This document shows, one piece after another, positions 1 through 64,000 of a stretch of DNA of 64,000 nt (within the stretch, counting starts at the first letter, position 1; the number at the start of each line of letters is the position of its first letter). This DNA comes from Emcibacter sp. (GTDB taxonomy: Bacteria; Pseudomonadota; Alphaproteobacteria; Sphingomonadales; Emcibacteraceae), in the NCBI GenBank assembly GCA_021741205.1, contig JAIOYI010000001.1, forward strand, positions 1 to 64,000, read 5' to 3'. The position numbers were made by a program, and so were the translations under genes. Under the pieces are notes generated by a model. That model was not told the DNA's origin. It did not search any database and was given only the letters and a program-made list of their open reading frames with translations.

Positions 1-2795
1 TCACAGAAGCTTTGGATGCCCTAGACTTTATTCAACTGCCCAGCATCATCCGGCCAAGCTTTACCATGGGAGGAACAGGCGGCGGTATTGCCTATAACCG
101 TGAAGAATATGAACAGATCGTCACGACCGGTCTTGATGCCTCCCCCGTACATGAAGTTCTGGTCGAACAATCCGTACTGGGCTGGAAAGAATATGAAATG
201 GAAGTTGTCCGCGACAAAGCGGATAATTGTATCATCATTTGCTCTATTGAAAATTTTGACCCCATGGGCATTCATACAGGCGACAGCATTACCGTGGCTC
301 CCGCTCTCACGCTCACAGACAAAGAATATCAGATCATGCGGAATGCCTCGATTGCGGTATTGCGGGAAATCGGGGTGGAAACAGGGGGATCAAACGTTCA
401 ATTTGCGGTAAATCCCGATACGGGCGAACTGATCATCATTGAGATGAACCCCCGCGTCAGTCGATCATCCGCCTTGGCCTCCAAAGCAACTGGTTTTCCC
501 ATTGCCAAAGTAGCGGCAAAACTTGCCGTTGGCTATACTTTGGATGAGCTTCAAAATGATATTACGGGGGCAACACCTGTATCCTTTGAACCGACCATTG
601 ATTATGTCGTCACAAAGATACCCCGTTTTACCTTTGAGAAATTCCCTGGTACAAAACCAACGCTCACCACCGCCATGAAATCCGTGGGTGAGGCCATGTC
701 CATTGGCCGCTGCTTTGCGGAATCCTTGCAAAAAGCCCTGCGATCCATGGAAACGGGACTCACGGGACTTAATGAAATAGACATTCCAGGTTATGATCCC
801 AATAACGGCGATCTAAATGCCGTCAAGGCGGCCTTAGCAAGCCCCACAGATGACCGTATTTTAATTATGGCACAGGCTCTTCGTATCGGTATTAGCGCCC
901 AAGAAATTAACAGCATTGCCAAATATGATCCGTGGTTTATTAATCAAATTAAAATACTTGTTGATACGGAACTTTTTATCAAACAAAATGGTTTGCCCAC
1001 CACCAAATTTGAACTAAGAAAATTAAAAGCCCTTGGTTTTTCTGATGCAAGACTGGCTCAGTTGGTTGGTAAAAAAGAATCTTACGTTTCGAAACTCCGT
1101 AACAAGCTTGATCTCCATCCCGTCTTTAAACGGGTCGATACCTGTGCCGCAGAATTTGAAGCCAAGACACCTTATATGTATTCAACCTATGAAAGTGATG
1201 CTGGCGGTGACGCTCAATGCGAATCAAACCCTACGGACCTCAACAAAATAATCATTCTGGGGGGTGGACCAAACCGCATAGGACAAGGAATAGAGTTCGA
1301 TTATTGCTGCTGTCATGCGGCCTTTGCCCTAAGTGAGCAAGGCTATGAAACAATTATGGTCAATTGCAATCCGGAAACCGTATCCACCGACTATGATACC
1401 TCGGATCGCCTTTATTTTGAACCCCTCACGGCTGAAGATACTATTGAACTTATTCGCTGCGAGCAAAAAAAAGGCACTGTCGTTGGGGTTATTGTTCAGT
1501 TTGGCGGACAGACACCTCTCAAGTTATCCCACGCTCTATTAGAAGCCAATATTCCAATTCTCGGCACATCGCCAGATGCCATTGATTTAGCGGAAGATCG
1601 TGAAAGATTTCAACAGCTGGTGAATAAGCTCGGACTTTTACAGCCAGACAATGGTCTTGCCACCAATACCGCACAGGCCGTAAAAGTTGCCGAAAAGATC
1701 GGTTATCCTATTCTGATCCGTCCAAGTTATGTTCTTGGCGGACGGGCAATGGAAATTGTTTATGATACCGTATCGTTGGAGCGTTATATGAAAGCGGCCG
1801 TTTCCGTTTCATGGGATAGCCCTGTGCTGATTGACCGTTATCTTGGCGGTGCAACTGAAGTTGACGTGGATGCGCTTAGTGACGGTGAAAATGTTCATGT
1901 GGCGGCTATTATGCAACATATCGAAGAGGCCGGTATTCATTCTGGTGATAGCGCCTGCTCTCTCCCGCCCTTTTCGCTCAAAGACTCCGTTATTGCCGAC
2001 ATTAGGGAACAAACCGTGAGACTTGCCCTTGCTCTTGATATAAAGGGGCTTATGAATGTGCAATTCGCCGTAAAAGATGATGTGGTTTACCTTATTGAAG
2101 TAAACCCCAGAGCCAGCCGAACGGTGCCTTTTGTGGCTAAGGCTATCGGTTCTCCCATTGCAAAAATTGCTGCCCGATTAATGGCTGGGGAGAAGATATC
2201 TGCCTTTAAATTTCCTTCGGCAACACCCAAGCATTATGCGGTCAAAGAGGCCGTCATGCCCTTTAATCGCTTTCCTGGTGTGGATATATTGCTTGGCCCA
2301 GAAATGCGTTCGACGGGGGAGGTTATCGGACTTGATGATAGTTTTGCTAAGGCATTCCTTAAATCTCAAATCGCGGCTGGAACGATTTTACCCCTTTCTG
2401 GAAAAGTATTCATTTCGGTAAAAGACAGCGATAAGAAGAAAATGATTGAACCGACGGAAACTCTTATAAAAATGGGATATACTGTTTTGGCAACATCTGG
2501 TACAGCAAAATTCTTACAGGATCAGGGATTGGATGTGTTGCGCGTCAATAAGGTAATGGAGGGCAGACCCCATATCGTTGATGCCATAAAGAATGGTGAG
2601 ATTAAATTAATTTTCAATACCACCGAAGGCACACAATCCATCACCGACAGTTACGAGCTTCGGCGCACCGCATTGGTTCATGCTATTCCCTATTATACCA
2701 CCACACGGGGGGCAATTTCTGCTATGGAAGCAATAAAAGTCTTGAAATCCTGCTCACTTGAGGTTAAACCCCTTCAGTCTTATGTTTATGAGTAA
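1..2795 (+). CDS. carB: carbamoyl-phosphate synthase large subunit (5' truncated by window edge)
   Basis: Large subunit of carbamoyl-phosphate synthase, which makes carbamoyl phosphate from bicarbonate, ammonia (from the CarA glutaminase) and two ATP for pyrimidine and arginine synthesis in the cytoplasm. The reading frame is open from the first bases, so roughly the first 150 of about 1075 residues are missing. Visible parts are the end of the first ATP-grasp half (glycine-rich loop in [16 protein letters not shown], then [19 protein letters not shown]), the oligomerisation region, and a complete second ATP-grasp half ([38 protein letters not shown]). A C-terminal MGS-like allosteric domain follows ([13 protein letters not shown]). 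The gene sits upstream of greA, a common alphaproteobacterial order. No defect seen. Confidence 0.97.
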
Positions 2796-2904
2796 ATAAT
2801 TACGAACAAAAAGCCCTTAAATATAAATTGACGATATAAGAGGATAGCTTGTAACATTATAAGCTATACTAGTTTTTTTTGCAAAAAATATAGAAAATGA
2901 CATT

Positions 2905-3378
2905 ATGGTAGAAAAAGTACCGATGACAGCAGAAGGCCACGAACGGCTTGAAGCAGAATTAAAACATTTAAAGCATGACGAACGTCCTTCTGTTATTAAG
3001 GCTATTGAGGAAGCACGGGCGCACGGTGACCTTTCTGAAAATGCCGAATATCATGCGGCAAAAGAACGTCAAGGCTTTATCGAATCACGCATTCAGGATC
3101 TTGAAGGGAAGATCAGTCGTGCATCCGTCGTTAATGCCAAGGATCTTAGCGGTGATACCGTTGTTTTTTCTGCGACGGTAAGTCTTGCCGATGAAGATGA
3201 TAAGATGTTCACCTATCAGATCGTAGGCGTCGATGAGGCTGATGTTTCCGAAGGGAAAATATCCCATATTTCTCCTATTGGCCGCGCTCTAATCGGACGT
3301 AAAGTAGGGGACGAGGTCGAAGTTAAGACCCCCAGAGGTGAAATTTATTATGAAATCACCAAAATAGAATTTATCTGA
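2905..3378 (+). CDS. greA: transcription elongation factor GreA
   Basis: GreA (157 aa, the usual size) rescues backtracked RNA polymerase by stimulating cleavage of the extruded 3' RNA end. The N-terminal coiled coil begins [22 protein letters not shown]. It carries the tip signature [20 protein letters not shown], whose acidic D and E reach into the polymerase channel. The C-terminal FKBP-like domain ends [18 protein letters not shown]. It lies 109 bp downstream of carB in the same direction. That gap is AT-rich and ends in a T-run and A-rich stretch, so greA may have its own promoter. A GC-rich hairpin follows the stop codon. Confidence 0.97.
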
Positions 3379-3384
3379 TATTTT

Positions 3385-3409
3385 GGGCGAACTTTGATAG
3401 GGTTCGCCC
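3385..3409. terminator. hairpin between convergent greA and lrp-type gene
   Basis: GGGCGAAC (3385-3392) pairs with GTTCGCCC (3402-3409) around a 9-nt loop. It lies between two convergent genes, where a bidirectional terminator is expected. Neither side has a good T-run, so it may act as a weak or factor-assisted terminator, or only protect the 3' ends. Confidence 0.5.
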
Positions 3410-3436
3410 CACACTATTCCCACAATCTACCCTAAA

Positions 3437-3922
3437 TTACGCTTTATTAATATTTACAACTGGAATGCCGTGCAATTTTTTGGCACACCGAATGCTAAGT
3501 GATGTTTTAACACTATCCACATTAGGTGCCGGTGTTAATTTCGTGGTCAGAAAATTCTGGAATTGGGCAAGATCACGGGCGACAATTTTTAAAATAAAAT
3601 CAATTTCCCCATTAAGCATATAAGTTTCCCGAACCATCGGCCATTCGGATACCATATCTTCAAATGCCTTAAGATCATTTTCCGACTGACGATGCAGTCC
3701 CACCATGGCAAAAACCGTCAAGCCAAATCCCATTAACTCATTATCAAGATCCGCATGATATCCTCGAATATAGCCCCCCTCTTCCAATGCCCTAACTCTT
3801 CGCAGACAGGGTGGTGCCGTTATACCGACCTTCTCGGCTAAATCTACATTGGTAATTCTACCGGATTCTTGCAAGGTCTCTAAAATTTGACAATCTATAT
3901 CATCCAGTTTGACATGATGCAT
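3437..3922 (-). CDS. Lrp/AsnC family transcriptional regulator
   Basis: A 161-residue member of the Lrp/AsnC family, DNA-binding regulators that usually sense amino acids. The N-terminal winged helix-turn-helix is clear (LDDIDCQILETLQESGRITNVDLAEKVGI, then PPCLRRVRALEEGGYIRGY). The C-terminal RAM ligand-binding and oligomerisation domain begins near residue 65 (LTVFAMVGL...) and contains MLNGEIDFILKIVARDL. The gene is monocistronic and convergent with greA. The 288 bp upstream is AT-rich and shared with the divergent kinase gene at 4211. Which amino acid or operon it controls cannot be told from this sequence. Confidence 0.9.
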   Translation of the reverse strand: MHHVKLDDIDCQILETLQESGRITNVDLAEKVGITAPPCLRRVRALEEGGYIRGYHADLDNELMGFGLTVFAMVGLHRQSENDLKAFEDMVSEWPMVRETYMLNGEIDFILKIVARDLAQFQNFLTTKLTPAPNVDSVKTSLSIRCAKKLHGIPVVNINKA

Positions 3923-4210
3923 AATACATATTCCTCATGAATGTTTATAGTGGTTTTAAAGATATTTAGAAAAATACTGAACCTCCCCCTATTGAGAAAT
4001 AAAATTTCTTGATGGTGACACATTATATTATAAACTAAGACTTTTACACAATAAAATTCTTGTTTATTCCATCTTTAAGGAAGAAGCTTATATTTCTATC
4101 CGTTATCAATTATTTTTTTATCTGGCTTTGAGACAAAAAACAGTTATTATTTTGATTAGAGAATATTAACAATTATAAGTTTATAATGGCAGACAAAGAG
4201 ACAGTCATTT

Positions 4211-6415
4211 ATGTTCGTCTCCACATTATTGGAAAAAGATAATACCGTGCAAAAAAGAGCGCAATTTGACGACAGAATTCGCAATCTCATTGCCCTTGCG
4301 CAAGACGGATCAAAGCATAGTAGAACTCTTTTATTTTCTCATATAAGCGACCTTTTCCTTCAGGGTAGACCAATGGCGTCCCCAACGCATGCACGGATGT
4401 TATCTGAGATTTTAAAAGAACTTCTTACTCAGGTGGAAATCTCCACAAGACAGGAGCTTGCCTCAACACTTTATACGCTCTCCAATCCCCCCGAAACACT
4501 TATCAATATTATGTGCGAAGATATTGTTGAGGTATCTGGCCCTTTGCTTGAAAAGGCTGTTCTGCCTGATGAAAAATTAATCCATATTATTCGCTATGGT
4601 ACAGAAGCACACAAAATACATGTTTCAAGACGTTTTGGTCTATCTCCTCTTGTCCGCAATGAATTGGAAAAAGCGTGGCGGGAACTACATAATTCAAAAA
4701 CAAAATATAGCCTGAATGAACTTGATAAGCAGGCTGAAGACCATATTGTAGACATTGATGAAGAGACAACGGAAAATATTCTTGAATTATTACGGGCACA
4801 AAATATTCATAGACACTCTTCTAAACCCGATGACGATAAAATCATTAAAGCAGAAGAAAAACACCCAAAAGAAAATATTTATTCGCCCGCCGAAATAAAA
4901 CCGACCCAGAATCTTGAACAGGAAATAACAGAACATGATATTTCCCTGAATATGGCCTATTCAGAAAAAATGAACCCTTTTCCTTCACCACCAAAAATTG
5001 CCAATGATTCAGAGAGGTATGAGAGAAATACTTATTTTGATAGTCATATAACAATGCAAGATTCCGCACTTGACATCACAGATGATATTAATAAACAAGT
5101 TCAAAATGCCCGCCATGACATCAACCGCCAAAAGGAATTTGTCAGAACCGTTGCGGATTGGTTTTGGGAAATAGACCGTGCAGCAAATATTACCTTTATT
5201 TCTGAAGAAGCCTTTACCGTCTTTGGACAAGCAAGCTCAACACTGATTGGGGAAGATTTTATCAGCATTTGCACACCGCCTGATACCATGGAAAATGATC
5301 ATGCCGATCAAAACAAAGAAACCTTCGAGGCGTTATTTGAACATCGGAAATCCTTTAGGAATAAAGCCTTTTATATTTCTACCCAAAACGAAGAAAAAAC
5401 CCTTTGGTTCCTTAGCGGTATCGCCATATTTGATATCCATTCTGGACGCTTTACTGGATTTCGGGGAAGCGCCCGCGCGGAAATTACGGAACAGGATATA
5501 TCCCATATCACCTTATCAGAAAAACATTCCAATACCTATGACAAGCCATTGACAAGACGTCAAGAAGAAACCTTGGAGGAATATATCAAGTCCAGAGCCC
5601 TAAGGGCGGTTTCTCAAAGTCAGCAAAAGGACAATCCTCATCGGCCTATAAGACCAGAAACAATTGACCATACAAAAGAATATAGTGACGAATATGCAAA
5701 TGAATTACTCCATAATCTGTCTCATGAATTTAGAACCCCTCTAAATGCTATTATCGGCTTTTCTGAAATGATTGAAATGGAAACATGGGGAGCCGTCAAC
5801 ACCCAATATCATCAGAATATCAAGAATATTCTTACCGCAGCACAACATTTAAAAGAAGCTGTTAATGACGTTCTTGACTCCGCCAAAATTGAAGCTGGAT
5901 TAATGCAAATAAATCCAGAATCTTTTTCTTTAAAATCCGTCATAAAGAATTGCATGAAAAATGTTGAAAATATGGCGGATAGCAGCAATATTAAAATCGC
6001 AGAAAACAACAAAAATATTGATGTTATATTATATAATGACAGACAAAGCGTGGAATTATGTTTGACCAAAATTTTGACAAGCACAATAAAGCGTGGGCAG
6101 GACGGCGACATTATTACGCCCTCTGTCTTAATCAATAGCAATGCCCAAGTGCGAATCGAAATACCTATTCTTGGCCCAAAAATTGATGAGAAAAATCAAG
6201 ATAACCTGTTTCAAAGGCTAAAACGAGAGCCAGAAATAAAAAAAATATCCCCTAGTGATGCCATAAATTATGAATCAAAAATCTCCCCCAACTTCGGATT
6301 ATCCATAGCACAGAACCTTGCGCACATGATTGGAGGCGACATTTCCACCCATGCCGAACGGGGCTTTCTTACTCATTTTGTTCTAACGCTCAGCAATTAT
6401 GATAAGACCCAATAA
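4211..6415 (+). CDS. DUF2336-PAS-histidine kinase-like protein with degenerate ATPase domain
   Basis: A 734-residue cytoplasmic signalling protein with no membrane segment. An N-terminal alpha-helical DUF2336-like region (about residues 15-155) is followed by a charged linker and a PAS domain (about 305-420, beginning near VADWFWEIDRAANITFISEEA). A HisKA dimerisation domain has a normal H-box, NLSHEFRTPLNAIIGFSEM, with His505. The H-box resembles PleC/DivJ-class kinases. The C-terminal HATPase region is eroded: the N-box position reads CLTKILTSTIKRG with no Asn, and no DxGxG box is visible (IPILGPKIDEK instead). Only a G2-like NFGLSIAQNLAHMIGGDIS remains. It may be a pseudokinase, scaffold or phosphatase. 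It lies just upstream of the Tad pilus genes, separated by 287 bp. Domain borders are estimates. Confidence 0.8.
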   Translation: MFVSTLLEKDNTVQKRAQFDDRIRNLIALAQDGSKHSRTLLFSHISDLFLQGRPMASPTHARMLSEILKELLTQVEISTRQELASTLYTLSNPPETLINIMCEDIVEVSGPLLEKAVLPDEKLIHIIRYGTEAHKIHVSRRFGLSPLVRNELEKAWRELHNSKTKYSLNELDKQAEDHIVDIDEETTENILELLRAQNIHRHSSKPDDDKIIKAEEKHPKENIYSPAEIKPTQNLEQEITEHDISLNMAYSEKMNPFPSPPKIANDSERYERNTYFDSHITMQDSALDITDDINKQVQNARHDINRQKEFVRTVADWFWEIDRAANITFISEEAFTVFGQASSTLIGEDFISICTPPDTMENDHADQNKETFEALFEHRKSFRNKAFYISTQNEEKTLWFLSGIAIFDIHSGRFTGFRGSARAEITEQDISHITLSEKHSNTYDKPLTRRQEETLEEYIKSRALRAVSQSQQKDNPHRPIRPETIDHTKEYSDEYANELLHNLSHEFRTPLNAIIGFSEMIEMETWGAVNTQYHQNIKNILTAAQHLKEAVNDVLDSAKIEAGLMQINPESFSLKSVIKNCMKNVENMADSSNIKIAENNKNIDVILYNDRQSVELCLTKILTSTIKRGQDGDIITPSVLINSNAQVRIEIPILGPKIDEKNQDNLFQRLKREPEIKKISPSDAINYESKISPNFGLSIAQNLAHMIGGDISTHAERGFLTHFVLTLSNYDKTQ

Positions 6416-6550
6416 ACCCCTAGCATTCCAGTGTTTTACAAGGTCTCCTTTAATTATTATACACCCTCATTGTTAGTCTTAAAAACTTAAAATAATTGAA
6501 CCTAAAATTTTTCCACACAGAGTAATCTCGAGACAATTCAAAAAAATTAA

Positions 6551-6565
6551 TTAAAATTTTATTAA
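6551..6565. promoter_or_regulatory. candidate CtrA box upstream of flp pilin genes
   Basis: The sequence TTAA-AATTTTA-TTAA matches the CtrA consensus TTAA-N7-TTAA exactly in spacing and lies 138 bp before the first Flp pilin. In Caulobacter the pilin gene pilA is activated by CtrA. The region is very AT-rich, so chance matches are likely and the call is tentative. Confidence 0.35.
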
Positions 6566-6702
6566 ATTATTTCTTATAACCTTTTGTAATTAAATAATAA
6601 TTCCTAATATCCGTTAACTATTTATTCATAATTCTAATCCATATTATAGTCACAACATCGGCATAGATAACAATTTTACTTGGCACTTTAAGGAGATTAG
6701 AA

Positions 6703-6882
6703 ATGAGAAAATTTTTTGCACAATTACGTAAATCAGAAAAAGGCGCAACGGCTATTGAATATGGTCTAATTGCAGCCTTGATCGCCGTAGCTGCGATTAC
6801 AGCGATGACATCAGTTGGTACATCACTGACAGCGACTTTTGATAATGTTAGCTCTAAATTAGATGCAGCATCTGCACCATAA
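6703..6882 (+). CDS. flp: Flp/Tad type IVb pilin 1
   Basis: A 59-residue Flp-family pilin, the major subunit of the Tad pilus. The short basic leader MRKFFAQLRKSEKG is followed by the processing site after Gly14, then ATAIEYGLIAALIAVAAITA. The conserved Glu at +5 and adjacent Tyr are the hallmark of Flp pilins. Mature pilin is one hydrophobic helix plus a short polar tail. A strong ribosome binding site, AAGGAG, lies just upstream. A near-perfect terminator follows directly, so most transcripts probably stop after this gene. That fits a highly expressed major pilin. It would be cleaved by the CpaA peptidase encoded downstream. Confidence 0.95.
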   Translation: MRKFFAQLRKSEKGATAIEYGLIAALIAVAAITAMTSVGTSLTATFDNVSSKLDAASAP

Positions 6883-6923
6883 TATAAGACGAGCTTTCTA
6901 TTAATAGTTTTGCGTAAATCTTT

Positions 6924-6970
6924 AAATAGAGGCTTTGGATGAAAATTCCCAAAGCCTCTATTTCTATTTT
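6924..6970 (+). terminator. strong intrinsic terminator after flp1
   Basis: AAATAGAGGCTTTGG (6924-6938) pairs perfectly with CCAAAGCCTCTATTT (6949-6963) around a 10-nt loop, followed by CTATTTT. It separates flp1 from flp2 and the cpa genes, allowing pilin mRNA to exceed assembly-gene mRNA. Confidence 0.85.
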
Positions 6971-6985
6971 AAGTGAGGTGAGAAA

Positions 6986-7171
6986 ATGATACTTAAAAAC
7001 TTTCTGCGTAAACTCATTAAAAATAATAGCGGCGCAACGGCCATTGAATATGCCCTGATTGCAGCCTTGATTATTTTTGCCTCTGTTGGGGCCATTTCTA
7101 CCCTGAGCAGCACCTTCATTGATAATTATGAATCCACCTCGGCCGCAATGGATGATGCCGCCAATAGGTAG
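6986..7171 (+). CDS. Flp/Tad type IVb pilin 2
   Basis: A second Flp-family pilin, 61 residues. The leader MILKNFLRKLIKNNSG is followed by ATAIEYALIAALIIFASVGA, so the Gly/Ala cleavage site and Glu+5 are kept. It has the same GATAIEY core as the first pilin, but the leader and C-terminal half (STFIDNYESTSAAMDDAANR) differ. It sits only about 20 bp after the flp1 terminator, with an in-frame SD-like GTGAGGTGAG. A minor pilin or an alternative major pilin are both possible. Expression is probably lower than flp1 because it depends on read-through or an undetected promoter. Confidence 0.93.
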   Translation: MILKNFLRKLIKNNSGATAIEYALIAALIIFASVGAISTLSSTFIDNYESTSAAMDDAANR

Positions 7172-7353
7172 AAAATATTTAATTCCTCATTTAATGAATT
7201 TTAAAACGTCCTCCCAAATTTTTCTTAACGATTCCCCCCATATGTAGATCGAGAATTAAATTGATCCGTAGAAATTTCCATTAATCATCTCATTTTATTC
7301 ACAAAAAATGGCCTAATCCCTGAGGTTTAAACATTTTTACAATATTTTTTAAT

Positions 7354-7390
7354 ATGGTTAACGAAAAATATTAACATGGTTAACGAAAAA
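7354..7390 (+). repeat. 22-bp direct duplication of the cpaA start region creating a 6-codon upstream ORF
   Basis: ATGGTTAACGAAAAA occurs at 7354-7368 and again at 7376-7390, offset by 22 bp. The upstream copy starts an out-of-frame mini-ORF reading MVNEKY and stopping at TAA 7372-7374. This is one base before the cpaA ATG at 7376 (MVNEKN). No good Shine-Dalgarno is visible for either copy. Confidence 0.7.
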
Positions 7391-7978
7391 AACACTTTTT
7401 CCATATATTTTCGAATAAATAAAAAATACTGGCTCATTAGGATCACTGTTTTGTTAACCTTAATAATCATTGTTATATTTTCTTTTCTTATGGTCTGGGC
7501 GGCATATTCCGATCTGTCCCGCTATATCCTGTCCAATAAACTTTGTCTTTCGGTAACATTGCTCTATCCTGTTTATCTTATTAGCCTTTATATGAATGAC
7601 CATGGGCTCCCTATAGAAAATATTTTAACCACGCTGGCTCTTGCTGTGGTTTTATTTATTGTGTGTGCGGGTTTCTTTGCACTTAACATTATGGGCGGCG
7701 GGGATGTGAAACTTATCCCAGCGGTAGCACTCTGGGCTGGAACAGCACATATTTTACCCTATCTTTTTATAACATCCGTGATTGGCGGGCTATTTGCAGC
7801 CCTCATTCTTGCTAAAAATCGCTTAAATAACTCTAAATCTTATAAATCTTCAGCAAATATAAACCTCTCTGTGGCAGAAATAAAAGAGAGTGTGGTTCCA
7901 TATGGTGTTGGCATTGCAATGGGTGGCCTTTATGTGGCTTACAATTTAATTGTCACATTCAATCAAAAAGCAACCTAA
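7376..7978 (+). CDS. cpaA: Tad pilus prepilin peptidase (A24 family)
   Basis: A 200-residue membrane protein of the CpaA/TadV type, a short prepilin peptidase without the methylase domain of PilD. It should cut the leader from the two Flp pilins. Several hydrophobic segments are visible. The two catalytic aspartates of A24 aspartic peptidases are present: AAYSDLSRYILSN near residue 44, and the GxGD-type motif IMGGGDVKLIPAVALW near 105. The start at 7376 is weakly supported, because the ribosome site is poor and a copy of the start region lies 22 bp upstream out of frame. An internal start is possible. It is followed by cpaB after 28 bp. Confidence 0.92.
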   Translation: MVNEKNTFSIYFRINKKYWLIRITVLLTLIIIVIFSFLMVWAAYSDLSRYILSNKLCLSVTLLYPVYLISLYMNDHGLPIENILTTLALAVVLFIVCAGFFALNIMGGGDVKLIPAVALWAGTAHILPYLFITSVIGGLFAALILAKNRLNNSKSYKSSANINLSVAEIKESVVPYGVGIAMGGLYVAYNLIVTFNQKAT

Positions 7979-8006
7979 TAGGGAACACGAAACAAGGAAT
8001 GTATAA

Positions 8007-8972
8007 ATGAATATAAATATAAGAAGCATCATACTAATTGTTATTGCACTGGTTATTGCCGGCGTAACAGCTATGCTTGCCAGAAACCTTGTATCAACAC
8101 CAAAACAGTCAATAGATGGAACTGGTGTGGTAACAGAGGTTAGAGCCTCTAAGATGAAAATTCTTGTGGCCGCCAAAAATATTCCCCTTGGGCATTTTAT
8201 CAAAGATGAAGATATGACATGGCAATCATGGCCGGATGAAACCGTTCATGACAGCTATATCAAACAAGATTCTGGCATAAAAAAAGAAAGTTTTGATGGT
8301 GCCGTTGCCAAGTCAGACATTTCTGCAGGGGAGCCTATCTTAGATAATCGTTTGGTAAAACCTGGCAACAGAGGATTTATGGCTGCCGTGCTTCCCGTTG
8401 GAATGCGAGCTGTTACCGTGCGCATAACAGACATTTCTGGTAATGCAGGATTTATCTTTCCTGGTGATCGTGTTGACATTGTCCTCACCCATGACATTGC
8501 CATAAAAGAGAAAAAACAAAAATCCCATGTGAGCGAAACCGTGCTTAAAAATATTCGGGTTCTGGCCATTAATCAAAGGACGGACAGTGCAACCCGCACG
8601 CCTTCTGTCGGGAAGACCGCAACCTTGGAAGTCACCTCAAAAGATGCGGAAAAGATTGCGCTCCTCAAGAGCATGGGAACCTTAACCCTCGTGCTCAGAA
8701 GCCTTGGTGCGGAAGATGAAACCACTGAACATGCGGCTCAAGAAAAGCCAACCGCCACATGGGACAGCGAAGTCAGCAACCAGATTTCCAATGGTGCGGC
8801 AAACTCACCCGCGGGTCATAATGTTTCCGTTGAAATATTCCGGGGCGGTACCAAGAAAAACCAAAAAGTTGATTTTAATCAGCTCTTTAATCAAGCCCTT
8901 AATGCACAGAACGGTAATAATACCGATGAAGACACAGCGACTACTACAGATACAGAGGAAACAGAGGAATGA
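8007..8972 (+). CDS. cpaB: Tad pilus assembly protein CpaB (RcpC)
   Basis: CpaB/RcpC, 321 aa, a periplasmic partner of the outer-membrane secretin in Tad pili. It starts with a single N-terminal membrane anchor (IILIVIALVIAGVTAMLARNL). An SAF domain follows, near ILVAAKNIPLGHFIKDEDM, and includes AVTVRITDISGNAGFIFPGDRVDIVLT. The C-terminal 80 residues are polar and low in complexity, ending in a Thr/Glu/Asp-rich tail (TDEDTATTTDTEETEE). The stop overlaps the cpaC start (ATGA at 8969-8972), indicating translational coupling. Confidence 0.93.
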   Translation: MNINIRSIILIVIALVIAGVTAMLARNLVSTPKQSIDGTGVVTEVRASKMKILVAAKNIPLGHFIKDEDMTWQSWPDETVHDSYIKQDSGIKKESFDGAVAKSDISAGEPILDNRLVKPGNRGFMAAVLPVGMRAVTVRITDISGNAGFIFPGDRVDIVLTHDIAIKEKKQKSHVSETVLKNIRVLAINQRTDSATRTPSVGKTATLEVTSKDAEKIALLKSMGTLTLVLRSLGAEDETTEHAAQEKPTATWDSEVSNQISNGAANSPAGHNVSVEIFRGGTKKNQKVDFNQLFNQALNAQNGNNTDEDTATTTDTEETEE

Positions 8973-10426
8973 TAAGAGAACCCTATAAAAAAGCGTTTCC
9001 AACCCTGATAAAATGGGTCAAAGGCGCCATTATTGCATCAATAACTCTGTCTACTTTATGTTTTTCTATAACATTTGCGACAGCCGCCGCAAACCAACCG
9101 ACGCAGAATATTGAGGTGGGCAAAGGAACCCTGATACGCTTTAAAGAACCCGTCAATAATGTTTTTCTTGCTGATTCTGATATTGCCGATATTCAGGTTA
9201 AATCCCCAACGTTGGCCTATATTTTTGGTAAACAACAAGGCGAAACAAATCTTTATGCCGTCACCAGTGATGACCGCGTGATTTATGAGGGCAATATATC
9301 GGTTAATCATAATCTAGGTAGTCTTAAAGAGGCTCTCACACATCTATTGCCCAATACCCATATTGACGTTCAGTCCTATGAAGGATTGCTTGTACTGACT
9401 GGGCATGTGGCAAATCCAGAAGAAGCCGAAGATGTCCGCCAAATGGCTGAAGACTTCATCGGCAAAAATCATCCCATTTTAAACAAGTTGGAAATTGCAA
9501 CACCAGTGCAGGTCAATTTACGGGTTAGAATAGCTGAAATTGGCCGAGACACCAAAAAACAATTGGGCTTTAACTGGGAAAATCTTTTTGTTAATGGCGG
9601 CACAGCCATAGGAATGGTACAGGGCGCTAATGTGGTGAACCTCATTCCAGACCCCACAGGACTTCAAAACAGTTTGGTAAAGGAATTTGCCGTACAGGGT
9701 CGTGGTATTAATAGTCTTTTTGGTGGATTTAATGCGGGTAATTTTGACATCAACTATATTATTGATGCCCTAGAAACAGAAGGTGTTCTCTCTATTCTTG
9801 CTGAACCAAATCTGACAACTTTGTCTGGTGAGCCTGCTAATTTCCTGGCGGGTGGTGAATATCCTGTACCAACCCTCAACAAGGATGGTCAAGTTATTAT
9901 TGAATTCAGAGAATTTGGTGTTTCACTGGCCTTTTTACCGGTTGTTTTGGACAGTGGCCGTATTAATATGAATATCAAACCAGAGGTCAGTCAACTGTCC
10001 TCAAATGGCGCCATTACATTGCAAGGCTTTAATATTCCAGCCTTAAGCACACGCCGGGTTGAAACAACCGTTGAACTTGGATCAGGTCAAAGTTTTGCCA
10101 TAGCGGGACTGCTTCAAAACAGTGTCACCCATGATCTGGAAAAATTTCCATGGCTTGGCGATGTTCCTATTCTTGGAACCCTATTCCGCTCGAGCAAATT
10201 TCGGCGTCAGGAAACAGAATTGGTAATTATTGTAACGCCCTATATTGTTCGTCCTCATAACGGCGGAACAATGCCATTACCAACCGATGGCCTTGAAATG
10301 CCAAATGATGCCGAACGTTATATTAAGGGTCAATCCTATGCCACCCGTAAACCAGATATGCCAGAGCCTGTACAAGGGGCTAATGGCCAGAAATTAAAAT
10401 CCGCCGCTGGCTTTATTCTGGACTAG
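8969..10426 (+). CDS. cpaC: Tad pilus outer-membrane secretin CpaC (RcpA)
   Basis: The secretin through which the Tad pilus leaves the cell, 485 aa. After a long N-terminal signal region (hydrophobic stretch GAIIASITLSTLCFSITFATAAA) comes the pilus-specific N-terminal domain (EVGKGTLIRFKEPVNNVFLADSDIADIQV) and a BON-like segment near residue 120. The secretin core (about 250-425) carries the family signature VETTVELGSGQSFAIAGLL and then FPWLGDVPILGTLFRSSKF, typical of bacterial secretins. It overlaps cpaB by 4 bp. CpaD, encoded next, is a lipoprotein that usually accompanies the secretin. Confidence 0.96.
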   Translation: MIREPYKKAFPTLIKWVKGAIIASITLSTLCFSITFATAAANQPTQNIEVGKGTLIRFKEPVNNVFLADSDIADIQVKSPTLAYIFGKQQGETNLYAVTSDDRVIYEGNISVNHNLGSLKEALTHLLPNTHIDVQSYEGLLVLTGHVANPEEAEDVRQMAEDFIGKNHPILNKLEIATPVQVNLRVRIAEIGRDTKKQLGFNWENLFVNGGTAIGMVQGANVVNLIPDPTGLQNSLVKEFAVQGRGINSLFGGFNAGNFDINYIIDALETEGVLSILAEPNLTTLSGEPANFLAGGEYPVPTLNKDGQVIIEFREFGVSLAFLPVVLDSGRINMNIKPEVSQLSSNGAITLQGFNIPALSTRRVETTVELGSGQSFAIAGLLQNSVTHDLEKFPWLGDVPILGTLFRSSKFRRQETELVIIVTPYIVRPHNGGTMPLPTDGLEMPNDAERYIKGQSYATRKPDMPEPVQGANGQKLKSAAGFILD

Positions 10427-10440
10427 GGGGAAAGAGAAAG

Positions 10441-11109
10441 ATGATGAACATGATAATGACAAGAAAAATATTAAATCTTATCCCTGCGTTGGCTTGTATC
10501 ATACTCGCCAGTTGTAGCGGACAAGCGAATTTTGCGGATGGTGACACCCAAAAGCGCAATGAGGTTAAAATGATCCGTATACCATTTATGATCACCTTTG
10601 ACCAAAAAAATGCCTCACTGTCTAAAAATGCCATTGACCAGCTTGATAATTTTATGATGAAGGTAAATATCTCTTATGGGGATGAAATAAGCTTAGATCT
10701 TCCCTTGCAGCGAGACGGAAAACTCTCTGAAGAAAACGTGAAGAGAATGACCTTTTTATCAAATATTTTAAAGGAACGTGGCCTGCATTTATCCCCAGAA
10801 GTGACACCCTACGGCATGAGTCCCGCCGAAGGTCAGGCGCGACTGTTAATTTCACGTTATACCGTAATACCTCCTACCTGTGGCGATTGGTCAATACCAT
10901 CAAACGATAATTATGGTAATGCCGCCACGGCAAATTTTGGCTGCGCTAATCAAGCAAGTTTGGGTCTTATGGTTGCCAATCCAAGGGATTTGATCACGGG
11001 TGAAAACAATACCACCCCTTATACAGAGAATGCGGCAAAGGCTATCTATACTTATAAAACCAAGAAACCTACGTCATTATCATCAATTACGACCAAAAAG
11101 AAAAAATAA
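10441..11109 (+). CDS. cpaD: Tad pilus outer-membrane lipoprotein CpaD
   Basis: CpaD-type lipoprotein, 222 aa, predicted to sit in the outer membrane with the CpaC secretin. The signal peptide ends in a lipobox (LACIILASC, Cys about residue 29). The mature part contains the family pattern of a CpaD domain, with FMITFDQKNASLSKNAIDQL and a Cys pair in PPTCGDWSIPSNDNYGNAATANFGCANQASLGLMVANPRDL. The tail is lysine-rich (TTKKKK). An alternative start at the Met six codons downstream is plausible. It is preceded by cpaC (14 bp) and followed by cpaE (12 bp). Confidence 0.9.
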   Translation: MMNMIMTRKILNLIPALACIILASCSGQANFADGDTQKRNEVKMIRIPFMITFDQKNASLSKNAIDQLDNFMMKVNISYGDEISLDLPLQRDGKLSEENVKRMTFLSNILKERGLHLSPEVTPYGMSPAEGQARLLISRYTVIPPTCGDWSIPSNDNYGNAATANFGCANQASLGLMVANPRDLITGENNTTPYTENAAKAIYTYKTKKPTSLSSITTKKKK

Positions 11110-11121
11110 CAGGAACAGATC

Positions 11122-12360
11122 ATGAGTATAGCTTCACTGCTGAAAAAGAATGAAACTGCCGAAGATGAATTCGGAGCCTTTGTCTGTGATGATGAAACCA
11201 CACAGATTTTGGTGCCTGTTTTAAATGAACGGGAATGGAATACCTCTTTGATTAAAAAAGGTGGCATCGAAAATGCTATCCGGACACTAGCGACCGCTAC
11301 TTCTCCTAAATATCTACTGGTCGACTTATCAAAATCAGAAGGTCCCTTGGATGATATCAATGCTCTTGCAGAGGTATGCGACCCTGGCACCATGGTTATC
11401 GCCATTGGCAAGCAAAATGATATCGGACTTTACCGAGAGTTAATAAGTTTTGGCGTTCAGGAATATCTTGTAAAGCCCGTTACAACAGACCAAATTAGAG
11501 AATGCCTTATTGCCATAGAAAATACACTACGTGTGAGCAACGACGTTGCTGTGCAAGAAAAAGCAAATGAAACCGATAAACTCATAGCCGTTATTGGTAT
11601 GAGAGGCGGCGTTGGTGCCAGCACCATATCCAGTAGCTGTGCATGGATTATCGCTAATGATATAAAACGCAACACGGCGCTGCTTGATATGGATATATAT
11701 TTTGGAACGGACGCCTTAACATTTGATCTGGAACCTGGTCGTGGATTATGTGATGCGCTAGAAAATCCAAGTCGAATAGATGGACTTTTTATTGAACGTG
11801 CCATGATCCGTCAGAGCGAAAATCTATCTATTTTAGGCGCAGAGGCCTCTCTAAATGATCCCACATATACAGATCCTTCTGCCATGAGCCATCTTCTCAC
11901 TGAACTTCGGCATAATTTTAACTATGTCATTATGGATTTGCCCCGCAACATGGCGGCGGAATACCCTCTCATGCTTGCAGAGGCAGACGAAATAATACTG
12001 GTATCAGACCTAACTTTAGCTGCCGCCCGTGATATTATTCGTTTTTTATCCTTATGCAAAACTGTGGCCCCTGGAAAACCTATTAAGATTGCGCTTAATA
12101 AGGTGGCGGGTGCGGGCATGATTGAAGTGGATAAAAAAGATTTTGAAGCCTCCATTGAACGGTCTGTTGACTGGGAAATACCTTTCGATCCAAAACTTAT
12201 GGTTCAGGTATCAAGAGCTGGAAAACCGCTCCCCCAAGCCGCGAAAATGAGCAAAGTGGTTAAAGTGCTTAAAACCATGAGTTCAAATATTACAGGCAAG
12301 GAGGACGAAGTAACCAAGGACTCTTTTTGGAAAAAGATAGCCTCTAAACCGAAAAAATAA
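11122..12360 (+). CDS. cpaE: Tad pilus MinD/ParA-like ATPase CpaE (TadZ)
   Basis: CpaE/TadZ, 412 aa, a polar localisation factor for the Tad machinery. The N-terminal 130 residues form a receiver-like domain (ILVPVLNEREW..., LVDLSKSEGPLDD, ending GVQEYLVKPVT). A MinD/ParA-type ATPase domain follows with the deviant Walker A AVIGMRGGVGASTIS at about residue 160 (GGVGAST, as usual in this family rather than KGGxGKT). The Walker B-like segment is YVIMDLPRNM. In Caulobacter CpaE places the CpaC secretin at the pole. Spacing of 12 bp to cpaD places it in the same operon. Confidence 0.94.
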   Translation: MSIASLLKKNETAEDEFGAFVCDDETTQILVPVLNEREWNTSLIKKGGIENAIRTLATATSPKYLLVDLSKSEGPLDDINALAEVCDPGTMVIAIGKQNDIGLYRELISFGVQEYLVKPVTTDQIRECLIAIENTLRVSNDVAVQEKANETDKLIAVIGMRGGVGASTISSSCAWIIANDIKRNTALLDMDIYFGTDALTFDLEPGRGLCDALENPSRIDGLFIERAMIRQSENLSILGAEASLNDPTYTDPSAMSHLLTELRHNFNYVIMDLPRNMAAEYPLMLAEADEIILVSDLTLAAARDIIRFLSLCKTVAPGKPIKIALNKVAGAGMIEVDKKDFEASIERSVDWEIPFDPKLMVQVSRAGKPLPQAAKMSKVVKVLKTMSSNITGKEDEVTKDSFWKKIASKPKK

Positions 12361-12398
12361 TTTAACCTACTTAATTTAAATAATAATCGTGAGAAAAA

Positions 12399-14129
12399 AT
12401 GAAACCGGCGTTTGGAAGAAAATCAAATCTAGACAACAAATCAATTCTCGTTGCAAAAAAACAGTCAACAGCAACGACTTTTGGTAAGAGTCCTGCAACC
12501 ACATTAGAAGAAATTTCCAAAACCATTTCATTTCCTGTGGATAGTGCTGTTGTTTCTGATGCTGGCATTGTGGACAAAGCCTATGATCTGATTGAATCCG
12601 CCATGATGGAAAAAATCAGTCCCGAAGTGGCGCAAGAAATGGAACGGGATGAGGTCACGGTTTTCATTGAAAATCTTATTGACGAGGAAACAAAACGTCA
12701 CAGACTGGATTTAAACGAGCTAGAACGTCGGGATCTCATGACTGTCCTGCTCAATGATTTGTTGACCGTTTCTGCCAAGAAAGAAACCCCAGACAATGAA
12801 GAAACTGTCAACGTAGTCAGCAAACGTAAAAAAGTCCAGACCCAAACTAACGAACAAAAACAACAGGTTAGTCAAGATAGCATCATGGATGCCAAGGACC
12901 GCCTGCAACCATTACTACTTGAATATATTGATGCCTCCGCAGCCAATGAGATGGATAGATCGGATCTTGCCGAACAGGTCAGTGAAGCGGTCAATGAATT
13001 AATGTCTCAGGAGAAAATAAATCTGAATTTGCGTGAACAACGCGATTTGGTCAATATGTTACTCCATGACATGCTAGGACTTGGGCCATTGGAACCGCTC
13101 TTAAATGATGAGAGCATTAGTGAAATCATGGTCAACGGCCCAAAGCAAATCTATATAGAACGTGGCGGTAAACTTGTTCTTTCCGATGTGACATTTCGGG
13201 ACAATCAACATCTGATGAATATCTGCACCCGCATTGTGACGGCTGTTGGACGAAGGGTTGATGAATCAACACCGCTTTGCGATGCAAGACTTGCGGATGG
13301 TAGCCGTGTTAATATTATTATTCCACCCCTTGCCATTGACGGCGCCTCTATTTCCATTCGTAAATTTGCCAAGCAAAAGATTACACTTGATCATATGGTT
13401 GACTGGAAAAGTCTGTCGCATCAAATGGGAACTGTTTTAAAAATCGCGGGTGCTTGCCGCCTAAATATTTTGATTTCCGGCGGAACGGGTTCAGGAAAAA
13501 CCACTATGTTAAACGCCTTGTCCCGCATGGTTGATCTCGGCGAACGTGTGGTCACCATTGAGGATACGGCTGAACTTCAAATGCAGCAACCCCATGTGGT
13601 GCGCCTTGAAACACGCCCCCCTAATCTTGAAGGCAAGGGTGAGATCAGCATGCGTGATCTTGTCAAAAACGCTCTGCGTATGCGTCCTGATCGAATTATA
13701 CTTGGGGAGGTACGTGGTGCCGAAGCCTTTGATGTGCTTCAGGCTATGAATACAGGTCATGATGGCTCTATGTGTACCCTTCACGCCAACAATCCCCGTG
13801 AGGCGCTGACCCGTATGGAAAATATGATCGGTATGGCCAATCTTAAATTACCCCAAAAAGCTATTCGGGAACAAATAGCGGGCGCCGTTGATCTTGTGGT
13901 TCAGGTTTCAAGAATGCGCGATGGTGGTCGTCGCTGCGCCGCCATTACGGAAATTGTGGGCATGGAAGGTGATATTATCACCACGCAGGATTTATTCGTT
14001 TACGAATTTACAGGCGAAGATTCAGATGGCAATTTGACAGGTCGCTTTCGCTCCACGGGTGTTCGACCATATTTTATGGAAAAAGCCGCCTATTTCGGAT
14101 TAGATAAAGCTTTGATGGAGGCCTTATAG
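12399..14129 (+). CDS. cpaF: Tad pilus assembly ATPase CpaF (TadA)
   Basis: CpaF/TadA, 576 aa, the hexameric cytoplasmic ATPase that drives extension and retraction of Tad pili. The N-terminal 230 residues are helical and charged. The C-terminal secretion-ATPase core has Walker [17 protein letters not shown] near residue 361, the Asp box [12 protein letters not shown], Walker [30 protein letters not shown] and the His box [18 protein letters not shown]. All catalytic elements are intact. It ends 7 bp before tadB, so these genes are probably co-translated. It is a little longer than many CpaF proteins because of the N-terminal extension. Confidence 0.97.
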
Positions 14130-14136
14130 GAAAATT

Positions 14137-15120
14137 ATGAACGTTACAAATCCAACTATCGTAACCATTGGTATTTTTGCTTGTATATTTCTTATTATTG
14201 CTGTTCTAGCCGTCGCTTTTGGCATATTAGGTCAAAATAATAAGGTTATTGACAAGCGGCTGAATAAAATTAAATTCCGCCACGGAAAAGGCAAAAATTT
14301 AGAAAAAGAGCAGGCAAAAAAAAATCTTTTTGTTAAAAAAGAAACGTCAATACTCGATAATTTCATTCCAAAACCAGATGAAATGAGAAAAAGACTGAAT
14401 AAAACTGGCCTAAATATCACCTTTAGAAAATATGTGATTACGACAGTTATAACCACGATTACCATAACCTTTGTTATGAAATTTTTAAGTGGTATGACCT
14501 TCATGCCGTCCTTAATGGTTGGCGTATTTGCGGGTTTGTTTTTTCCCCACACCTATATCAATATGGTCATCAAGAAAAGACTGGCACTTTTTACCAAACA
14601 ATTTCCAGAGGCTATTGACCTTATTGTTCGTGGTTTAAGAGCGGGACTTCCTGTTACGGAATCCATCAGTGCCGTTGCACAGGAAATGCGGCCTCCTATT
14701 TCCACCGAATTCAAAACCATTACCGATGATATAAGATTAGGCAAAACATTGGATGAGGCCTTATGGTCCACCGCCCAAAGACTTGACACGCCTGATTTTA
14801 AGTTTTTTGTCATAAGTCTATCCGTGCAACAGGAAACAGGCGGTAACCTCACGGAGACACTTCATAACCTTACTGAAATTCTGAGAAGCCGTAGCAGATT
14901 AAAACTCAAGATCAAAGCGATGGTTTCCGAAGGCAAGGCTAGTGCCTATATTATTGGTTCTCTGCCCTTTATCATGTGTGGCCTTCTTTCTGTTATGAAT
15001 TATGAATATATGTCGGTAATGTTTACCGACCCAAAGGGACAAATAGCCCTGATTGGTGCTGGAATATGGCTCAGTATGGGAGCCTTTATTTTGGCCAAAA
15101 TGATAAATTTTGAGGTATAA
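14137..15120 (+). CDS. tadB: Tad pilus inner-membrane platform protein TadB
   Basis: TadB, 327 aa, one of the two GspF-like platform proteins of the Tad secretion system. An N-terminal membrane segment (IVTIGIFACIFLIIAVLAVAFGI) is followed by a basic linker. The T2SSF domain begins near KRLALFTKQFPEAIDLIVRGLRAGLPVTESISAVAQE, and two more membrane helices lie at the C-terminus. The hallmark sequence VQQETGGNLTETLHNLTEILRSR is present. It lies between cpaF (7 bp) and tadC (3 bp). Confidence 0.94.
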   Translation: MNVTNPTIVTIGIFACIFLIIAVLAVAFGILGQNNKVIDKRLNKIKFRHGKGKNLEKEQAKKNLFVKKETSILDNFIPKPDEMRKRLNKTGLNITFRKYVITTVITTITITFVMKFLSGMTFMPSLMVGVFAGLFFPHTYINMVIKKRLALFTKQFPEAIDLIVRGLRAGLPVTESISAVAQEMRPPISTEFKTITDDIRLGKTLDEALWSTAQRLDTPDFKFFVISLSVQQETGGNLTETLHNLTEILRSRSRLKLKIKAMVSEGKASAYIIGSLPFIMCGLLSVMNYEYMSVMFTDPKGQIALIGAGIWLSMGAFILAKMINFEV

Positions 15121-15123
15121 AGA

Positions 15124-16095
15124 ATGGAAGCTCTTCTGCCAGACGGCGTTACAATAGAAGACATTATTACAGTTCTTGCGGCAATGTCAGCATTTCTTGT
15201 CGTCCTCGCCATTTGGAGCAGTGGCATTATCAAAGATCCTATGCACGGCAGAATCAAACATCTCCAAGATCGAAGACAAGATTTAAAGCGAGGCTATACA
15301 GCCCCCACAAAGCGTAAAGCAACCATTGGTAAAGCATCTTACCTTGGAACAATGCAAAACATTGTCAACGGATTCAATCTTATGAAAAATGAGCAGGCGG
15401 AAAAATTCCGTATAAAACTGCTTCAAGGAGGCTATCGCTCTAAGGATGCTTTAGTCTATTTCATGTTTTTTAAGCTGGTTCTGCCCATTCTTATTGGTAT
15501 TATTGCCGTGGTTCTTATATACGGTTTTGGATTATTTGATTTAAAACCCATGATGAAAACACTGGCCTGCGGTGGTGCAGTCTTAATCGCTTCAATCTTA
15601 CCAGAAACTATTTTAAAAAATATCACCATTAAAAGAAATGAGGCCATGCAAAAAGCCCTTCCAGACATGCTGGATCTCTTGGTTATTTGTGCGGAGGCAG
15701 GCCTTACCCTTGACTCTGCTTTAATCCGTGTCGTCAAAGAGATGGCTCAAACGGGGCCTGAGCTTGCTGATGAACTGGCCTATACGGCCGTTGAACTTGG
15801 CTTCTTGCAGGAAAGAAAACAGGCTTTGAATAATCTTTCTCTGCGGGTAACACTCCCTGCCGTACAATCTGTTACTGCAACCTTAATACAATCAGAGAAA
15901 TACGGAACCCCGCTTGCACAATCCCTAAGGGTGTTATCCGCCGAATTTCGTAATGACCGCATGATGAAAGCAGAGGAAAAGGCCGCTAAGCTTCCTGCTA
16001 CCATGACTATACCGCTCATTTTATTTATCCTGCCAACTTTGTTTGTTGTATTAATTGGCCCTGCGGCTTGTCAGGTATCAAGCACATTTTCCTAA
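15124..16095 (+). CDS. tadC: Tad pilus inner-membrane platform protein TadC
   Basis: TadC, 323 aa, the second GspF-like platform protein, expected to pair with TadB and contact CpaF. It has a membrane segment near residue 15-35, two helices around residues 110-165, a T2SSF core (QKALPDMLDLLVICAEAGLTLDSALIRVVKEMA) and a C-terminal helix (MTIPLILFILPTLFVVLIGPAA). It is the last Tad gene here. The TPR protein TadD and the pseudopilins TadE/F/G are not in this window, so they must be elsewhere or absent. Confidence 0.93.
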   Translation: MEALLPDGVTIEDIITVLAAMSAFLVVLAIWSSGIIKDPMHGRIKHLQDRRQDLKRGYTAPTKRKATIGKASYLGTMQNIVNGFNLMKNEQAEKFRIKLLQGGYRSKDALVYFMFFKLVLPILIGIIAVVLIYGFGLFDLKPMMKTLACGGAVLIASILPETILKNITIKRNEAMQKALPDMLDLLVICAEAGLTLDSALIRVVKEMAQTGPELADELAYTAVELGFLQERKQALNNLSLRVTLPAVQSVTATLIQSEKYGTPLAQSLRVLSAEFRNDRMMKAEEKAAKLPATMTIPLILFILPTLFVVLIGPAACQVSSTFS

Positions 16096-16141
16096 GAAAC
16101 GCCCGTCAACGAACAATAAATCTTCGCTCAATTAATTATAG

Positions 16142-16156
16142 TTAACAAAAGGTTAA
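16142..16156. promoter_or_regulatory. candidate CtrA box upstream of PAS kinase gene
   Basis: TTAACAAAAGGTTAA is an exact TTAA-N7-TTAA match, flanked by G at 16141. It is 137 bp before the kinase start at 16293, in the only non-coding gap after tadC. CtrA is the alphaproteobacterial cell-cycle regulator, and such sites often control motility and pilus genes. Chance occurrence in AT-rich DNA is the alternative. Confidence 0.45.
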
Positions 16157-16292
16157 TTTTTTTGTTGATTTAGCGAATCATTTAGGCGATGATTCTCCTA
16201 ATGATTTGAATCGGAAAGAATTTTTCTCTTCAACCCTTAGAGTAAGATGAGCAAATGATCGTCAAAATTAAAAAACATAGGCTATTCGACCA

Positions 16293-17471
16293 ATGAATGC
16301 TTCAATGTTTAATAATAAATCGACAAAAAGAAAAAAAATATCCAATCCAGATATTTTAATAAAAACGCCTCACGAAAAAGAATTTGGTTTATTTGACTCT
16401 GTATTCCATGAGGTCAGCAATGCCATAGCCATTATTTCCAATGAACAGCAAAAAAACACCCCCGTCATTATGGATGTCAATCATCATTTTGAACTGGTCA
16501 CGGGCTATCAGTTCGATGATATTAAAGGGAGACATTTATATGATTTTCTTGCGGAATCACTCTCGAAATCTAATCAATACATTATTGAAAGTGCGCTTAA
16601 AAGCCGCCAAACTGCTGTTCTGTCCTGCCCATGGATTAAAAATAACGGTGACATTATAAAGCTTAACATGACCATCCGACCCTTTAGCGGTGATAACAGT
16701 GGCTCGCGGTTTATTTGTGTTCTCAGGGAAATCAACAATACAAATTATACCCGTGATAAAGCCGCAAAAGAAATTAAACAAAATCTTATTTCTGCCATGC
16801 ATCATAATTTCAAGACGCCTCTCAATGGTATTCTGGGATATTCTGAAGTCATTATGTCCGAGTTAATGGGACCCATTGGGCAAGAATCTTACAAAAATTA
16901 CGCCCAAGACATTCATGGAGCTGGACAAGACCTGCTTCACCTGATCGATAATCTACTTGACTTAAAAGAGCTTGAAACAGGAGAATTTGATCTTCATGAA
17001 GAAAATTTCATCCTAAAAGATATGATTTCAGAATGTTTTAAAAAACTATCTTTAGAGGCTGAAAAAAATAATATCACCCTTATTTATAACAATAAATTAA
17101 AGGATATCATCAGAATATTCGGGGATAAATCACGTCTTCAGCAAGTTATCCATAGCCTGCTCACCAATGCCCTTAAATTTACAGCTTCTGGCGGAAAAAT
17201 TATCATAACCACAGAACAAGGTAACGGTGGCTTTTGTCTAATAAGCTGTGAAGATAACGGATCTGGCATGTCATCCCAACAATTGGCAAAAGCCTTTTGT
17301 CATGATACTCACCTCTCCAATATCTATTCCAGTCCAACAGTGGGCATCGGGTTTGGACTTTCCTATGTCAGACAAATAATTGAGAAACATCAGGGCACTG
17401 TTTCTATTATAAGTTCTGTTGATCAGGGGACAAAAGTTACACTTGACCTGCCGCCTGAGCGACTTAACTAA
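16293..17471 (+). CDS. PAS domain sensor histidine kinase, cytoplasmic
   Basis: A 392-residue hybrid-free histidine kinase without membrane segments. A PAS domain covers about residues 30-155 (NEQQKNTPVIMDVNHHFELVTGYQFDDIKGRHLYDF). A HisKA domain with H-box HHNFKTPLNGILGYSEVI (His171 in the canonical place) and an intact HATPase domain follow. The ATPase has N-box QVIHSLLTNALKFTASGG, G1 EDNGSGM and G2 GIGFGLSYVRQIIEKHQG. The H-box resembles the PleC/DivJ class. The gene follows tadC by 197 bp that contain a CtrA-like box. With the degenerate kinase at 4211 it brackets the Tad locus, so it may sense a state that controls pilus production. Its ligand is unknown. Confidence 0.9.
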   Translation: MNASMFNNKSTKRKKISNPDILIKTPHEKEFGLFDSVFHEVSNAIAIISNEQQKNTPVIMDVNHHFELVTGYQFDDIKGRHLYDFLAESLSKSNQYIIESALKSRQTAVLSCPWIKNNGDIIKLNMTIRPFSGDNSGSRFICVLREINNTNYTRDKAAKEIKQNLISAMHHNFKTPLNGILGYSEVIMSELMGPIGQESYKNYAQDIHGAGQDLLHLIDNLLDLKELETGEFDLHEENFILKDMISECFKKLSLEAEKNNITLIYNNKLKDIIRIFGDKSRLQQVIHSLLTNALKFTASGGKIIITTEQGNGGFCLISCEDNGSGMSSQQLAKAFCHDTHLSNIYSSPTVGIGFGLSYVRQIIEKHQGTVSIISSVDQGTKVTLDLPPERLN

Positions 17472-17570
17472 AAACCTTAATAGCTCAAAGAGCCACAATC
17501 CATACTTGCTTTATGCAACCGTCCCACCATATAATTAGAATTAAGCAAAAAATGGTAATCAGGACAAAAC

Positions 17571-17861
17571 ATGCAAAATTCTCTCAATGTTATCTCGGCA
17601 AATCACTTGCGTAGTGGTTTAAATGTTTATTTTATTCAAGATGAAAATAAAGGACATTGGAATCCTGATATATCTTTGGCAACACTATATGACGAAAATA
17701 CAGTACAAGCCTCTTTTGAAATGGCAAAGCAAGATTTGGATAAGAATATTGTTGTCGATTGTGTCATTGTTCAGGTTGATGCAAATCATAATCCGCTCAC
17801 AACACGTGAACAAATTCGCGCAGGCGGTCCCTCAATTCAATATGGACATAACGTCAATTGA
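17571..17861 (+). CDS. DUF2849-like small protein
   Basis: A 96-residue soluble protein that resembles the DUF2849 family of alphaproteobacteria. It opens with the typical pattern of a short N-terminal strand and a V/ISANxLRSG turn (LNVISANHLRSGLNVYFIQDENKGHWNPDIS). A DENTVQASFEMAKQDLDKNIVVDCVIVQVD segment follows. In other alphaproteobacteria DUF2849 genes often sit next to sulfite reductase genes, but none is near here. Its function is unknown. A ribosome site, CAGGA, precedes the ATG. It is followed by the metallo-hydrolase gene after 24 bp, so the two may be cotranscribed. Confidence 0.7.
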   Translation: MQNSLNVISANHLRSGLNVYFIQDENKGHWNPDISLATLYDENTVQASFEMAKQDLDKNIVVDCVIVQVDANHNPLTTREQIRAGGPSIQYGHNVN

Positions 17862-17885
17862 AATAAACCGGCATAGGACGATAGA

Positions 17886-18677
17886 ATGATTGTTACACAA
17901 CTCTACGCCGACAACCCACTCAGAAATTTTCACTATCTGATCGGCTGCCCTGAAACACGGGATTGCCTTGTGATTGACCCTCTTGATGTGAATAAATGTC
18001 TTCAGTCCGCAAAAGAACAAAACCTCAACATCACCAAAATTCTGAATACCCATGAACATTGGGATCATATTGGTGGCAACGAAGAAATGAAACAGAAAAC
18101 GGGCGCCACAATCTATGCCCATTATGGAGCCAAAGATAAAATTCCCCACATGGATATAGGGCTTAAGGCTCATGATTATCTAAACGTTGGCTCAAGCGTG
18201 ACCTTAAGAATATTAGATACCCCAGGTCATACGATGAGCCATTTATGCCTTTTATCCGAGACAGATAGACAAGCCCTATTTTGTGGCGATACATTATTTA
18301 ATGCAGGCGCGGGGAATTGTCACAATGGCGGAAACCCTGATGATTTGTATGATACATTCTCAAAGCAACTTGATAAGTTACCAGATCATACGCTGATATA
18401 TCCTGGCCATGATTATATCATCAACAATCTGGAATTTACCCTAAATCGTGAACCCAATAACAGTGAAGCAAAAGAAATGCTTTCAAGGTTACGTGATCAA
18501 GACCCTCATCATGCCTTTGTAACCACAATGGCCGATGAACGCCGAATCAATAGTTTTTTCAGACTGACAAACCCGACCATTATTCAAAAACTCAAAGAAG
18601 AAAATTCAGCCATATCTCATAACCCAAACCCAAGGGAAATCTTCAAGGCTCTAAGAGCACTGAGAAACCATTGGTAA
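17886..18677 (+). CDS. gloB: MBL-fold hydrolase, hydroxyacylglutathione hydrolase-like (glyoxalase II)
   Basis: A 263-residue metallo-beta-lactamase fold protein with the glyoxalase II layout. The metal-binding motif THEHWDHIGG lies near residue 55, the second His in TPGHTMSHLC near 115, and the ligand Asp in LFCGDTLFNAGAGNC. A third His lies in YPGHDYIINNLEFTLNREPNN, the characteristic C-terminal region of hydroxyacylglutathione hydrolases. It probably hydrolyses S-lactoylglutathione to lactate and glutathione, completing methylglyoxal removal. A broader thioesterase role is possible. The SCP2-domain gene follows after 30 bp. Confidence 0.88.
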   Translation: MIVTQLYADNPLRNFHYLIGCPETRDCLVIDPLDVNKCLQSAKEQNLNITKILNTHEHWDHIGGNEEMKQKTGATIYAHYGAKDKIPHMDIGLKAHDYLNVGSSVTLRILDTPGHTMSHLCLLSETDRQALFCGDTLFNAGAGNCHNGGNPDDLYDTFSKQLDKLPDHTLIYPGHDYIINNLEFTLNREPNNSEAKEMLSRLRDQDPHHAFVTTMADERRINSFFRLTNPTIIQKLKEENSAISHNPNPREIFKALRALRNHW

Positions 18678-18707
18678 CAGACCATAATTTAAATAAAGGA
18701 AATTCAA

Positions 18708-19007
18708 ATGAGCCTTGAAAATTTTACAGCCATAATTCGCGATAAAGCCCAGTCACTCGATGCCAAAGGTAAAAAAATTAAAGTTGATCTTCAGGGGGAT
18801 GGTATTATTTTTATTAATGGTGCAACAACGCCCCCCGCCGTCAGCAACGACGACAATGATGCGGATGTGACATTAATTATCAGTGAAGAAAATTTTGAAA
18901 GCCTAATGGACGGATCTTTAAACCCACAGATGGCATTTATGATGGGAAAACTTAAAATTGAGGGTGATATGGGGCTAGCGTTAAAATTGGGCGAACTTTT
19001 TAGCTAA
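18708..19007 (+). CDS. SCP2 sterol-binding domain protein
   Basis: A 99-residue single-domain protein of the SCP2 sterol carrier family. It contains the pattern DLQGDGIIFINGATTPPAVSNDDNDADVTLIISEENFESLMDG followed by NPQMAFMMGKLKIEGDMGLALKLGELF, which is the classic C-terminal SCP2 signature. Such proteins bind lipids or hydrophobic ligands in a tunnel. The specific ligand in bacteria is generally unknown. It has a good ribosome site (AAAGGAAA) and a bidirectional terminator follows. Confidence 0.92.
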   Translation: MSLENFTAIIRDKAQSLDAKGKKIKVDLQGDGIIFINGATTPPAVSNDDNDADVTLIISEENFESLMDGSLNPQMAFMMGKLKIEGDMGLALKLGELFS

Positions 19008-19037
19008 GCTGTCTTAATCTATTATCCCTTAAAAACA

Positions 19038-19065
19038 AATAAGGCACCCAATAGGATGCCTTATT
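19038..19065. terminator. bidirectional terminator between SCP2 gene and ompA
   Basis: AATAAGGCA (19038-19046) pairs with TGCCTTATT (19057-19065). The stem has A-rich and T-rich flanks on both sides and lies between two convergent genes. Confidence 0.75.
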
Positions 19066-19086
19066 CGCATAATATATTTTAAAGGG

Positions 19087-20214
19087 TTATTGAAGAACGA
19101 TAACAGTCCGTCTGTTCATTTTTTCCTTAACACCGTCAGCTGTTTCCACTGCATTCTTCTGTTCCCCAAAACTGTCTTGGGTAATATCAATACTGTCCAT
19201 GCCCTGATTAACCAAAGCATTCTTTACCACTTCTGCTCGTTTCTGAGCTAAGACATCATTATAGTGATCTAAACCTGAACGATCGGCATGACCCGAAACC
19301 ATAATTTGAACAGATTTGCCTTTCTTGGCTTCAGACGCCGCCTTTTGGATGACGTTTTCTGCTTCCATGTTAAGTCGACTACTGTTTAAATCAAAATAAA
19401 CAATATATGGTCCCTTATCTATAATAGGCCCAGCCGCTGGCTCAATTCTACTAACTGGTTCTGGCCTACTGACGGGCTCTGGTTTTTCCACTACAGCAGC
19501 TACAGCAACGGGCTGTGGCATCTCAGCAACGGTCTTTTTCTCATTACCCCCAAACCGATATGTAAGACCTACAACAATATCATGACTGTCATAACCATTT
19601 TTGAAAGTTGCACCATTATGATCAATCAAATTAGCCTTTGCGGTTCCAAGAAATCGATATTTTAATGACATCTCAACAGCATCAGTAACTGCCATTCTAA
19701 GTCCAGCAAAAGCCTGATAAGCCATTGTCATATCCGCATCATTTGTGAACATATTGGATGCTGTTGCCAAATTATTAAATTTTACATCGGCAACGCCAAG
19801 GCCGCCCCCGACAAAGGGCTCAATAACTCTATCGTTTGAAATGCTGTCAAAATCATACGTAAGATTCATCATATAATGGGTTAATCGCGCATTTCCTGAA
19901 CTGACTGCAATTTGGCCAAGGCCGCCCAAATCAAGTCCACCATCATTGACAACATTAAGACTCTCTAAATTATTGAAATGCTTACCGATTTCACCCTCTA
20001 AACGCCATTGTCCGAAGTCATATCCAACAATACCGTCTATAGCATAACCATCCTTAAAATTACTTTTAATGTCCAGAATACTGTCTTTAGCCTTTTCCTG
20101 ACCTAATATGCCATAGGCATAATCGATTGTGGCATACCATTGACCATCCGCAGCCTGTGCCATATTGCCAACCAAAGTGACGAAGCAAACGCTTGTAAAA
20201 AGAATTCTTTTCAT
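19087..20214 (-). CDS. OmpA family outer-membrane protein
   Basis: A 375-residue OmpA-type protein. The signal peptide MKRILFTSVCFVTLVGNMAQAA is followed by an eight-strand type beta-barrel domain (about 25-235, with alternating strands ending in IVVGLTYRF). A proline-rich linker with a repeated PEPVSR comes next. The OmpA C-terminal peptidoglycan-binding domain has VYFDLNSSRLNMEAENVIQKAA and the signature SGHADRSGLDHYNDVLAQKRAEVVKNAL. It should anchor the outer membrane to the wall. It lies downstream of the GTA cluster in the same direction with a 109-bp AT-rich gap, but it is most likely a separate housekeeping gene. Confidence 0.93.
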   Translation of the reverse strand: MKRILFTSVCFVTLVGNMAQAADGQWYATIDYAYGILGQEKAKDSILDIKSNFKDGYAIDGIVGYDFGQWRLEGEIGKHFNNLESLNVVNDGGLDLGGLGQIAVSSGNARLTHYMMNLTYDFDSISNDRVIEPFVGGGLGVADVKFNNLATASNMFTNDADMTMAYQAFAGLRMAVTDAVEMSLKYRFLGTAKANLIDHNGATFKNGYDSHDIVVGLTYRFGGNEKKTVAEMPQPVAVAAVVEKPEPVSRPEPVSRIEPAAGPIIDKGPYIVYFDLNSSRLNMEAENVIQKAASEAKKGKSVQIMVSGHADRSGLDHYNDVLAQKRAEVVKNALVNQGMDSIDITQDSFGEQKNAVETADGVKEKMNRRTVIVLQ

Positions 20215-20323
20215 AATATTTCCTCAGTGCACAGAAAATAAATTTTTCTGCTTTATTTATTAAAATTATTGCAGATAATTATAACTGAGATTATGTCAAC
20301 ATTATGTTGTCTAAAATTAATAT

Positions 20324-20824
20324 CTAGGGAGCAATTAACCCATGGATGCGGCAAGCGGCAAGAAGATTATTAAGAGCGATCCGTGCCTCTGCATCAATAG
20401 TGCTACCCCCTATGGCATCGCTGATTGCGGCTTGTTGCGGTCCAATAATCTGCTGTCCTGAAATTTCAACTTTTTGGGCTTTTACAATACCTTTCTGCCA
20501 TAGCCCCGATCTGAATTGTGCCGTCACATTATCATCCTTCAACCAAACGGTCATACCTTCAAATGCTAAATAAAACTGCCATATTCCGCCTATAAATTGT
20601 GCCAATTCATCATCATGACCTGTCCAATCCCCTGTAGCAGAGGCAGAGACCAACCATAACCCGCCCTCAATGGGTGATAAAGGTGGGGTTGAAAGGGTTG
20701 CGGTCTCGACTGCTGTCTGCACCAAGGCATCAAACATATTCAATGCCATATTATGTGTAACTTCTTTTTGTGATTGGGTAGAAATGATATAAGGCGTTTT
20801 AAGCCGTGGCGTTTCATTGCTCAT
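20324..20824 (-). CDS. DUF2793 tail-associated protein, end of GTA-like cluster
   Basis: A 166-residue protein with a DUF2793 domain, a family found at the distal end of alphaproteobacterial phage and GTA clusters. The N-terminal motif TPRLKTPYIISTQSQKEVTHNMALNMFDALVQ and the central GGLWLVSASATGDWTGHDDELAQFIGGIWQFY are typical. DUF2793 proteins are thought to be fibre or receptor-binding components because of their position after the hub gene. It is separated from gp15 by 32 bp and is the last gene of the minus-strand cluster. Confidence 0.85.
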   Translation of the reverse strand: MSNETPRLKTPYIISTQSQKEVTHNMALNMFDALVQTAVETATLSTPPLSPIEGGLWLVSASATGDWTGHDDELAQFIGGIWQFYLAFEGMTVWLKDDNVTAQFRSGLWQKGIVKAQKVEISGQQIIGPQQAAISDAIGGSTIDAEARIALNNLLAACRIHGLIAP

Positions 20825-20856
20825 ATAAAGATTACCTTTTATTGTTAAGAGATTAT

Positions 20857-23118
20857 TTAGACTATTTTGGTGAGAGGATGGCCTCTACCCACCACATCAC
20901 TAATTTGCATGATGCGAATATTCAGCGAGGGTTGCACGGATCCAAAATCATCGACTTGCAGAGAGGCTGGATATAGTATTTCTGGCATTTCGGATGTTAA
21001 AATACGTACCACATTAGAGCCATTCAGGATTTCCACATCATATTTCTCATAAAGCTCGCCCAAGGGCACATCCGCATTATCAAGCCATTCACCGCTAATA
21101 CGGCTACGTCTTATCCATGTTATAGTAAGATTTCCGATACTATCTCTTACGCCCTGAGCATGAACGGGTGAAAAGGGTTTTAAAACCTCAGCATCATACT
21201 GATATTCAAGGGGTAAAACATCCTCAACACGCCCCCCCACTGTCACGGCCTTGAAATGGCGAATTTTGCCAATATCAGAGAAATTCAATGCCGAAATACT
21301 TGTCGTAGTCTCGGTTAAAAGAATAAAAATTTCTGAAATTACATGATTGCTTACAAAATGTTCCGTACCCCGCCGCCCTCGCAACAGCCCACTTAATCGG
21401 TAACGGCCATCGGGTTCTAAGACAGCTTGTTGGAACTGAATAATTTCACCACCCACCCACGCAATATTAGCTCCATTTAAAACAGCTTCTGCGGTTTCAC
21501 CAGAAATACTATAATTAGCATTATCCAATCTCACCAATAAATCATTGCCATAATCCCAATAGGCCGTCGGACCATCAGACATAATATTGTCTACAATACC
21601 GCTTATAACAGGCGATAAGACCGTATCTATTTGGCTATAGGTTTGATCATTATCACGAGAAATAAAAAGTCCCGCCCCATTCCATTTTCCAGTCCCTGCC
21701 CCCGCAGACCAAAAAAAAACTGGTGAGGTAACATTTTCCCCCATAATATTTGGCATATCAAGGGGGAAAAACTGACTTATCGCGAGTGTCTCAACTGTTT
21801 GAATTGGGATATTACCACTATCTGCAAAACTGTTTCTATCCAGCAGTGAATTTGAAAATCTCATTGCCTGACAATTAATCCCTTGTGAACCAATCTCTAC
21901 TTCTTGAAGCAAGAAATCCTGCGCTTCGCCTGCGATCGTCATGGTAATAATATCACCTGGCAGAAGATCAGCATATTTTTGCGATAAAGAGAAAGAGACA
22001 CTTTCTCGACCATACCAAACAAGGTCGAGCTGTATTTCAGATACTGTTTTAGCCTTGCCCGAAGAAATAACCAGAGGATAGGCACTTTGGCGAACAATGT
22101 CACTTGCCACATTTAACCGTCGTGCTCTTTGATGACCAGTTTGATAATCTCTATCCGGATCAATAAAGGAGATACCAATTTCCTTTGGCAACGCCATATC
22201 CTGCTGTCTCGTAAGGGTTATTTTATTTTGACTGTTTGATTTTTTAGCCAAGAGTACAAAATCATCTGACGTAAGGGTGGCATTTGGTGTCCTATTTAGA
22301 TTTCGGAATATAAGGCTATTTTCCTTTTCAACCACGTCAAAATGATAAATCTGAGACAATTCCTCAAGCACGGTTCTTGATTTTGTTGGCCCCGAAATCA
22401 TAAAACCCTTAACAATTTGCGTGAGGTCGTTCGCATCATATGACGGCAAATGGCAAAGCGCACAGATATCCGACACAATTGTCGAAAGCATAACCTCACC
22501 CCCTATATCGGCAATAATCTCAAAAGTTAGATTTGGAATCCTGTTGGCATATTCGCCAAGCTCTAAATCTTCTAAAACAACATAAGCTAAATTATGAAAA
22601 TTATTTACACTCGCCAAACCATCCAAAGCCTCGATCATGGGGTCGGCATTCTGAAAGTCCGTCCCTTTATAAAGCCTCATCTCGCCGCCCACGGCCAATT
22701 TTCCCGAACCGTCACGCAATAATTTTCCGTCCGCCCAAATGCGCCCCACATTTGAAATTTCACGCCCAGATAACACCACCGCAAAGGATGCAGAATAGCT
22801 ATAGGTTACAGTTGTGACCTTTTGTCCGCCGCCTTTACCACCACCGCCTTGTGTTTTCTCGTTCCGCGTTTCTTTAAGCCCAGAAGACCAAACCACATTA
22901 CCTGGCAGACGCATCGTACCATAAACGCGGGAAATAGGTTCGCCGTAAGAAGACGTCTGAACATTCAGATCCTTCAGCCGTCCTCCTTCAATGGTGCGAG
23001 AACCACCACCACCAAAAAGGGATTGATCAATACTGCGTCCGACCAATCCCCCTATCATACCCCCAATAGGCCCACCGAAAGCAGTACCCACAACCGTAAG
23101 AACAACACTTGCCATCAA
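20857..23118 (-). CDS. GTA gp15-like baseplate hub / host specificity protein, short form
   Basis: Distal tail hub protein related to RcGTA gp15, 753 aa against roughly 1300 in RcGTA. It begins with the family's hydrophobic glycine-rich N-terminus (VVLTVVGTAFGGPIGGMIGGLVGRSIDQSLFGGGGSR) and the segment LKDLNVQTSSYGEPISRVYGTMRLPGNVVWSSGLKE. The phage tail-3-like region follows (IVSDICALCHLPSYDANDL...) and C-terminal beta-rich modules with LLRGRRGTEHFVSNH come last. The TIM-barrel-like domain usually inserted after the first 200 residues of gp15 is not seen. The preceding gene gp12 instead has a long extra N-terminal domain. It is adjacent to the gp14 peptidase, with 1 bp spacing. Confidence 0.85.
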   Translation of the reverse strand: MMASVVLTVVGTAFGGPIGGMIGGLVGRSIDQSLFGGGGSRTIEGGRLKDLNVQTSSYGEPISRVYGTMRLPGNVVWSSGLKETRNEKTQGGGGKGGGQKVTTVTYSYSASFAVVLSGREISNVGRIWADGKLLRDGSGKLAVGGEMRLYKGTDFQNADPMIEALDGLASVNNFHNLAYVVLEDLELGEYANRIPNLTFEIIADIGGEVMLSTIVSDICALCHLPSYDANDLTQIVKGFMISGPTKSRTVLEELSQIYHFDVVEKENSLIFRNLNRTPNATLTSDDFVLLAKKSNSQNKITLTRQQDMALPKEIGISFIDPDRDYQTGHQRARRLNVASDIVRQSAYPLVISSGKAKTVSEIQLDLVWYGRESVSFSLSQKYADLLPGDIITMTIAGEAQDFLLQEVEIGSQGINCQAMRFSNSLLDRNSFADSGNIPIQTVETLAISQFFPLDMPNIMGENVTSPVFFWSAGAGTGKWNGAGLFISRDNDQTYSQIDTVLSPVISGIVDNIMSDGPTAYWDYGNDLLVRLDNANYSISGETAEAVLNGANIAWVGGEIIQFQQAVLEPDGRYRLSGLLRGRRGTEHFVSNHVISEIFILLTETTTSISALNFSDIGKIRHFKAVTVGGRVEDVLPLEYQYDAEVLKPFSPVHAQGVRDSIGNLTITWIRRSRISGEWLDNADVPLGELYEKYDVEILNGSNVVRILTSEMPEILYPASLQVDDFGSVQPSLNIRIMQISDVVGRGHPLTKIV

Positions 23119-23119
23119 A

Positions 23120-23584
23120 TTATTCCTTTATATCCTCTGAAAAAATTGAAAATGTATGAACTGAGATAATTTTGGATCGCCAATCTGCGCTTAATCCATG
23201 TTCAGTAACCTTGCCGTATTTTTCACAGGCATGAATGATGCCCCGATCTGTCACTATGGCGGCATGTTCTAAAAACCGTCCAAACCTCAGAAGAATAATA
23301 TCCCCATACATCATCTGTTCTATTGGTTTTATTCTAAAATCTGCACTATTGGCATAACGGGATATAGCCTGTTTCTTGGGTATTTTTTTGTAATCTAGTT
23401 GATCAAAATCACTTAATCCCAATGATTTTGCCACATAGACAACCAAACCAACACAATCTAGACCATAAGACGGATTACGCCCCTGATGACGGAAGGGAAC
23501 ACCGAGACAACGTCTTGCGCATAAAATTATTTGCGCCCGACGTGAATCCTGCTTTGAATCCTTATTCATAATAAATATTTTCAT
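23120..23584 (-). CDS. NlpC/P60 tail peptidase (GTA gp14-like)
   Basis: Cell-wall peptidase of the tail tip, 154 aa. The NlpC/P60 nucleophile Cys lies in YGLDCVGLVVYVAKSLG near residue 45. The catalytic His appears in FLEHAAIVTDRGIIHACEK. RcGTA gp14 has the same position and is thought to cut peptidoglycan during DNA entry. A start at the sixth codon (MNKDSKQ) is also possible. Upstream on the opposite strand lies the divergent 216-residue gene, which separates gp14 from gp13. Confidence 0.88.
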   Translation of the reverse strand: MKIFIMNKDSKQDSRRAQIILCARRCLGVPFRHQGRNPSYGLDCVGLVVYVAKSLGLSDFDQLDYKKIPKKQAISRYANSADFRIKPIEQMMYGDIILLRFGRFLEHAAIVTDRGIIHACEKYGKVTEHGLSADWRSKIISVHTFSIFSEDIKE

Positions 23585-23669
23585 AAATACTTTCTGGGGT
23601 CTGGTTATTTGAAATAAACTTTGCTATCAGTGTTCTTTAATAAAAAATAAAATAAGGAACTGTCTGACC

Positions 23670-24320
23670 ATGGACATGAATGTTATCGGGTTACATATTC
23701 ACGAATTAAGAAACCAATGCCGTTTTATTGAAGCAAGTGTGGACATTTTAAATCAATCTTTAGAGGGTAAAGCCCCTATTGGTGCATTTTTTGCCCTGCA
23801 AAATATTATACTGGGAACAAATCATATTGCTCGCACGATATGGTCACCCCGCAAAAAAGGCAAAGACAGATCAAAGGCGTTGCAGAAATTATTAGAATTG
23901 CCAGAAAAATATCCTCTCAATAATGAAAATATTTTATCGCTCACGGATCACTCTGATGAGTCTAATGATCAATGGATCGCCCAATCAAAGGGGCAATATA
24001 TTCTTTATGATTTTATAGGTAATATAGCCGATAGCCAACATAAGGAGGTTGCGACAAAAAATATTTATCGTGCCTTTGATACGCTGACCAAAATCTATAC
24101 ATTTCGTGGCATTAGTTATAATTTAGAAGCCCTTTTGAAGGCCTTATCCGATGTTAGTAATCGGGTGAATCAGATTCATATGCGCCTTTATCCTGATCAA
24201 TGGAAAACCGAACAATCTAAAACAGCCAAAGAAGCACCCGCAGAAAAAGAACCACCCGCAGCAAAAGAAGCACCTGCGGTAAAAGAAAAGGCTGCCAAAA
24301 AAACTCCAAAGAAAAAATAG
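23670..24320 (+). CDS. unknown protein encoded on opposite strand inside GTA cluster
   Basis: A 216-residue protein I do not recognise. Residues 1-185 look like a compact alpha-helical domain with alternating hydrophobic heptads (HIHELRNQCRFIEASVDILNQSL, FFALQNIILGTNHIARTIW). The C-terminal 30 residues are a Lys/Ala/Pro/Glu-rich repeat tail (APAEKEPPAAKEAPAVKE) ending AAKKTPKKK, suggesting DNA, RNA or acidic-surface contact. No signal or membrane segment. The segment LSLTDHSDESNDQW faintly recalls the RNxxxH region of HEPN-like proteins, but the Arg and spacing do not fit, so no function is assigned. It lies between gp13 and gp14 on the opposite strand, with 6 bp to gp13 and a divergent 85-bp gap to gp14. 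Its ribosome site AAGGAACTG is plausible. Confidence 0.8.
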   Translation: MDMNVIGLHIHELRNQCRFIEASVDILNQSLEGKAPIGAFFALQNIILGTNHIARTIWSPRKKGKDRSKALQKLLELPEKYPLNNENILSLTDHSDESNDQWIAQSKGQYILYDFIGNIADSQHKEVATKNIYRAFDTLTKIYTFRGISYNLEALLKALSDVSNRVNQIHMRLYPDQWKTEQSKTAKEAPAEKEPPAAKEAPAVKEKAAKKTPKKK

Positions 24321-24326
24321 TCTTAA

Positions 24327-25169
24327 TTACTTCAGACCCGGATAATAATAGAGTGAATCCGTTCCTGGAATGGATGTTTCACCTTTAAAGTTTTTAAAAT
24401 TCTGAAATTTTGTTCCGCAGGTTGCTGATCTTTTATCGCAACCTGCAACAGCCTGATAACTATCTCCAACCATTATAATATTCGGCAAATTATCAAATAA
24501 TATAAACTGACCGCCTGAAAAATTTTTGACCTCTGATTTAAGACCGGCATTTGATCCCTTTAACCAACGCACCAGACCATAATCATACCACCCATCTGAC
24601 TCAGACCGTGTTATGTCTCTAAAGTTATTTCTGCTAAAAGCCTCAGTGACGCTGCCTGTGACCGAGAATTCTTCTAAATTGACATGACAATTATTGCCTC
24701 CTAAATCTGCCCGACATTCTGGTGAAAACACATCACCGATGACCTGTTGCAATCGTTGACTAAGACCTCTTATCTCAACAGTAAAATATTTATCCTTTAG
24801 AATGAATTCCCCAAGCCACCCATTTCGGATATGAAGTTTGCCTTGAACAGGTGCCTGCCAATTTATTTGAAATATCGAAATCATCGCATGATCAAACAGT
24901 CCTGATGAAATATCTTTGTCCGAAATGCCTTCAGAAGATAATAGAGCATTGATTTCAAGATTATCCACATTCAAACTATTGGTGCTACTCACGGATGACG
25001 GCAAAAAGCTATTTGCGGGACTAAAGATCAGATTATCAAACTCAATCTCTTTATCATGGGTCGCAAAAGCCATGCGCACTCCATCCTGACGTGTCAAAAC
25101 CCAACATGTCACCATGTTAGTTACAACCTCTGAAAGATGATTTTTAAGTTCTAAAGATATCGTTTTCAT
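24327..25169 (-). CDS. DUF2163 tail protein (GTA gp13-like)
   Basis: A 280-residue tail-tip protein of the DUF2163/phage BR0599 family, matching RcGTA gp13. The N-terminal half contains TCWVLTRQDGVRMAFATHDKEIEFDNLIF, typical of the family. The C-terminal BR0599 domain has FSPECRADLGGNNCHVNL and the final GCDKRSATCGTKFQNFKNFKGE, with paired cysteines. In RcGTA the equivalent baseplate protein carries an iron-sulfur cluster bound by four cysteines, and four matching cysteines are present here. It starts directly at the end of gp12 (stop and start adjacent). Confidence 0.9.
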   Translation of the reverse strand: MKTISLELKNHLSEVVTNMVTCWVLTRQDGVRMAFATHDKEIEFDNLIFSPANSFLPSSVSSTNSLNVDNLEINALLSSEGISDKDISSGLFDHAMISIFQINWQAPVQGKLHIRNGWLGEFILKDKYFTVEIRGLSQRLQQVIGDVFSPECRADLGGNNCHVNLEEFSVTGSVTEAFSRNNFRDITRSESDGWYDYGLVRWLKGSNAGLKSEVKNFSGGQFILFDNLPNIIMVGDSYQAVAGCDKRSATCGTKFQNFKNFKGETSIPGTDSLYYYPGLK

Positions 25170-27518
25170 TTACAAACGCACCTCGATCAATGAAATAGAT
25201 GGCACGTGCCCCGCCTTAAAACTCTCCAAGGTAATGGGCAGAAAATCTTCATAAAAGCGCACAGGAACATCAAACTCATAGCCTGCTGTAATCATGACCC
25301 CTGCAGCAGGTGCCACATCAAAGGTTATAACACCGTTTGTCTCGTCACATTGCCAGCCACTTGCCTGCTCTATGGCATCAAATGCAACCTTAACTGTCGC
25401 TGTAACAGGCTTTGCAATCCTTCTGGTCTGAGATATACCACCGCTGCTATAGGTTTTGATAAGCTGAAAAGAAACCGTAACCCCATCCCCAAGACCAATT
25501 TCCTGATCAGTGGACGAAATAATTTGTTCAGGAGAGGTACTTTTATAATCAATCCAGTCCTTATAACGAAAGCCATAAGCACGGCCTGCCCTCGCCCGAA
25601 AGAAACTTATTAAGTCCGCCAAATTATTTTCAGACCTTAACCCAAGTCCCACATCATAGATATTACGGGCCTCTGACCATTCCCGATTTCGTTGTTCATG
25701 GCCCGACGCCATTTCAATGATATTGGTCATAAATTGTGGTCCACCACTTGCCCCGTAACTGATGTCCTCTGGCAAGCGTATTTCGTGAAATCCTGTCATG
25801 TCGCTTCCTTGATCTATGGTATAAATAACGCCGTCCCGCACAATTTGGGGATAGGCCCAGACAAATATCTCTGTAAAGCCGTCCTTAAATCCAAACCTCG
25901 CCGCCTTCATAATGTTCTTCCAATTTTCTGGCGTTGAGGGTAGGAGATTGAAACCTGCAAAATAATGGGTCTGTGATCTGGGGTAAGATAAAGCCTGATC
26001 TATGGCCTTTATGGCGTTGGTTCTTTTGCCCCATTCCCCGCTTAAAACAAAATCATAATCCTCGATTTGCATATAATCAAAGGCAGGCCATTGCCATTGG
26101 TTAGCTGCAAAATTTGCACTCTGTGCCAAGGGTGCGTTATTCAACATGACTTGCGGACTATAAAAAAGCAGACCAATTTGTGCGGCGGGATATAATATTT
26201 TAATCTGATCCCGAAGCCATAAAGTGGATAACCCAAGTTTATTTCTAAGCCAATCAAGATAATCCTGCTGCAAGATTGTTGGAATTTCCGTGGCAAGAAA
26301 ATGCTTATCTGGTACTGGATTTGCCGTTTCAGACGTATAAAGTGACATGGTTACATCATCATAAAAGTGGGGCACCCCAAGACCATTTTGATCTATCCAC
26401 CACCAAGGTTCACCGATCTGATAATAATGACCTGATCCCACCTGGCCTACAATATCGCCAAAAGCCAAAAAGACATCCCTTAAGTAATCAAGTGCCAACT
26501 GATTTGTGGGCGCAATAAGACCAGAGGGGGGCGACCAACCTGTTCTGGCTGCTGTGCCGTCATGAGCCTTCTGTTGCCAAATTTCTGGAATATTCTCTGC
26601 TAATATTTCATAAGACAGGGAAAATATGACCTTAAAACCAAAAAAATTCGCGAGTTCCAGATAATTTTTATGCCAACTTATTGCAGCCTTATTTAATTTG
26701 GCCTTTAAGGGGTCAATAATATATCGCGCTTCAACCCCGTCCCAGCTTAAATTATAATAATGGCTCATGCCCACATAATGATTGATATAATCGCTGTAAC
26801 CCAGACGTAGCATATTCCATATTACCCGCTCAGGGGTCAGGTTTGTCACATCGTCATAACCATTAGCCATGCGCAAATTATGGGGCTTTACAAAGCCGTC
26901 CCCAACCTTAAGCGTCGATGTGGGACCTGTAACTTTAATGTCAGAAAGGATCACCCGACCTTCTACCGCACCGGGTAAGGGACCCGTGGTTATACCGTCA
27001 AAGTCAGATGGAACCATACTTATGAACATGCGGTCAATATCCGCTGGATAAACGGGATCTGCCTCGGCTGGATGAAGATAGCCCCCCGCTAGATTATCAA
27101 AATCTAGGGTAATGACCGCATCATCCACTGTGCCTATGGCATAATTCCAAAGCCGCACATACCATGTTCTGGCACCCCCATTCTGATCCCGTCCTTCTAT
27201 GGTCAAAGTAGGGCTGTGCAAGAGGTCTAGCGTCTTGATATTACTGCTCTGCCAACGAAAACTTAACACCGTATGGGCGTAATTTTTGCGGGTTTCATAA
27301 CGGTGAAAGGGGTGATCAAATAAATCTTCTGATTCCCAAATAAGCCCACATAAATCCTCATAACGATAAAAGACAAGATCAATAACAAGACTGTTATAAC
27401 CAGACGTTATCACGGACGCCATCATTGGGCGGGGGAAGTTCACCGTCCAGTAACGGGGCGAAAAACGCCGCACAAAGCTCGTGTCCGTTTGATCCTCTGT
27501 TGTGGCAATCCAATACAT
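25170..27518 (-). CDS. DUF2460 distal tail protein with large N-terminal fusion (GTA gp12-like)
   Basis: A 782-residue protein. The last about 205 residues (from EIRLPEDISYGASGGPQFMTNIIEMASGHEQRN) are a DUF2460/TIGR02217 domain, which alone forms the roughly 210-aa RcGTA gp12 distal tail protein. The first about 575 residues are extra. A beta-rich start (VNFPRPMMASVI, LTIEGRD) is followed by a region with features of a TIM-barrel glycoside-hydrolase-like fold (VIFSLSYEILAE, IGEPWWWIDQNG, FDYMQIEDYDFVL, GFTEIFVWAYPQ). The neighbouring gp15 lacks the TIM-barrel usually found there, suggesting a domain exchange. The start overlaps the gp11 stop. Confidence 0.8.
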   Translation of the reverse strand: MYWIATTEDQTDTSFVRRFSPRYWTVNFPRPMMASVITSGYNSLVIDLVFYRYEDLCGLIWESEDLFDHPFHRYETRKNYAHTVLSFRWQSSNIKTLDLLHSPTLTIEGRDQNGGARTWYVRLWNYAIGTVDDAVITLDFDNLAGGYLHPAEADPVYPADIDRMFISMVPSDFDGITTGPLPGAVEGRVILSDIKVTGPTSTLKVGDGFVKPHNLRMANGYDDVTNLTPERVIWNMLRLGYSDYINHYVGMSHYYNLSWDGVEARYIIDPLKAKLNKAAISWHKNYLELANFFGFKVIFSLSYEILAENIPEIWQQKAHDGTAARTGWSPPSGLIAPTNQLALDYLRDVFLAFGDIVGQVGSGHYYQIGEPWWWIDQNGLGVPHFYDDVTMSLYTSETANPVPDKHFLATEIPTILQQDYLDWLRNKLGLSTLWLRDQIKILYPAAQIGLLFYSPQVMLNNAPLAQSANFAANQWQWPAFDYMQIEDYDFVLSGEWGKRTNAIKAIDQALSYPRSQTHYFAGFNLLPSTPENWKNIMKAARFGFKDGFTEIFVWAYPQIVRDGVIYTIDQGSDMTGFHEIRLPEDISYGASGGPQFMTNIIEMASGHEQRNREWSEARNIYDVGLGLRSENNLADLISFFRARAGRAYGFRYKDWIDYKSTSPEQIISSTDQEIGLGDGVTVSFQLIKTYSSGGISQTRRIAKPVTATVKVAFDAIEQASGWQCDETNGVITFDVAPAAGVMITAGYEFDVPVRFYEDFLPITLESFKAGHVPSISLIEVRL

Positions 27519-28108
27519 TATAGATCCCTTTCGGCACGATCCATGGCACGGCGTACGGCAACAGCCACCTGCCCTGCACTTCGGCTTGTCATGTCGTTTG
27601 AAGCACCTTGATTGGTGATATTGATTGTAATATTGCTTGGTCGACCTGTTCCACTCGCACTACCTCTTCCTTGTCCATTTGTGATGGAATTTGGTATAAT
27701 ACGACCTGCATTTTCTGGCACAAAAAGCTCTGGCCCCCTTTCTCCCACAAGATAGGGTGCGCGTGCATTAACGGAACCGCCACCCGCCCGACCAAAGAGG
27801 GCGCCGCTCACAATGCTCCCAAGAGAATTGCCGATACTGCTGCCCCCAAATAAATTATTTAAGCCAGACTGAATAGCGCTATTGGCAATATCATTTAACA
27901 CCGACAAGGCGACCTGACGAAGACTTGAAAAACTAAGTTCGCCAGAACGGGCAAAATTAGCAAACATACGGGTCATACCGTCCGAGGTTCGAGCAGCAGC
28001 GGTTTCAAGTCCACCAAAATCTTTTTCAATATTGTCAAGCTGTCCCCGCAGGTCAGCGCTATCAGCTCTGATTTTTACGACTAGGCTGTCGAGTATGGTT
28101 TCTGTCAT
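27518..28108 (-). CDS. short tape measure protein (GTA gp11-like)
   Basis: A 196-residue tail tape measure-like protein, as in RcGTA gp11. The start at 28108 (MTETILDSLVVKIRADSADL) is chosen over upstream codons because it opens the conserved segment LVVKIRADSADLRGQLDNIEKDFGGLE. The upstream part would also read through a terminator hairpin. A central helix (LSFSSLRQVALSVLNDIANSAIQSGLNNLFGG) and a glycine-rich segment precede the family motif YLVGERGPELFVPENAGRIIPN. The C-terminus is amphipathic. An intrinsic terminator lies just 12 bp before the start codon, implying regulated read-through. Confidence 0.88.
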   Translation of the reverse strand: MTETILDSLVVKIRADSADLRGQLDNIEKDFGGLETAAARTSDGMTRMFANFARSGELSFSSLRQVALSVLNDIANSAIQSGLNNLFGGSSIGNSLGSIVSGALFGRAGGGSVNARAPYLVGERGPELFVPENAGRIIPNSITNGQGRGSASGTGRPSNITINITNQGASNDMTSRSAGQVAVAVRRAMDRAERDL

Positions 28109-28120
28109 AATTTTTCCCAT

Positions 28121-28145
28121 AAAAAAACCCGCCAAATAAGGCGGG
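28121..28145 (-). terminator. intrinsic terminator inside GTA cluster, before gp11
   Basis: Read on the minus strand, CCCGCC (28145-28140), loop TTATTT, GGCGGG (28133-28128) and a run of seven T (28127-28121). It is a textbook terminator on the sense strand of the cluster, 12 bp before the gp11 start codon. Confidence 0.85.
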
Positions 28146-28175
28146 CTTGATAAAAATGAATGGCTAGAAAAATAA

Positions 28176-28469
28176 CTAGCGCACAATATTGGCCAGGTTA
28201 AGCAAAGATATGGTGGCTCTGCCGATCAGAAACATGCCTGAATAGATCATGACATTGACCCATTTCATTTCCGCATATCCGCTATTGATATATTGGGCAA
28301 GAAAGACCAAAAGCATCACAAGACCAATGCCCTGCAATAAATTGGCACATAATTTTACCCCCCGCAAAATACGGGTGCGTTTCGGATCGGCCTCGGGTTT
28401 GATACCGGCTTTTCTGTCTGCAACCCTTTGACGTAGGGGTTTACGTGTTGTTGAATCTTTGACTGTCAT
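28176..28469 (-). CDS. small two-helix membrane protein inside GTA cluster
   Basis: A 97-residue protein I cannot assign. A basic N-terminus (KPLRQRVADRKAGIKPEADPKRTR) is followed by two hydrophobic segments (LLQGIGLVMLLVFLAQYI and VNVMIYSGMFLIGRATISLL). Two-helix small basic membrane proteins are typical of holins, but no endolysin is adjacent and the position between the tail chaperone and tape measure genes is unusual for one. It has no strong ribosome site. The gene is followed directly by the terminator at 28121-28145, so it looks like the last gene of a transcription segment. It could be a late insertion into the cluster. Confidence 0.6.
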   Translation of the reverse strand: MTVKDSTTRKPLRQRVADRKAGIKPEADPKRTRILRGVKLCANLLQGIGLVMLLVFLAQYINSGYAEMKWVNVMIYSGMFLIGRATISLLNLANIVR

Positions 28470-28478
28470 ATGAGCAAA

Positions 28479-28694
28479 TTACAACGTCTTATCACCAGAT
28501 ACAAGTGCATTTAGCTCTGCACGGCTCAAAGAATTTTGACCCACTGATTTTCCTAGGATTTTTTGCCAACCCCGATAAGCACACCAGAAATCTGACGGTG
28601 TCGCCCGCCAAAATTCATCTGGCGACCAACCAAAATTAACATAAGCGATTTGCGCATATCCTGCCCAATTAATCTGTTGAGTTTTCTGAACCAT
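28479..28694 (-). CDS. tail assembly chaperone (rcc01693/gp10.1 family)
   Basis: A 71-residue protein of the small phage tail assembly chaperone family that follows gp10 in RcGTA-like clusters. The pattern YVNFGWSPDEFWRATPSDFWCAYRGWQ with conserved aromatic residues, then LSRAELNALVSG, is characteristic. It starts inside the last codons of the preceding gp10 gene in another frame, overlapping by 26 bp, which fits translational coupling or a programmed frameshift pair as in other tailed phages. Confidence 0.85.
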   Translation of the reverse strand: MVQKTQQINWAGYAQIAYVNFGWSPDEFWRATPSDFWCAYRGWQKILGKSVGQNSLSRAELNALVSGDKTL

Positions 28695-29004
28695 CTAATC
28701 CCACAAGACATAAGGTAAGTAAATCACGCACAGTGGGGCTAATTTTTACAATTCCCCCCGACAACAGCAAGTTACCCACCTGCTCGAAATTTATTTTTTG
28801 CTCCATGGTTGCCCAGATAATCACGGTCATTTCCTTAAGACCCATATTGCCCTCTGAGGCCTTGACCGCAAGGGCAATGATACTGCCAAGCCGATCTTCA
28901 ATATCCATAATGGCTTGAAAGGTCGGCTTAAGACGATATTCTTCACCCCCAAGCGTTACTATGATGCTATTTTTAAAAGCAATATCATGCCTATGATCAA
29001 ACAT
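28669..29004 (-). CDS. GTA gp10-like tail tube chaperone protein
   Basis: A 111-residue protein of the gene transfer agent gp10 family (GTA TAC-like). Start at 29004 (MFDHRHDIAFKNSI) is preferred, because the upstream extension overlaps the previous gene and lacks family features. The core VTLGGEEYRLKPTFQAIMDIEDRLGSIIALA, with the basic-acidic alternation, matches the family's typical FAIMRIEERLG-like segment. It overlaps the major tail tube gene by 8 bp and the gp10.1 gene by 26 bp. Confidence 0.85.
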   Translation of the reverse strand: MFDHRHDIAFKNSIIVTLGGEEYRLKPTFQAIMDIEDRLGSIIALAVKASEGNMGLKEMTVIIWATMEQKINFEQVGNLLLSGGIVKISPTVRDLLTLCLVGLDGSENSTD

Positions 29005-29410
29005 TGGAGAAGCCCACCACGCCTGAACTTTCCAAAGCAATATTATAGGTTCTTTCCCCGTTATAATCTCCCGCATATTCCAATGATGTCACCTGAAAGG
29101 CACCCGTGAAATTGGCACCACTTTCAAAAGTCACCTGATAATTATCCACACTACTGGTCAGTGCCTTGGTCTGAAGCAAGGTCTCGCTTGCAGAATTTGT
29201 AAAAATACCACTACCTGCAAGGGAAATATGCCGATTGCCCGCCCCAGATAATATTTCCCGCCAACCACCAGACATTTTATGGCTAACATCAACCATCTCA
29301 TTATTAATGCGCAGTGATGTAGATCGCATTCCGCCCACCACATCAAATATCTCTGTGGCCCCACCATCGCCAATTTTCAATAGGAAGGCCCGGCCTTTTT
29401 CTGCTGTCAT
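28997..29410 (-). CDS. major tail tube protein (GTA gp9-like)
   Basis: A 137-residue major tail protein of the RcGTA gp9 type. It contains KGRAFLLKIGDGGATEIFDVVGGMRSTSLRINNEMVDVSHKMSGGWRE, a pattern diagnostic of siphovirus-type tail tube subunits in GTA clusters (GM.ts..iN...vDvT...S.gwRe). A C-terminal beta segment, FTGAFQVTSLEYAGDYNGERTYNIALESSG, follows. It polymerises into the tail tube. Confidence 0.93.
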   Translation of the reverse strand: MTAEKGRAFLLKIGDGGATEIFDVVGGMRSTSLRINNEMVDVSHKMSGGWREILSGAGNRHISLAGSGIFTNSASETLLQTKALTSSVDNYQVTFESGANFTGAFQVTSLEYAGDYNGERTYNIALESSGVVGFSNV

Positions 29411-29443
29411 CTGTTTAGTCTCCTCAATCTAACTGTAAAATAT

Positions 29444-29851
29444 TTATAAAATTTGGATGGTACGGCCTCGGAATCGTAAAATACCGTGATTAACCTGACC
29501 ATCCCCGTCAAAAAAATTCTCATAAAAAAAGAAATTCAACCCAACAAGCTCATGTCCATCAAGGTTGAGATTTTGTCCCGAAAGAAGTGTTGCAACCTGA
29601 TCGGAAAGCTTTCTCACTTCGCTGCCCCCTTTATGTCCAGACCAGATATGAATATCAATGAGATGTTCCTGCCCCTTGAAATCCTTAGCTGACCAATCTG
29701 TTGCGCTGCCGTCGCCTATGGTGATGTAGGGCAATTTTTGTCCCTCTGGAGCTGGGTCAAGAATTCCTGAAATTGTGGACATCAAATTATTGTCACTGGC
29801 CAGTTTGTCATAAACGGCCTGCCACAGGCTTTGCATTGCAAATTGCGTCAT
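29444..29851 (-). CDS. DUF3168 tail terminator protein (GTA gp8-like)
   Basis: A 135-residue DUF3168 protein, the family that caps the tail tube at the head end in RcGTA (gp8). Typical features are AVYDKLASDNNLMSTISGILDPAPEGQKLPYITIGDGSATDWSAKDFKGQEH and DIHIWSGHKGGSEVRKLSDQVATLL. It is preceded by the HK97-gp10-like gene with a 32-bp gap and followed by the tube gene. Confidence 0.9.
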   Translation of the reverse strand: MTQFAMQSLWQAVYDKLASDNNLMSTISGILDPAPEGQKLPYITIGDGSATDWSAKDFKGQEHLIDIHIWSGHKGGSEVRKLSDQVATLLSGQNLNLDGHELVGLNFFFYENFFDGDGQVNHGILRFRGRTIQIL

Positions 29852-29883
29852 AGTAATATCTTTCCATAAAAGGGGCGGGATGA

Positions 29884-30207
29884 TTAGGGGTTAAGCTTTG
29901 AAATTAAATCCGAATAGGTCACCTTTACCTCCTCAACCGAAGGCGTCAAAAAAGGACGGGGTGGGAATTTTACGGTTCCAAACTCCACATAGCGGGCATA
30001 GGATATATCCGTTAAAACCCGAAAATTATTATCCCCATCTTTTTCAACTCTGATGGACTCTGCAAGCGGACTATTACCGCTTTTATGGTTTAAATTCCGG
30101 TAAACCCGCTTTTTCGAATTTTCCGCAATCTGACCAGCCATCTTTTCCATAAGATTCACAAGGGATTTATCATACTGATCCATCCGATAAGATAATTTCA
30201 AAGTCAT
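29884..30207 (-). CDS. HK97 gp10-like head-tail joining protein
   Basis: A 107-residue protein of the HK97 gp10/minor tail family. It has KNSKKRVYRNLNHKSGNSPLAESIRV (small-basic helix followed by a sNhksGnLa-like turn) and YARYVEFGTVKFPPRPFLTPSVEE, which is the family signature. It probably sits between head closure and tail terminator. RcGTA itself lacks a separate gene of this family at this place, so this is a difference from the basic plan. It has 2 bp spacing to the previous gene. Confidence 0.85.
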   Translation of the reverse strand: MTLKLSYRMDQYDKSLVNLMEKMAGQIAENSKKRVYRNLNHKSGNSPLAESIRVEKDGDNNFRVLTDISYARYVEFGTVKFPPRPFLTPSVEEVKVTYSDLISKLNP

Positions 30208-30209
30208 TT

Positions 30210-30527
30210 TCAGGGATGATCCTCTACCATATGAAACTCTAAAATCTGTTTTCGATTATCGGGGTTAAGCATGCTCAAAACTCGATAATTTTTCCCCTGC
30301 CAAAGAATATTTCTGGTAGCAAGAAGCCTGTCGTCGTAACGAATACGGACCAGATAGAGGGGAGAGAGATAACGTTGTCTTGCTGCATTTTTTATGTCCG
30401 ATGATTTAACAATGACTTCTGCCCAAACCATAGCAATATCTTGCGAGCTTTCTTGAAATTCCCCCGCCAAGACCGAGGTCAGAATTTGTTTCTGACAGGT
30501 GATTTTATGATGCAATGATCTCGTCAT
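30210..30527 (-). CDS. head closure / head-tail stopper protein (GTA gp7-like)
   Basis: A 105-residue protein of the phage head-tail joining (SPP1 gp16-like) family. The start at 30527 (MTRSLHHKITCQKQIL) gives a TAATG overlap with the gp6 stop, typical of coupled translation. The extension upstream overlaps gp6 and is not conserved-looking. Family features are MVWAEVIVKSSDIKNAARQ, VRIRYDDRLLATRNILWQGKNYRVLSMLNPDNRKQILEFHMVE. Confidence 0.85.
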   Translation of the reverse strand: MTRSLHHKITCQKQILTSVLAGEFQESSQDIAMVWAEVIVKSSDIKNAARQRYLSPLYLVRIRYDDRLLATRNILWQGKNYRVLSMLNPDNRKQILEFHMVEDHP

Positions 30528-31084
30528 TATAAGGATACCCGTCGATAAGATTGCCATAATCTTTCCGCCAAAAGATAGGCCTGATTTTCTGCTAATCGTC
30601 CGCCGTCATAGGCACCTGCTATCCAATGCAATATCCCAAGGCGGATATCATGAGGAATTGCATTCTGATGATCCCCAAATCCTGCACTAATGGTTATTCT
30701 AATACCAGACACATCTCGCTCTGGGTCTGGCCATAAAAAGCCTGATATGGGTATGATTTTTGCCCCATATGACATATTATCCAGACTATAGTTGATCGCA
30801 CTTATTTCTTGAAATATATCCGATGACCAATATTCAATTTTATCCACAGAAAGAATGGGAGAAAGCGGAATTTCAATGACACCCTCCTCCCAATCATTCA
30901 AGGTCAGTTGCCATTGCTGAGCGATTAGTTTACGTCCGATAAAATTTTCGCAACAATTCATGGCCGCTCTGATGTACGAGACCAATAGGGCATCTTCATC
31001 CTCATGGGAAATCTTAAGAAAGTCCCTGACCTCAGACAATAAAACAGGAAGTTGTGCGGGGGCTGTTATAAGTTCAATTTTCAT
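30527..31084 (-). CDS. head-tail connector (gp6 / phiE125 gp8 family)
   Basis: A 185-residue head-tail connector. The start (LITAPAQLPVLLSEVRDFLKISHEDEDALLVSYIRAAMNCCENFIGRKLIAQQWQL) is a clear phiE125 gp8/HK97 gp6-like adaptor signature. A beta-rich middle (IPLSPILSVDKIEYWS) and a helical end (IRLGILHWIAGAYDGGR) complete the fold. It overlaps the preceding fibre-tail adaptor gene by 4 bp. Confidence 0.9.
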   Translation of the reverse strand: MKIELITAPAQLPVLLSEVRDFLKISHEDEDALLVSYIRAAMNCCENFIGRKLIAQQWQLTLNDWEEGVIEIPLSPILSVDKIEYWSSDIFQEISAINYSLDNMSYGAKIIPISGFLWPDPERDVSGIRITISAGFGDHQNAIPHDIRLGILHWIAGAYDGGRLAENQAYLLAERLWQSYRRVSL

Positions 31085-31374
31085 TTTTCTTCAATCCTGA
31101 TGCTGATGGTTCGTTCATCCGTTCGGCTCTGATTGGTCACAATTCTGTTGGTCAATTGATAAATATGACCCGCAATTCCACCCGATACAAAAACCGTAGC
31201 AACATTCGATACAAGAGGGGGAATGTGATCAACAGCCAGATCATTGACAGAACCTTCGGGAAATATAAACCAATCGCTCGTCATAACCTGTTCCGTATCC
31301 AACAGATAATTTGTCGCCCAATCGATGACATAATCAATGACCGCATTAGGGTCTTTAATAAATTGCTCACTCAT
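31081..31374 (-). CDS. phage fibre-tail adaptor-like protein
   Basis: A 97-residue protein. The start at 31374 (MSEQFIKDPNAVIDYVIDWATNYL) overlaps the end of the preceding gene by 4 bp. The pattern DWATNYLLDTEQVMTSDWFIFPEGS, then ATVFVSGGIAGHIYQLTNRIVTNQSRTDERTISIRIEEK, is that of small phage proteins annotated as fibre-tail adaptor or head decoration partners. It is absent from the RcGTA core order. It forms a module with the next two upstream genes. Confidence 0.75.
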   Translation of the reverse strand: MSEQFIKDPNAVIDYVIDWATNYLLDTEQVMTSDWFIFPEGSVNDLAVDHIPPLVSNVATVFVSGGIAGHIYQLTNRIVTNQSRTDERTISIRIEEK

Positions 31375-31754
31375 AGGGTTGGATCCGCAATTTCTATATC
31401 CCACGTCCCAAGAGTGAGCGAACTACCCGCCGTAAGACCAAGAGCCGTACAGGTGGTCACATAAAGCAGGACACTGTTTACCGTATCAAGTAAGGCAACA
31501 TGATCAGCGGTTCCCGTATTATCCACCGTAATGCCTGCCTTTTCTATGATGGAGACTTTGCGACCACTCACATCACCATTGGCAAGAATAAAGTCTGTTC
31601 CCGTCATAATAACATCGGCCAGAAAATTTAATCCGCCCACATTTGCCGCCGCAAAGTCCGCCGGTTGCCCCGCACAGGCGGTCATAAGTGTACATTTTGT
31701 CTTTATTTCATTGAGTGCCGCATCCAGCACACTATCATTGACTATTTTTCCCAT
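31371..31754 (-). CDS. conserved phage structural protein, unknown role
   Basis: A 127-residue protein commonly found in phage head or fibre modules. An alpha-helical start (MGKIVNDSVLDAALNEIKTKCTLMTACAGQPADFAAAN) is followed by beta segments (SGRKVSIIEKAGITV, HVALLDTVNSVLLYVTTCTAL) and a Gly-Thr-Trp end (TLGTWDIEIADPTL). The C-terminal strand layout suggests a capsid-attached or fibre base protein. I cannot name a family with certainty. Two bases separate it from the LamG protein gene. Confidence 0.7.
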   Translation of the reverse strand: MGKIVNDSVLDAALNEIKTKCTLMTACAGQPADFAAANVGGLNFLADVIMTGTDFILANGDVSGRKVSIIEKAGITVDNTGTADHVALLDTVNSVLLYVTTCTALGLTAGSSLTLGTWDIEIADPTL

Positions 31755-31756
31755 AA

Positions 31757-33208
31757 TTAGATCCTTAATGTTCGATTGTTGGAAGGTTGTATTTTTCTGG
31801 TTCTGGTCGCAGAGGATAAAACCCTGCGAGCCTTCTGCGCTTGATGTCTTCTGGCGGGATGGGGGCTATAGGATAACGGATCATATAAGCCAATATTATC
31901 GTTGCTTAATCCATGGGCAGCATTCATGGTGAGCAGCGCATGAAGTTGTATAGGCGTCAAAATATCCGATGCGAGCAAATGTAGAGCCGTCAAAATATTT
32001 AAAGAAAGCCCCAGATTTAAAGAAATATTATCATTCGTGAGGTTATGACTACTTTTGTGAATAGTTATTCCGTGTAACTGCGATAAAGCCGAGCCATCCG
32101 AGGTCACAGTATGATTTATGGGCGATATAGCAAGCACAGAGCCAGAAGCCGCAACAGATGTTCCCGCCGTGGCAAAGGTGGCAGGTGCAGATTGATTATT
32201 ATATTCCGTGATATACCAGCCATCGGTATAGCTGTTCATATCCACAACTAAATTATCGATCAAACCCGTGTAATATGACCACGAATAGGACGCTGTCTCA
32301 TAGCCTATGGCGAGTTCACCCGTTGAGGAAACCATAGCCAAGGCATTATTGGAGGCGGGTGTGATCAATACACCATTCACCAGCACCTTAAAATAGCCAC
32401 CCCGAGCGCTGTCATAGTCAACGTCAATCTTCTGCCATATCCCCGCACTAATCACCCCAGAGGAGGAAATCCATCGAGTGCTAGAGCCGCCCGAATAAAC
32501 CCGCAAAGACCCCGTAGCATCCCATAATCCTATACGTAATTCTTGGGTGCCGTTTTTATCCAAGAAAACAGTTCTCTTTAAAACGTCTGGTTTAATCCAA
32601 AATGAAATGCGTCTTGTGGTATAGGATACGGGCAAGGGGTTTGGAATATTAACCCCATCATCAATACCATCTAAATGCAGGGCTTGATTAATTTGTCCTG
32701 TTTGTAAGTCCCCAAGCACCATAGACCCCGTGGTTGTGCCATCAACATTACCCGAACTGTCTATTATTTGTGGTGCTGTTACCGAAGGATCATCATTTAA
32801 GTGATAGACTACTTTTTGAGCCGACCAAACCGCATTGCGCCCATAAGGATCGGTGGCAAGGGGCTGCACCTCACCCGCTTTCTTATACCAAACATAAATT
32901 GTGGTATTTGCCATATAAGATACGCTCGGCACTTTGACATGTATCTCACAAATCCGACTGGCGGGGGTGGCTGATGTGACAAAGGACACAACCTCACAAG
33001 GAAGCTGATTTGTTCCCGCCGCATCACTGGAAAAACGAATATCACCGCCACCGTTTAAAGCTGAATTTGCCCCCCCATCGACAATTTCAGAATTCAGGTA
33101 GTCAAGGGTGACCAGAAAAGGATAGTTGGTTAAATTTGCTGTACCATTGACCTTAGTATAGTCAATGATAATCGGCTGTTTTCTGCCCCATCCTGTTGGA
33201 AATGCCAT
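31757..33208 (-). CDS. DUF2341 plus LamG-like lectin domain protein, probable head fibre
   Basis: A 483-residue protein. The N-terminus (WGRKQPIIIDYTKVNGTANLTNYPFLVTLDYLN) through ANTTIYVWYKKAG is a DUF2341 domain, a beta-sandwich found in surface and phage fibre proteins. The middle (about 125-325) is a LamG/concanavalin-like jelly roll: VYHLNDDPSVTAPQIIDSSGNVDGTTTG, ALHLDGIDDGVNIPNP, RISFWIKPD and GLIDNLVVDMNSYTDGW. The C-terminal third has repeated LHxLxS segments and ends in a basic tail with KARRVLSSATRTRK. Carbohydrate binding at the particle surface is the natural inference. It lies just after the capsid gene and terminator. Confidence 0.8.
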   Translation of the reverse strand: MAFPTGWGRKQPIIIDYTKVNGTANLTNYPFLVTLDYLNSEIVDGGANSALNGGGDIRFSSDAAGTNQLPCEVVSFVTSATPASRICEIHVKVPSVSYMANTTIYVWYKKAGEVQPLATDPYGRNAVWSAQKVVYHLNDDPSVTAPQIIDSSGNVDGTTTGSMVLGDLQTGQINQALHLDGIDDGVNIPNPLPVSYTTRRISFWIKPDVLKRTVFLDKNGTQELRIGLWDATGSLRVYSGGSSTRWISSSGVISAGIWQKIDVDYDSARGGYFKVLVNGVLITPASNNALAMVSSTGELAIGYETASYSWSYYTGLIDNLVVDMNSYTDGWYITEYNNQSAPATFATAGTSVAASGSVLAISPINHTVTSDGSALSQLHGITIHKSSHNLTNDNISLNLGLSLNILTALHLLASDILTPIQLHALLTMNAAHGLSNDNIGLYDPLSYSPHPARRHQAQKARRVLSSATRTRKIQPSNNRTLRI

Positions 33209-33230
33209 GACTTATCCTTAATAAATTTAT

Positions 33231-33264
33231 CAAAAAAATAGGGACGACAAAACAAAGTCGTCCC
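33231..33264 (-). terminator. intrinsic terminator directly after major capsid gene
   Basis: On the minus strand GGGACGAC (33264-33257), an 8-nt loop, GTCGTCCC (33248-33241), then TATTTTTTT (33240-33232). It lies between the capsid gene end (33291) and the DUF2341 gene. It would give more capsid than tail mRNA unless bypassed. Confidence 0.85.
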
Positions 33265-33290
33265 CACAGTTTCTAGGAGGAAAAAATTTT

Positions 33291-34499
33291 CTATAAGGCA
33301 AATTGCAGCAGTTTGATCGCCTGATCGTTGGTCACGGCACCGCCTACCCGTTTTGTGGTATAGAAATGGACATAAGGTTTATTGGAATAGGGATCACGTA
33401 GAATCTTTGTCCCCATACGATCCGTTATGGTATAGGCGCGTTTCATATTGGCAAAACAAAGCGACAAAGATGATGCGGCCTTTGTTGGCATATCAGAAAC
33501 TTCCACCACAGGATAACCAAGCAAGGTGGATGGCGTTCCGCTTTCCATACCAGGTCGCCATAAATAATTGCCGTCCACATCTTTAAATTTACGGATTTCA
33601 GCAAGAAGGCTCGTATTCATATAAAATTTTGCTGCTGAACGATAGCCAGACTTCATAGCATGAATAATATCCACCAGAATATCAGACGGATCTGATACCG
33701 CCCAATTGCCTGCAACACCTGTCTTTAGGGCTTGAAGCTGACCAAATGTTCGGCTGCTGTCATCGGCGGTACTCACCGTATATTGCAAAAAGCCTTTTGG
33801 TTTGTTGGTACCATTACCATTCACGAAGGCATCATTTTCCTGATAAGAAAATTCTTCGGCAAGTTCCTCGGACAACCAGCGTTCCACATTAAAGTTCGCA
33901 TCATCTAGCATAGTCTGAGTGGCCGCAGGGTTGGCATAAATTTCGCCGAGTGGGGGAATGATTTCTTGTAAGGTTGGCGTGTTGGTTTCAACACGGGCGC
34001 CTGTTTCAGAAATCCAGCCAGAGGTAATACCTCCCACATTAACGAGCTTCTTATATCTTGAAGATCCAATCGCAACCACATTGGCATCCGCCCGAATAGG
34101 GGACAAATCCCGCAGACGTTTCTCAATTTCCTGATCCAATTCAATAGGAACCGCAAAGCCCCCATCGGTATCAATGGCCGTACTCAAAGCCTTTTGGTCC
34201 AGTTTCTGTTCATGTCCTTTACGAATAAAACCATTAAAGAAATGCTTTTTTTGCTCCAACTGCACCATATCTTGATCCTCTTTTAAGGATAGGTTAGGAC
34301 GATGTGAAGCAGCATGCAGACGATTTGCCTTAAGAGAAAGCTCATCCAATTCCTTATTCATGCGAGTTAATTTTTCTTCTGTCAGAACGTCTGTCTGCCC
34401 TTTGCTTTCAATGTCTGCTAATCTTTCATCATTGGCAGACTTGAAATTTTCAAAAGAACGGGTAAGATTTTCCAACGCCTCTTTGGTTTCCAGTGTCAT
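33291..34499 (-). CDS. HK97-family major capsid protein (GTA gp5-like)
   Basis: A 402-residue HK97-fold major capsid protein with its own scaffolding delta domain. Residues 1-105 are coiled coil (FENFKSANDERLADIESKG). The mature capsid starts near HFFNGFIRKG. Core motifs are LSTAIDTDGGFAVPIELDQEIEKRLRD, WISETGARVETNTPTLQEIIPPLGEIYANPAATQTMLDDANFNVERWLSEELAEEFSYQENDAFVNGNGTNKPKG and the end YVHFYTTKRVGGAVTNDQAIKLLQFAL. Protease processing by the next gene's product is expected. A small inverted repeat before its start could act as a weak terminator. Confidence 0.96.
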   Translation of the reverse strand: MTLETKEALENLTRSFENFKSANDERLADIESKGQTDVLTEEKLTRMNKELDELSLKANRLHAASHRPNLSLKEDQDMVQLEQKKHFFNGFIRKGHEQKLDQKALSTAIDTDGGFAVPIELDQEIEKRLRDLSPIRADANVVAIGSSRYKKLVNVGGITSGWISETGARVETNTPTLQEIIPPLGEIYANPAATQTMLDDANFNVERWLSEELAEEFSYQENDAFVNGNGTNKPKGFLQYTVSTADDSSRTFGQLQALKTGVAGNWAVSDPSDILVDIIHAMKSGYRSAAKFYMNTSLLAEIRKFKDVDGNYLWRPGMESGTPSTLLGYPVVEVSDMPTKAASSLSLCFANMKRAYTITDRMGTKILRDPYSNKPYVHFYTTKRVGGAVTNDQAIKLLQFAL

Positions 34500-34534
34500 A
34501 TAGTCATATTCCTTAATTAAAATGTAAAAATGCC

Positions 34535-35110
34535 CTATGATTTCGAATGATTAGGGCGGGGTTTATGCCCAGTGGCAGCACCAGAAGACGGTGGTGCCAT
34601 AAGAGCGGTTAAATGCCGAAGACCGGCAACTAATGCGGACTCGTTCACTGTCGTGACCTTTTCCGATTTAAAGGAAAATATTCGTGAGAATTCATTCATA
34701 GGAAAGGTCACAAGAGATATTTCCCATAAATCAACCTCCTTAAGTACCCGTACGCCATCCGAACGCTGATAAGATTTTAGGGTATGAAATCCAATGGAAA
34801 GACCGTCTAACGCCCTTGCATTCAACAGTTGGTAGGCTTCCCTTGCCCGTTCAACATCAAGAATAAGACGACCCTTAATATAAAGCCCCCTCTTATCCTC
34901 ATAGGCCTCATCCAAAATGCCCATAGGTTCCTTCGGATCATGTTGCCAAAGAAATTTAATGCCACCCGCTCCCCGATCTTGCAGAGATTTTTGAAAAGCA
35001 CCCGGCTCAATAAGATCATTGCCCCGATCAACCACATTAAACACACTGGCATAGCCCTCGAAATGACCAATTTGTCCATCGGGCATCATTTTTAAATCAT
35101 GTAATATCAT
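34535..35110 (-). CDS. prohead protease (GTA gp4-like, HK97 gp4 family)
   Basis: A 191-residue prohead serine protease (family U35/S78). Features are GYASVFNVVDRGNDLIEPGAF, ILDEAYEDKRGLYIKGRLILDVERAREAYQLLNARALDGLSIGFHTL and the catalytic-site segment DLWEISLVTFPMNEFSRIF. The nucleophile region LSIGF is typical. It cleaves the capsid delta domain during head maturation. It is directly adjacent to the small preceding gene. The C-terminal tail (MAPPSSGAATGHKPRPNHSKS) is disordered. Confidence 0.94.
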   Translation of the reverse strand: MILHDLKMMPDGQIGHFEGYASVFNVVDRGNDLIEPGAFQKSLQDRGAGGIKFLWQHDPKEPMGILDEAYEDKRGLYIKGRLILDVERAREAYQLLNARALDGLSIGFHTLKSYQRSDGVRVLKEVDLWEISLVTFPMNEFSRIFSFKSEKVTTVNESALVAGLRHLTALMAPPSSGAATGHKPRPNHSKS

Positions 35111-35431
35111 TTATTGTCCAAAGGTTTGTCCAAGCTGAATAAGCTTGAATTTGACGGCAAGCCCTAGCATCAGAGCCGAAAAACACAGACGCATGAGCCA
35201 ACGGATCACAGCCTGACGTGCGGTTTTTTTGGTATCGCGCCAACTGTCCAAAAGATCCCTAAGCTCGGAAATATCATGACCTGCATTCTCATCGCTTAAC
35301 CCCAATTGAGCGAGCGCACGAGCAGCCCCCTCTTCTGAGGCTTGTGCAATAAGAAGATAGATATTTTCATCAGAAACTTTTTGATCTTTTGCTTGACGCA
35401 CGGCCTGAAGAAGTCCAGAACCTATTCTCAT
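35111..35431 (-). CDS. small GTA gp3.5-position protein
   Basis: A 106-residue protein between portal and protease genes, the place of the RcGTA g3.5 gene. A helical body (LLIAQASEEGAARALAQLGLSDENAGHDISELRDLLDSWRDTKKTARQAVIRW) ends in one hydrophobic helix (LMRLCFSALMLGLAVKF). The helical stretch ELRDLLDSWRDTK followed by a C-terminal membrane segment matches what is known for DUF6127-type proteins of this position. Role in head assembly is unproven. It ends immediately before the protease start. Confidence 0.75.
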   Translation of the reverse strand: MRIGSGLLQAVRQAKDQKVSDENIYLLIAQASEEGAARALAQLGLSDENAGHDISELRDLLDSWRDTKKTARQAVIRWLMRLCFSALMLGLAVKFKLIQLGQTFGQ

Positions 35432-35442
35432 GACTTAACCCT

Positions 35443-36660
35443 TCATGGGTTACCAATACGATCACCATCCGTGAGCGCCCCAAGACCCACAACGGCTCTT
35501 TTCTCATTGATGGTCAGAAAATCTGCATCCCCGATACGCTGCCACAAGGCCTGACGATCACTGCTGAGAGCGGGAATGGAATCAATGTCATAGTCCAGTC
35601 GAAGATCATCTCCAAAATAAGGCGTGAGCCAGAAATTTAAAGATGACATAATTTTATCCATCATCGGAAGCAAAGTCATTCGCCATAAAGCACGATTAGC
35701 TTCCACATAATTGCTATAGGTATTATCACCTGGGATACTTAAAATCATGGGCGGCACCCCAAAGGCCAAGGCAATTTCTCGGGCCGATACATGTTTTGCA
35801 TTAATGAAGTCCATATCTGCGGGCGAAAAGGCCATTTGCTGCCATTTAAGACCACCTTCCAAAAGCAGTGGTCTTCTGGCATTGCGGCTGCCTTGGAAAT
35901 TTTCTTCCATTTCTTGCTTTAACCGCTCAAACTGTTCACTGCTTAAAACCGCATTTCCCTCTTTAGGTTCAAAGACCAATGCCCCTGATGGGCGGGCTGA
36001 ATTATCAAGTAAGGCCTTATTCCAACTGGACGCTGCATTATGAACATCAATGCTGTAGGCAGCGGCCTCTAAGGGGGACAGACCGTAATAATCATCGGTT
36101 GGATGAAAATTTTTCAGGTGCAATATGGTGCTTTTGCCTGTTACAGGGTCGACAGAGAATTGATGCTCCCGTCCCGATACCCCATAGACATAGGCTTTCG
36201 GCCAGCCGCTCGATCCAGGAATGACTTTGATACGGTCAGGCCGCAGGGCATAAAGCTCTAAAGGTCTTCCATCAGCCCCCAAAACCATTTCCACATAGCT
36301 GTTACCTGCAATATTAAGATAAGCATATACCGTTTCGAAAAACAGACCCCGACCCTGAGTAGGATTTGGTCTGTTTAACAAATCAAGCAACGGATGATGG
36401 GTAAGCTTTTGATCGCCTCGAAAAAGCTGTAATGGAACGGATGCGGCACTTTCAGACAATATTCTCACCGCACGGTGGGTAATAACATTCTTGCGGTAAC
36501 CCTCTTCGGCAAGACTTTTGTAATTGCGGCCTGACCAGCGGGCATCCTGAAGCCCCACCCACAAAGTTTCCGCCCCATTCATAAACGAGGCAACGGCACT
36601 TTGTTTCTGATCTAAATCGCTTGCTTTCTTCTTGCCAAATAATCGATTGAATGGTCCCAT
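35443..36660 (-). CDS. phage portal protein (GTA gp3-like, HK97 gp3 family)
   Basis: A 405-residue HK97-type portal protein, the dodecameric gate for DNA packaging. The start at 36660 (MGPFNRLFGKKKASD) is chosen for its strong ribosome site (GGAGAG) and family-like N-terminus. The longer frame would add 26 unsupported residues. Features are GYRKNVITHRAVRILSESAASVPLQLFRG, HPLLDLLNRPNPTQGRGLFFETVYAYLNIAGNSYVEMV, RPSGALVFEP, AFGVPPMILSIPGDNTYSNYVEANRALWRMTLLPMMDKI, all diagnostic. A 177-bp gap separates it from terL, with a weak hairpin. Confidence 0.95.
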   Translation of the reverse strand: MGPFNRLFGKKKASDLDQKQSAVASFMNGAETLWVGLQDARWSGRNYKSLAEEGYRKNVITHRAVRILSESAASVPLQLFRGDQKLTHHPLLDLLNRPNPTQGRGLFFETVYAYLNIAGNSYVEMVLGADGRPLELYALRPDRIKVIPGSSGWPKAYVYGVSGREHQFSVDPVTGKSTILHLKNFHPTDDYYGLSPLEAAAYSIDVHNAASSWNKALLDNSARPSGALVFEPKEGNAVLSSEQFERLKQEMEENFQGSRNARRPLLLEGGLKWQQMAFSPADMDFINAKHVSAREIALAFGVPPMILSIPGDNTYSNYVEANRALWRMTLLPMMDKIMSSLNFWLTPYFGDDLRLDYDIDSIPALSSDRQALWQRIGDADFLTINEKRAVVGLGALTDGDRIGNP

Positions 36661-36837
36661 GTCTCTCTCCAGTTCATGTGGTGAATTTAAAAATCGGACG
36701 AACGGCAAAGTGGGCCGAAAGGCTGCACTTATGCTCACAAAGCTTCTCTATAGTTTGCAGAAACGGTACCTTAGCCGCCGTCCGATGAAACCCGACTGCT
36801 TGGGACAATCGGGGGTAAAAATGTTCATAATGTTTGT

Positions 36838-38184
36838 TTAAAAATTTCTGATTTGTGGTCTGCCTGGTGTTTTAAGCAAAAGTTCCGTCACCGCCCAGAC
36901 CATCGCATCCACACGATCTGGGCTTTTGCCGTCGCTTAATCCCTCTGCGGTTAGGCTACACATTTGATCTTCAAGCTCAGGGAAGAAACCCTCATGCACC
37001 ACTCGCCCTTGCTCATACAATGCCGCCACGGGCTCCGCGCGTCTCACCTTTGAGCGGCTCGCTCTCACGGCACTATAGCTCACATTGGGATCAATTTGTC
37101 GCAACAGGCTTTCCACAAGTTCGCCGCCATTATTGACCTCGGCCACCAGTCTGTCGGCCTGAAATCGCTCGTAAGCCGCAAGAGCCGCCTTGGCCCATCC
37201 ATGGGGGCTTAAACCCTGTACTGAGCAATCCTCTATGATATAGGCTCTATTATTATCACGCCCAGCAACAATAATACCGCAAGTATCGGCGTTTTTGCCA
37301 CTGGTCACAGGCGGATCAACGGCCACAACAATACGTTCAAGTTCAGGGATCTGCCGTACTCTATACTTCTCAAGCAGATCCCTGTTCCACAAGGCACCCT
37401 GTACGTCACTTAAAATTTCACCATATATTTCCTGCCGGCCAATTCTTGTTCCCTCATACTGCCCCACGACTTGTTCAAAAAAACTTGTGGGCAAATTGGA
37501 CATATTGTCAAAAGTTGATCCTCGCACCACGTGGGTTCTGTTGTCTTTTACCAACTTCCTCAGTAAAGGTATATTGCGGGGCGTTGTTGTGGCTAATAGC
37601 TTTGGTGTTCTCCCAAGCCGTAAGCCCAACAATAGATTTGACCAGGTATCTTCAACATAACGCCATTTGGCGACCTCATCAGCCCAAGCGACATGATGCT
37701 GCGGTCCCCGTAACTGATCCGGTGCCTCGGCGGAATACAGAAAGGCCTGTATTCCATTTGGCCAGATCAGCTTTTTATTGGTGCTTTCAAAGACGGGTTG
37801 GAAATCAGGATGGGTAACCGCAAGCAATCCACTTTCTCCCTCTATCATGGTAAGGCGTCCATCAAGAAAACTATCCGCCACCAATGCAATCCGTTCTGGC
37901 GCCCCCTTTGGAGCCGTGAGTGGGCTATTTCCTTCCACAAGCCCTCTGATCCATTCAACCGCCGTTCTGGTTTTTCCAAAACCACGACCCGCTAAAATAA
38001 GCCAGCAAAACCAGTCTCCCTCTGGCGGCAACTGGTTCTTTCTCGCCCAAAAGCTCCAATCATGCTCTAAGGCGTCACATTCCTCTTCACTGATATCTTT
38101 GAATAATTCCTGGCGATGATCAGGGGCAAGAGAAGAAATCCATTCCGCAAGCGATCTATTTTCCCTGTTATCATCCTTTATCAA
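36838..38184 (-). CDS. large terminase ATPase-nuclease (GTA gp2-like)
   Basis: A 448-residue large terminase with both catalytic domains. The ATPase has Walker A ILAGRGFGKTRTAVEWIRG near residue 70 and Walker B-like HHVAWADEVAKWRYVEDTW. The C-terminal RNase H-fold nuclease begins at ERIVVAVDPPVTSGKNADTCGIIVAG, with the metal-binding Asp. The end VDAMVWAVTELLL is the conserved final acidic motif. It packages DNA. In RcGTA the same enzyme fills heads with random host DNA. The gene overlaps terS by 14 bp. Confidence 0.96.
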   Translation of the reverse strand: MIKDDNRENRSLAEWISSLAPDHRQELFKDISEEECDALEHDWSFWARKNQLPPEGDWFCWLILAGRGFGKTRTAVEWIRGLVEGNSPLTAPKGAPERIALVADSFLDGRLTMIEGESGLLAVTHPDFQPVFESTNKKLIWPNGIQAFLYSAEAPDQLRGPQHHVAWADEVAKWRYVEDTWSNLLLGLRLGRTPKLLATTTPRNIPLLRKLVKDNRTHVVRGSTFDNMSNLPTSFFEQVVGQYEGTRIGRQEIYGEILSDVQGALWNRDLLEKYRVRQIPELERIVVAVDPPVTSGKNADTCGIIVAGRDNNRAYIIEDCSVQGLSPHGWAKAALAAYERFQADRLVAEVNNGGELVESLLRQIDPNVSYSAVRASRSKVRRAEPVAALYEQGRVVHEGFFPELEDQMCSLTAEGLSDGKSPDRVDAMVWAVTELLLKTPGRPQIRNF

Positions 38185-38602
38185 TGGATTTATTCGCCAT
38201 ATTATCCAGTTTTTTTAACAGTCGGCTACGGGGAGATTGTTCCCTAAGCTTCTCATTGGTATCACGTCGCTTTTTACCATCCCCAAAAATTTCTGGTCGG
38301 TGGGCTTTTAATAAAAATATTGCAATTTTTTCATCCACCACTCGACCTTCGTGATTGTCGTTCAATTCTTTTCCCATCGCCTTATCCCACAAATATTCTT
38401 CTAAATAATCGAGCGCCTGATCCATGGCATTTTGCCATTTTTCCCTAAACTCTGGTTCTGTATTACGTCGTCTATAAACCAACGAACGATCAAGCCCCGC
38501 CTTAGCCGTCGCCACCGATACATTCCCCGTCTGCTGCAAGACCTCTAAAAAAAGATCTTCCTTTTTACTGCTCCATCTTTTGCTGGTATTTAATATTGCC
38601 AT
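38171..38602 (-). CDS. small terminase-like protein (GTA gp1-like)
   Basis: A 143-residue protein in the small terminase position at the head of the cluster. The N-terminus (WSSKKEDLFLEVLQQTGNVSVATAKAGLDRSLVYRRRNTEPEFREKWQNAMDQALDYLEEYLWDKAMG) is a helix-turn-helix typical of RcGTA gp1-like TerS. The middle AIFLLKAHRPEIFGD matches the family ending. A basic tail follows (SRLLKKLDNMANKSIDKG). It is preceded by a leader with an intrinsic terminator and a sigma-70-like promoter. It overlaps terL by 14 bp. Confidence 0.9.
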   Translation of the reverse strand: MAILNTSKRWSSKKEDLFLEVLQQTGNVSVATAKAGLDRSLVYRRRNTEPEFREKWQNAMDQALDYLEEYLWDKAMGKELNDNHEGRVVDEKIAIFLLKAHRPEIFGDGKKRRDTNEKLREQSPRSRLLKKLDNMANKSIDKG

Positions 38603-38732
38603 TCAGACCGCCTGACATAAAAAAACCGCCTTTCAAAAGAAAGCCGGTGATCCAAGGGTAAATACCCATATGCTGAAATGAACGGTTACTGGCTGCTTCC
38701 CAAGTGTTTTTTAAAGCCAATTTCCGACCATG
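38603..38732 (-). promoter_or_regulatory. structured leader of the GTA transcript (possible attenuator)
   Basis: About 130 nt between the predicted start of transcription and terS. It contains the short stem GGGTA/TACCC near 38656-38667, a possible TGGC/GCCA pairing (38720-38693 region) and the terminator at 38619-38648. No known riboswitch fold was recognised. The layout resembles a regulated read-through leader; a stand-alone small RNA ending at the terminator is the alternative. Confidence 0.5.
38619..38648 (-). terminator. intrinsic terminator in the GTA leader, before terS
   Basis: On the minus strand ACCGGCTTTC (38648-38639), loop TTTT, GAAAGGCGGT (38634-38625) with one mismatch, then a run of seven T (38625-38619). 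It lies 16 bp upstream of the terS start codon, on the sense strand. Confidence 0.85.
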
Positions 38733-38738
38733 AAATAA

Positions 38739-38767
38739 ATACTACACTACCTACCCCGCTTTGTCAA
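38739..38767 (-). promoter_or_regulatory. sigma-70-like promoter of the GTA cluster
   Basis: On the minus strand TTGACA (38767-38762), 17-bp spacer, TAGTAT (38744-38739). The -35 is perfect and the -10 matches 4 of 6. Predicted start of transcription is near 38732, 130 nt before terS. Confidence 0.65.
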
Positions 38768-38834
38768 GAATTAATTCCTATAATAGGAATAAAATGTTTT
38801 TAATTTTATTAAAATTTACCTAAATAAATAATAT

Positions 38835-38863
38835 TTGCCTATCTGTGACGATTGTTTTATAAT
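38835..38863 (+). promoter_or_regulatory. sigma-70-like promoter of candidate small RNA
   Basis: TTGCCT (38835-38840), 17-bp spacer, TATAAT (38858-38863). It is directed away from the GTA cluster and is placed 6-7 bp before the first stem of the RNA candidate at 38870. Confidence 0.55.
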
Positions 38864-38869
38864 TATGAC

Positions 38870-39016
38870 GGATAAAGAATTAAGCCCTCTTTATCCACGA
38901 TTTGTATATCATGATTGGTATGCATGACCGTCTTTTTTTGCGATTTAAAGGCGGTCTTTGATCGAAACCCCTTGCAACTTGGCGCCTCTCCATAATATGG
39001 AGAGCGCCATTTTTCT
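38870..39016 (+). ncRNA. candidate small RNA with three stem-loops and terminator
   Basis: The stretch has no supported protein gene. It carries three hairpins in order: GGATAAAG (38870-38877) with CTTTATCC (38889-38896); GACCG (38926-38930) with CGGTC (38952-38956), extended inward by CTTT/AAAG; and a strong terminator, GGCGCCTCTCCAT (38981-38993) with ATGGAGAGCGCC (38997-39008), followed by ATTTTTC. A promoter with a perfect -10 lies directly upstream. I did not recognise 6S, tmRNA or SRP RNA features. The adjacent divergent promoter drives the GTA cluster. Confidence 0.6.
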
Positions 39017-39101
39017 TTCTATTTCATATTTTCTGCTTGAAACACAGCCAAAGCATCTATAGGGAAATGATATATAAACAAAAACCAATGACGGATATAT
39101 T

Positions 39102-39281
39102 ATGACAAATTATAAAGTCACCTTAAAGGCGGACCTAAAAAGAGGATCCTTTTACTGGGTTGCAACAGTAAAGGCTGATAGCGAAGAAGAGGCGGAAGTT
39201 GCGGCAGAGAATCTTTTTATGGCTGAAATGGAGAATACGCACGAATGGAATTTTTCTGACAGCAATATCGAAATTGCCTAA
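39102..39281 (+). CDS. small hypothetical protein, 59 aa
   Basis: A short open frame with balanced composition, beginning MTNYKVTLKADLKRGSFYWVATVKADSEEEAEVAAENLFMAEME and ending EWNFSDSNIEIA. The alternation of strand-forming and helical segments (KVTLKAD, FYWVATVKA, then EEEAEVAAENLF) suggests a small alpha-beta fold. I cannot assign a family; a similar layout occurs in small DUF proteins and phage accessory proteins. The ribosome site (GACGG) is weak. It follows the candidate sRNA terminator by about 90 bp and converges with the lipoprotein gene, 3 bp away. Confidence 0.65.
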   Translation: MTNYKVTLKADLKRGSFYWVATVKADSEEEAEVAAENLFMAEMENTHEWNFSDSNIEIA

Positions 39282-39284
39282 ATT

Positions 39285-39935
39285 CTATTTCTGATCTGGC
39301 GACCAGCCTTTGGACCAAAGTGCCGCTGGTATAATTTCGGGTGGCACGCCATTGGCATGAAACCATGAATCAACCACATAATGCCCATCGCCCAAGATAT
39401 CCTGTTTTCCCATTTCATGAATGGTTGCCGTATTATGGGGCCAACGATTGATGTAATTTCCTCGGTGAAGAGGTTTACCCAAAGTATGAAGCTTAATTAG
39501 GCCAAATTTGCGCAACAGATAAAGATATGTGGTTGTATTAAAAGCCTCATCAATACAGTCCATCTGGTCATGGGTGGAAAATCCTATGAGCTGCGCGCCT
39601 GCATTATCGGTATCTGTACCTGTCTTTGGCCCGATAAATTGTTCAAAAAGGCCAATCGCCCTTTTAATCAATACCTTCTCTTCGTCGAAATTTTTTGCAG
39701 AATTTTCAAATATCTCAACAATGTTATGCCACTCCTCATCCGAAAGACCAGCCTTGATATAATATCGGCATCCATACCCTTTACAAACTCCAAAATCATC
39801 TGGAACAATCAGATCATTATGATGCTGTTTCAAAGACGCCATCTCGGGTGGATAGCCCGCACAGGAGGATAAGACAAGAAGAGTACTTAAGACAAAAAAC
39901 CGACGTAACCTTGTCTTATTTCTTCTCACAACCAT
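39285..39935 (-). CDS. hypothetical lipoprotein
   Basis: A lipoprotein of about 216 residues with signal peptide RRNKTRLRRFFVLSTLLVLSSC (lipobox LSSC), so the mature protein begins at Cys. No domain is recognised. Cys residues at VCKGYGCRYY and DQMDCIDEAFNTTTYLYLL and the segments HTLGKPLHRG and GHYVVDSWFHANGVPPEIIP look conserved. The protein could be a periplasmic enzyme of unknown type (the DQMDCIDEA segment is striking). The start lies inside the end of the preceding GNAT gene. ATG at 39935 is chosen, but three tandem ATG codons (39941-39933) and a GTG at 39929 make it uncertain. The overlap suggests coupled translation with the acetyltransferase. Confidence 0.75.
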   Translation of the reverse strand: MVVRRNKTRLRRFFVLSTLLVLSSCAGYPPEMASLKQHHNDLIVPDDFGVCKGYGCRYYIKAGLSDEEWHNIVEIFENSAKNFDEEKVLIKRAIGLFEQFIGPKTGTDTDNAGAQLIGFSTHDQMDCIDEAFNTTTYLYLLRKFGLIKLHTLGKPLHRGNYINRWPHNTATIHEMGKQDILGDGHYVVDSWFHANGVPPEIIPAALWSKGWSPDQK

Positions 39936-40383
39936 CATCATCACCCATATTATGATCATAGGTAATCCATCCGGATTTTTTACCAAATTGATCATAAAAA
40001 ATTTGCGCTTCCTGATTATAATTGGCGGTGATCCACCTTATGGTTTTGCATCCTTGGGCTTTTGCAATATCTTCTAATCGACGCAACAATGCATTACCAA
40101 CGCCCCTTCGGCGAGCCGTTTGACAAACATAAATATCATCTAAAAATATACCAATCTCGGCCGCAAGCGGACGGAGAAACCGTCTGTAATGAATAATGCC
40201 CCGAGCCTCCCCATCAACCAGTGCCGCAAGCCCAAGTAATTCCGTTTCATAGCCATCAAGCCAAGCCCAAACTTTCCGTAATTGATCCTCTGTCATAGTG
40301 ACATTATAAAATTCCGCATAAGACCTATAAAGTTCAGCCCATTTTTTGAACTCTATCTGCCTAATTTCAACAATCTCAACCAT
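39916..40383 (-). CDS. GNAT family N-acetyltransferase
   Basis: A 155-residue GNAT acetyltransferase. Start at 40383 (MVEIVEIRQIEFKKWAELYRSYAEFYNV) is chosen because the longer frame runs through the rpsU terminator. The acetyl-CoA binding motif is ARRRGVGNALLRRLEDIAKAQGC near residue 95, preceded by FLDDIYVCQ and followed by RWITANYNQEAQIFYDQFGKKSGWITYDHNM. These are typical of small GNAT enzymes acting on amines. The substrate is unknown. It shares its last codons with the start of the lipoprotein gene. Confidence 0.9.
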   Translation of the reverse strand: MVEIVEIRQIEFKKWAELYRSYAEFYNVTMTEDQLRKVWAWLDGYETELLGLAALVDGEARGIIHYRRFLRPLAAEIGIFLDDIYVCQTARRRGVGNALLRRLEDIAKAQGCKTIRWITANYNQEAQIFYDQFGKKSGWITYDHNMGDDDGCEKK

Positions 40384-40436
40384 TTTATTCCCAATATTTT
40401 GATAATTTTTATATATATTTTTATATACTATAGCGT

Positions 40437-40475
40437 AAAAAAGCCGCACCTCAAAGCTATGAGGACGGCCTTTTA
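40437..40475 (-). terminator. intrinsic terminator of rpsU
   Basis: On the minus strand the stem AAGGCCG-CCTCA pairs with TGAGG-GCGGCTT across a short loop, ending in a T-run (40442-40437). It separates rpsU from the GNAT gene. Confidence 0.75.
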
Positions 40476-40495
40476 AGAAATTTAACGAAACGTGC

Positions 40496-40702
40496 TTAAA
40501 TAACGCCGTCGCGTTCTTCACGTTTACGATCAAGCTTACGCGCACGTCTAACGGCAGCGGCTGTTTCACGGGCTTTCTTTTCAGAAGGCTTTTCAAAGAA
40601 ACGGCGCATTTTCATTTCACGGTACACGCCTTCACGCTGTAGTTTTTTCTTTAGCGCACGAAGAGCTTGGTCTACGTTATTGTCGCGGACAGAAACCTGC
40701 AT
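40496..40702 (-). CDS. rpsU: ribosomal protein bS21
   Basis: Small-subunit ribosomal protein bS21, 68 aa. The sequence [46 protein letters not shown] followed by an Arg/Lys-rich helix ([21 protein letters not shown]) is characteristic. bS21 assists 30S initiation near the anti-Shine-Dalgarno end of 16S rRNA. It is divergent from the COQ9-family gene, an arrangement seen in many alphaproteobacteria, and has its own terminator. Confidence 0.97.
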
Positions 40703-40901
40703 TGGTCTGTCACACTCCTTTCTAGGGTTTAATGTTAAAATTAAAGCTTTAAAAATCTTTACAATCTAAAAGCAAGTGTCTTCTATCACAAAGAAGATAG
40801 CGTTGTGAAGCAGTTTATGTTTTTTTATTAGACCCCATATAAAACATCCCTTAACCGATAAACACTTTACCCAATATATCAGCCCTGTTATAATGATCGT
40901 T

Positions 40902-41567
40902 ATGGCCAAAATTAATACTGATGTACCGGACAAGTTACGAGCCCCCCTTTTACAGGCAGCATTGATACGTGTGCCTTTTGAGGGTTGGTCTGAAAAAACC
41001 ATTTCCCGTGCGGCGCGAGACATTAATATTAAACCCACATTGGCACAGCTCGCCTTTCCCGGAGGAGCGTTGAGCATGATTGACCTCTTATCACAACAAC
41101 AAGATCAGAGAATGGTTGATATTTGCACAGTGGAACGGCTTGCTCCTCTAAAAATTCGTGAAAAAATAACCCTGCTTGTGCGTTCTCGAATAGAATCGGA
41201 AAAAGAAATTCGTGAAACTGTTCGTAACAGCGTTATTTACCTTGCCTTACCCATTAATTATTCCCATGGGCTTAAAATACTTTACCGCACCGTTGATCTT
41301 ATGTGGAAAACAATAAACGACCCCTCCACGGATTTTAATTATTATACCAAGCGCCTTACCTTAGCCGGTGTTTATTCCTCTGTCCTGCTTTATTGGCTGA
41401 GTGATGAATCCGATGACTATGTTGACACTTGGGATTTCCTTGATCGGCAAATCGCCAATGTTATGCAGTTTGAAAAAATAAAGGCTAAAATCAGAAATTT
41501 GACAAATAAAATTCCTGACAAAGGCATGACAATATTAGACAATATGAGTAAATTAAGATATCCATAA
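40902..41567 (+). CDS. COQ9 family protein (ubiquinone biosynthesis)
   Basis: A COQ9-like protein, about 221 aa, a TetR-fold lipid-binding protein that assists ubiquinone hydroxylation in mitochondria and alphaproteobacteria. The segments VPFEGWSEKTISRAARDINIKPTLAQLAFPGGALSMIDLLSQQQDQRM and REKITLLVRSRIESE belong to the helix-turn-helix-like N-terminal half. The C-terminal half (YSSVLLYWLSDESDDYVDTWDFLDRQIANVMQFEKIK) is the COQ9 signature with the Trp-Leu-Asp pattern. A start at 40893 (MIVMAKIN) is equally possible. It is divergent to rpsU. Confidence 0.92.
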   Translation: MAKINTDVPDKLRAPLLQAALIRVPFEGWSEKTISRAARDINIKPTLAQLAFPGGALSMIDLLSQQQDQRMVDICTVERLAPLKIREKITLLVRSRIESEKEIRETVRNSVIYLALPINYSHGLKILYRTVDLMWKTINDPSTDFNYYTKRLTLAGVYSSVLLYWLSDESDDYVDTWDFLDRQIANVMQFEKIKAKIRNLTNKIPDKGMTILDNMSKLRYP

Positions 41568-41697
41568 TATATGACCGTCCCAATTTGAGACAAATTAAAA
41601 TTAAATCCCTGAAAAGAGTCAAGATTCTTTACAAAAATAGAAAATTAATTTTCAAGCTTTTTCCGTAGGGGCTTAAAATATAACAATAATTTGATTC

Positions 41698-41714
41698 TGG
41701 CATAATTATTGCTT
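41698..41714 (+). promoter_or_regulatory. sigma-54 (RpoN) promoter upstream of PEP-CTERM gene
   Basis: TGGCATAATTATTGCTT matches TGGCAC-N5-TTGCW with the -24 GG and -12 GC at exactly the right spacing. It lies 120 bp before the start codon. PEP-CTERM genes are known in other bacteria to depend on sigma-54 and the regulator pair PrsK/PrsR, which supports the call. A 12-bp direct repeat (AGTGTAATATTT at 41723-41734 and 41750-41761) lies just downstream, in the 5' leader. Confidence 0.7.
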
Positions 41715-41834
41715 ATTATTTGAGTGTAATATTTTTTAATAATAATATAAGTGTAATATTTAACGATTAAAATATACAGAAACATTTATGGTCTGAAAAT
41801 ATAAAGTTAAAATACAGACACAGAGGTTAATAAA

Positions 41835-42515
41835 ATGAAGAAGATATATTCTTATTCTCGTATTTCAAAATTTCTTGCCGTGGGCATGGCTGCATCCCTT
41901 TGGGCAGCTAGCAGCATGATGGCTTCTGCAGCTGATTTTGTCTTTGATCTTATCCCATTTACTGGATCGCCAGCTGCGGTACAAGTCACCGTGCACCAAC
42001 AGGATAATAACACTTTAAGATTTACCGCAAGCTTAGAATCACCTGATACTGGCGACCTGCGCGGAATATTTTTCCATATTAATGAATCTCTTTATGCGCC
42101 TGGTGATTTGACATTCGCCTATGTATCATCCGTTGATGGACTTGCAGGCAATCCTACTTTTCTTTCTGCCTTTGCGCTTAATAGCGTTACCAACGTAGGT
42201 GGCAGTGATAATAAAGTAACCCCACTTGGTAACTTTGATATAGGATTTGAATTTGGTGGATCTGGTGTTGGCGGCGGCGATTGGGTTCATAGCATTACTT
42301 TTGATGTAAATGCGATCTCTGGTAATCTTGACCTATATACCTTTATGCCCGTCAATATGACAAATTTCATGGCAGCCCGTGTCATGAGCCTTCCTAATGG
42401 CGGTTCCAGCAAGCTTTCTTGTTGTGGTACGGAAGTACCAGAGCCTGATTCAAGCCTAGGTTTGCTCGCCTTTGCTATCGGTGGACTTCTATGGCGCAGA
42501 CGTAAAACTGTTTAA
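41835..42515 (+). CDS. PEP-CTERM sorting domain protein
   Basis: A 226-residue secreted protein. A signal peptide with hydrophobic core FLAVGMAASLWAASSMMASAA is followed by a beta-rich body (VFDLIPFTGSPAAVQVTVHQQ, NLDLYTFMPVN). The C-terminal sorting signal is VPEPDSSLGLLAFAIGGLLWRRRKTV, that is VPEP, a transmembrane segment and an Arg cluster. Such proteins are recognised by exosortase (XrtA-type) and are often exported with extracellular polysaccharide. No exosortase is in this window. A Cys pair (SCCGTE) lies just before the signal. It is preceded by a sigma-54 site and followed by its own terminator, so it is monocistronic. Confidence 0.88.
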   Translation: MKKIYSYSRISKFLAVGMAASLWAASSMMASAADFVFDLIPFTGSPAAVQVTVHQQDNNTLRFTASLESPDTGDLRGIFFHINESLYAPGDLTFAYVSSVDGLAGNPTFLSAFALNSVTNVGGSDNKVTPLGNFDIGFEFGGSGVGGGDWVHSITFDVNAISGNLDLYTFMPVNMTNFMAARVMSLPNGGSSKLSCCGTEVPEPDSSLGLLAFAIGGLLWRRRKTV

Positions 42516-42540
42516 TCTTCGATAACCTGCCGAGGTTGTT

Positions 42541-42574
42541 AAAAAGCACTTGAGATATCTCAGGTGCTTTTTTT
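42541..42574. terminator. terminator after PEP-CTERM gene
   Basis: AAAAAGCACTTGAG, loop ATAT, CTCAGGTGCTTTTTTTT (one G-T pair) forms a stem with a long T-run. It lies between the plus-strand PEP-CTERM gene and the minus-strand purK gene. It may also serve purK in the other direction through the A-run. Confidence 0.8.
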
Positions 42575-42578
42575 TATA

Positions 42579-43664
42579 TCACTTTGGCAATATATGGGGA
42601 AAAATTCTGGTCACATGGCCCATCTTGCGCCCGGGGCGAGCCTCTCTCTTACCGTAATGATGAAAATTCGCATCGGGATCCTTTAAATAAATATCCATAT
42701 CCAAAATTTCATCCCCAATAAGATTTTTCATTTCTGCCCGACCATAAAGCGACGTCTCACCAAGCGGCAAACCGCAAATAGCTCTGATGTGCTGCTCAAA
42801 CTGACTAGTGGGGCAGGCCTCAATCGACCAATGCCCACTATTATGAACCCGAGGGGCAATTTCATTCACCCTAAAAATAGGATCAGATGAGGACACAAAA
42901 AATTCTACCGCAAGAACCCCAACATAGTTAAGCTCAGAAACAATATGATGCGCAATCTCTACGGCCTGCTTGCGAAGGACAGGATCAATACGAGCTGGTA
43001 CAATGGATAGATCAAGGATATGATTTTTATGAATATTTTCCGCAGGATCAAAGCATTTAATTTCGCCGTCCTGACCTCGCGCCGCAAGAACAGATATTTC
43101 CATATCAAAATCAATAAAGCCCTCAACAATCACTTCACAGGAATTAAGGCTTTGCCAAGCCCTCTGCACATCACGCTCCGTTCTTACAATGGCTTGTCCC
43201 TTGCCGTCATAACCAAACCGCCTTGTTTTTAAAACAGCCGGATAGCCAATTTGTTTTAACGCCTCGATTGCCTCATTCATTGTGGATACTGGGGCGTAGG
43301 GAGCTGTATTAACATTAATATTGTTCAGAAATTTTTTTTCATGCAGGCGATCCTGAGAAATCTGTAACACCTCTGCACTTGGGAAAACCGTCACATATCG
43401 GCTTAAAATATTAACTGTTTCCACAGGAATATTTTCAAATTCATATGTGACCACATCAACGGCCTTGGCAAATCCTATTAGGGCTTTTTCATCTTCATAA
43501 TCAAAACGACTGATTTTATCAGTCACCTGCTCTGCAGGATTTTTTTCATCGGGGCAATAAATATGGGTATGATAACCAAGTTGTACGGCCGCCATTGCAA
43601 GCATACGGCCTAACTGTCCCCCACCAAGTATTCCTACGGTCGCCCCAGGTGTAACTTTAATCAT
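42579..43664 (-). CDS. purK: N5-carboxyaminoimidazole ribonucleotide synthase PurK
   Basis: PurK, 361 aa, the ATP-grasp enzyme that carboxylates AIR to N5-CAIR in purine synthesis. The start at 43664 (MIKVTPGATVGILGGGQLGRMLAMAAVQLG) opens the family's N-terminal motif. The longer frame would overlap the purE end and is not conserved-looking. Other signatures are DVVTYEFENIPVET, YPAVLKTRRFGYDGKGQAIVR and the end of ATP-grasp (VNEIAPRVHNSGHWSIEACPTSQFEQHIRAICGLPLG). It follows purE by 16 bp, in the same operon. Confidence 0.96.
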   Translation of the reverse strand: MIKVTPGATVGILGGGQLGRMLAMAAVQLGYHTHIYCPDEKNPAEQVTDKISRFDYEDEKALIGFAKAVDVVTYEFENIPVETVNILSRYVTVFPSAEVLQISQDRLHEKKFLNNINVNTAPYAPVSTMNEAIEALKQIGYPAVLKTRRFGYDGKGQAIVRTERDVQRAWQSLNSCEVIVEGFIDFDMEISVLAARGQDGEIKCFDPAENIHKNHILDLSIVPARIDPVLRKQAVEIAHHIVSELNYVGVLAVEFFVSSSDPIFRVNEIAPRVHNSGHWSIEACPTSQFEQHIRAICGLPLGETSLYGRAEMKNLIGDEILDMDIYLKDPDANFHHYGKREARPGRKMGHVTRIFPHILPK

Positions 43665-43680
43665 ATTTTTCTCATGAATA

Positions 43681-44172
43681 TTATTCTGGTGCATCTGCGA
43701 CTGAAACTGTTTGTTCCTTTCGCCATAGGAAAAGCTTTTCTGCAATATTTTCATCCATCAATGCGATAATGGATGCGGCAAGTAATCCTGCGTTCTTAGC
43801 GCCTGGCTTTCCAATCGCAAGCGTTCCCACAGGAACACCCCCCGGCATTTGCACGATGGATAACAAACTATCCATACCTTTTAATGCCTTGCTTTCAACA
43901 GGAACACCGAGCACAGGCAATGTGGTCATTGAGGCCACCATACCCGGCAGATGTGCCGCCCCACCAGCACCCGCAATAATGACTTTCAGACCTCGTCCTG
44001 CTGCGTTTTGGGCATATTCCATCAACCGTTTAGGGGTTCTATGAGCCGAAACAATCTTTGCTTCAAACGAAACCCCAAGCCGTTCCAAAATATCGGTAGC
44101 CTCCTTCATGGTATCCCAATCAGACTGACTTCCCATGATCACACCAACGACAGGTTCATTGTAATTTATCAT
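43681..44172 (-). CDS. purE: N5-CAIR mutase PurE (class I)
   Basis: PurE, 163 aa, which converts N5-CAIR to CAIR. The class I motif [25 protein letters not shown] and the SAHRTPKRL catalytic loop (with His) are present, followed by [58 protein letters not shown]. It is directly followed by purK, the typical pair. The 222 bp upstream is divergent to the diguanylate cyclase gene and contains AT-rich sequence with no clear riboswitch fold. Confidence 0.97.
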
Positions 44173-44394
44173 TCCTGTAACTGTTCCCGTTTAACGTCCT
44201 ATAATTTAGACGCTTTTCCTAAAAATTAGACCATATTAAAATATGGAACATCAAATTATAATGATAGTTTATAATTGTGCAAGCTTTCCATAATTTGTTC
44301 AATATAACCAGAAAGCCTTCTGGATAATATATTAAAATATGCTATTATAAATAACCTACCCATAAATATATAATGATTTTTCAGGTGTTATAAG

Positions 44395-45129
44395 ATGAGA
44401 GTACCCATTTCAGGTCCAACAAGAAGCACAGAACCGCTTCGTCGTAAAGTTGTTGGAAATACATCAGACGCAGCACTTGTAACTGAAACATCTCATGCTC
44501 GAAACATCAATGATACCGCAAATATCATGGGTATTCCTTCTAGCGAGGTGACCGAAAAAGTTCGCAACGCCATCATGGCGCTCATGTCGGAAGTAGACGG
44601 CATGCGCAAAGAATTGGAACTTGCCCACCGTAAAATATCCGAGTTAGAGAAACTTGCCGATCAGGACAGTTTGGTTGCCATTTCCAACAGGCGCGCATTC
44701 GTGCGAGAAATGTCCCGTATGATTTCCTATTCACAGCGTTATGGTATCAAAAGCTCTTTGGTTTTCTTGGATATGAATGATCTGAAAAAAATTAATGATG
44801 AAAATGGTCATTCTGTGGGAGATGCCGCTCTTGTTCACTTAAGCAGTGTCATTGTAAAAAACCTGCGTGATTCTGATATCGTTGGAAGATTAGGGGGTGA
44901 CGAGTTTGGTATTATTCTCCCCAAGGCGGACGAACAGACGGCAACCACAAAGGCGCAAGACCTTGTTAACACCATATACAAAACTCCCCTGATCTGGCAG
45001 GGAAAAGAATTCCCCCTCAAGGTCGCTTATGGGATATATCCTCTGTCTGGAAATGAAAGTGCGGATCAGGCCTTGGACATGGCCGATAAGAATATGTATG
45101 TTCATAAGAAAAAATTAAAAAATGAATAA
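44395..45129 (+). CDS. GGDEF domain diguanylate cyclase
   Basis: A 244-residue predicted diguanylate cyclase that makes c-di-GMP. Residues 1-75 contain a helical segment with a coiled coil (NAIMALMSEVDGMRKELELAHRKISELEKLADQ). The GGDEF domain follows: DSLVAISNRRAFVREMSRMI, the nucleotide-binding SLVFLDMNDLKKINDENGHSVGDAALVHLS and the active site RLGGDEFGIILP. The inhibitory RxxD I-site is not obvious, because the residues before GGDEF read RDSDIVGR and RDSD does carry the R..D pattern. There is no membrane segment, so it is cytoplasmic. It may influence pilus or polysaccharide output, an inference from general c-di-GMP biology only. Confidence 0.93.
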   Translation: MRVPISGPTRSTEPLRRKVVGNTSDAALVTETSHARNINDTANIMGIPSSEVTEKVRNAIMALMSEVDGMRKELELAHRKISELEKLADQDSLVAISNRRAFVREMSRMISYSQRYGIKSSLVFLDMNDLKKINDENGHSVGDAALVHLSSVIVKNLRDSDIVGRLGGDEFGIILPKADEQTATTKAQDLVNTIYKTPLIWQGKEFPLKVAYGIYPLSGNESADQALDMADKNMYVHKKKLKNE

Positions 45130-45141
45130 ACCCATTCTGTT

Positions 45142-45342
45142 TTAAGCAATGATATCGGGTAGTAATTCATTCTCAAGACGAACTATCTTGTCCTTCAAAT
45201 GCAATTTCTGCTTTTTCAATCGCTGTACCTGAAGTACATTAGATTTTCCACTTTCTATCAAGGCCTGAATAGCCATATCAAGATCTCTATGTTGAACAAC
45301 GAGCTCTTGGATCTTTTCGGCAATTTCATTTTCATCCATCAC
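45142..45342 (-). CDS. DUF465/YdcH-like small coiled-coil protein
   Basis: A 66-residue protein made mainly of one amphipathic helix pair. The sequence EIAEKIQELVVQHRDLDMAIQALIESGKSNVLQVQRLKKQKLHLKDKIVRLENELLPDIIA matches the YdcH/DUF465 family, with LxxxHxxLDxxIxxL followed by LKKxKLxLKDxI. Family role is unknown. A second gene of the same family lies at 46200 with the ubiX gene between, an arrangement common in alphaproteobacteria. Confidence 0.88.
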   Translation of the reverse strand: MMDENEIAEKIQELVVQHRDLDMAIQALIESGKSNVLQVQRLKKQKLHLKDKIVRLENELLPDIIA

Positions 45343-45453
45343 AATTCCAATAACAAATCATCTCGTTGTATATACCTAAGACCACAAATATAACCTTATG
45401 CTACCATATTTAAGGGAAGCAGACTGTAAAAAAATACTTAAAAGATCTTTGTT

Positions 45454-46026
45454 TTATTCTGATTTCCACCGTCTAACTTCAGCGACATCAATATCAAATA
45501 GATCCAACAGACGACCCAACGTATGATCAATCATCTCATCAATGGTGCTGGGTTTTGCATACATCGCAGGAACGGGCGGCGCTATAATGGCTCCCATCTC
45601 TGAAAGTGCCGTCATGGTCCGCAAATGCCCCGTATGAAGGGGTGTTTCTCTCACCATCAAAACAAGTCTTCTGCGCTCTTTTAACACCACATCCGCTGCA
45701 CGGGTCAAAAGAGATGAGGTAACGCCTGTGGCAATCTCTGACATAGACCGAATCGAACAAGGTACAATCAGCATACCCATAGTTTTGACAGATCCACTGG
45801 AAATTTTTGCGCCAATATCATCAGCCGCATAAGAAAAATCCGCCAATGCCTGAACATCAGAGATCTTCATGTCCATTTCATACCCTAATGTTACCTTGGC
45901 AGAGCGTGACATGATCAAATGCGTTTCTATATCAAGCCGACTTAATATCTCAAGAAGCCTTACTCCATAACAAATTCCGGATGCTCCAGACAGCCCTACT
46001 ATAATTTTATCTCTCTCTTTTGCCAT
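45454..46026 (-). CDS. ubiX: flavin prenyltransferase UbiX
   Basis: UbiX, 190 aa, makes prenylated FMN, the cofactor of the UbiD decarboxylase in ubiquinone synthesis. Features are the phosphate-binding VGLSGASGICYGVRLLEIL, the central PCSIRSMSEIATGVTSSLLTRAADVVLKERRRLVLMVRETPLHTGHLRTMTALSEMGAIIAPPVPAMY and the C-terminal TLGRLLDLFDID, all typical. The gene lies between two YdcH-like genes. COQ9 at 40.9 kb is a second ubiquinone gene in the window, but they are not in one operon. Confidence 0.95.
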   Translation of the reverse strand: MAKERDKIIVGLSGASGICYGVRLLEILSRLDIETHLIMSRSAKVTLGYEMDMKISDVQALADFSYAADDIGAKISSGSVKTMGMLIVPCSIRSMSEIATGVTSSLLTRAADVVLKERRRLVLMVRETPLHTGHLRTMTALSEMGAIIAPPVPAMYAKPSTIDEMIDHTLGRLLDLFDIDVAEVRRWKSE

Positions 46027-46133
46027 AAAAGGATATCCTTAAAAAAAATTATATTTCCGCATAAAATATTAACACATTATATGGTATAATATTTTCTATT
46101 ATGCCAATATTAATAAATGAATCATAGATTTCC

Positions 46134-46162
46134 GTGACAATATTCATTTTTTATGGTCTAAT
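46134..46162 (+). promoter_or_regulatory. sigma-70-like promoter of the small YdcH-type gene
   Basis: GTGACA (46134-46139), 17-bp spacer, TCTAAT (46157-46162), 38 bp before the start codon of the small gene at 46200. Both boxes match 5 of 6. Confidence 0.55.
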
Positions 46163-46199
46163 TTTTAAGCTAAATATTTCCACAAAAGGAGAATCAAAT

Positions 46200-46370
46200 A
46201 TGCATGTAGCAGCTCATCTTGCAACGCTTTCAGAAAAACATCAAAAAATTGACCAAATCATCATTCAAGAAGAACATAGACCGTCCCCCGACACCATAAT
46301 ACTTCACGAATTGAAAAAAGAAAAACTGAAGCTAAAAGACGAGATCGAGCGATTTAAGAATACAGCATAA
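46200..46370 (+). CDS. DUF465/YdcH-like small protein, 56 aa
   Basis: A 56-residue protein beginning MHVAAHLATLSEKHQKIDQIIIQEEHRPSPDTIILHELKKEKLKLKDEIERF. It shows the YdcH/DUF465 pattern L..KHxxID..I..E..RP.PD...L..LKK.KLKLKDEI. The ATG at 46200 is supported by AAAAGGAGA upstream and by the promoter at 46134. A longer in-frame extension without ribosome site is rejected. It is followed by a strong terminator, so it is a single-gene unit. Function is unknown; compare with the paralogue at 45142. Confidence 0.9.
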   Translation: MHVAAHLATLSEKHQKIDQIIIQEEHRPSPDTIILHELKKEKLKLKDEIERFKNTA

Positions 46371-46380
46371 TGAAACAATG

Positions 46381-46410
46381 AAAAAGACCCCCAATTGGGG
46401 GTCTTTTTAG
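46381..46410. terminator. bidirectional terminator
   Basis: AAAAAGACCCCC (46381-46392) pairs with GGGGGTCTTTTT (46397-46408) across loop AATT. Flanking A- and T-runs let it serve the plus-strand small gene and the minus-strand trcR gene. Confidence 0.9.
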
Positions 46411-46436
46411 TTTTATGAGAAAATATATCAGCAATA

Positions 46437-46997
46437 TCATCCTTCTTCGGATATTTCTGCTTCTGGTGTTTCTACAACTACGGGTGGCGTTGCCTTGGTA
46501 ACGGCGGCATCCAATTCACCCTGCCGACAAAGCCCGAGTAAAACAGGGTCAACAGCTTTAATTTCGCTCATATTCCAATGACTGCGTTCCCGAATCGCTA
46601 AGATCGTGGGTTTTGTTGTTCCCACCAGTCGGCATATCTGGGCATTCGATAATTCAGGGTGATGTTTCAACAACCACGCAATCGCATCAGGTTTATCCTG
46701 TCTTTTTGACACGGGTGTATATCTTGCCCCGCGAGAACGAATTTTAGCGGGAATCTCATCCTTTATAATCTTAAGGCTCGCCGTACTGTCTTCTTGACAG
46801 CGTTCAATTTCTTTCCACGTCAGTTGACCATTCACAACGGGGTCAAGACCAACGATATTTTGAGCAACCTGCTCGTCTGCAATTCCCTGCACTTCCAATT
46901 CATGCAAATTACAAAATTCTGCAATTTGACGAAAGGATAAGCTTGTATTATCTACTAACCAGACGGCCGTTGCTATTGGCATCAAAGGCTGGGTCAT
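46437..46997 (-). CDS. trcR: DUF1013 cell-cycle transcriptional regulator TrcR
   Basis: A 186-residue DUF1013 protein, described in Caulobacter as TrcR, an RNA-polymerase-associated regulator needed for normal cell-cycle transcription. Features are MPIATAVWLVDNTSLSFRQIAEFCNLHELEVQGIADEQVAQNIVGLDPVVNGQLTWKEIERCQ and the helix-turn-helix-like KPDAIAWLLKHHPELSNAQICRLVGTTKPTILAIRERSHWN. The last 20 residues are an acidic tail. It is monocistronic, and its terminator faces the small YdcH-type gene. Confidence 0.9.
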   Translation of the reverse strand: MTQPLMPIATAVWLVDNTSLSFRQIAEFCNLHELEVQGIADEQVAQNIVGLDPVVNGQLTWKEIERCQEDSTASLKIIKDEIPAKIRSRGARYTPVSKRQDKPDAIAWLLKHHPELSNAQICRLVGTTKPTILAIRERSHWNMSEIKAVDPVLLGLCRQGELDAAVTKATPPVVVETPEAEISEEG

Positions 46998-47310
46998 ATA
47001 ACCTCCTACGGGATTTTAATCCGTTATTCTTAAAAAATTGTATGATTACTATGCCATAACATAAAGGGATTCTTTCTTTTGGCAAAGCTTTATACGCACG
47101 GAAATGTCATATTTGTTTCTCACCAAAAGGGCAAGCATAAAAGACTTTTTACCTTATAAAAAGACCCCTTATCCATTCAGATCGTTCTTTTTGCCCATAA
47201 TACAAGTAAATAGACTTGAAATATATCTGTATACCAGACTATCTAATATGGTAAGTTTTCCTATAATAAAGACTATAGTAATCACAAACCAAATAACCGT
47301 TAGAAAAATA
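46998..47310. other. intergenic region without a supported gene
   Basis: About 313 bp between the divergent trcR gene and the signal-peptide gene at 47311. An open frame runs through it from 47104 in the phase of the 47311 gene, but the sequence (MSYLFLTKRASIKDFLPYKKTPYPFR...) is not protein-like and lacks a ribosome site. The upstream part is treated as non-coding, with promoters expected in both directions. Confidence 0.55.
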
Positions 47311-47880
47311 ATGCAAAAAATTCGTTCCTTAGCCATCCGTATAATATTACTGCTTTCTATATCCTCTGTTGCCTATGCGGATTCCCCATTAAATGTTAAT
47401 GATATTCAGTATTTTATGAAGGTGATGCCGCCCTTACAACTGCTCGGGCAAAAATATAACTTTGAAAATGGCGCCGAACAAAATCAAATTATGGACATCA
47501 ATAATTTTACCCCTATGTCCAATGCCTTGGAGATCATCCAAACTCATAAAGCCTTTAGCGAATTTCAATCCATTATTCACACGGCTGGTTTTTCCTCCCC
47601 TCAACATTGGGCAACCGTTGGGGACCGCATCATGAGAGCCTATATTTCACTTCAGACGGCAAAAAACATGACACCAAAAAAAATACAAGACATGACGATA
47701 AGCATTGAAGAAATGAATAAAAACGAATATTTATCATTGGAAACAAAACAAAACATTCAAAATAACCTGAACAATATGATTGAAATGGTACGTAACACAC
47801 CACAAGACATCAAAAATGATCAAGAAACGCTTAAACCTTTTCTAACCCAGTTAGAACGACTATTCGAGGAACAACAATGA
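47311..47880 (+). CDS. hypothetical periplasmic protein
   Basis: A 189-residue secreted protein. The start at 47311 gives a clean signal peptide (MQKIRSLAIRIILLLSISSVAYA, then DSPLNVNDIQYF). The mature part is helical and Asn/Gln-rich (NNFTPMSNALEIIQTHKAFSEFQSIIHTAGFSSPQHWATVGDRIMRAYISLQTAKNM, then EYLSLETKQNIQNNLNNMIEMVRNTPQDIKNDQETLKPFLTQLERLFEEQQ). No known domain is recognised. It overlaps the next gene by 4 bp (ATGA), so the two are translationally coupled. Confidence 0.78.
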   Translation: MQKIRSLAIRIILLLSISSVAYADSPLNVNDIQYFMKVMPPLQLLGQKYNFENGAEQNQIMDINNFTPMSNALEIIQTHKAFSEFQSIIHTAGFSSPQHWATVGDRIMRAYISLQTAKNMTPKKIQDMTISIEEMNKNEYLSLETKQNIQNNLNNMIEMVRNTPQDIKNDQETLKPFLTQLERLFEEQQ

Positions 47881-48110
47881 CCAGAACAGAAGTTATGCGA
47901 CTGCGTAAATATCTCAATGATAAATTCGACAACAATAGTTTTGAATTAAAATCCGGCAACCAAAAAGATGACAGTATGGAATTGCATTTTGAGGGTGAAT
48001 TCCTTGGCGTTATTTACCGCGATGAAGAAGATGGCGAGGTTTCCTATGCTTTGAACATTGCCATCCTAGAAGAAGACCTGCCATACGCCTCTGATGCCTC
48101 TTTGATATAG
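47877..48110 (+). CDS. DUF3126 family protein
   Basis: A 77-residue protein of the DUF3126 family, found widely in alphaproteobacteria with unknown function. The pattern EVMRLRKYLNDKFDNNSFELKSGNQKDDSMELHFEGEFLGVIYRDEEDGEVSYALNIAILEEDL is typical of this family (helix, three to four strands, acidic end). Its start overlaps the stop of the upstream periplasmic protein gene by 4 bp. It converges with the CDF transporter gene. Confidence 0.85.
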   Translation: MTRTEVMRLRKYLNDKFDNNSFELKSGNQKDDSMELHFEGEFLGVIYRDEEDGEVSYALNIAILEEDLPYASDASLI

Positions 48111-48137
48111 CAGAATTGTCATCCTATAATGGTTTTA

Positions 48138-48761
48138 TCAGTACGTAGACGATTTTAATTCATGGATCGCAAGCACTATGATTCGGTAGCTTGCTGTCAC
48201 CGAAAGGGTCGCCATAACCGTTGCAACGATAAAGTCTGGCCAACCTGATCCTGTAACAAAAACCCCAGACGCCGCAACAATAATGGCAAGATTTCCAATC
48301 GCGTCATTACGGGAACAAAGCCATACGGACTGCATGTTGCTATCACCTGTTCTAAACTTATAAAGCAAAATTGCACTAATCATATTGGCAATAAAAGCTA
48401 TAACGCCCATTGCTCCCATAATTTCATATGCGGGTGCGGTATCATAAAGCAGGTAAAAGATCATCTGTCCATAGACCCATAATCCCAAAAGCCCAAGACT
48501 TATTCCTTTAAAGAGTGCGACCCTTGCTCTAATGGTTTTTGAAAAACCAAGAGCCATTAATGTTAAGGCATAGGTGACTGTATCCCCAAGAAAATCCAAA
48601 GCATCCGCTTGTAAAGAAACAGAGTTCGCATAGAAGGCACTGGTAAATTCCGCCACGAACATCACCCCATTAATAAACAGAACAATCCATAATATATTAC
48701 GAAATGACTTTATTTGGAGGAGGGATTGATCAATTTCATCATGATCACAGCATCCTGACAT
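48138..48761 (-). CDS. short cation diffusion facilitator-like transporter
   Basis: A 207-residue membrane protein with six predicted helices, resembling the CDF family (proton-coupled metal efflux) but lacking the C-terminal cytoplasmic metal-sensing domain. It opens with MSGCCDHDEID, a Cys/His/Asp-rich tip. TM2 contains LQADALDFLGD, with a DxxxD metal site as in FieF-type exporters. TM5 reads VWLCSRNDAIGN, where Cys replaces the usual His. This signature is, to my knowledge, shared by short CDF-like proteins in alphaproteobacteria. The substrate metal is unknown. Confidence 0.85.
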   Translation of the reverse strand: MSGCCDHDEIDQSLLQIKSFRNILWIVLFINGVMFVAEFTSAFYANSVSLQADALDFLGDTVTYALTLMALGFSKTIRARVALFKGISLGLLGLWVYGQMIFYLLYDTAPAYEIMGAMGVIAFIANMISAILLYKFRTGDSNMQSVWLCSRNDAIGNLAIIVAASGVFVTGSGWPDFIVATVMATLSVTASYRIIVLAIHELKSSTY

Positions 48762-48902
48762 AAATAATTTTCTCTCATCACTATTATTTAAAATAAAAAG
48801 CTAACATTAATATTTACCCATGCCTATTATATATTATAAATTGTATCTGATATCATCATTTTTTCTAAGACTTTCACAACCGCATTAAGTAGACTAATAT
48901 CC

Positions 48903-49571
48903 ATGACTAAATTATATCATTATTGGTTTTCTCCTTTTTCCAGAGCAATCCGTATTGCGCTCATGGAAAAAAATATTGAATTTGAGCTTATTCTGGAACT
49001 ACCTTGGGCCCGCAGGCATGATTTTCTTGCCTTAAATCCAGCGGGCACCGTACCTGTTATGCGACTTGATAATGAATTGATCATCAGCAGCAGCTATGCT
49101 ATCAGCGAATTTTTGGAAGAAACTCACCCGGAACCCCGATTACTTGGCAATGGCCCAGAAGAAAGGGCTGAAATTAGACGCTTGATCGATTGGTTTGACG
49201 TAAAGTTTAACGAAGAAGTTACATCCTTATTAATCACCGAGAAGATCATGAAAAGATTTCTCAAACTAGGTGTACCAGAAGCCAGCAACATCCGATGCGC
49301 CACCATCAATCTTAAACAACATCTGCGCTATATTGAATATCTGGCAGAACGACGCAATTGGTTAGGAGGCGATGAAATTTCATACGCCGATATCACAGCC
49401 GCTGCCCATCTTTCCTGTCTTGATTATCTCGGCGACGTACCATGGGATGATTTCAGCGGGGCAAAGGATTGGTATGCTCGCATAAAATCTCGCCCTTCTT
49501 TCCGTCCTTTACTGAAAGACCTGATCGCGGGACTTCCCCCTGTGCCTCACTATAAGAATCTTGATTTTTAA
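48903..49571 (+). CDS. glutathione S-transferase family protein
   Basis: A 222-residue GST-fold protein. The N-terminal thioredoxin-like domain has KLYHYWFSPFSRAIRIALMEKNIEFELILELPWARRHDFLALNPAGTVPVMRLDNELIISSSYAISEFLEETHPEPRLLG, where NPAGTVPVM and SSYAISEFLEE are the glutathione-binding motifs. The C-terminal helical domain contains WLGGDEISYADITAAAHLSCLDYLGDVPW. The gene is followed closely by queG (6 bp), a frequent arrangement in alphaproteobacteria. Substrate unknown. Confidence 0.93.
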   Translation: MTKLYHYWFSPFSRAIRIALMEKNIEFELILELPWARRHDFLALNPAGTVPVMRLDNELIISSSYAISEFLEETHPEPRLLGNGPEERAEIRRLIDWFDVKFNEEVTSLLITEKIMKRFLKLGVPEASNIRCATINLKQHLRYIEYLAERRNWLGGDEISYADITAAAHLSCLDYLGDVPWDDFSGAKDWYARIKSRPSFRPLLKDLIAGLPPVPHYKNLDF

Positions 49572-49577
49572 ACGTCG

Positions 49578-50696
49578 ATGTCGGACATAAGCCCCGCCAA
49601 AAATCACATTATCCAAACCGCAAAAGAGGCGGGCTTTGACCTTGTTAAAATAACATCTCCTTTTGGTTTAGAAAAAAATGCCCACCATTTTAAACAATTT
49701 CTTGATCTGGGTCGTCACGGGGATATGGCGTGGATGATGGAAAAATCGGACAGACGACAGTCTCCCTTAACCCTTTGGCCCGAAGTCAAAAGCATCATCA
49801 TGCTTGGTATGAATTATGGCCCGTCTCATGATCCACTTTCCCTGCTCTCTCACACCGATCGAGGTAATATTTCAGTCTATGCAAGAGGACGGGATTACCA
49901 TGATGTGGTCAAGAAAAAACTCAAACAGGTGGCGCGAAATCTGCACCGGAAATATGATGCGGATGTTAAGGTTTTTGTGGATACCGCACCCGTCATGGAA
50001 AAACCTTTGGCTGAAAAATCTGGCATGGGCTGGCAAGGCAAGCATACCAATCTGGTCAGTCGTGATTTTGGCTCGTGGCTATTTTTGGGCAGCATATTTA
50101 CGACCCTATATCTTGAGCCAGATGAGCCAGAAAAAGACCATTGTGGATCTTGTGTGAAATGTCTTGATATTTGTCCAACCAAGGCCTTTCCCGCCCCAAA
50201 CCAATTGGATGCAAGGCGATGCATATCTTACCTGACCATAGAATATAAAGGCCATATTGCCAAAGAATTCCGAAAAGCAATGGGCAATCGTATCTATGGT
50301 TGTGATGATTGTCTTGCGATCTGTCCTTGGAATAAATTTGCCAAAAAAACCCTTGAACCGTCCTATGATCCCCGCATTGAATTTACTTTTCCGCGGTTGA
50401 GTGACCTCATTGAATTGGATGATCCCGCATTTCGCAACCTTTTTTCTGGCTCCCCCGTAAAGAGGATCGGGCGGGATTATTTCATCCGTAATATCTTAAT
50501 TGCAGTGGGCAACAGCAATGATAAGTCTTTAATCCCCAAGGTGAAAGATAAGCTTTGTGATCCATCTCCTTATGTACGGGCGATGGCGGTTTGGGCGCTT
50601 TTACAATTATGTAATGAGGAAGAATGGCAAAATTTCAAAGATAAATATTCAATCAAAGAAAATGATGATGCTGTACGGCAAGAATGGCAAAAATAA
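49578..50696 (+). CDS. queG: epoxyqueuosine reductase QueG
   Basis: QueG, 372 aa, reduces epoxyqueuosine to queuosine in the wobble position of tRNAs. It uses cobalamin and two [4Fe-4S] clusters. The N-terminal cobalamin-binding half contains VFVDTAPVMEKPLAEKSGMGWQGKHTNLVSRDFGSWLFLGSIFT. The clusters are bound by CGSCVKCLDICPTKAFPAP (near residue 190) and CDDCLAICPWNKFAKK (near 245). A HEAT-like repeat domain ends the protein. The full set of eight cysteines is present. It is followed by a terminator. Confidence 0.96.
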   Translation: MSDISPAKNHIIQTAKEAGFDLVKITSPFGLEKNAHHFKQFLDLGRHGDMAWMMEKSDRRQSPLTLWPEVKSIIMLGMNYGPSHDPLSLLSHTDRGNISVYARGRDYHDVVKKKLKQVARNLHRKYDADVKVFVDTAPVMEKPLAEKSGMGWQGKHTNLVSRDFGSWLFLGSIFTTLYLEPDEPEKDHCGSCVKCLDICPTKAFPAPNQLDARRCISYLTIEYKGHIAKEFRKAMGNRIYGCDDCLAICPWNKFAKKTLEPSYDPRIEFTFPRLSDLIELDDPAFRNLFSGSPVKRIGRDYFIRNILIAVGNSNDKSLIPKVKDKLCDPSPYVRAMAVWALLQLCNEEEWQNFKDKYSIKENDDAVRQEWQK

Positions 50697-50698
50697 GC

Positions 50699-50728
50699 AA
50701 GGAGGCGAAAACGCCTCCTTAACCTTTT
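50699..50728 (+). terminator. terminator of queG
   Basis: AAGGAGGCG (50699-50707), loop AAAA, CGCCTCCTT (50712-50720), followed by AACCTTTT. Perfect 9-bp stem just after the stop codon. Confidence 0.85.
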
Positions 50729-50759
50729 AAAGATAGATTATGTTCTCAAAATATTGAGA

Positions 50760-51104
50760 TCAATCATCATGATCATTTTCATGATCTTCCTTATGTTTCA
50801 TCTTCTTCATTTTTTCTTTAGCTTCTTTGTCCTTATATTTCTTTTTTTCTTCTTTATGGTCTGAAGGACAATTTTTAGGGTCTGCTTTACAGGCGGCTTT
50901 TCTAGCTTGTTTTTCTGCCTTTTTCTCTGCCTTATGAGCCTCCTTTTCCTCTTTCTTGGCATCCCGCTTCATCATTTGCTCGGCTTTTTCCTGCTCTCCT
51001 TTGTCATCGGCAAAACTTAATGCAGGAGCCAAAATGAACGAAATCGCAACAAAGGCTGCAACCACAAATTTTGATACAATATTTTTTTCATCTTTTTTCA
51101 TCAT
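50760..51104 (-). CDS. secreted lysine/glutamate-rich protein
   Basis: A 114-residue protein with signal peptide (MMKKDEKNIVSKFVVAAFVAISFILAPALSFA, start at 51104 with AAGGAAAT upstream) followed by a highly charged low-complexity body, rich in Lys, Glu, Asp and Ala. Only two Cys are present, in KAACKADPKNCPSDH, and they could form one disulfide or bind a metal. The C-terminus is an acidic His/Asp-rich tail (KEDHENDHDD). I cannot assign a function. The charged repeats (KKAEKQARKAACKADPK) resemble secreted histidine- or lysine-rich envelope proteins. It is probably a monocistronic unit. Confidence 0.75.
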   Translation of the reverse strand: MMKKDEKNIVSKFVVAAFVAISFILAPALSFADDKGEQEKAEQMMKRDAKKEEKEAHKAEKKAEKQARKAACKADPKNCPSDHKEEKKKYKDKEAKEKMKKMKHKEDHENDHDD

Positions 51105-51208
51105 AGAAATTTCCTTATTTTTAGTTAAGAGAAAACACATAATCATCAGAATACTTACCTAAGATAAGAACATTACTATGTCATAACTATGGCAATAATA
51201 CGAATCAT

Positions 51209-52033
51209 TCATTCAATTTTCAGAAGCTTAAGATTAGTTTCAGCCAATTTCGCCGTATCAGAATCAGGGTAAATATCCAATATTCTCTGCCATTCCGCTG
51301 CGGCTTCCAATATTTTATTTTGCTCTCTAAAAACGATTCCGCTTTCCAGCAAAATATCTGGATTATTCTCGGAAAGCTCTATGGCCATGTTCAAATCAAG
51401 CCGAGCGGCAAGATAATCTCGCCTTTTTCGATATGCCTTTGCCCGCTGCAAAAATGCTTCAAATTGTGTCTGATCCTGCTCTAGGGCAAGGGTAAAATCT
51501 TCTATTGCAGCCTTATATTGGCTGCGTAATATTTGTACCGTGCCGCGCTCTAGGAATAAGTCATATAGAATAGCATGATTATCCTGCAGGAGACTGTTCT
51601 GCACTATACTAGATAAAGCCGCCCCAAAAGCGTCATAAGCTTTATCCAACTTTCCCGCCTCTTTCCATGAAAGTGCCGCTTGAGCATACAACTCCACCTT
51701 TAGCATGGGATCATTAAACGGGGATAGACTTGCGCTATTATCCTCTATGGTCATATCATCCACAAGTTGTTCCAAAAGTTCCGCAGCCTCCACCGCCCTA
51801 TCAAGCGCCAGATAGCTCAAAGCCTTACAATGTCCCGCTGGAATATTATTTGAAATTATATCTGTTTCTGAAAATATCCAGCCTTGCACAAAAGCCAAGG
51901 CGGCATTTGGATCACTGTCCACAAGACTCATACATTTTTGATATTTATCCGCATCATTCTCTATCTCCCCCGCATAGGATAATGACAGGGCGCCAAGGTA
52001 AAATAGAATAACTAGGGACAATATTTGTTTCAT
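51209..52033 (-). CDS. tetratricopeptide repeat periplasmic protein
   Basis: A 274-residue protein. The start at 52033 (MKQILSLVILFYLGALSLSYAGEIEND) gives a clean signal peptide, whereas the longer frame runs through a repeat tract. The body is TPR-like: pairs of helices such as AALAFVQGWIFSETD, LSYLALDRAVEAAELLEQLVDD, AYDAFGAALSSIV, ALEQDQTQFEAFLQRAKAYRKRRDYLAARLDLNMAIELSENNPDILLESGIVFREQNKILEAAAEWQRILDIYPDSDTAKLAETNLK. It should act as an interaction scaffold in the periplasm. Divergent to the epimerase-like gene, with 74 bp between. Confidence 0.82.
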   Translation of the reverse strand: MKQILSLVILFYLGALSLSYAGEIENDADKYQKCMSLVDSDPNAALAFVQGWIFSETDIISNNIPAGHCKALSYLALDRAVEAAELLEQLVDDMTIEDNSASLSPFNDPMLKVELYAQAALSWKEAGKLDKAYDAFGAALSSIVQNSLLQDNHAILYDLFLERGTVQILRSQYKAAIEDFTLALEQDQTQFEAFLQRAKAYRKRRDYLAARLDLNMAIELSENNPDILLESGIVFREQNKILEAAAEWQRILDIYPDSDTAKLAETNLKLLKIE

Positions 52034-52061
52034 TTTTGGGAATATGGCCTTAAATTCAAAA

Positions 52062-52097
52062 AAGATCAATGGGAAGATCAATGGGAAGATCAATGAG
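52062..52097. repeat. three 12-bp tandem repeats in a divergent intergenic region
   Basis: AAGATCAATGGG occurs three times in tandem (52062-52073, 52074-52085, and 52086-52097 with one change). It lies between the divergent TPR and epimerase-like genes. The repeats extend both reading frames into repetitive N-termini in the longest ORFs. Confidence 0.9.
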
Positions 52098-52107
52098 AAG
52101 CGTAACA

Positions 52108-52965
52108 ATGACACAAAAACTATTCTGTTTTGGATTGGGCTATAGTGCCCACCATCTTATAAGTTTTCTAAAACAGCAAAAAACATCTTGGCAATTTTCA
52201 GGTACCACCCAAAAAACCACACCCAACCCCATTCCTCATATTGATTATCATATATTCAATAATCTCTGCCCACTGCCCCATGCTTCTGAAATTCTGTCTG
52301 ATGTGACCCATATATTGATTTCCATTCCACCGCAGGATCAGATTGGAGACCCCGTCCTCCACCATCATAGAACCGAAATCGCAAAACTTAAAAACCTAAA
52401 ATGGGTCGGATATTTATCCACAACGGGTGTTTACGGCGATCGAAACGGCGACTGGGTCAATGATGACACCCCGCCCGCACCAACCTCATTACGGGGAGAT
52501 CAGCGCCTAAAAGCTGAACAAGATTGGCAAAGTCTTTCCCATATCCCCGTTAATATCTTTCGCCTCGGCAGCATCTACGGACCGAATAAAGGCTCCTTAA
52601 TGAATATCATGTCAGGGAAAATTAATAAAATCGTGAAAGAGGGACAATATTTCTCTCGCATTCATGTGGATGATATTGTCCAAAGTTTATATGCCTCCAT
52701 GACATCATCTCTTCAGGGTCAAATTTATAATGTGGTTGATGATTTGCCAGCCTCCAATGCGGATGTTCTGGATTATATTTGCAACCTTTTGGGTCGCGAG
52801 CCGTTGCCGTCCACGGATTTTAAGGATGCAGAAATGTCACCTATAATGGCATCATTTTATTCGGAAAATAAAAGAGTATGCAACGACCGTATCAAACAAG
52901 ACCTTGGGATAGCCCTCAAATACCCCACCTATAAGCAAGGGTTTAAAGCCCTAATCAACGACTAA
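52108..52965 (+). CDS. NAD-dependent epimerase/dehydratase-like (SDR) protein
   Basis: A 285-residue SDR-like protein. The start at 52108 (MTQKLFCFGLGYSAHHLISFLKQQ) is chosen because the N-terminal extension in the longest frame is only translated tandem repeat. The NAD-binding motif is degenerate: LFCFGLGYSAHHLI instead of GxxGxxG. The active-site-like YxxxK pattern is not clear. Central segments WVGYLSTTGVYGDRNGDWVNDDTPPAPTSLRGDQRLKAEQDWQ and FRLGSIYGPNKG resemble extended SDR enzymes such as YeeZ-type proteins. The 3' end overlaps the convergent cyclase gene by 15 bp. Substrate unknown. Confidence 0.82.
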   Translation: MTQKLFCFGLGYSAHHLISFLKQQKTSWQFSGTTQKTTPNPIPHIDYHIFNNLCPLPHASEILSDVTHILISIPPQDQIGDPVLHHHRTEIAKLKNLKWVGYLSTTGVYGDRNGDWVNDDTPPAPTSLRGDQRLKAEQDWQSLSHIPVNIFRLGSIYGPNKGSLMNIMSGKINKIVKEGQYFSRIHVDDIVQSLYASMTSSLQGQIYNVVDDLPASNADVLDYICNLLGREPLPSTDFKDAEMSPIMASFYSENKRVCNDRIKQDLGIALKYPTYKQGFKALIND

Positions 52966-53619
52966 GCCAAAGGCACGCACAGGAAAAGTTCCCATACCCT
53001 TTACCTTTACAGGCACCGCAAAAAATTTAAATCCCGATTCTGGCAAATCTTTAAGTCTTGTCATATGTTCCACAATCGGAATGTCCGCACCAAGAAGGGT
53101 TGAATGAACGGGACGGGATCCGCCCCTTGTATCATCAATATTATGAGAATCAATACCCACAAGAACGGCACCATGGTCTCTTAAATATTCCGCCGCATCC
53201 TTGGTCAAATGGGGAAAATCCTCAAAATATTGATCCGTTCCCCAATGACGGGACCAATCGGTTCTGATGAGCACAGCCTTTCCCATCACAATGACACCCT
53301 TAAAATTTTCAGCCGTAATCTTCTGAAGGCTTGCGTCCACATTAATCACAATCCCGTCAAGATTTGCAAGGGAACTTAGGTCGAGTTCAGAAAGATCCTT
53401 ACCCGTTTCAAATCTATGAAAAGGCGCATCAAGATAAGTACCCGTGTTGGCAATCATATCAATCCGTCCAATATTAAATGACGTATCCTCGTCATAAAAT
53501 TCTTTTGAGGCTTCTCTGCTCAAAAAATCACAAATAATCGGTGCGGGAAGCCCTTTATAAGTGATCATGCCATGTCTGACCACATGGCTCACATCAATCA
53601 ATGTCGCCTGTTCTTTCAT
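52951..53619 (-). CDS. cyclase family protein (kynurenine formamidase-like)
   Basis: A 222-residue cyclase-family metal hydrolase. The start at 53619 (MKEQATLIDVSHVVRHGMITYKGLPAP) is chosen. Conserved elements are LIDVSHVVRHGMITYKG, the metal-ligand segment IDMIANTGTYLDAPFHRF, and VGIDSHNIDD with downstream HSTLLGADIPIVEHM. These match the family that includes bacterial kynurenine formamidase (KynB) and related amidohydrolases. Its specific substrate is unknown. The start codon overlaps the stop of the alpha/beta hydrolase gene (ATGA), so the pair is coupled. Confidence 0.88.
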   Translation of the reverse strand: MKEQATLIDVSHVVRHGMITYKGLPAPIICDFLSREASKEFYDEDTSFNIGRIDMIANTGTYLDAPFHRFETGKDLSELDLSSLANLDGIVINVDASLQKITAENFKGVIVMGKAVLIRTDWSRHWGTDQYFEDFPHLTKDAAEYLRDHGAVLVGIDSHNIDDTRGGSRPVHSTLLGADIPIVEHMTRLKDLPESGFKFFAVPVKVKGMGTFPVRAFGLVVD

Positions 53620-54359
53620 GATAACGCCCCTGAAATCTCTTTGACCAACTGACACAGACGTTTTAAGTCAGTCTCCGTTGATAAACGGTGATCACCATTC
53701 TTAACATAAGTAATAACCACATCTTCGCTGCTTAACTTATCGCATAATCTTTGGGCTGTGATGGACGGTACGTCAGGATCTTTCATCCCTTGAATAAGCC
53801 GTACAGGACAATCAAGATCAATGGGCTTTGCGAGCAACAAATGATTATTGCCTTCCTGTAATAATGTCATGGTCATGGGATAGGGATCATCGCCGTAATC
53901 GCAGGCCTCATAATAAACCCCGTCCCGCTTTAAGATTGCCTTAATCTCGTCTGAATAGCGATCCCAACATAATTCCTTGGTAAAATCAGGCGCCGCCGCA
54001 AGGCCGACTATGCCTCGCACCCTTCTTTTTCGCTCGAGCGCACACAAAAGCGCTATCCAGCCACCCATGCTTGAGCCCACCAAAATCAAATCCCCTTCGG
54101 TCAGCTGATCAATAACCGCAAGACCGTCTTCTTTCCATGCCCCGATCGTGCCATCCATGAAATCGCCAGAAGACTTACCATGTCCCGAATAATCAAAGCG
54201 TACGTAAGCCTGCCCACGGCTTTGACAAAATTTATCCAAAGTCTCGGCTTTTGTGCCTGTCATATCGGACATAAAACCAGAAAAGAAAACAACTGTCGGA
54301 CTTTTGCCCAATATCTGCTCATAAGCCAGTTTCCGATCGCCGGAGATTATATAATCCAT
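53616..54359 (-). CDS. alpha/beta hydrolase
   Basis: A 247-residue alpha/beta hydrolase. The nucleophile elbow is LVGSSMGGWIALLCAL (Ser near residue 96), with oxyanion-loop segment VVFFSGFMSDMTG and catalytic Asp/His near CPVRLIQGMKDPDVPSITAQRL and VKNGDHRLSTETDLKRL. It resembles small serine hydrolases and thioesterases. It is encoded with the downstream cyclase-family hydrolase, so both may act on the same amide or ester substrate; this is inference. Upstream, 142 bp separate it from the divergent thrS gene. Confidence 0.9.
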   Translation of the reverse strand: MDYIISGDRKLAYEQILGKSPTVVFFSGFMSDMTGTKAETLDKFCQSRGQAYVRFDYSGHGKSSGDFMDGTIGAWKEDGLAVIDQLTEGDLILVGSSMGGWIALLCALERKRRVRGIVGLAAAPDFTKELCWDRYSDEIKAILKRDGVYYEACDYGDDPYPMTMTLLQEGNNHLLLAKPIDLDCPVRLIQGMKDPDVPSITAQRLCDKLSSEDVVITYVKNGDHRLSTETDLKRLCQLVKEISGALS

Positions 54360-54430
54360 ATATTTCCCTTGTTCTCTCTTCTAACTGAGCTATTTTTATG
54401 GCAAAGACACCCAAAATATGCAACTGCTAC

Positions 54431-54458
54431 TTGACAGTTGGTTTTTTCCTTTTAATGT
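54431..54458 (+). promoter_or_regulatory. candidate thrS promoter
   Basis: TTGACA (54431-54436), 16-bp spacer, TAATGT (54453-54458). The -35 is perfect, the -10 is poor. It lies 44 bp before the thrS start codon in the divergent intergenic region. Confidence 0.4.
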
Positions 54459-54501
54459 CGCGCAGAACTATACCATAATCCAATAACTGAAAAATAGAAA
54501 T

Positions 54502-56448
54502 ATGAGTGATAAGATGACGATCCGTGAAAATGTTGCCCTAACCCTGCCAGATGGTAGTATCAGAACCTATCAGGGTTCGGTAACGGGCAGCACCCTCGCT
54601 GCTGATATTGGCCCAGGCCTTGCAAAAGTTGCCATTGCCATTGTGGTGAACGGTGAACAATGGGATTTAAGCCGACAAATCACGGAAAATGCCAATGTTT
54701 CCATCATCACCAATCAGGATGATGCGGCGTTGGAAATTTTACGCCATGATGCGGCCCATATCATGGCAGAGGCCGTAAAGGAGCTTTACCCCGATACCCA
54801 AGTGACCATAGGCCCCGCCATCGAAAACGGTTTTTACTATGACTTTGCCCGCAACGAACCCTTCTCTAGCGATGATCTTGAGATTATTGAAAAGCGCATG
54901 GTGGATATTATTGAACGCAATGAAGACATTGTCCGTTCTGAAATGAACCGCAATGATGCGGTGGCTTTCTTTAAAAACATGGGCGAAGACTATAAGGCCG
55001 AACTTATCGCCGCCATTCCAGAAGGTCAAACCATCACCCTGTATAAACAAGGAAGTTTTATTGATCTTTGTCGGGGACCTCATTTACCAAGCACGGGAAA
55101 ACTTGGCAAGGATTGCTTCAAGCTTATGAAGGTGGCTGGCGCCTATTGGCGGGGTGACAGCAACAATGAAATGCTGCAACGAATTTATGGTACGGCTTGG
55201 CGAACAAAAAAAGAACTCACTGCCTATCTGACCCGACTAGAAGAAGCAGAAAAGCGTGATCACCGCAAAATTGGCCGTGAGATGAGTCTTTTCCATTTTC
55301 AGGAAGAAGCCACAGGCATGCCTTTCTGGCATCCCAATGGCTGGACCATATATCAACAGATCCAAAGCTATATTCGCCGCAAACAAAAAAAATATGGCTA
55401 TATGGAAATCAATACACCGCAGCTTGTGGACCGTGTTTTATGGGAAAAGTCGGGACATGCTGATAAATTTCATGAACATATGTACACAACCCAATCCGAT
55501 GACAAGACCTTTGCCTTAAAACCCATGAATTGTCCCTGCCATGTACAGGTTTTCAATCAAGGCATTGTGAGTTACCGTGATCTTCCCTTACGGCTTGCGG
55601 AATTTGGTTCATGCCACCGTTATGAGCCGTCGGGTGCTCTGCATGGCCTGATGCGGGTACGAGCCTTTACCCAAGATGACGCTCATATCTTCTGTACCGA
55701 AGAACAGATCAGCGATGAATGTATTACATTCTGCAAAATGCTATTGGAAATATATAAGGATTTCGGCTTTGAAAATGTGCGGGTCAAATTTTCTGATCGG
55801 CCAAAGGTGCGTGCGGGCAGTGATGAGGTTTGGGATAAGGCAGAAGCGGCATTGAAAATTGCCGTGGAAAGTGCCAATATTGATTATACCATGAACCCAG
55901 GTGAAGGGGCTTTTTATGGCCCAAAACTTGAATTTGTGCTGACGGACGCCATTGGGCGGGACTGGCAATGCGGCACATTCCAAGCTGACTTTATTTTGCC
56001 TGAAAGACTTGACGCCCACTATATTGGTTCTGACAATAATAAACATCGTCCCGTGATGTTGCATCGTGCAATTCTTGGGTCATTTGAACGCTTTATCGGT
56101 ATCCTGATCGAAGAACATGCAGGTCGTTTTCCGCTTTGGCTTGCCCCTGTGCAAGTTGTTGTCACGGGCATCACATCAGAACAGGATGATTATGTCCGCA
56201 AAATATACGATCAATTAATCGCCCAAGGAATAAGGGCAGAGATCGACTTGCGTAACGAGAAAATCAATTACAAGATACGGGAACATTCCCACGCCAAAAC
56301 GCCGGCAATTTTTGTGGCTGGAAACCGTGAAAGCGAGGAAAACACCGTAACCATAAGACGACTTGGATCAAAAGATCAAGAAACCCGTGATCTCGCCGCT
56401 GCCATTGAGAGTCTTATCGCTGAATCCGTTGCGCCAGATTTAAGATAA
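54502..56448 (+). CDS. thrS: threonyl-tRNA synthetase
   Basis: ThrRS, 648 aa, full length. The N-terminal TGS domain ([27 protein letters not shown]) and the SAD editing domain ([16 protein letters not shown], with the HxxxH metal site, and later a Cys-His in [15 protein letters not shown]) are present. The class II catalytic core follows with [15 protein letters not shown]-like residues ([18 protein letters not shown]), [38 protein letters not shown] and [25 protein letters not shown]. The anticodon-binding domain ends the protein. It heads the thrS-infC-rpmI-rplT-pheST translation cluster. Confidence 0.97.
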
Positions 56449-56574
56449 TATAAAAAAACACGATGTTCGTTGCAATTTTTTGTTTTTTCAGTAATAAAGA
56501 ACACAATAATTTACACCAAAATAAACAGATAAGCGTATTAAGACTGAATGACAGTCTACGCAGGAGGAAGTTAA

Positions 56575-57111
56575 ATAGCTAAAAAACCAATACAAACCCC
56601 ACCATCCAGAAAAGGACCAAGGGTTAATGATGACATTATTTCGGATGAAATAAGATTAATTGATGAAACTGGTGAAAATCACGGCACAGTTACCATAGAA
56701 AAGGGTCTAGCAATGGCAAAGATTGCCGGTCTGGATCTTGTTGAAATTTCTCCCAATGCAGAACCCCCTGTTTGTAAAATTCTGGATTATGGCAAATTTC
56801 GCTATGAAGCCCAGAAAAAGGCAAGTGTTGCAAAGAAAAAACAAAAAACCGTTGAAGTTAAAGAGATTAAACTTCGTCCTGGCATTGAAAAACATGACTA
56901 TGATGTCAAAATGCGATCTGTTGATAAATTCTTGAGCGTTGGCGACAAAGTAAAGGTTACTTTACGCTTTCGTGGTCGTGAAATGGCGCATCAAGAGCTC
57001 GGAATGGATGTTTTGGTCAGAGTCCAAGAAGACTTCCGTGAAAAAGCTAAAGTGGAACAGGCTCCAAAAACTGAAGGCCGTCAAATGGTCATGATTTTAT
57101 CGCCTAAATAA
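56575..57111 (+). CDS. infC: translation initiation factor IF-3, AUA start codon
   Basis: IF-3, 178 aa. The conserved N-terminal domain begins at ATA 56575 ([29 protein letters not shown]), preceded by AGGAGGAAGTTAA with ideal spacing. An in-frame TAA lies directly before it at 56572. No ATG, GTG or TTG is in frame before 56713, which would drop the whole N-terminal domain. The middle, [39 protein letters not shown], and the C-terminal domain, [47 protein letters not shown], are intact. IF-3 rejects non-AUG starts, so rare start codons serve autoregulation (E. coli uses AUU). A terminator follows. Confidence 0.93.
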
Positions 57112-57141
57112 CGCAGTCTTTCACATCCGTAATAAATTTAA

Positions 57142-57168
57142 GCAGAGAATTTTCTCTGCTTTTTTTTC
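57142..57168 (+). terminator. intrinsic terminator after infC
   Basis: GCAGAGA (57142-57148), short loop, TCTCTGC (57153-57159), followed by a run of eight T. It ends the thrS-infC unit before the sRNA candidate. Confidence 0.9.
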
Positions 57169-57236
57169 GAGTCGTTATAAAAATATTTTAGAATAATATT
57201 AAAAAACCGTCTAACCACTAAGATCTTTAGACCTCT

Positions 57237-57265
57237 TTGATTTTTTCGTTTTTTTGATGTATAAT
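57237..57265 (+). promoter_or_regulatory. sigma-70-like promoter of candidate small RNA
   Basis: TTGATT (57237-57242), 17-bp spacer, TATAAT (57260-57265). It directs transcription to the right, toward a stretch with stem-loops and no gene on that strand. Confidence 0.65.
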
Positions 57266-57271
57266 AGCCTC

Positions 57272-57386
57272 GAATGTGCGCCCAAAGGTTAAGCACATCT
57301 TGGCATGATGAGAAATAGCAGCTGAATTTTCCACCGTTGCCAGAGACGATGACCCGCCGTAGTCTGAATGGCTCGGCGGGTTTCTC
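57272..57386 (+). ncRNA. candidate small RNA between infC and traB/gumN gene
   Basis: About 115 nt downstream of a good promoter. It holds the stem ATGTGC (57274-57279) with GCACAT (57293-57298), a long open arm GGCA (57302-57305) with TGCC (57338-57341), and a final stem ACCCGCCG (57352-57359) with CGGCGGGT (57374-57381) followed by TTCTC. The downstream gene is on the opposite strand, so this is not its leader. I did not recognise a known RNA family. Termination is weak because the T-run is short. Confidence 0.5.
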
Positions 57387-57388
57387 AT

Positions 57389-58321
57389 TTACTGGACTTT
57401 TTCAACCTTATAGCCTTTTTCTTTAAGCATGTTCACAAGGCCATCCTTGCCCACCAAATGAGCAGCCCCCACAACGATGAATATATTTTTTTCGCTGTTG
57501 ATATATCCCTCAACTATGGGCAGCCAATTATTATTCCGATCAACCAGTAAAGCCTTGTACATTTCCTTATGTTTGGCCATATCATTGACCATGGTATCAG
57601 AAATCTTGTCACTATCCCCCGATGCCCATGCGGCCAGATATGAAGCAATATAGCTCTGAAAATCATCAAGCTTATCCAAGGTGTCTTCCAGCATTTCTGA
57701 CTGCACCTTCAAAGGATGATCTATGAGTGCCATCATTTGTTCCGTTGGTGTCTCGAGGCCATGTATGGGTTTACCCTTTTCCATAGCCTTTGACTGCAAG
57801 GCAACATCCACACCAGAAGCAGGGTCCATACCAATAGACATAATAGAAACAACAGATAATTGTACGGCCATAAACCACGGTTTAGATTTCGCCGCCATCA
57901 CCTCATCAACCCCCATAAGACCTTTAGCATGTTTCAGCATTTTCTGATAATGAGCGGAATCCAGATGATTTTTAAGTGTATCCCCATCTTGGAAAAAACC
58001 ATTTTTTATGACAAGACCTTGTATTTCGGCGGTGGCTTTGGGGTCAATATCCGTTTCCAAAACCAATTCATCCGATGCCTCAAATGACATTTTAATGATG
58101 CCGTCATACCATGTGTAATTTTTGGGCAGCAGATGAAATGACCCCAGTAAATAGGTTTTGTTTTGCCCTTTTTCAACAACCCAAAGCGCAGGCTTTGCCT
58201 GAACAATATCGCCATCTTTGGCTAATAAAACTGTTGGAAATACAACAAAACTGAAAAAAACTGCGGTAATAAATCGTATAAGATACCGCCTGCTTATCGA
58301 ACCAATCCCATTATAGATCAT
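57389..58321 (-). CDS. TraB/GumN family protein
   Basis: A 310-residue TraB/GumN family protein with signal-like N-terminus (LIRFITAVFFSFVVFPTVLLAKDG). The family signatures are present: PALWVVEKGQNKTYLLGSFHLLPKNYTWY with the GSFHxL motif, DELVLETDIDP, and the C-terminal IFIVVGAAHLVGKDGLVNMLKEKGYKVEKVQ with GAxHL. These conserved His/Glu residues suggest a metal-dependent protease-like active site (as in TIKI/TraB proteins); activity in bacteria is not established. It lies inside the translation cluster on the opposite strand, between infC and rpmI. Confidence 0.9.
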   Translation of the reverse strand: MIYNGIGSISRRYLIRFITAVFFSFVVFPTVLLAKDGDIVQAKPALWVVEKGQNKTYLLGSFHLLPKNYTWYDGIIKMSFEASDELVLETDIDPKATAEIQGLVIKNGFFQDGDTLKNHLDSAHYQKMLKHAKGLMGVDEVMAAKSKPWFMAVQLSVVSIMSIGMDPASGVDVALQSKAMEKGKPIHGLETPTEQMMALIDHPLKVQSEMLEDTLDKLDDFQSYIASYLAAWASGDSDKISDTMVNDMAKHKEMYKALLVDRNNNWLPIVEGYINSEKNIFIVVGAAHLVGKDGLVNMLKEKGYKVEKVQ

Positions 58322-58428
58322 ATTATTCCTTCCTATCCAAATATTACAAATACAGAATAATTATTAATCATGGTAAGAACAAGGCAATAAAATATAGAAA
58401 ACTTATTGATTTTTATCACTAAACCCCC

Positions 58429-58557
58429 TTGCATAACAGGGAGAAGCAGAGTATACACCTCAACTTCATTGAGTGGTATGGCAGGGCATGCCTCATCACT
58501 CGGAAAGCTTACCACTGGAAACTGTGGTGCAATATTTGATAAAAAAGGAAAAGCGAA
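58429..58557 (+). promoter_or_regulatory. promoter and structured leader of rpmI-rplT
   Basis: TTGCAT (58429-58434), 17-bp spacer, TATACA (58452-58457) give a start of transcription near 58464. The leader then holds a two-part hairpin (GAGTG ... GGCA ... TGCC ... CACTC, 58471-58501) and a second one (ACCAC/GTGGT near 58511-58528) just before the ribosome site. In other bacteria ribosomal protein bL20 autoregulates this operon through leader RNA; whether these folds serve that is unknown. Confidence 0.5.
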
Positions 58558-58755
58558 ATGCCCAAGATGAAAACCAAAAGTAGTGCTAAAAAGCGCTTCA
58601 AAATCACCGGTACAGGAAAAGTGCGCGCATCACAGGCTGGCAAACAGCATGGTATGATCAAACGTACAAATAAACAAATCCGTAACCAACGTGGTACAAC
58701 CATTCTGTGTGATCAGGATGCCCGTATCGTTATGAAATTCCTCCCCAACGGTTGA
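58558..58755 (+). CDS. rpmI: ribosomal protein bL35
   Basis: bL35, 65 aa. The sequence [48 protein letters not shown] is characteristic of the family, followed by a C-terminal loop ([15 protein letters not shown]). The start codon follows AAAAGGAAAAGCGA. It is 13 bp upstream of rplT, and the two are translated together. A candidate promoter and structured leader lie upstream. Confidence 0.97.
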
Positions 58756-58768
58756 TTAGGAACAGAAA

Positions 58769-59128
58769 ATGGCACATGTAAAAAGAGGCGTGACATCTCA
58801 CGCACGTCACAAAAAAGTACTTAAACTTGCAAAAGGTTACCGTGGTCGCCGCAAAAGCACCATCAAGGTTGCTATGCAGGCTGTTGAAAAAGCACAACAA
58901 TATGCATACCGTGACCGCAAGGTAAGAAAAAGAACATTCCGTGGACTATGGATTCAGCGCATAAATGCGGCAGCGCGCATGCATGATATGACCTATTCAC
59001 GATTTATGAACGGCCTGAAACTCGCAGGCATCGAACTTGACCGTAAAGTTCTGGCTGATTTGGCCGTTCGTGAACCGGATGCTTTTAAAGCTATTGCCGA
59101 TCAGGCACAGGCCGCTCTTAACGCATAA
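58769..59128 (+). CDS. rplT: ribosomal protein bL20
   Basis: bL20, 119 aa. The long basic N-terminal helix ([68 protein letters not shown]) and the globular end ([40 protein letters not shown]) are as expected. bL20 binds 23S rRNA early in 50S assembly. A strong terminator follows before pheS. Confidence 0.97.
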
Positions 59129-59163
59129 TGTGTTAATGGCCCGTCGGTCTCTAAAGTTCAAGT

Positions 59164-59200
59164 AAGGAGCCTGCTGTTATAGCGGTAGGCTCCTTTTATT
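59164..59200 (+). terminator. intrinsic terminator between rplT and pheS
   Basis: AAGGAGCCT (59164-59172) pairs with AGGCTCCTT (59187-59195), then TTTATTATTTT. It could be a plain terminator of rpmI-rplT or an attenuator for pheST. I see no Phe-rich leader peptide upstream. Confidence 0.8.
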
Positions 59201-59235
59201 ATTTTAATACATAATTTTATATATTGGATAACAAT

Positions 59236-60396
59236 ATGGATGACCTCCAGAAATTAGAAAAAGATATCCTTGCAGCCATTGAGGCCTGTGACGATCTTGT
59301 CATACTGGAAGATATTAGAATATCGGAAGTTGGCAAAAAAGGCCGTATTAGCCTTTTAATGCGAGAACTTGGCAAAATGACGCCCGATGAGAAAAAAACC
59401 TTTGGCCCCAAACTCAATGGTCTAAAGGATTTAATCAATAACGCGCTCTCAGACCGCAAATCAGCCCTAGAGCTCAAAGAATTAAACATCCGTCTTCAAT
59501 CGGAAAAGATTGATATTAGCTTGCCCACTTTACCTGAAAATAACGGCAGCATCCACCCCATTACCCAAGTCATGGATGAAGTGACCGAAATTTTCACAGA
59601 ACTTGGCTTTAGCGTGGCCGAAGGACCAGAAATTGAGGAAGATTTTTATAACTTCACGGCCTTAAATATTCCCGCCGAACATCCTGCCCGTCAAATGCAT
59701 GATACCTTCTATTTTCCCGAAGACGAAAAGGGCAACCGCAAACTGTTGCGCACCCATACGTCGCCTGTTCAAATCAGAACCATGATGTCAGGACCGCCCC
59801 CCTACCGTATCATTGCACCTGGCCGCACCTATCGTTGTGACAGTGATGCAACCCATACTCCGATGTTCCATCAGGTAGAGGCCCTTGTTATCGACAAGAA
59901 TATTAATATGGGACATTTAAAATGGTGCATCGAAGAATTTTGCCGCAAATTTTTTGAACTGGATAATGTTAAAATTCGTTTCCGCCCAAGCTATTTCCCC
60001 TTCACGGAACCTTCTGCTGAAGTGGATATTGGTTGCGCTTTTAAGGACGGTGAGATCCTCATTGGTGAGGGTGATGACTGGCTTGAAATTATGGGTTGTG
60101 GCATGGTGAATGCCCGTGTGCTTGAAAATGTTAATATTGACCCCAATGAATATCAGGGCTTTGCCTTTGGCATGGGACTTGACCGTATTGCCATGCTCAA
60201 ATGGGGCATTCCTGATCTGCGGGATTTCTTTGCCGCTGACTTGCGCTGGTTAAAGCATTATGGCTTTGCCGCCCTCGACATTCCGTCTTTAAGCACGCAA
60301 AATAATAAAGTGGGGGGAGATCGCAAGATCGGGGGGAGCTCAAGTAGCGAAAACATGAGCGATAGTTCCCCCCTTAACCAAAATGGGGGACAATAA
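59236..60396 (+). CDS. pheS: phenylalanyl-tRNA synthetase alpha subunit with C-terminal extension
   Basis: PheRS alpha, 386 aa if started at 59236. A TTG start four codons earlier is an alternative, but the GGA at 59226-59228 fits the ATG better. The N-terminal coiled coil is followed by the class II core: [93 protein letters not shown] and [24 protein letters not shown]. The normal family end is near [17 protein letters not shown]. About 40 further residues ([34 protein letters not shown] and neighbours) are Ser/Gly/Asn-rich and are encoded by a G-rich inverted repeat. It abuts pheT. Confidence 0.94.
60331..60373. repeat. G-rich inverted repeat inside the 3' end of pheS
   Basis: GGGGGGAGCT (60331-60340) can pair with AGTTCCCCCC (60364-60373), with one G-T pair. 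Inside it GCTCA (60337-60341) can pair with TGAGC (60356-60360 region). A second G-run (60312-60317) and a later GGGGG (60386-60390) compete for the C-run. The result is a set of alternative hairpins in the last 80 bp of pheS, just before the pheT start. Confidence 0.7.
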
Positions 60397-62787
60397 ATGA
60401 AATTCACCCTTTCATGGCTCAAAGAGCATCTAGACACCAATGCAACCCTTGATCAAATTTCAGAAAAACTGACCGCCATTGGGCTTGAGGTTGAGGGCAT
60501 AGAAAATCCAGCAGACGGCTTAGAGGATTTTGTGATAGCCGAGGTTATAGAAGCTGCCCCCCATCCCGATGCGGATAAATTACAAGTCTTAAAGGTCAAC
60601 ACAGGCACAGAAATATTGCAAGTCGTTTGTGGTGCCCCCAATGCACGGATGGGTCTTAAGGGTGCCTTTGCCCCCTCTGGTGCCACTATTCCCGCCAATG
60701 ATATGGTGCTACGTCCTACCAAAATAAGAGGCGTTGACTCCAATGGCATGATGTGTTCCGAGCGGGAACTCGGCCTTGGCGATAATCATGACGGTATTAT
60801 TGATTTACCTCAAGATGCCCCTGTTGGCACAAAATTTACCGACTATAAGCAATTAAATGATCCTGTGTTTGAGATTGCCATAACCCCAAATCACCAAGAT
60901 GCGCTTGGCATATATGGTATTGCTCGTGATCTTGCCGCGGCAGGTCTTGGTCAATTAAAAACAGGCCATATTCCTTCTGTTGAAGGCTCCTATGACTGCC
61001 CGCAAAAGGTTATTCTCCAAGACCCGAAATCATGTCCCACATTTGCAGGACGTTATATTCGTGGTCTAAAAAATGGCCCAAGTCCAGAATGGCTGCAAAA
61101 AAAGTTACGTGCCCTTGGCATGAAACCCATTTCGGCACTGGTGGATATTACCAATTTCGTCAGCTATGATAGAGCAAGACCTCTGCATGTTTATGATGCA
61201 GACAAGCTTCAGGGGGATATTGTGGTGCGCCTTTCTGAAAAAGGTGAATATTTTGAGGCTCTTGATGACAAGGAATATACCTTGAACAGCGGCGCCTGCG
61301 TTATCACAGACAACAGTGGTGTGATCGGTCTTGGCGGCGTTATGGGGGGCTTAAGCACAGCCTGTCAGAATGATACGGTTAATGTCTTCGTAGAAAGCGC
61401 ATGGTTTGACCCCATTACCATTGCAATGGCGGGACGCCAATATGCCATTGATAGTGATGCACGCTACCGTTTTGAGCGAGGCGTTGACCCTGAAACAGTA
61501 ACATCTGGCCTTGAACTTGCTACCAAATTAATACTTGATATGTGCGGCGGCGAGGCAAGCCACGCTATTGTTGCGGGTACTATTCCCATCATTTCAAAGA
61601 CCCTAACCCTGCGCCCAGAACGGGTTTCTCATCTTGGTGGTGTGGATGTGAGCGAAGAGGAGATTATTAAAATTCTGCAAAACCTTGGTTTTCAGATAGA
61701 AAAATCTGATAGCAAACTCAATGTCACGACCCCTTCTTGGCGTTGTGATATTGATGGTGAGGCGGATTTGGTCGAAGAAGTCCTTAGAATTCATGGGTTT
61801 GAGCATATTCGTGCAACGGCTCTTCCCCCCTCAACTCGTGACATCAAAACTGGCCTAAATCCGATGCAAAAGCGCGCCCGCACCGCAAAACGTACTGCCG
61901 CAAGTTTAGGATTGCGGGAGGCCATAACATGGTCATTCCTGCCGTCGGCACAGGCAAAATTATTTGCTGATCTTGATCCCGCACTGATCTTGGACAATCC
62001 CATCAGTTCAGATCTTGATGCTATGCGACCCAATCTATTGCCAAATTTGATCACGGCCATTGGACGTAATGTGGATCGGGGATTTAAAAATATTGCACTC
62101 TTTGAATGTGGTAATCAATTTAAAGACGACACAGCTGAGGGGCAATCCCTTATCCTTGCTGGGGTCAGAAGAGGGCAAAATATTGAAAAACATTGGCGGG
62201 AAACCCCAAAAGATGTGGACTGCATCACGGCAAAAGCAGATGCAGAATCTATCCTTCGGGCGATAGGGGTTAAGATAGATAATGCTCAAGTTATCCCAGA
62301 GGCTCCTGCTTGGTATCATCCTGGGCGCAGTGGAACAATTCGTCTTGGGCCAAAAAATATTCTGGCCTATTTTGGAGAAATTCATCCTGTCATCTGCAGG
62401 GCGCTTGATATAAAGGGACGCTTGGTAGGTTTTGAAATTCTGCTCGAAAATATTCCTTTTCCAAAAAATAAAATTGGCAACAGCCGTGGTCCTCTAAAAA
62501 CGTCTGATTTTCAGATGGTAGAACGGGATTTTGCCTTTGTGGTGCATAATGATGTAACCTCTGCAAGCCTTATGAGAACTGTACGGGATACGGACAAAAA
62601 ACTCATTGCAGATGTTAGTCTTTTTGATATTTACGCTGGGGCTGGTATTGATGAAGGTTATAAATCTATGGCGATCAATGTTAAATTACAACCAGAGAAT
62701 AGAACCCTTACCGAAGAGGAGATAGAGTTATTTTCCTCAAAAGTCATTGCCAATGTACTAAAACAAACCCAAGGAAAATTGCGCTAA
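60397..62787 (+). CDS. pheT: phenylalanyl-tRNA synthetase beta subunit
   Basis: PheRS beta, 796 aa, the usual length. The tRNA-binding EMAP-like domain (FVIAEVIEAAPHPDADKLQVLKVNTG) and B3/B4 editing region (TFAGRYIRGLKNGPSPEWLQKKLRALGMKPISALVDITNFVSYDRARPLHVYDADKL) are present. The B5 domain (RVSHLGGVDVSEEEIIKILQNLGFQIEKSD), the core (YAIDSDARYRFERGVDP) and a C-terminal anticodon-binding FDX domain (FQMVERDFAFVVHNDV) follow. It begins immediately after the pheS stop codon and forms the alpha2-beta2 enzyme with PheS. Confidence 0.96.
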   Translation: MKFTLSWLKEHLDTNATLDQISEKLTAIGLEVEGIENPADGLEDFVIAEVIEAAPHPDADKLQVLKVNTGTEILQVVCGAPNARMGLKGAFAPSGATIPANDMVLRPTKIRGVDSNGMMCSERELGLGDNHDGIIDLPQDAPVGTKFTDYKQLNDPVFEIAITPNHQDALGIYGIARDLAAAGLGQLKTGHIPSVEGSYDCPQKVILQDPKSCPTFAGRYIRGLKNGPSPEWLQKKLRALGMKPISALVDITNFVSYDRARPLHVYDADKLQGDIVVRLSEKGEYFEALDDKEYTLNSGACVITDNSGVIGLGGVMGGLSTACQNDTVNVFVESAWFDPITIAMAGRQYAIDSDARYRFERGVDPETVTSGLELATKLILDMCGGEASHAIVAGTIPIISKTLTLRPERVSHLGGVDVSEEEIIKILQNLGFQIEKSDSKLNVTTPSWRCDIDGEADLVEEVLRIHGFEHIRATALPPSTRDIKTGLNPMQKRARTAKRTAASLGLREAITWSFLPSAQAKLFADLDPALILDNPISSDLDAMRPNLLPNLITAIGRNVDRGFKNIALFECGNQFKDDTAEGQSLILAGVRRGQNIEKHWRETPKDVDCITAKADAESILRAIGVKIDNAQVIPEAPAWYHPGRSGTIRLGPKNILAYFGEIHPVICRALDIKGRLVGFEILLENIPFPKNKIGNSRGPLKTSDFQMVERDFAFVVHNDVTSASLMRTVRDTDKKLIADVSLFDIYAGAGIDEGYKSMAINVKLQPENRTLTEEEIELFSSKVIANVLKQTQGKLR

Positions 62788-62926
62788 GATCACATTTCAC
62801 CTTATCTGCTCTGTAAATATCGCCCTCATCATGTTATATTTTGAGGGCGTATTATCATTAACATATTATAAAGGCCATTCCATTAGAATAGAATACGATA
62901 TATTTAGATATTGAGATTTCAGGTTA

Positions 62927-63904
62927 ATGGTTGAAGATATTAAAGATATTAAAGATATTAAGGTTCCCATTAAACTAAGAATAAAAGCTTGGTGGAATGG
63001 TTATGACCTAGAGGATGTGAAAGCACGCCTTAGAGAGCTGCGTGACCATGAGACCTCTTTATCAACCCTGAAAGCCTCCCCCAAGGGGACTGAACCAGAT
63101 GTCTCCTCCTTACCTTGGGATAAAATCAGAATGGAAATGACCCAATTGATATGGGGTGAAGGATATTGTGGCCCAGGCGGCAAAGACCATATCATTAGCA
63201 TGTGCAAGTTATTGACCATGAATTCTGAAATGAGTGCGCTTATCATCGGTGCGGGTCTTGGTGGCCCTGCCCGTGTTTTAGCAGAAGAATTCGGAGTCTG
63301 GATCACAGCCTATGAGTTATCCGAAGAACTGGCCACACAGGGCATGAAGATATCGAATGATAAGGGCTTTGGATCTAAAGCTATTATTCGTCCTTTTGAC
63401 CCTACGCAGGAAAATCCCTTTGACCGACATTATGACCGCGCCTTTTCCAAAGAGGCGCTCTATTGTTACCCCGATAAGGTTAAAATTATCAAGGATGTTT
63501 TTGATACATTAAAACATGGCGCCTTGTTCCTGATTACCGATTATACCTTGACGGATATTTCTTCTCTAGAGAATAAAGACGTACAAAAATGGTTAAAACA
63601 GGAACCCTCCCCGCCTTACCCTGTCACCACAGACAATATGAAAACCACCTTAGAGAAGGCTGGTTTTATCTTGAGGGTTAATGAAGATGTCTCTAAGGAA
63701 TATGTGGAACTTATTGAACATAGCTGGGCAAAGGCTGCAACGGTTGCAGAGCATCTTGCCGCTAAGGGGGAAGAAGGAACCAAGGCTATAAAATCTCTCA
63801 TGAAGGAGGCAGAGTTTTGGGCATTACGGGCTAAACTTCTCAAAGAAGGTCATATTCATGTATGGCGGTTTCTAGCCAATAAGCCTAATGAAAAAATACG
63901 CTAG
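62927..63904 (+). CDS. class I SAM-dependent methyltransferase
   Basis: A 325-residue methyltransferase. Motif I is SALIIGAGLGGPARVLAEEFGVWITAYELSEELATQGMKI, with GAGLGGPA as the SAM loop and the acidic end of strand 2 in YELS. Later motifs are FDRHYDRAFSKEALYCYPDKVKIIKDVFDTLKHGALFLITDYTL. The N-terminus carries three DIK repeats (from three 9-bp DNA repeats at 62936-62962) and then PIKLRIKAWWNGYDLEDVKARLRELRDHE, not part of the SAM fold. The substrate is unknown; the overall layout resembles lipid or small-molecule methyltransferases. A paralogue starts 12 bp downstream. Confidence 0.88.
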   Translation: MVEDIKDIKDIKVPIKLRIKAWWNGYDLEDVKARLRELRDHETSLSTLKASPKGTEPDVSSLPWDKIRMEMTQLIWGEGYCGPGGKDHIISMCKLLTMNSEMSALIIGAGLGGPARVLAEEFGVWITAYELSEELATQGMKISNDKGFGSKAIIRPFDPTQENPFDRHYDRAFSKEALYCYPDKVKIIKDVFDTLKHGALFLITDYTLTDISSLENKDVQKWLKQEPSPPYPVTTDNMKTTLEKAGFILRVNEDVSKEYVELIEHSWAKAATVAEHLAAKGEEGTKAIKSLMKEAEFWALRAKLLKEGHIHVWRFLANKPNEKIR

Positions 63905-63916
63905 TAAGTAATCATT

Positions 63917-64000
63917 ATGGCTGCAAAAACAGAAAATAATTCCAAAAAAATCCCCTTAAAATGGCGATTAATCGCTTGGTGGCAAGGCTATGATCTTGCT
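63917..64000 (+). CDS. second methyltransferase paralogue (3' truncated by window edge)
   Basis: Only 28 codons are in the window: MAAKTENNSKKIPLKWRLIAWWQGYDLA. The segment WRLIAWWQGYDL closely matches LRIKAWWNGYDL in the upstream methyltransferase, so it is most likely a tandem paralogue. The gap is 12 bp and an operon is expected. The rest lies beyond the window. Confidence 0.8.
   Translation, partial: MAAKTENNSKKIPLKWRLIAWWQGYDLA

Follow-up and report, generated by a model that had tools for sequence, protein, structure and literature searches.

The GTA cluster of Emcibacter sp. is probably controlled by a switch like the lambda PR'-tR' switch, in which a strong promoter and a terminator in its leader would be opened by a processive antiterminator that is loaded at the promoter. 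This proposal was drawn from the sequence of the window, the whole stretch of 64,000 nt that was analysed (GCA_021741205.1, contig JAIOYI010000001.1, positions 1–64,000), and from comparison with 32 genomes of the family, in 24 of which terL was checked. Sequence comparison shows that the cis-elements are conserved and that the terminators have real stems; termination at T1–T3 (Table 1), a strong promoter and loading of the factor there are what we infer. Under this proposal the cluster would be controlled at elongation: the strong sigma-70 promoter would initiate largely unaided, and most polymerases lacking a special factor would halt at T1 after about 114 nt. The factor would load through a DNA element in the spacer between -35 and -10 together with the conserved first transcribed bases, and the modified, termination-resistant polymerase would pass T1, T2 and T3 and transcribe the whole cluster. 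This factor does not match GafZ recognisably or any NusG paralogue of the type sought, and it may be too diverged to be recognised. The initial annotation had suggested that the cluster needs antitermination and that its layout fits control of the GafY/GafZ kind described in Caulobacter; the layout for processive antitermination is supported by the joint conservation of leader terminator, promoter and start region and by the cassettes of relatives, but GafY and GafZ as the agents are not supported.

Organization of the cluster

The window contains an RcGTA-type head-tail cluster, in which terL, portal, protease, capsid, connector and tail tube genes are present along with GTA-gp10, baseplate hub, NlpC/P60 and Rcc01698-like genes. 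The core genes have intact reading frames and evolve under purifying selection; the difference at third codon positions in seven core genes is 0.49–0.62 between this genome and the two relatives compared (L046 and L047). The variable gene 3' of T2 gave no tblastn match in L049, L058 or L059 and no Pfam or PHROG match.

Table 1. Features of the GTA cluster and its control region
Feature	Coordinates	Strand	Description
Palindrome ATTCCTATTATAGGAAT upstream of -35	38774..38790	-	fixed spacing of half-site in relatives
Sigma-70 promoter	38739..38767	-	-35 TTGACA, 17-bp spacer AAGCGGGGTAGGTAGTG, -10 TAGTAT
Initial transcribed region CATGGTCGGAAATTGGC	38716..38732	-	conserved; predicted start ~38732
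Leader RNA (predicted)	38619..38732	-	~114 nt; 83–138 nt in 14 family members
T1, predicted leader intrinsic terminator	38619..38648	-	hairpin 38648–38625, then 7 T to 38619
terS	38171..38602	-	position and tblastn in relatives; no Pfam match
terL	36838..38184	-	Terminase_6N/6C
Portal	35443..36738	-	PF04860
Prohead protease	34535..35110	-	PF04586
Major capsid	33291..34499	-	PF05065
T2, predicted intrinsic terminator 3' of capsid gene	33231..33267	-	hairpin 33267–33238, T-run to ~33231
Variable gene 3' of T2	31757..33208	-	32–54% identity to relatives
T3, predicted intrinsic terminator 5' of tape measure gene	28121..28148	-	hairpin 28148–28125, T-run to 28121
Tape measure gene	27518..28120	-	PF09718 on ORF 27518–28186; start ATG 28120 or 28108
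Distal tail genes	20857..27518 (25170–27518, 24327–25169, 23120–23584, 20857–23118)	-	all downstream of T1–T3

Promoter and start region

The consensus-like promoter of the initial annotation was borne out, as it matches the consensus at 10 of 12 positions and aligns without gaps across all 14 family promoters. The -35, spacer, -10 and first transcribed bases form an ungapped block of 53 bp, which differs from that of this genome at 4–8 positions in 10 of 11 congeners, at 13 in the remaining one (L049) and at 14–16 in two other genera, against the 0.49–0.62 seen at third codon positions of the core genes. The half-site ATAGGA lies 8 bp 5' of TTGACA in 13 of the 14 promoters (the exception is L058), and in two relatives (L047 and L053) the adjacent coding sequence ends 43–44 bp 5' of the -35, so the cis-signals are compact. 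When this genome was searched with the promoter pattern, allowing up to three mismatches, the only exact match was the GTA promoter and the other seven were at the level of the control. The palindrome pattern, searched with two mismatches in 16 genomes, matched exactly at eight sites, all of them GTA promoters, and with two mismatches at two, one of which (L099) lies at the former 5' flank in a genome that has been rearranged. TTGAC[ATG] and a comparable start region recur at several promoters of the order that are associated with gafZ, and the f1 motif model beat every one of 40 shuffles at no more than 4 of the 15 loci from the order.

By eye, the spacer is conserved and has no palindrome, and the start region, itself conserved, has no good -10-like (TATAAT-like) hexamer of the kind that Q requires. 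The pause pattern G-10/Y-1/G+1 can be seen by eye in 11 of the 14 family promoters and is easily met by chance. A phage source of the promoter was considered and rejected: there were no matches to the promoter in viral contigs, and none of the seven matches to the 17-base start motif lies behind such a promoter.

Terminators

The leader does end, as annotated, in a predicted intrinsic terminator 16 bp 5' of the terS ATG (38602). The T1 hairpin has one G.G mismatch and a folding z of -2.56 (4 of 200 shuffles fold equally well), and it is found in 14 of 14 family leaders with compensatory changes in the stem. Among 12 congeners 84% of cells in the stem are paired and covariation is 0.333 versus 0.179 ± 0.030 (0/500 shuffles), with two of the five measures being unremarkable (130/500 and 71/500 shuffles) and the others inflated by kinship. 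The strong terminator annotated after the capsid gene (33231–33264) corresponds to T2, which lies between the end of the capsid stop codon (33291) and the start of the next ORF (33208) and has a folding z of -6.22 (0/200 shuffles). It is present in 8 of the 9 family clusters that cover the place, and T2-like stems also occur outside the family, in L062 and L065, which belong to two others (2/5 loci with a mapped capsid gene). T3, previously placed at 28121–28145, was also recovered (z -3.18; 1/200 shuffles) and is present in 6 of 8 family clusters covering the place; its distance of 12 bp from the tape measure gene holds for ATG 28108, while ATG 28120 directly abuts the T-run. Both T2 and T3 were scored only where contigs reach.

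A simple scan of 19 kb on both strands listed 17 terminator-like sites, T1 not among them, versus 18.9 ± 4.0 in shuffles, so that the number of sites carries no weight by itself and the evidence lies in their conservation. A second scanner gave 15 sense and 14 antisense terminator matches in this cluster, and the U-tract score was at least 4.5 in only 4 of these 29, namely T1, T2, T3 and a terminator belonging to a divergent RNA.

Cassettes were defined as gaps of more than 700 bp between mapped core genes, excluding the antisense-gene slot (g280–g154) and the variable gene 3' of the capsid gene. Each of the 7 found in the relatives closes with a sense terminator of its own, ahead of the following core gene; the tally becomes 7 of 8 if the 1068-bp capsid–g127 slot of L058 is counted. 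The contents of the cassettes include a Panacea antitoxin pair and an IrrE-type peptidase. All three loci with an insert in the terL–portal slot have a terminator 21–40 bp before the portal match, versus none of ten comparable loci without an insert (one weak, L050). Since the cassettes bring terminators, in three cases a short way 5' of portal, read-through looks necessary.

Search for regulators

The assembly of this genome is 94% complete and has no NusG match, so the absences reported here rest on the relatives. GafZ (DUF6456) was not found in this genome, and searches with PF20057 (24 genomes) and with profiles A1 and A8 (32 genomes) returned nothing credible from any of the 32 family genomes. 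A1 made one spurious match (E 0.135, three stops, G010), and the broader A8, a profile without a run on a known-positive genome, made none at E ≤ 10. There is no gafZ-like gene beside terS, which is its site in sister families; of 16 other genomes in the order, 13 have gafZ, again without GafY, and in 11 of these 13 it adjoins terS. Weak DUF6456 relatives are present in the class. With the GafY profile, 39 of 40 genomes yielded DnaA and none a separate GafY, one weak match apart (G007, E 0.005). PF08299 was rejected as a test for GafY; it found DnaA only, even where gafZ exists, and is therefore uninformative. This genome yielded no RogA-like gene.

The initial annotation had named the lack of any GafZ-like protein, combined with uniform transcription through the cluster, as one outcome that would speak against it, and no such protein was found; with DnaA as the finding of the GafY profile and a consensus -35, the idea that GafY and GafZ are the agents here is not supported. 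The initial annotation had also proposed a search for IHF sites near the promoter: in this genome the 150 bp 5' of the predicted start hold no match to the IHF consensus with up to one mismatch, the relatives have no IHF position in common, and perfect matches occur only in L050 and L058.

A NusG paralogue of the RfaH/LoaP type was rejected on finding a single NusG in each of G010, G013, G016 and G017; G011 has two equal matches and is 5% contaminated. A regulator beside the cluster was also rejected: the 3' flank consists of host genes, pilus genes first, and is syntenic in 5 of the 6 relatives with which it was compared. A Pfam scan of 20 of the 47 flank ORFs in the window gave no antiterminator, and no Q protein turned up in the Pfam scans of window proteins.

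Alternative explanations

It is possible, though we doubt it, that the antiterminator is a GafZ orthologue diverged past recognition, which would make this the Caulobacter system minus GafY. The start region and near-consensus -35, which recur at some of the order's gafZ-bearing promoters, the position of gafZ next to terS in 11 of the 13 gafZ-bearing genomes and the weak relatives in the class favour this view, but the profile searches of the family and the empty gafZ place beside terS argue against it. An arrangement with no dedicated antiterminator, in which T1–T3 are leaky stops that set stoichiometry (capsid over tail), seems unlikely. Such a role is ascribed to the terminator that follows the capsid gene of T7, and the place of T2 directly 3' of the capsid gene, in the family and in L062 and L065, and of T3 before the low-copy tape measure gene would suit this arrangement; it leaves unexplained T1, which precedes every gene, and the tolerated cassette terminators just 5' of portal.

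Internal promoters that serve the distal genes and make the terminators irrelevant are quite improbable; promoter-like sites do exist on the sense strand, but over the same 19 kb they are at chance level (50 vs 42.5 ± 7.8 in shuffles, both strands), and none that came to notice has the conservation of the main promoter. We give very little credence to a leader RNA that itself antiterminates in a put-like way, or to an attenuator, riboswitch or leader-peptide switch that would act on T1. Many leaders can be drawn with a 5' hairpin and most congeners have a small hairpin 5' of T1, but against shuffles the 5' hairpin has p 0.04–0.72 over 14 leaders (combined ~0.05 by hand). Leader ORFs vary in start, length and frame, and 3 of 14 have no start codon at +2, which led us to reject leader-peptide attenuation. 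A known RNA family was likewise rejected, as there is no Rfam match at the gathering threshold; a sub-threshold match to STnc100 (E 0.0077) in this genome only rests largely on the terminator, and 12 related loci gave none.

Comparison with known systems

Korotaev (2025), by its title, reportedly concerns antitermination in the BaGTA of Bartonella; that system is similar in that a GTA is said to use antitermination, and different in belonging to another GTA lineage. The Caulobacter crescentus GTA is described as under GafY/IHF/GafZ control (Tran and Le 2024, PMC11150451), and as described there it resembles the present cluster in its RcGTA-type organization with a single promoter before the terminase genes, in terminators within the cluster that make read-through necessary (termination here is predicted) and in a regulator site proposed between -35 and -10. 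The two are unlike in that here no GafY or GafZ and no conserved IHF site were found and the -35 is consensus, whereas that of Caulobacter is AATCAT; the Caulobacter ZBE is an inverted repeat between -35 and -10, whereas the spacer here is without a palindrome; and the Caulobacter terminators are three 150-bp repeats after terL, whereas here they are intrinsic and lie in the leader, after the capsid gene and before the tape measure gene (PMC11150451). According to the same account, a near-consensus -35 made the Caulobacter promoter active with or without GafYZ (PMC11150451), so the consensus -35 here would make an activator less necessary.

The lambdoid PR'-tR' region with Q, as described in PMC6606751, is alike in having a strong promoter (here a predicted property), a conserved spacer and a short leader with an intrinsic terminator ahead of the downstream genes, and unlike in that no clear -10-like pause sequence is seen here in the start region. 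The AlpA system of Pseudomonas aeruginosa, as given in PMC7969949, shares a terminator between a spacer-element promoter and the first gene, but controls other genes.

If the family has kept the terminators and the promoter anatomy and lost every known regulator, there is a GTA antitermination factor still to find. The order would offer a natural series, with gafY and gafZ in the class, gafZ without gafY in the sister families and neither in the Emcibacter family, and the question can be tested directly on the 53-bp block and the 114-nt leader. We would suggest only tentatively that the family has dropped the whole GafY-GafZ-RogA control for a lambda-like promoter and leader terminator with a new kind of antiterminator, and that its cluster hosts cassettes. 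If so, a polymerase that ignores terminators would allow the cluster to host self-contained cassettes between packaging genes, like phage morons, and cassettes with their own terminators in a GTA would mean that a domesticated particle still acquires cargo genes as a phage does.

Promoter and leader of the GTA cluster

The minus strand of the window carries an RcGTA-type gene transfer agent (GTA) cluster, and our search of the open-access literature on GTA control, GafY, GafZ and antitermination found nothing on GTA control in this Emcibacter family; Emcibacter is mentioned once in PMC10883770. Of 15 congeners, 12 gave a terL match, as did two other genera of the family (genomes G016 and G017), and none was found in G018-G023; the sample thus comprises 15 family genomes with the cluster, including our own, with the leader available in 14. 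The promoter and the three sense-strand terminators of the initial annotation were all recovered at their positions. Terminator-like and promoter-like sites are as numerous here as in shuffled sequence, and therefore any claim must stand on position and conservation.

Features of the GTA cluster and its surroundings
Feature	Position	Strand	Remarks
GTA cluster	38602 to 20857	minus	terS to the end of an Rcc01698-like gene
Promoter	38739-38767	minus	TTGACA-17-TAGTAT; predicted start ~38732, leader ~114 nt
T1	38619-38648	minus	leader terminator, 16 bp before terS
T2	33231-33267	minus	after capsid gene
T3	28121-28148	minus	before tape measure gene
Candidate small RNA	38835-39012	plus	divergent; promoter-like TTGCCT-17-TATAAT, strong terminator at end
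Antisense gene	23670-24320	plus	216 aa; between baseplate hub and NlpC/P60 genes

All 14 family promoters align without gaps over a stretch that takes in the -35, which is TTGACA in every one, and the -10, and extends to roughly the 17th transcribed base. Over a promoter/start block of 53 positions, 10 of 11 congeners differ from our sequence at 4-8 positions, locus L049 at 13, and the two other genera at 14 and 16. When seven core genes are compared with those of L046 or L047, third codon positions differ by 0.49-0.62 and second positions by 0.07-0.18, and the aligned stretches contain no stops. Downstream of the block the leaders vary in sequence and in size, from 83 to 138 nt in the 14 family members, and T1 closes all 14. 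Across 12 congeners, 84% of the cells of T1 are paired and its covariation score is 0.333, against 0.179 +- 0.030 for shuffled alignments (reached by 0 of 500) and at most 0.158 for slid structures. Changes on both sides of the stem occur in eight cells, matched by one of 500 shuffles; the three pairs with such changes (130 of 500) and the nine pair types (71 of 500) are not exceptional.

Upstream of the promoter, part of the candidate small RNA (38868-39012) has a very stable predicted fold (z -7.6); similar sequence precedes most family clusters, with the exception of L046, L047 and L053, and no Rfam match was found at gathering threshold or E <= 1. A rearrangement with its breakpoint directly upstream of the GTA promoter concerns these three loci and L099: in G013 the former 5' flank, which includes the sequence of the small RNA, is found at another place (L099), the 3' flank being still syntenic. 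A contig titled Desulfobulbaceae (L086:4300-5928) has the promoter and leader of the Emcibacter family with Emcibacter-like neighbours, and its terS continues directly into a tail gene, which would fit a deletion or a misassembly of the head genes.

Terminators within the cluster and in cassettes

A strong stem with a U-tract, as in T2, follows the capsid gene in 8/9 family clusters (exception L058), and one like T3 precedes the tape measure gene in 6/8 (exceptions L049 and L059). Outside the family, a T2-like stem occurs in two of five loci with a mapped capsid gene, L062, from a family with gafZ, and L065, from one without. The antisense gene within the cluster is kept in four relatives from the family and in a fifth from a different family; it gave no Pfam or PHROG match, and its AlphaFold model (pLDDT 80) matched no fold in the PDB at E <= 0.001.

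In five relatives, core genes are separated by seven insertions of >700 bp, whose ORFs lie on the sense strand. Three stand between terL and portal (L048, L051, L054), one precedes the protease gene (L048), one the tail tube gene (L047) and two the tape measure gene (L048, L050). Among the proteins encoded are a Panacea antitoxin, accompanied by a partner ORF, and an XRE protein in L048, and an IrrE-like peptidase in L051; six of ten cassette proteins gave no Pfam match at 0.01. Each of the seven is closed by a predicted sense terminator ahead of the next core gene. At the terL-portal boundary this terminator lies 21-40 bp upstream of the portal match in all three loci with an insert; a comparable one is found in none of ten without (that of L050 is weaker and at a distance of 212 bp). 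Because the cassettes end in this way, core genes sit downstream of predicted terminators brought in by cargo, as is also the case for phage morons.

Search for known GTA regulators

The initial annotation had likened this layout to control by GafY and GafZ in Caulobacter, where, according to PMC11150451, GafY, IHF and GafZ work jointly, GafZ binds between the -35 and -10, and polymerase then passes a terminator after gtaT. GafZ (a DUF6456 protein, profile PF20057) gave no profile match in 24 family genomes and matches in 13 of 16 other genomes of the order Sphingomonadales, adjoining terS by coordinates in 11 of those 13; among 32 family genomes, an alignment of eight order relatives gave a single spurious match, and a search with 20 class sequences gave none at E up to 10. 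The GafY profile matched DnaA in 39 of 40 relatives, at positions also matched by the DnaA family, and otherwise gave one weak match (G007, E 0.005). Of 14 class loci with strong GafZ, 11 have a GafY-like ORF ahead of gafZ or fused with it; of 14 order loci, none has. From these searches, gafZ therefore seems to be present in the order and gafY absent, and the Emcibacter family seems to have neither, though a diverged GafY may exist. In L047 and L053 a neighbouring coding sequence that looks by eye like a short-chain dehydrogenase stops 43 and 44 bp upstream of the -35, so that any GafY site at -120 would have to fall inside a gene. The IHF site sought near the promoter did not emerge as a consensus common to family promoters. 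Strong matches to a RogA-like gene were obtained in 12 of the 16 order genomes outside the family; within it only partial HTH matches were obtained, best in G005 and G018, and none in our genome. Our assembly (2.57 Mb, 18 contigs, 94% complete) also lacks a match to NusG, an essential gene probably in an assembly gap, so a gene missing from this genome alone is weak evidence of loss.

The promoters themselves differ: the -35 is AATCAT in Caulobacter and TTGACA in the Emcibacter family. According to PMC11150451 (section 9), a near-consensus -35 freed the Caulobacter promoter from its need for GafYZ, at the cost of an about sixfold loss of strength. Several gafZ-bearing order promoters have a -35 of TTGACA, TTGACT or TTGACG, and their start region resembles that of the Emcibacter family (in L060 it reads CATGGTCGAGAGTTAGG). 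Since a motif model built on the Emcibacter family beats all 40 shuffles in 4/15 order loci, the likeness is real for some of these and unproven for the rest.

Possible control of the cluster

Among the indirect arguments for read-through, the cassette terminators are the strongest, provided that the cassettes do not bring outward promoters of their own. Internal promoters are one less likely alternative to a factor loaded at the GTA promoter. Others are leaky terminators that set stoichiometry, a switch in the leader RNA, and a GafZ too diverged for our profile and alignments.

A promoter-loaded factor carries polymerase over terminators in the lambdoid PR'-tR' region with Q (PMC6606751), and AlpA has the same mode of action (PMC7969949). 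The Emcibacter cluster is likened to these by layout; a partial search for Q and AlpA homologues found none, and a good -10-like pause sequence is not visible in the start region of the family. If the scheme is alike, the promoter would need little help to start transcription, T1 would end a short RNA, and a factor loaded at the promoter would take polymerase across T1, T2, T3 and the cassette terminators.
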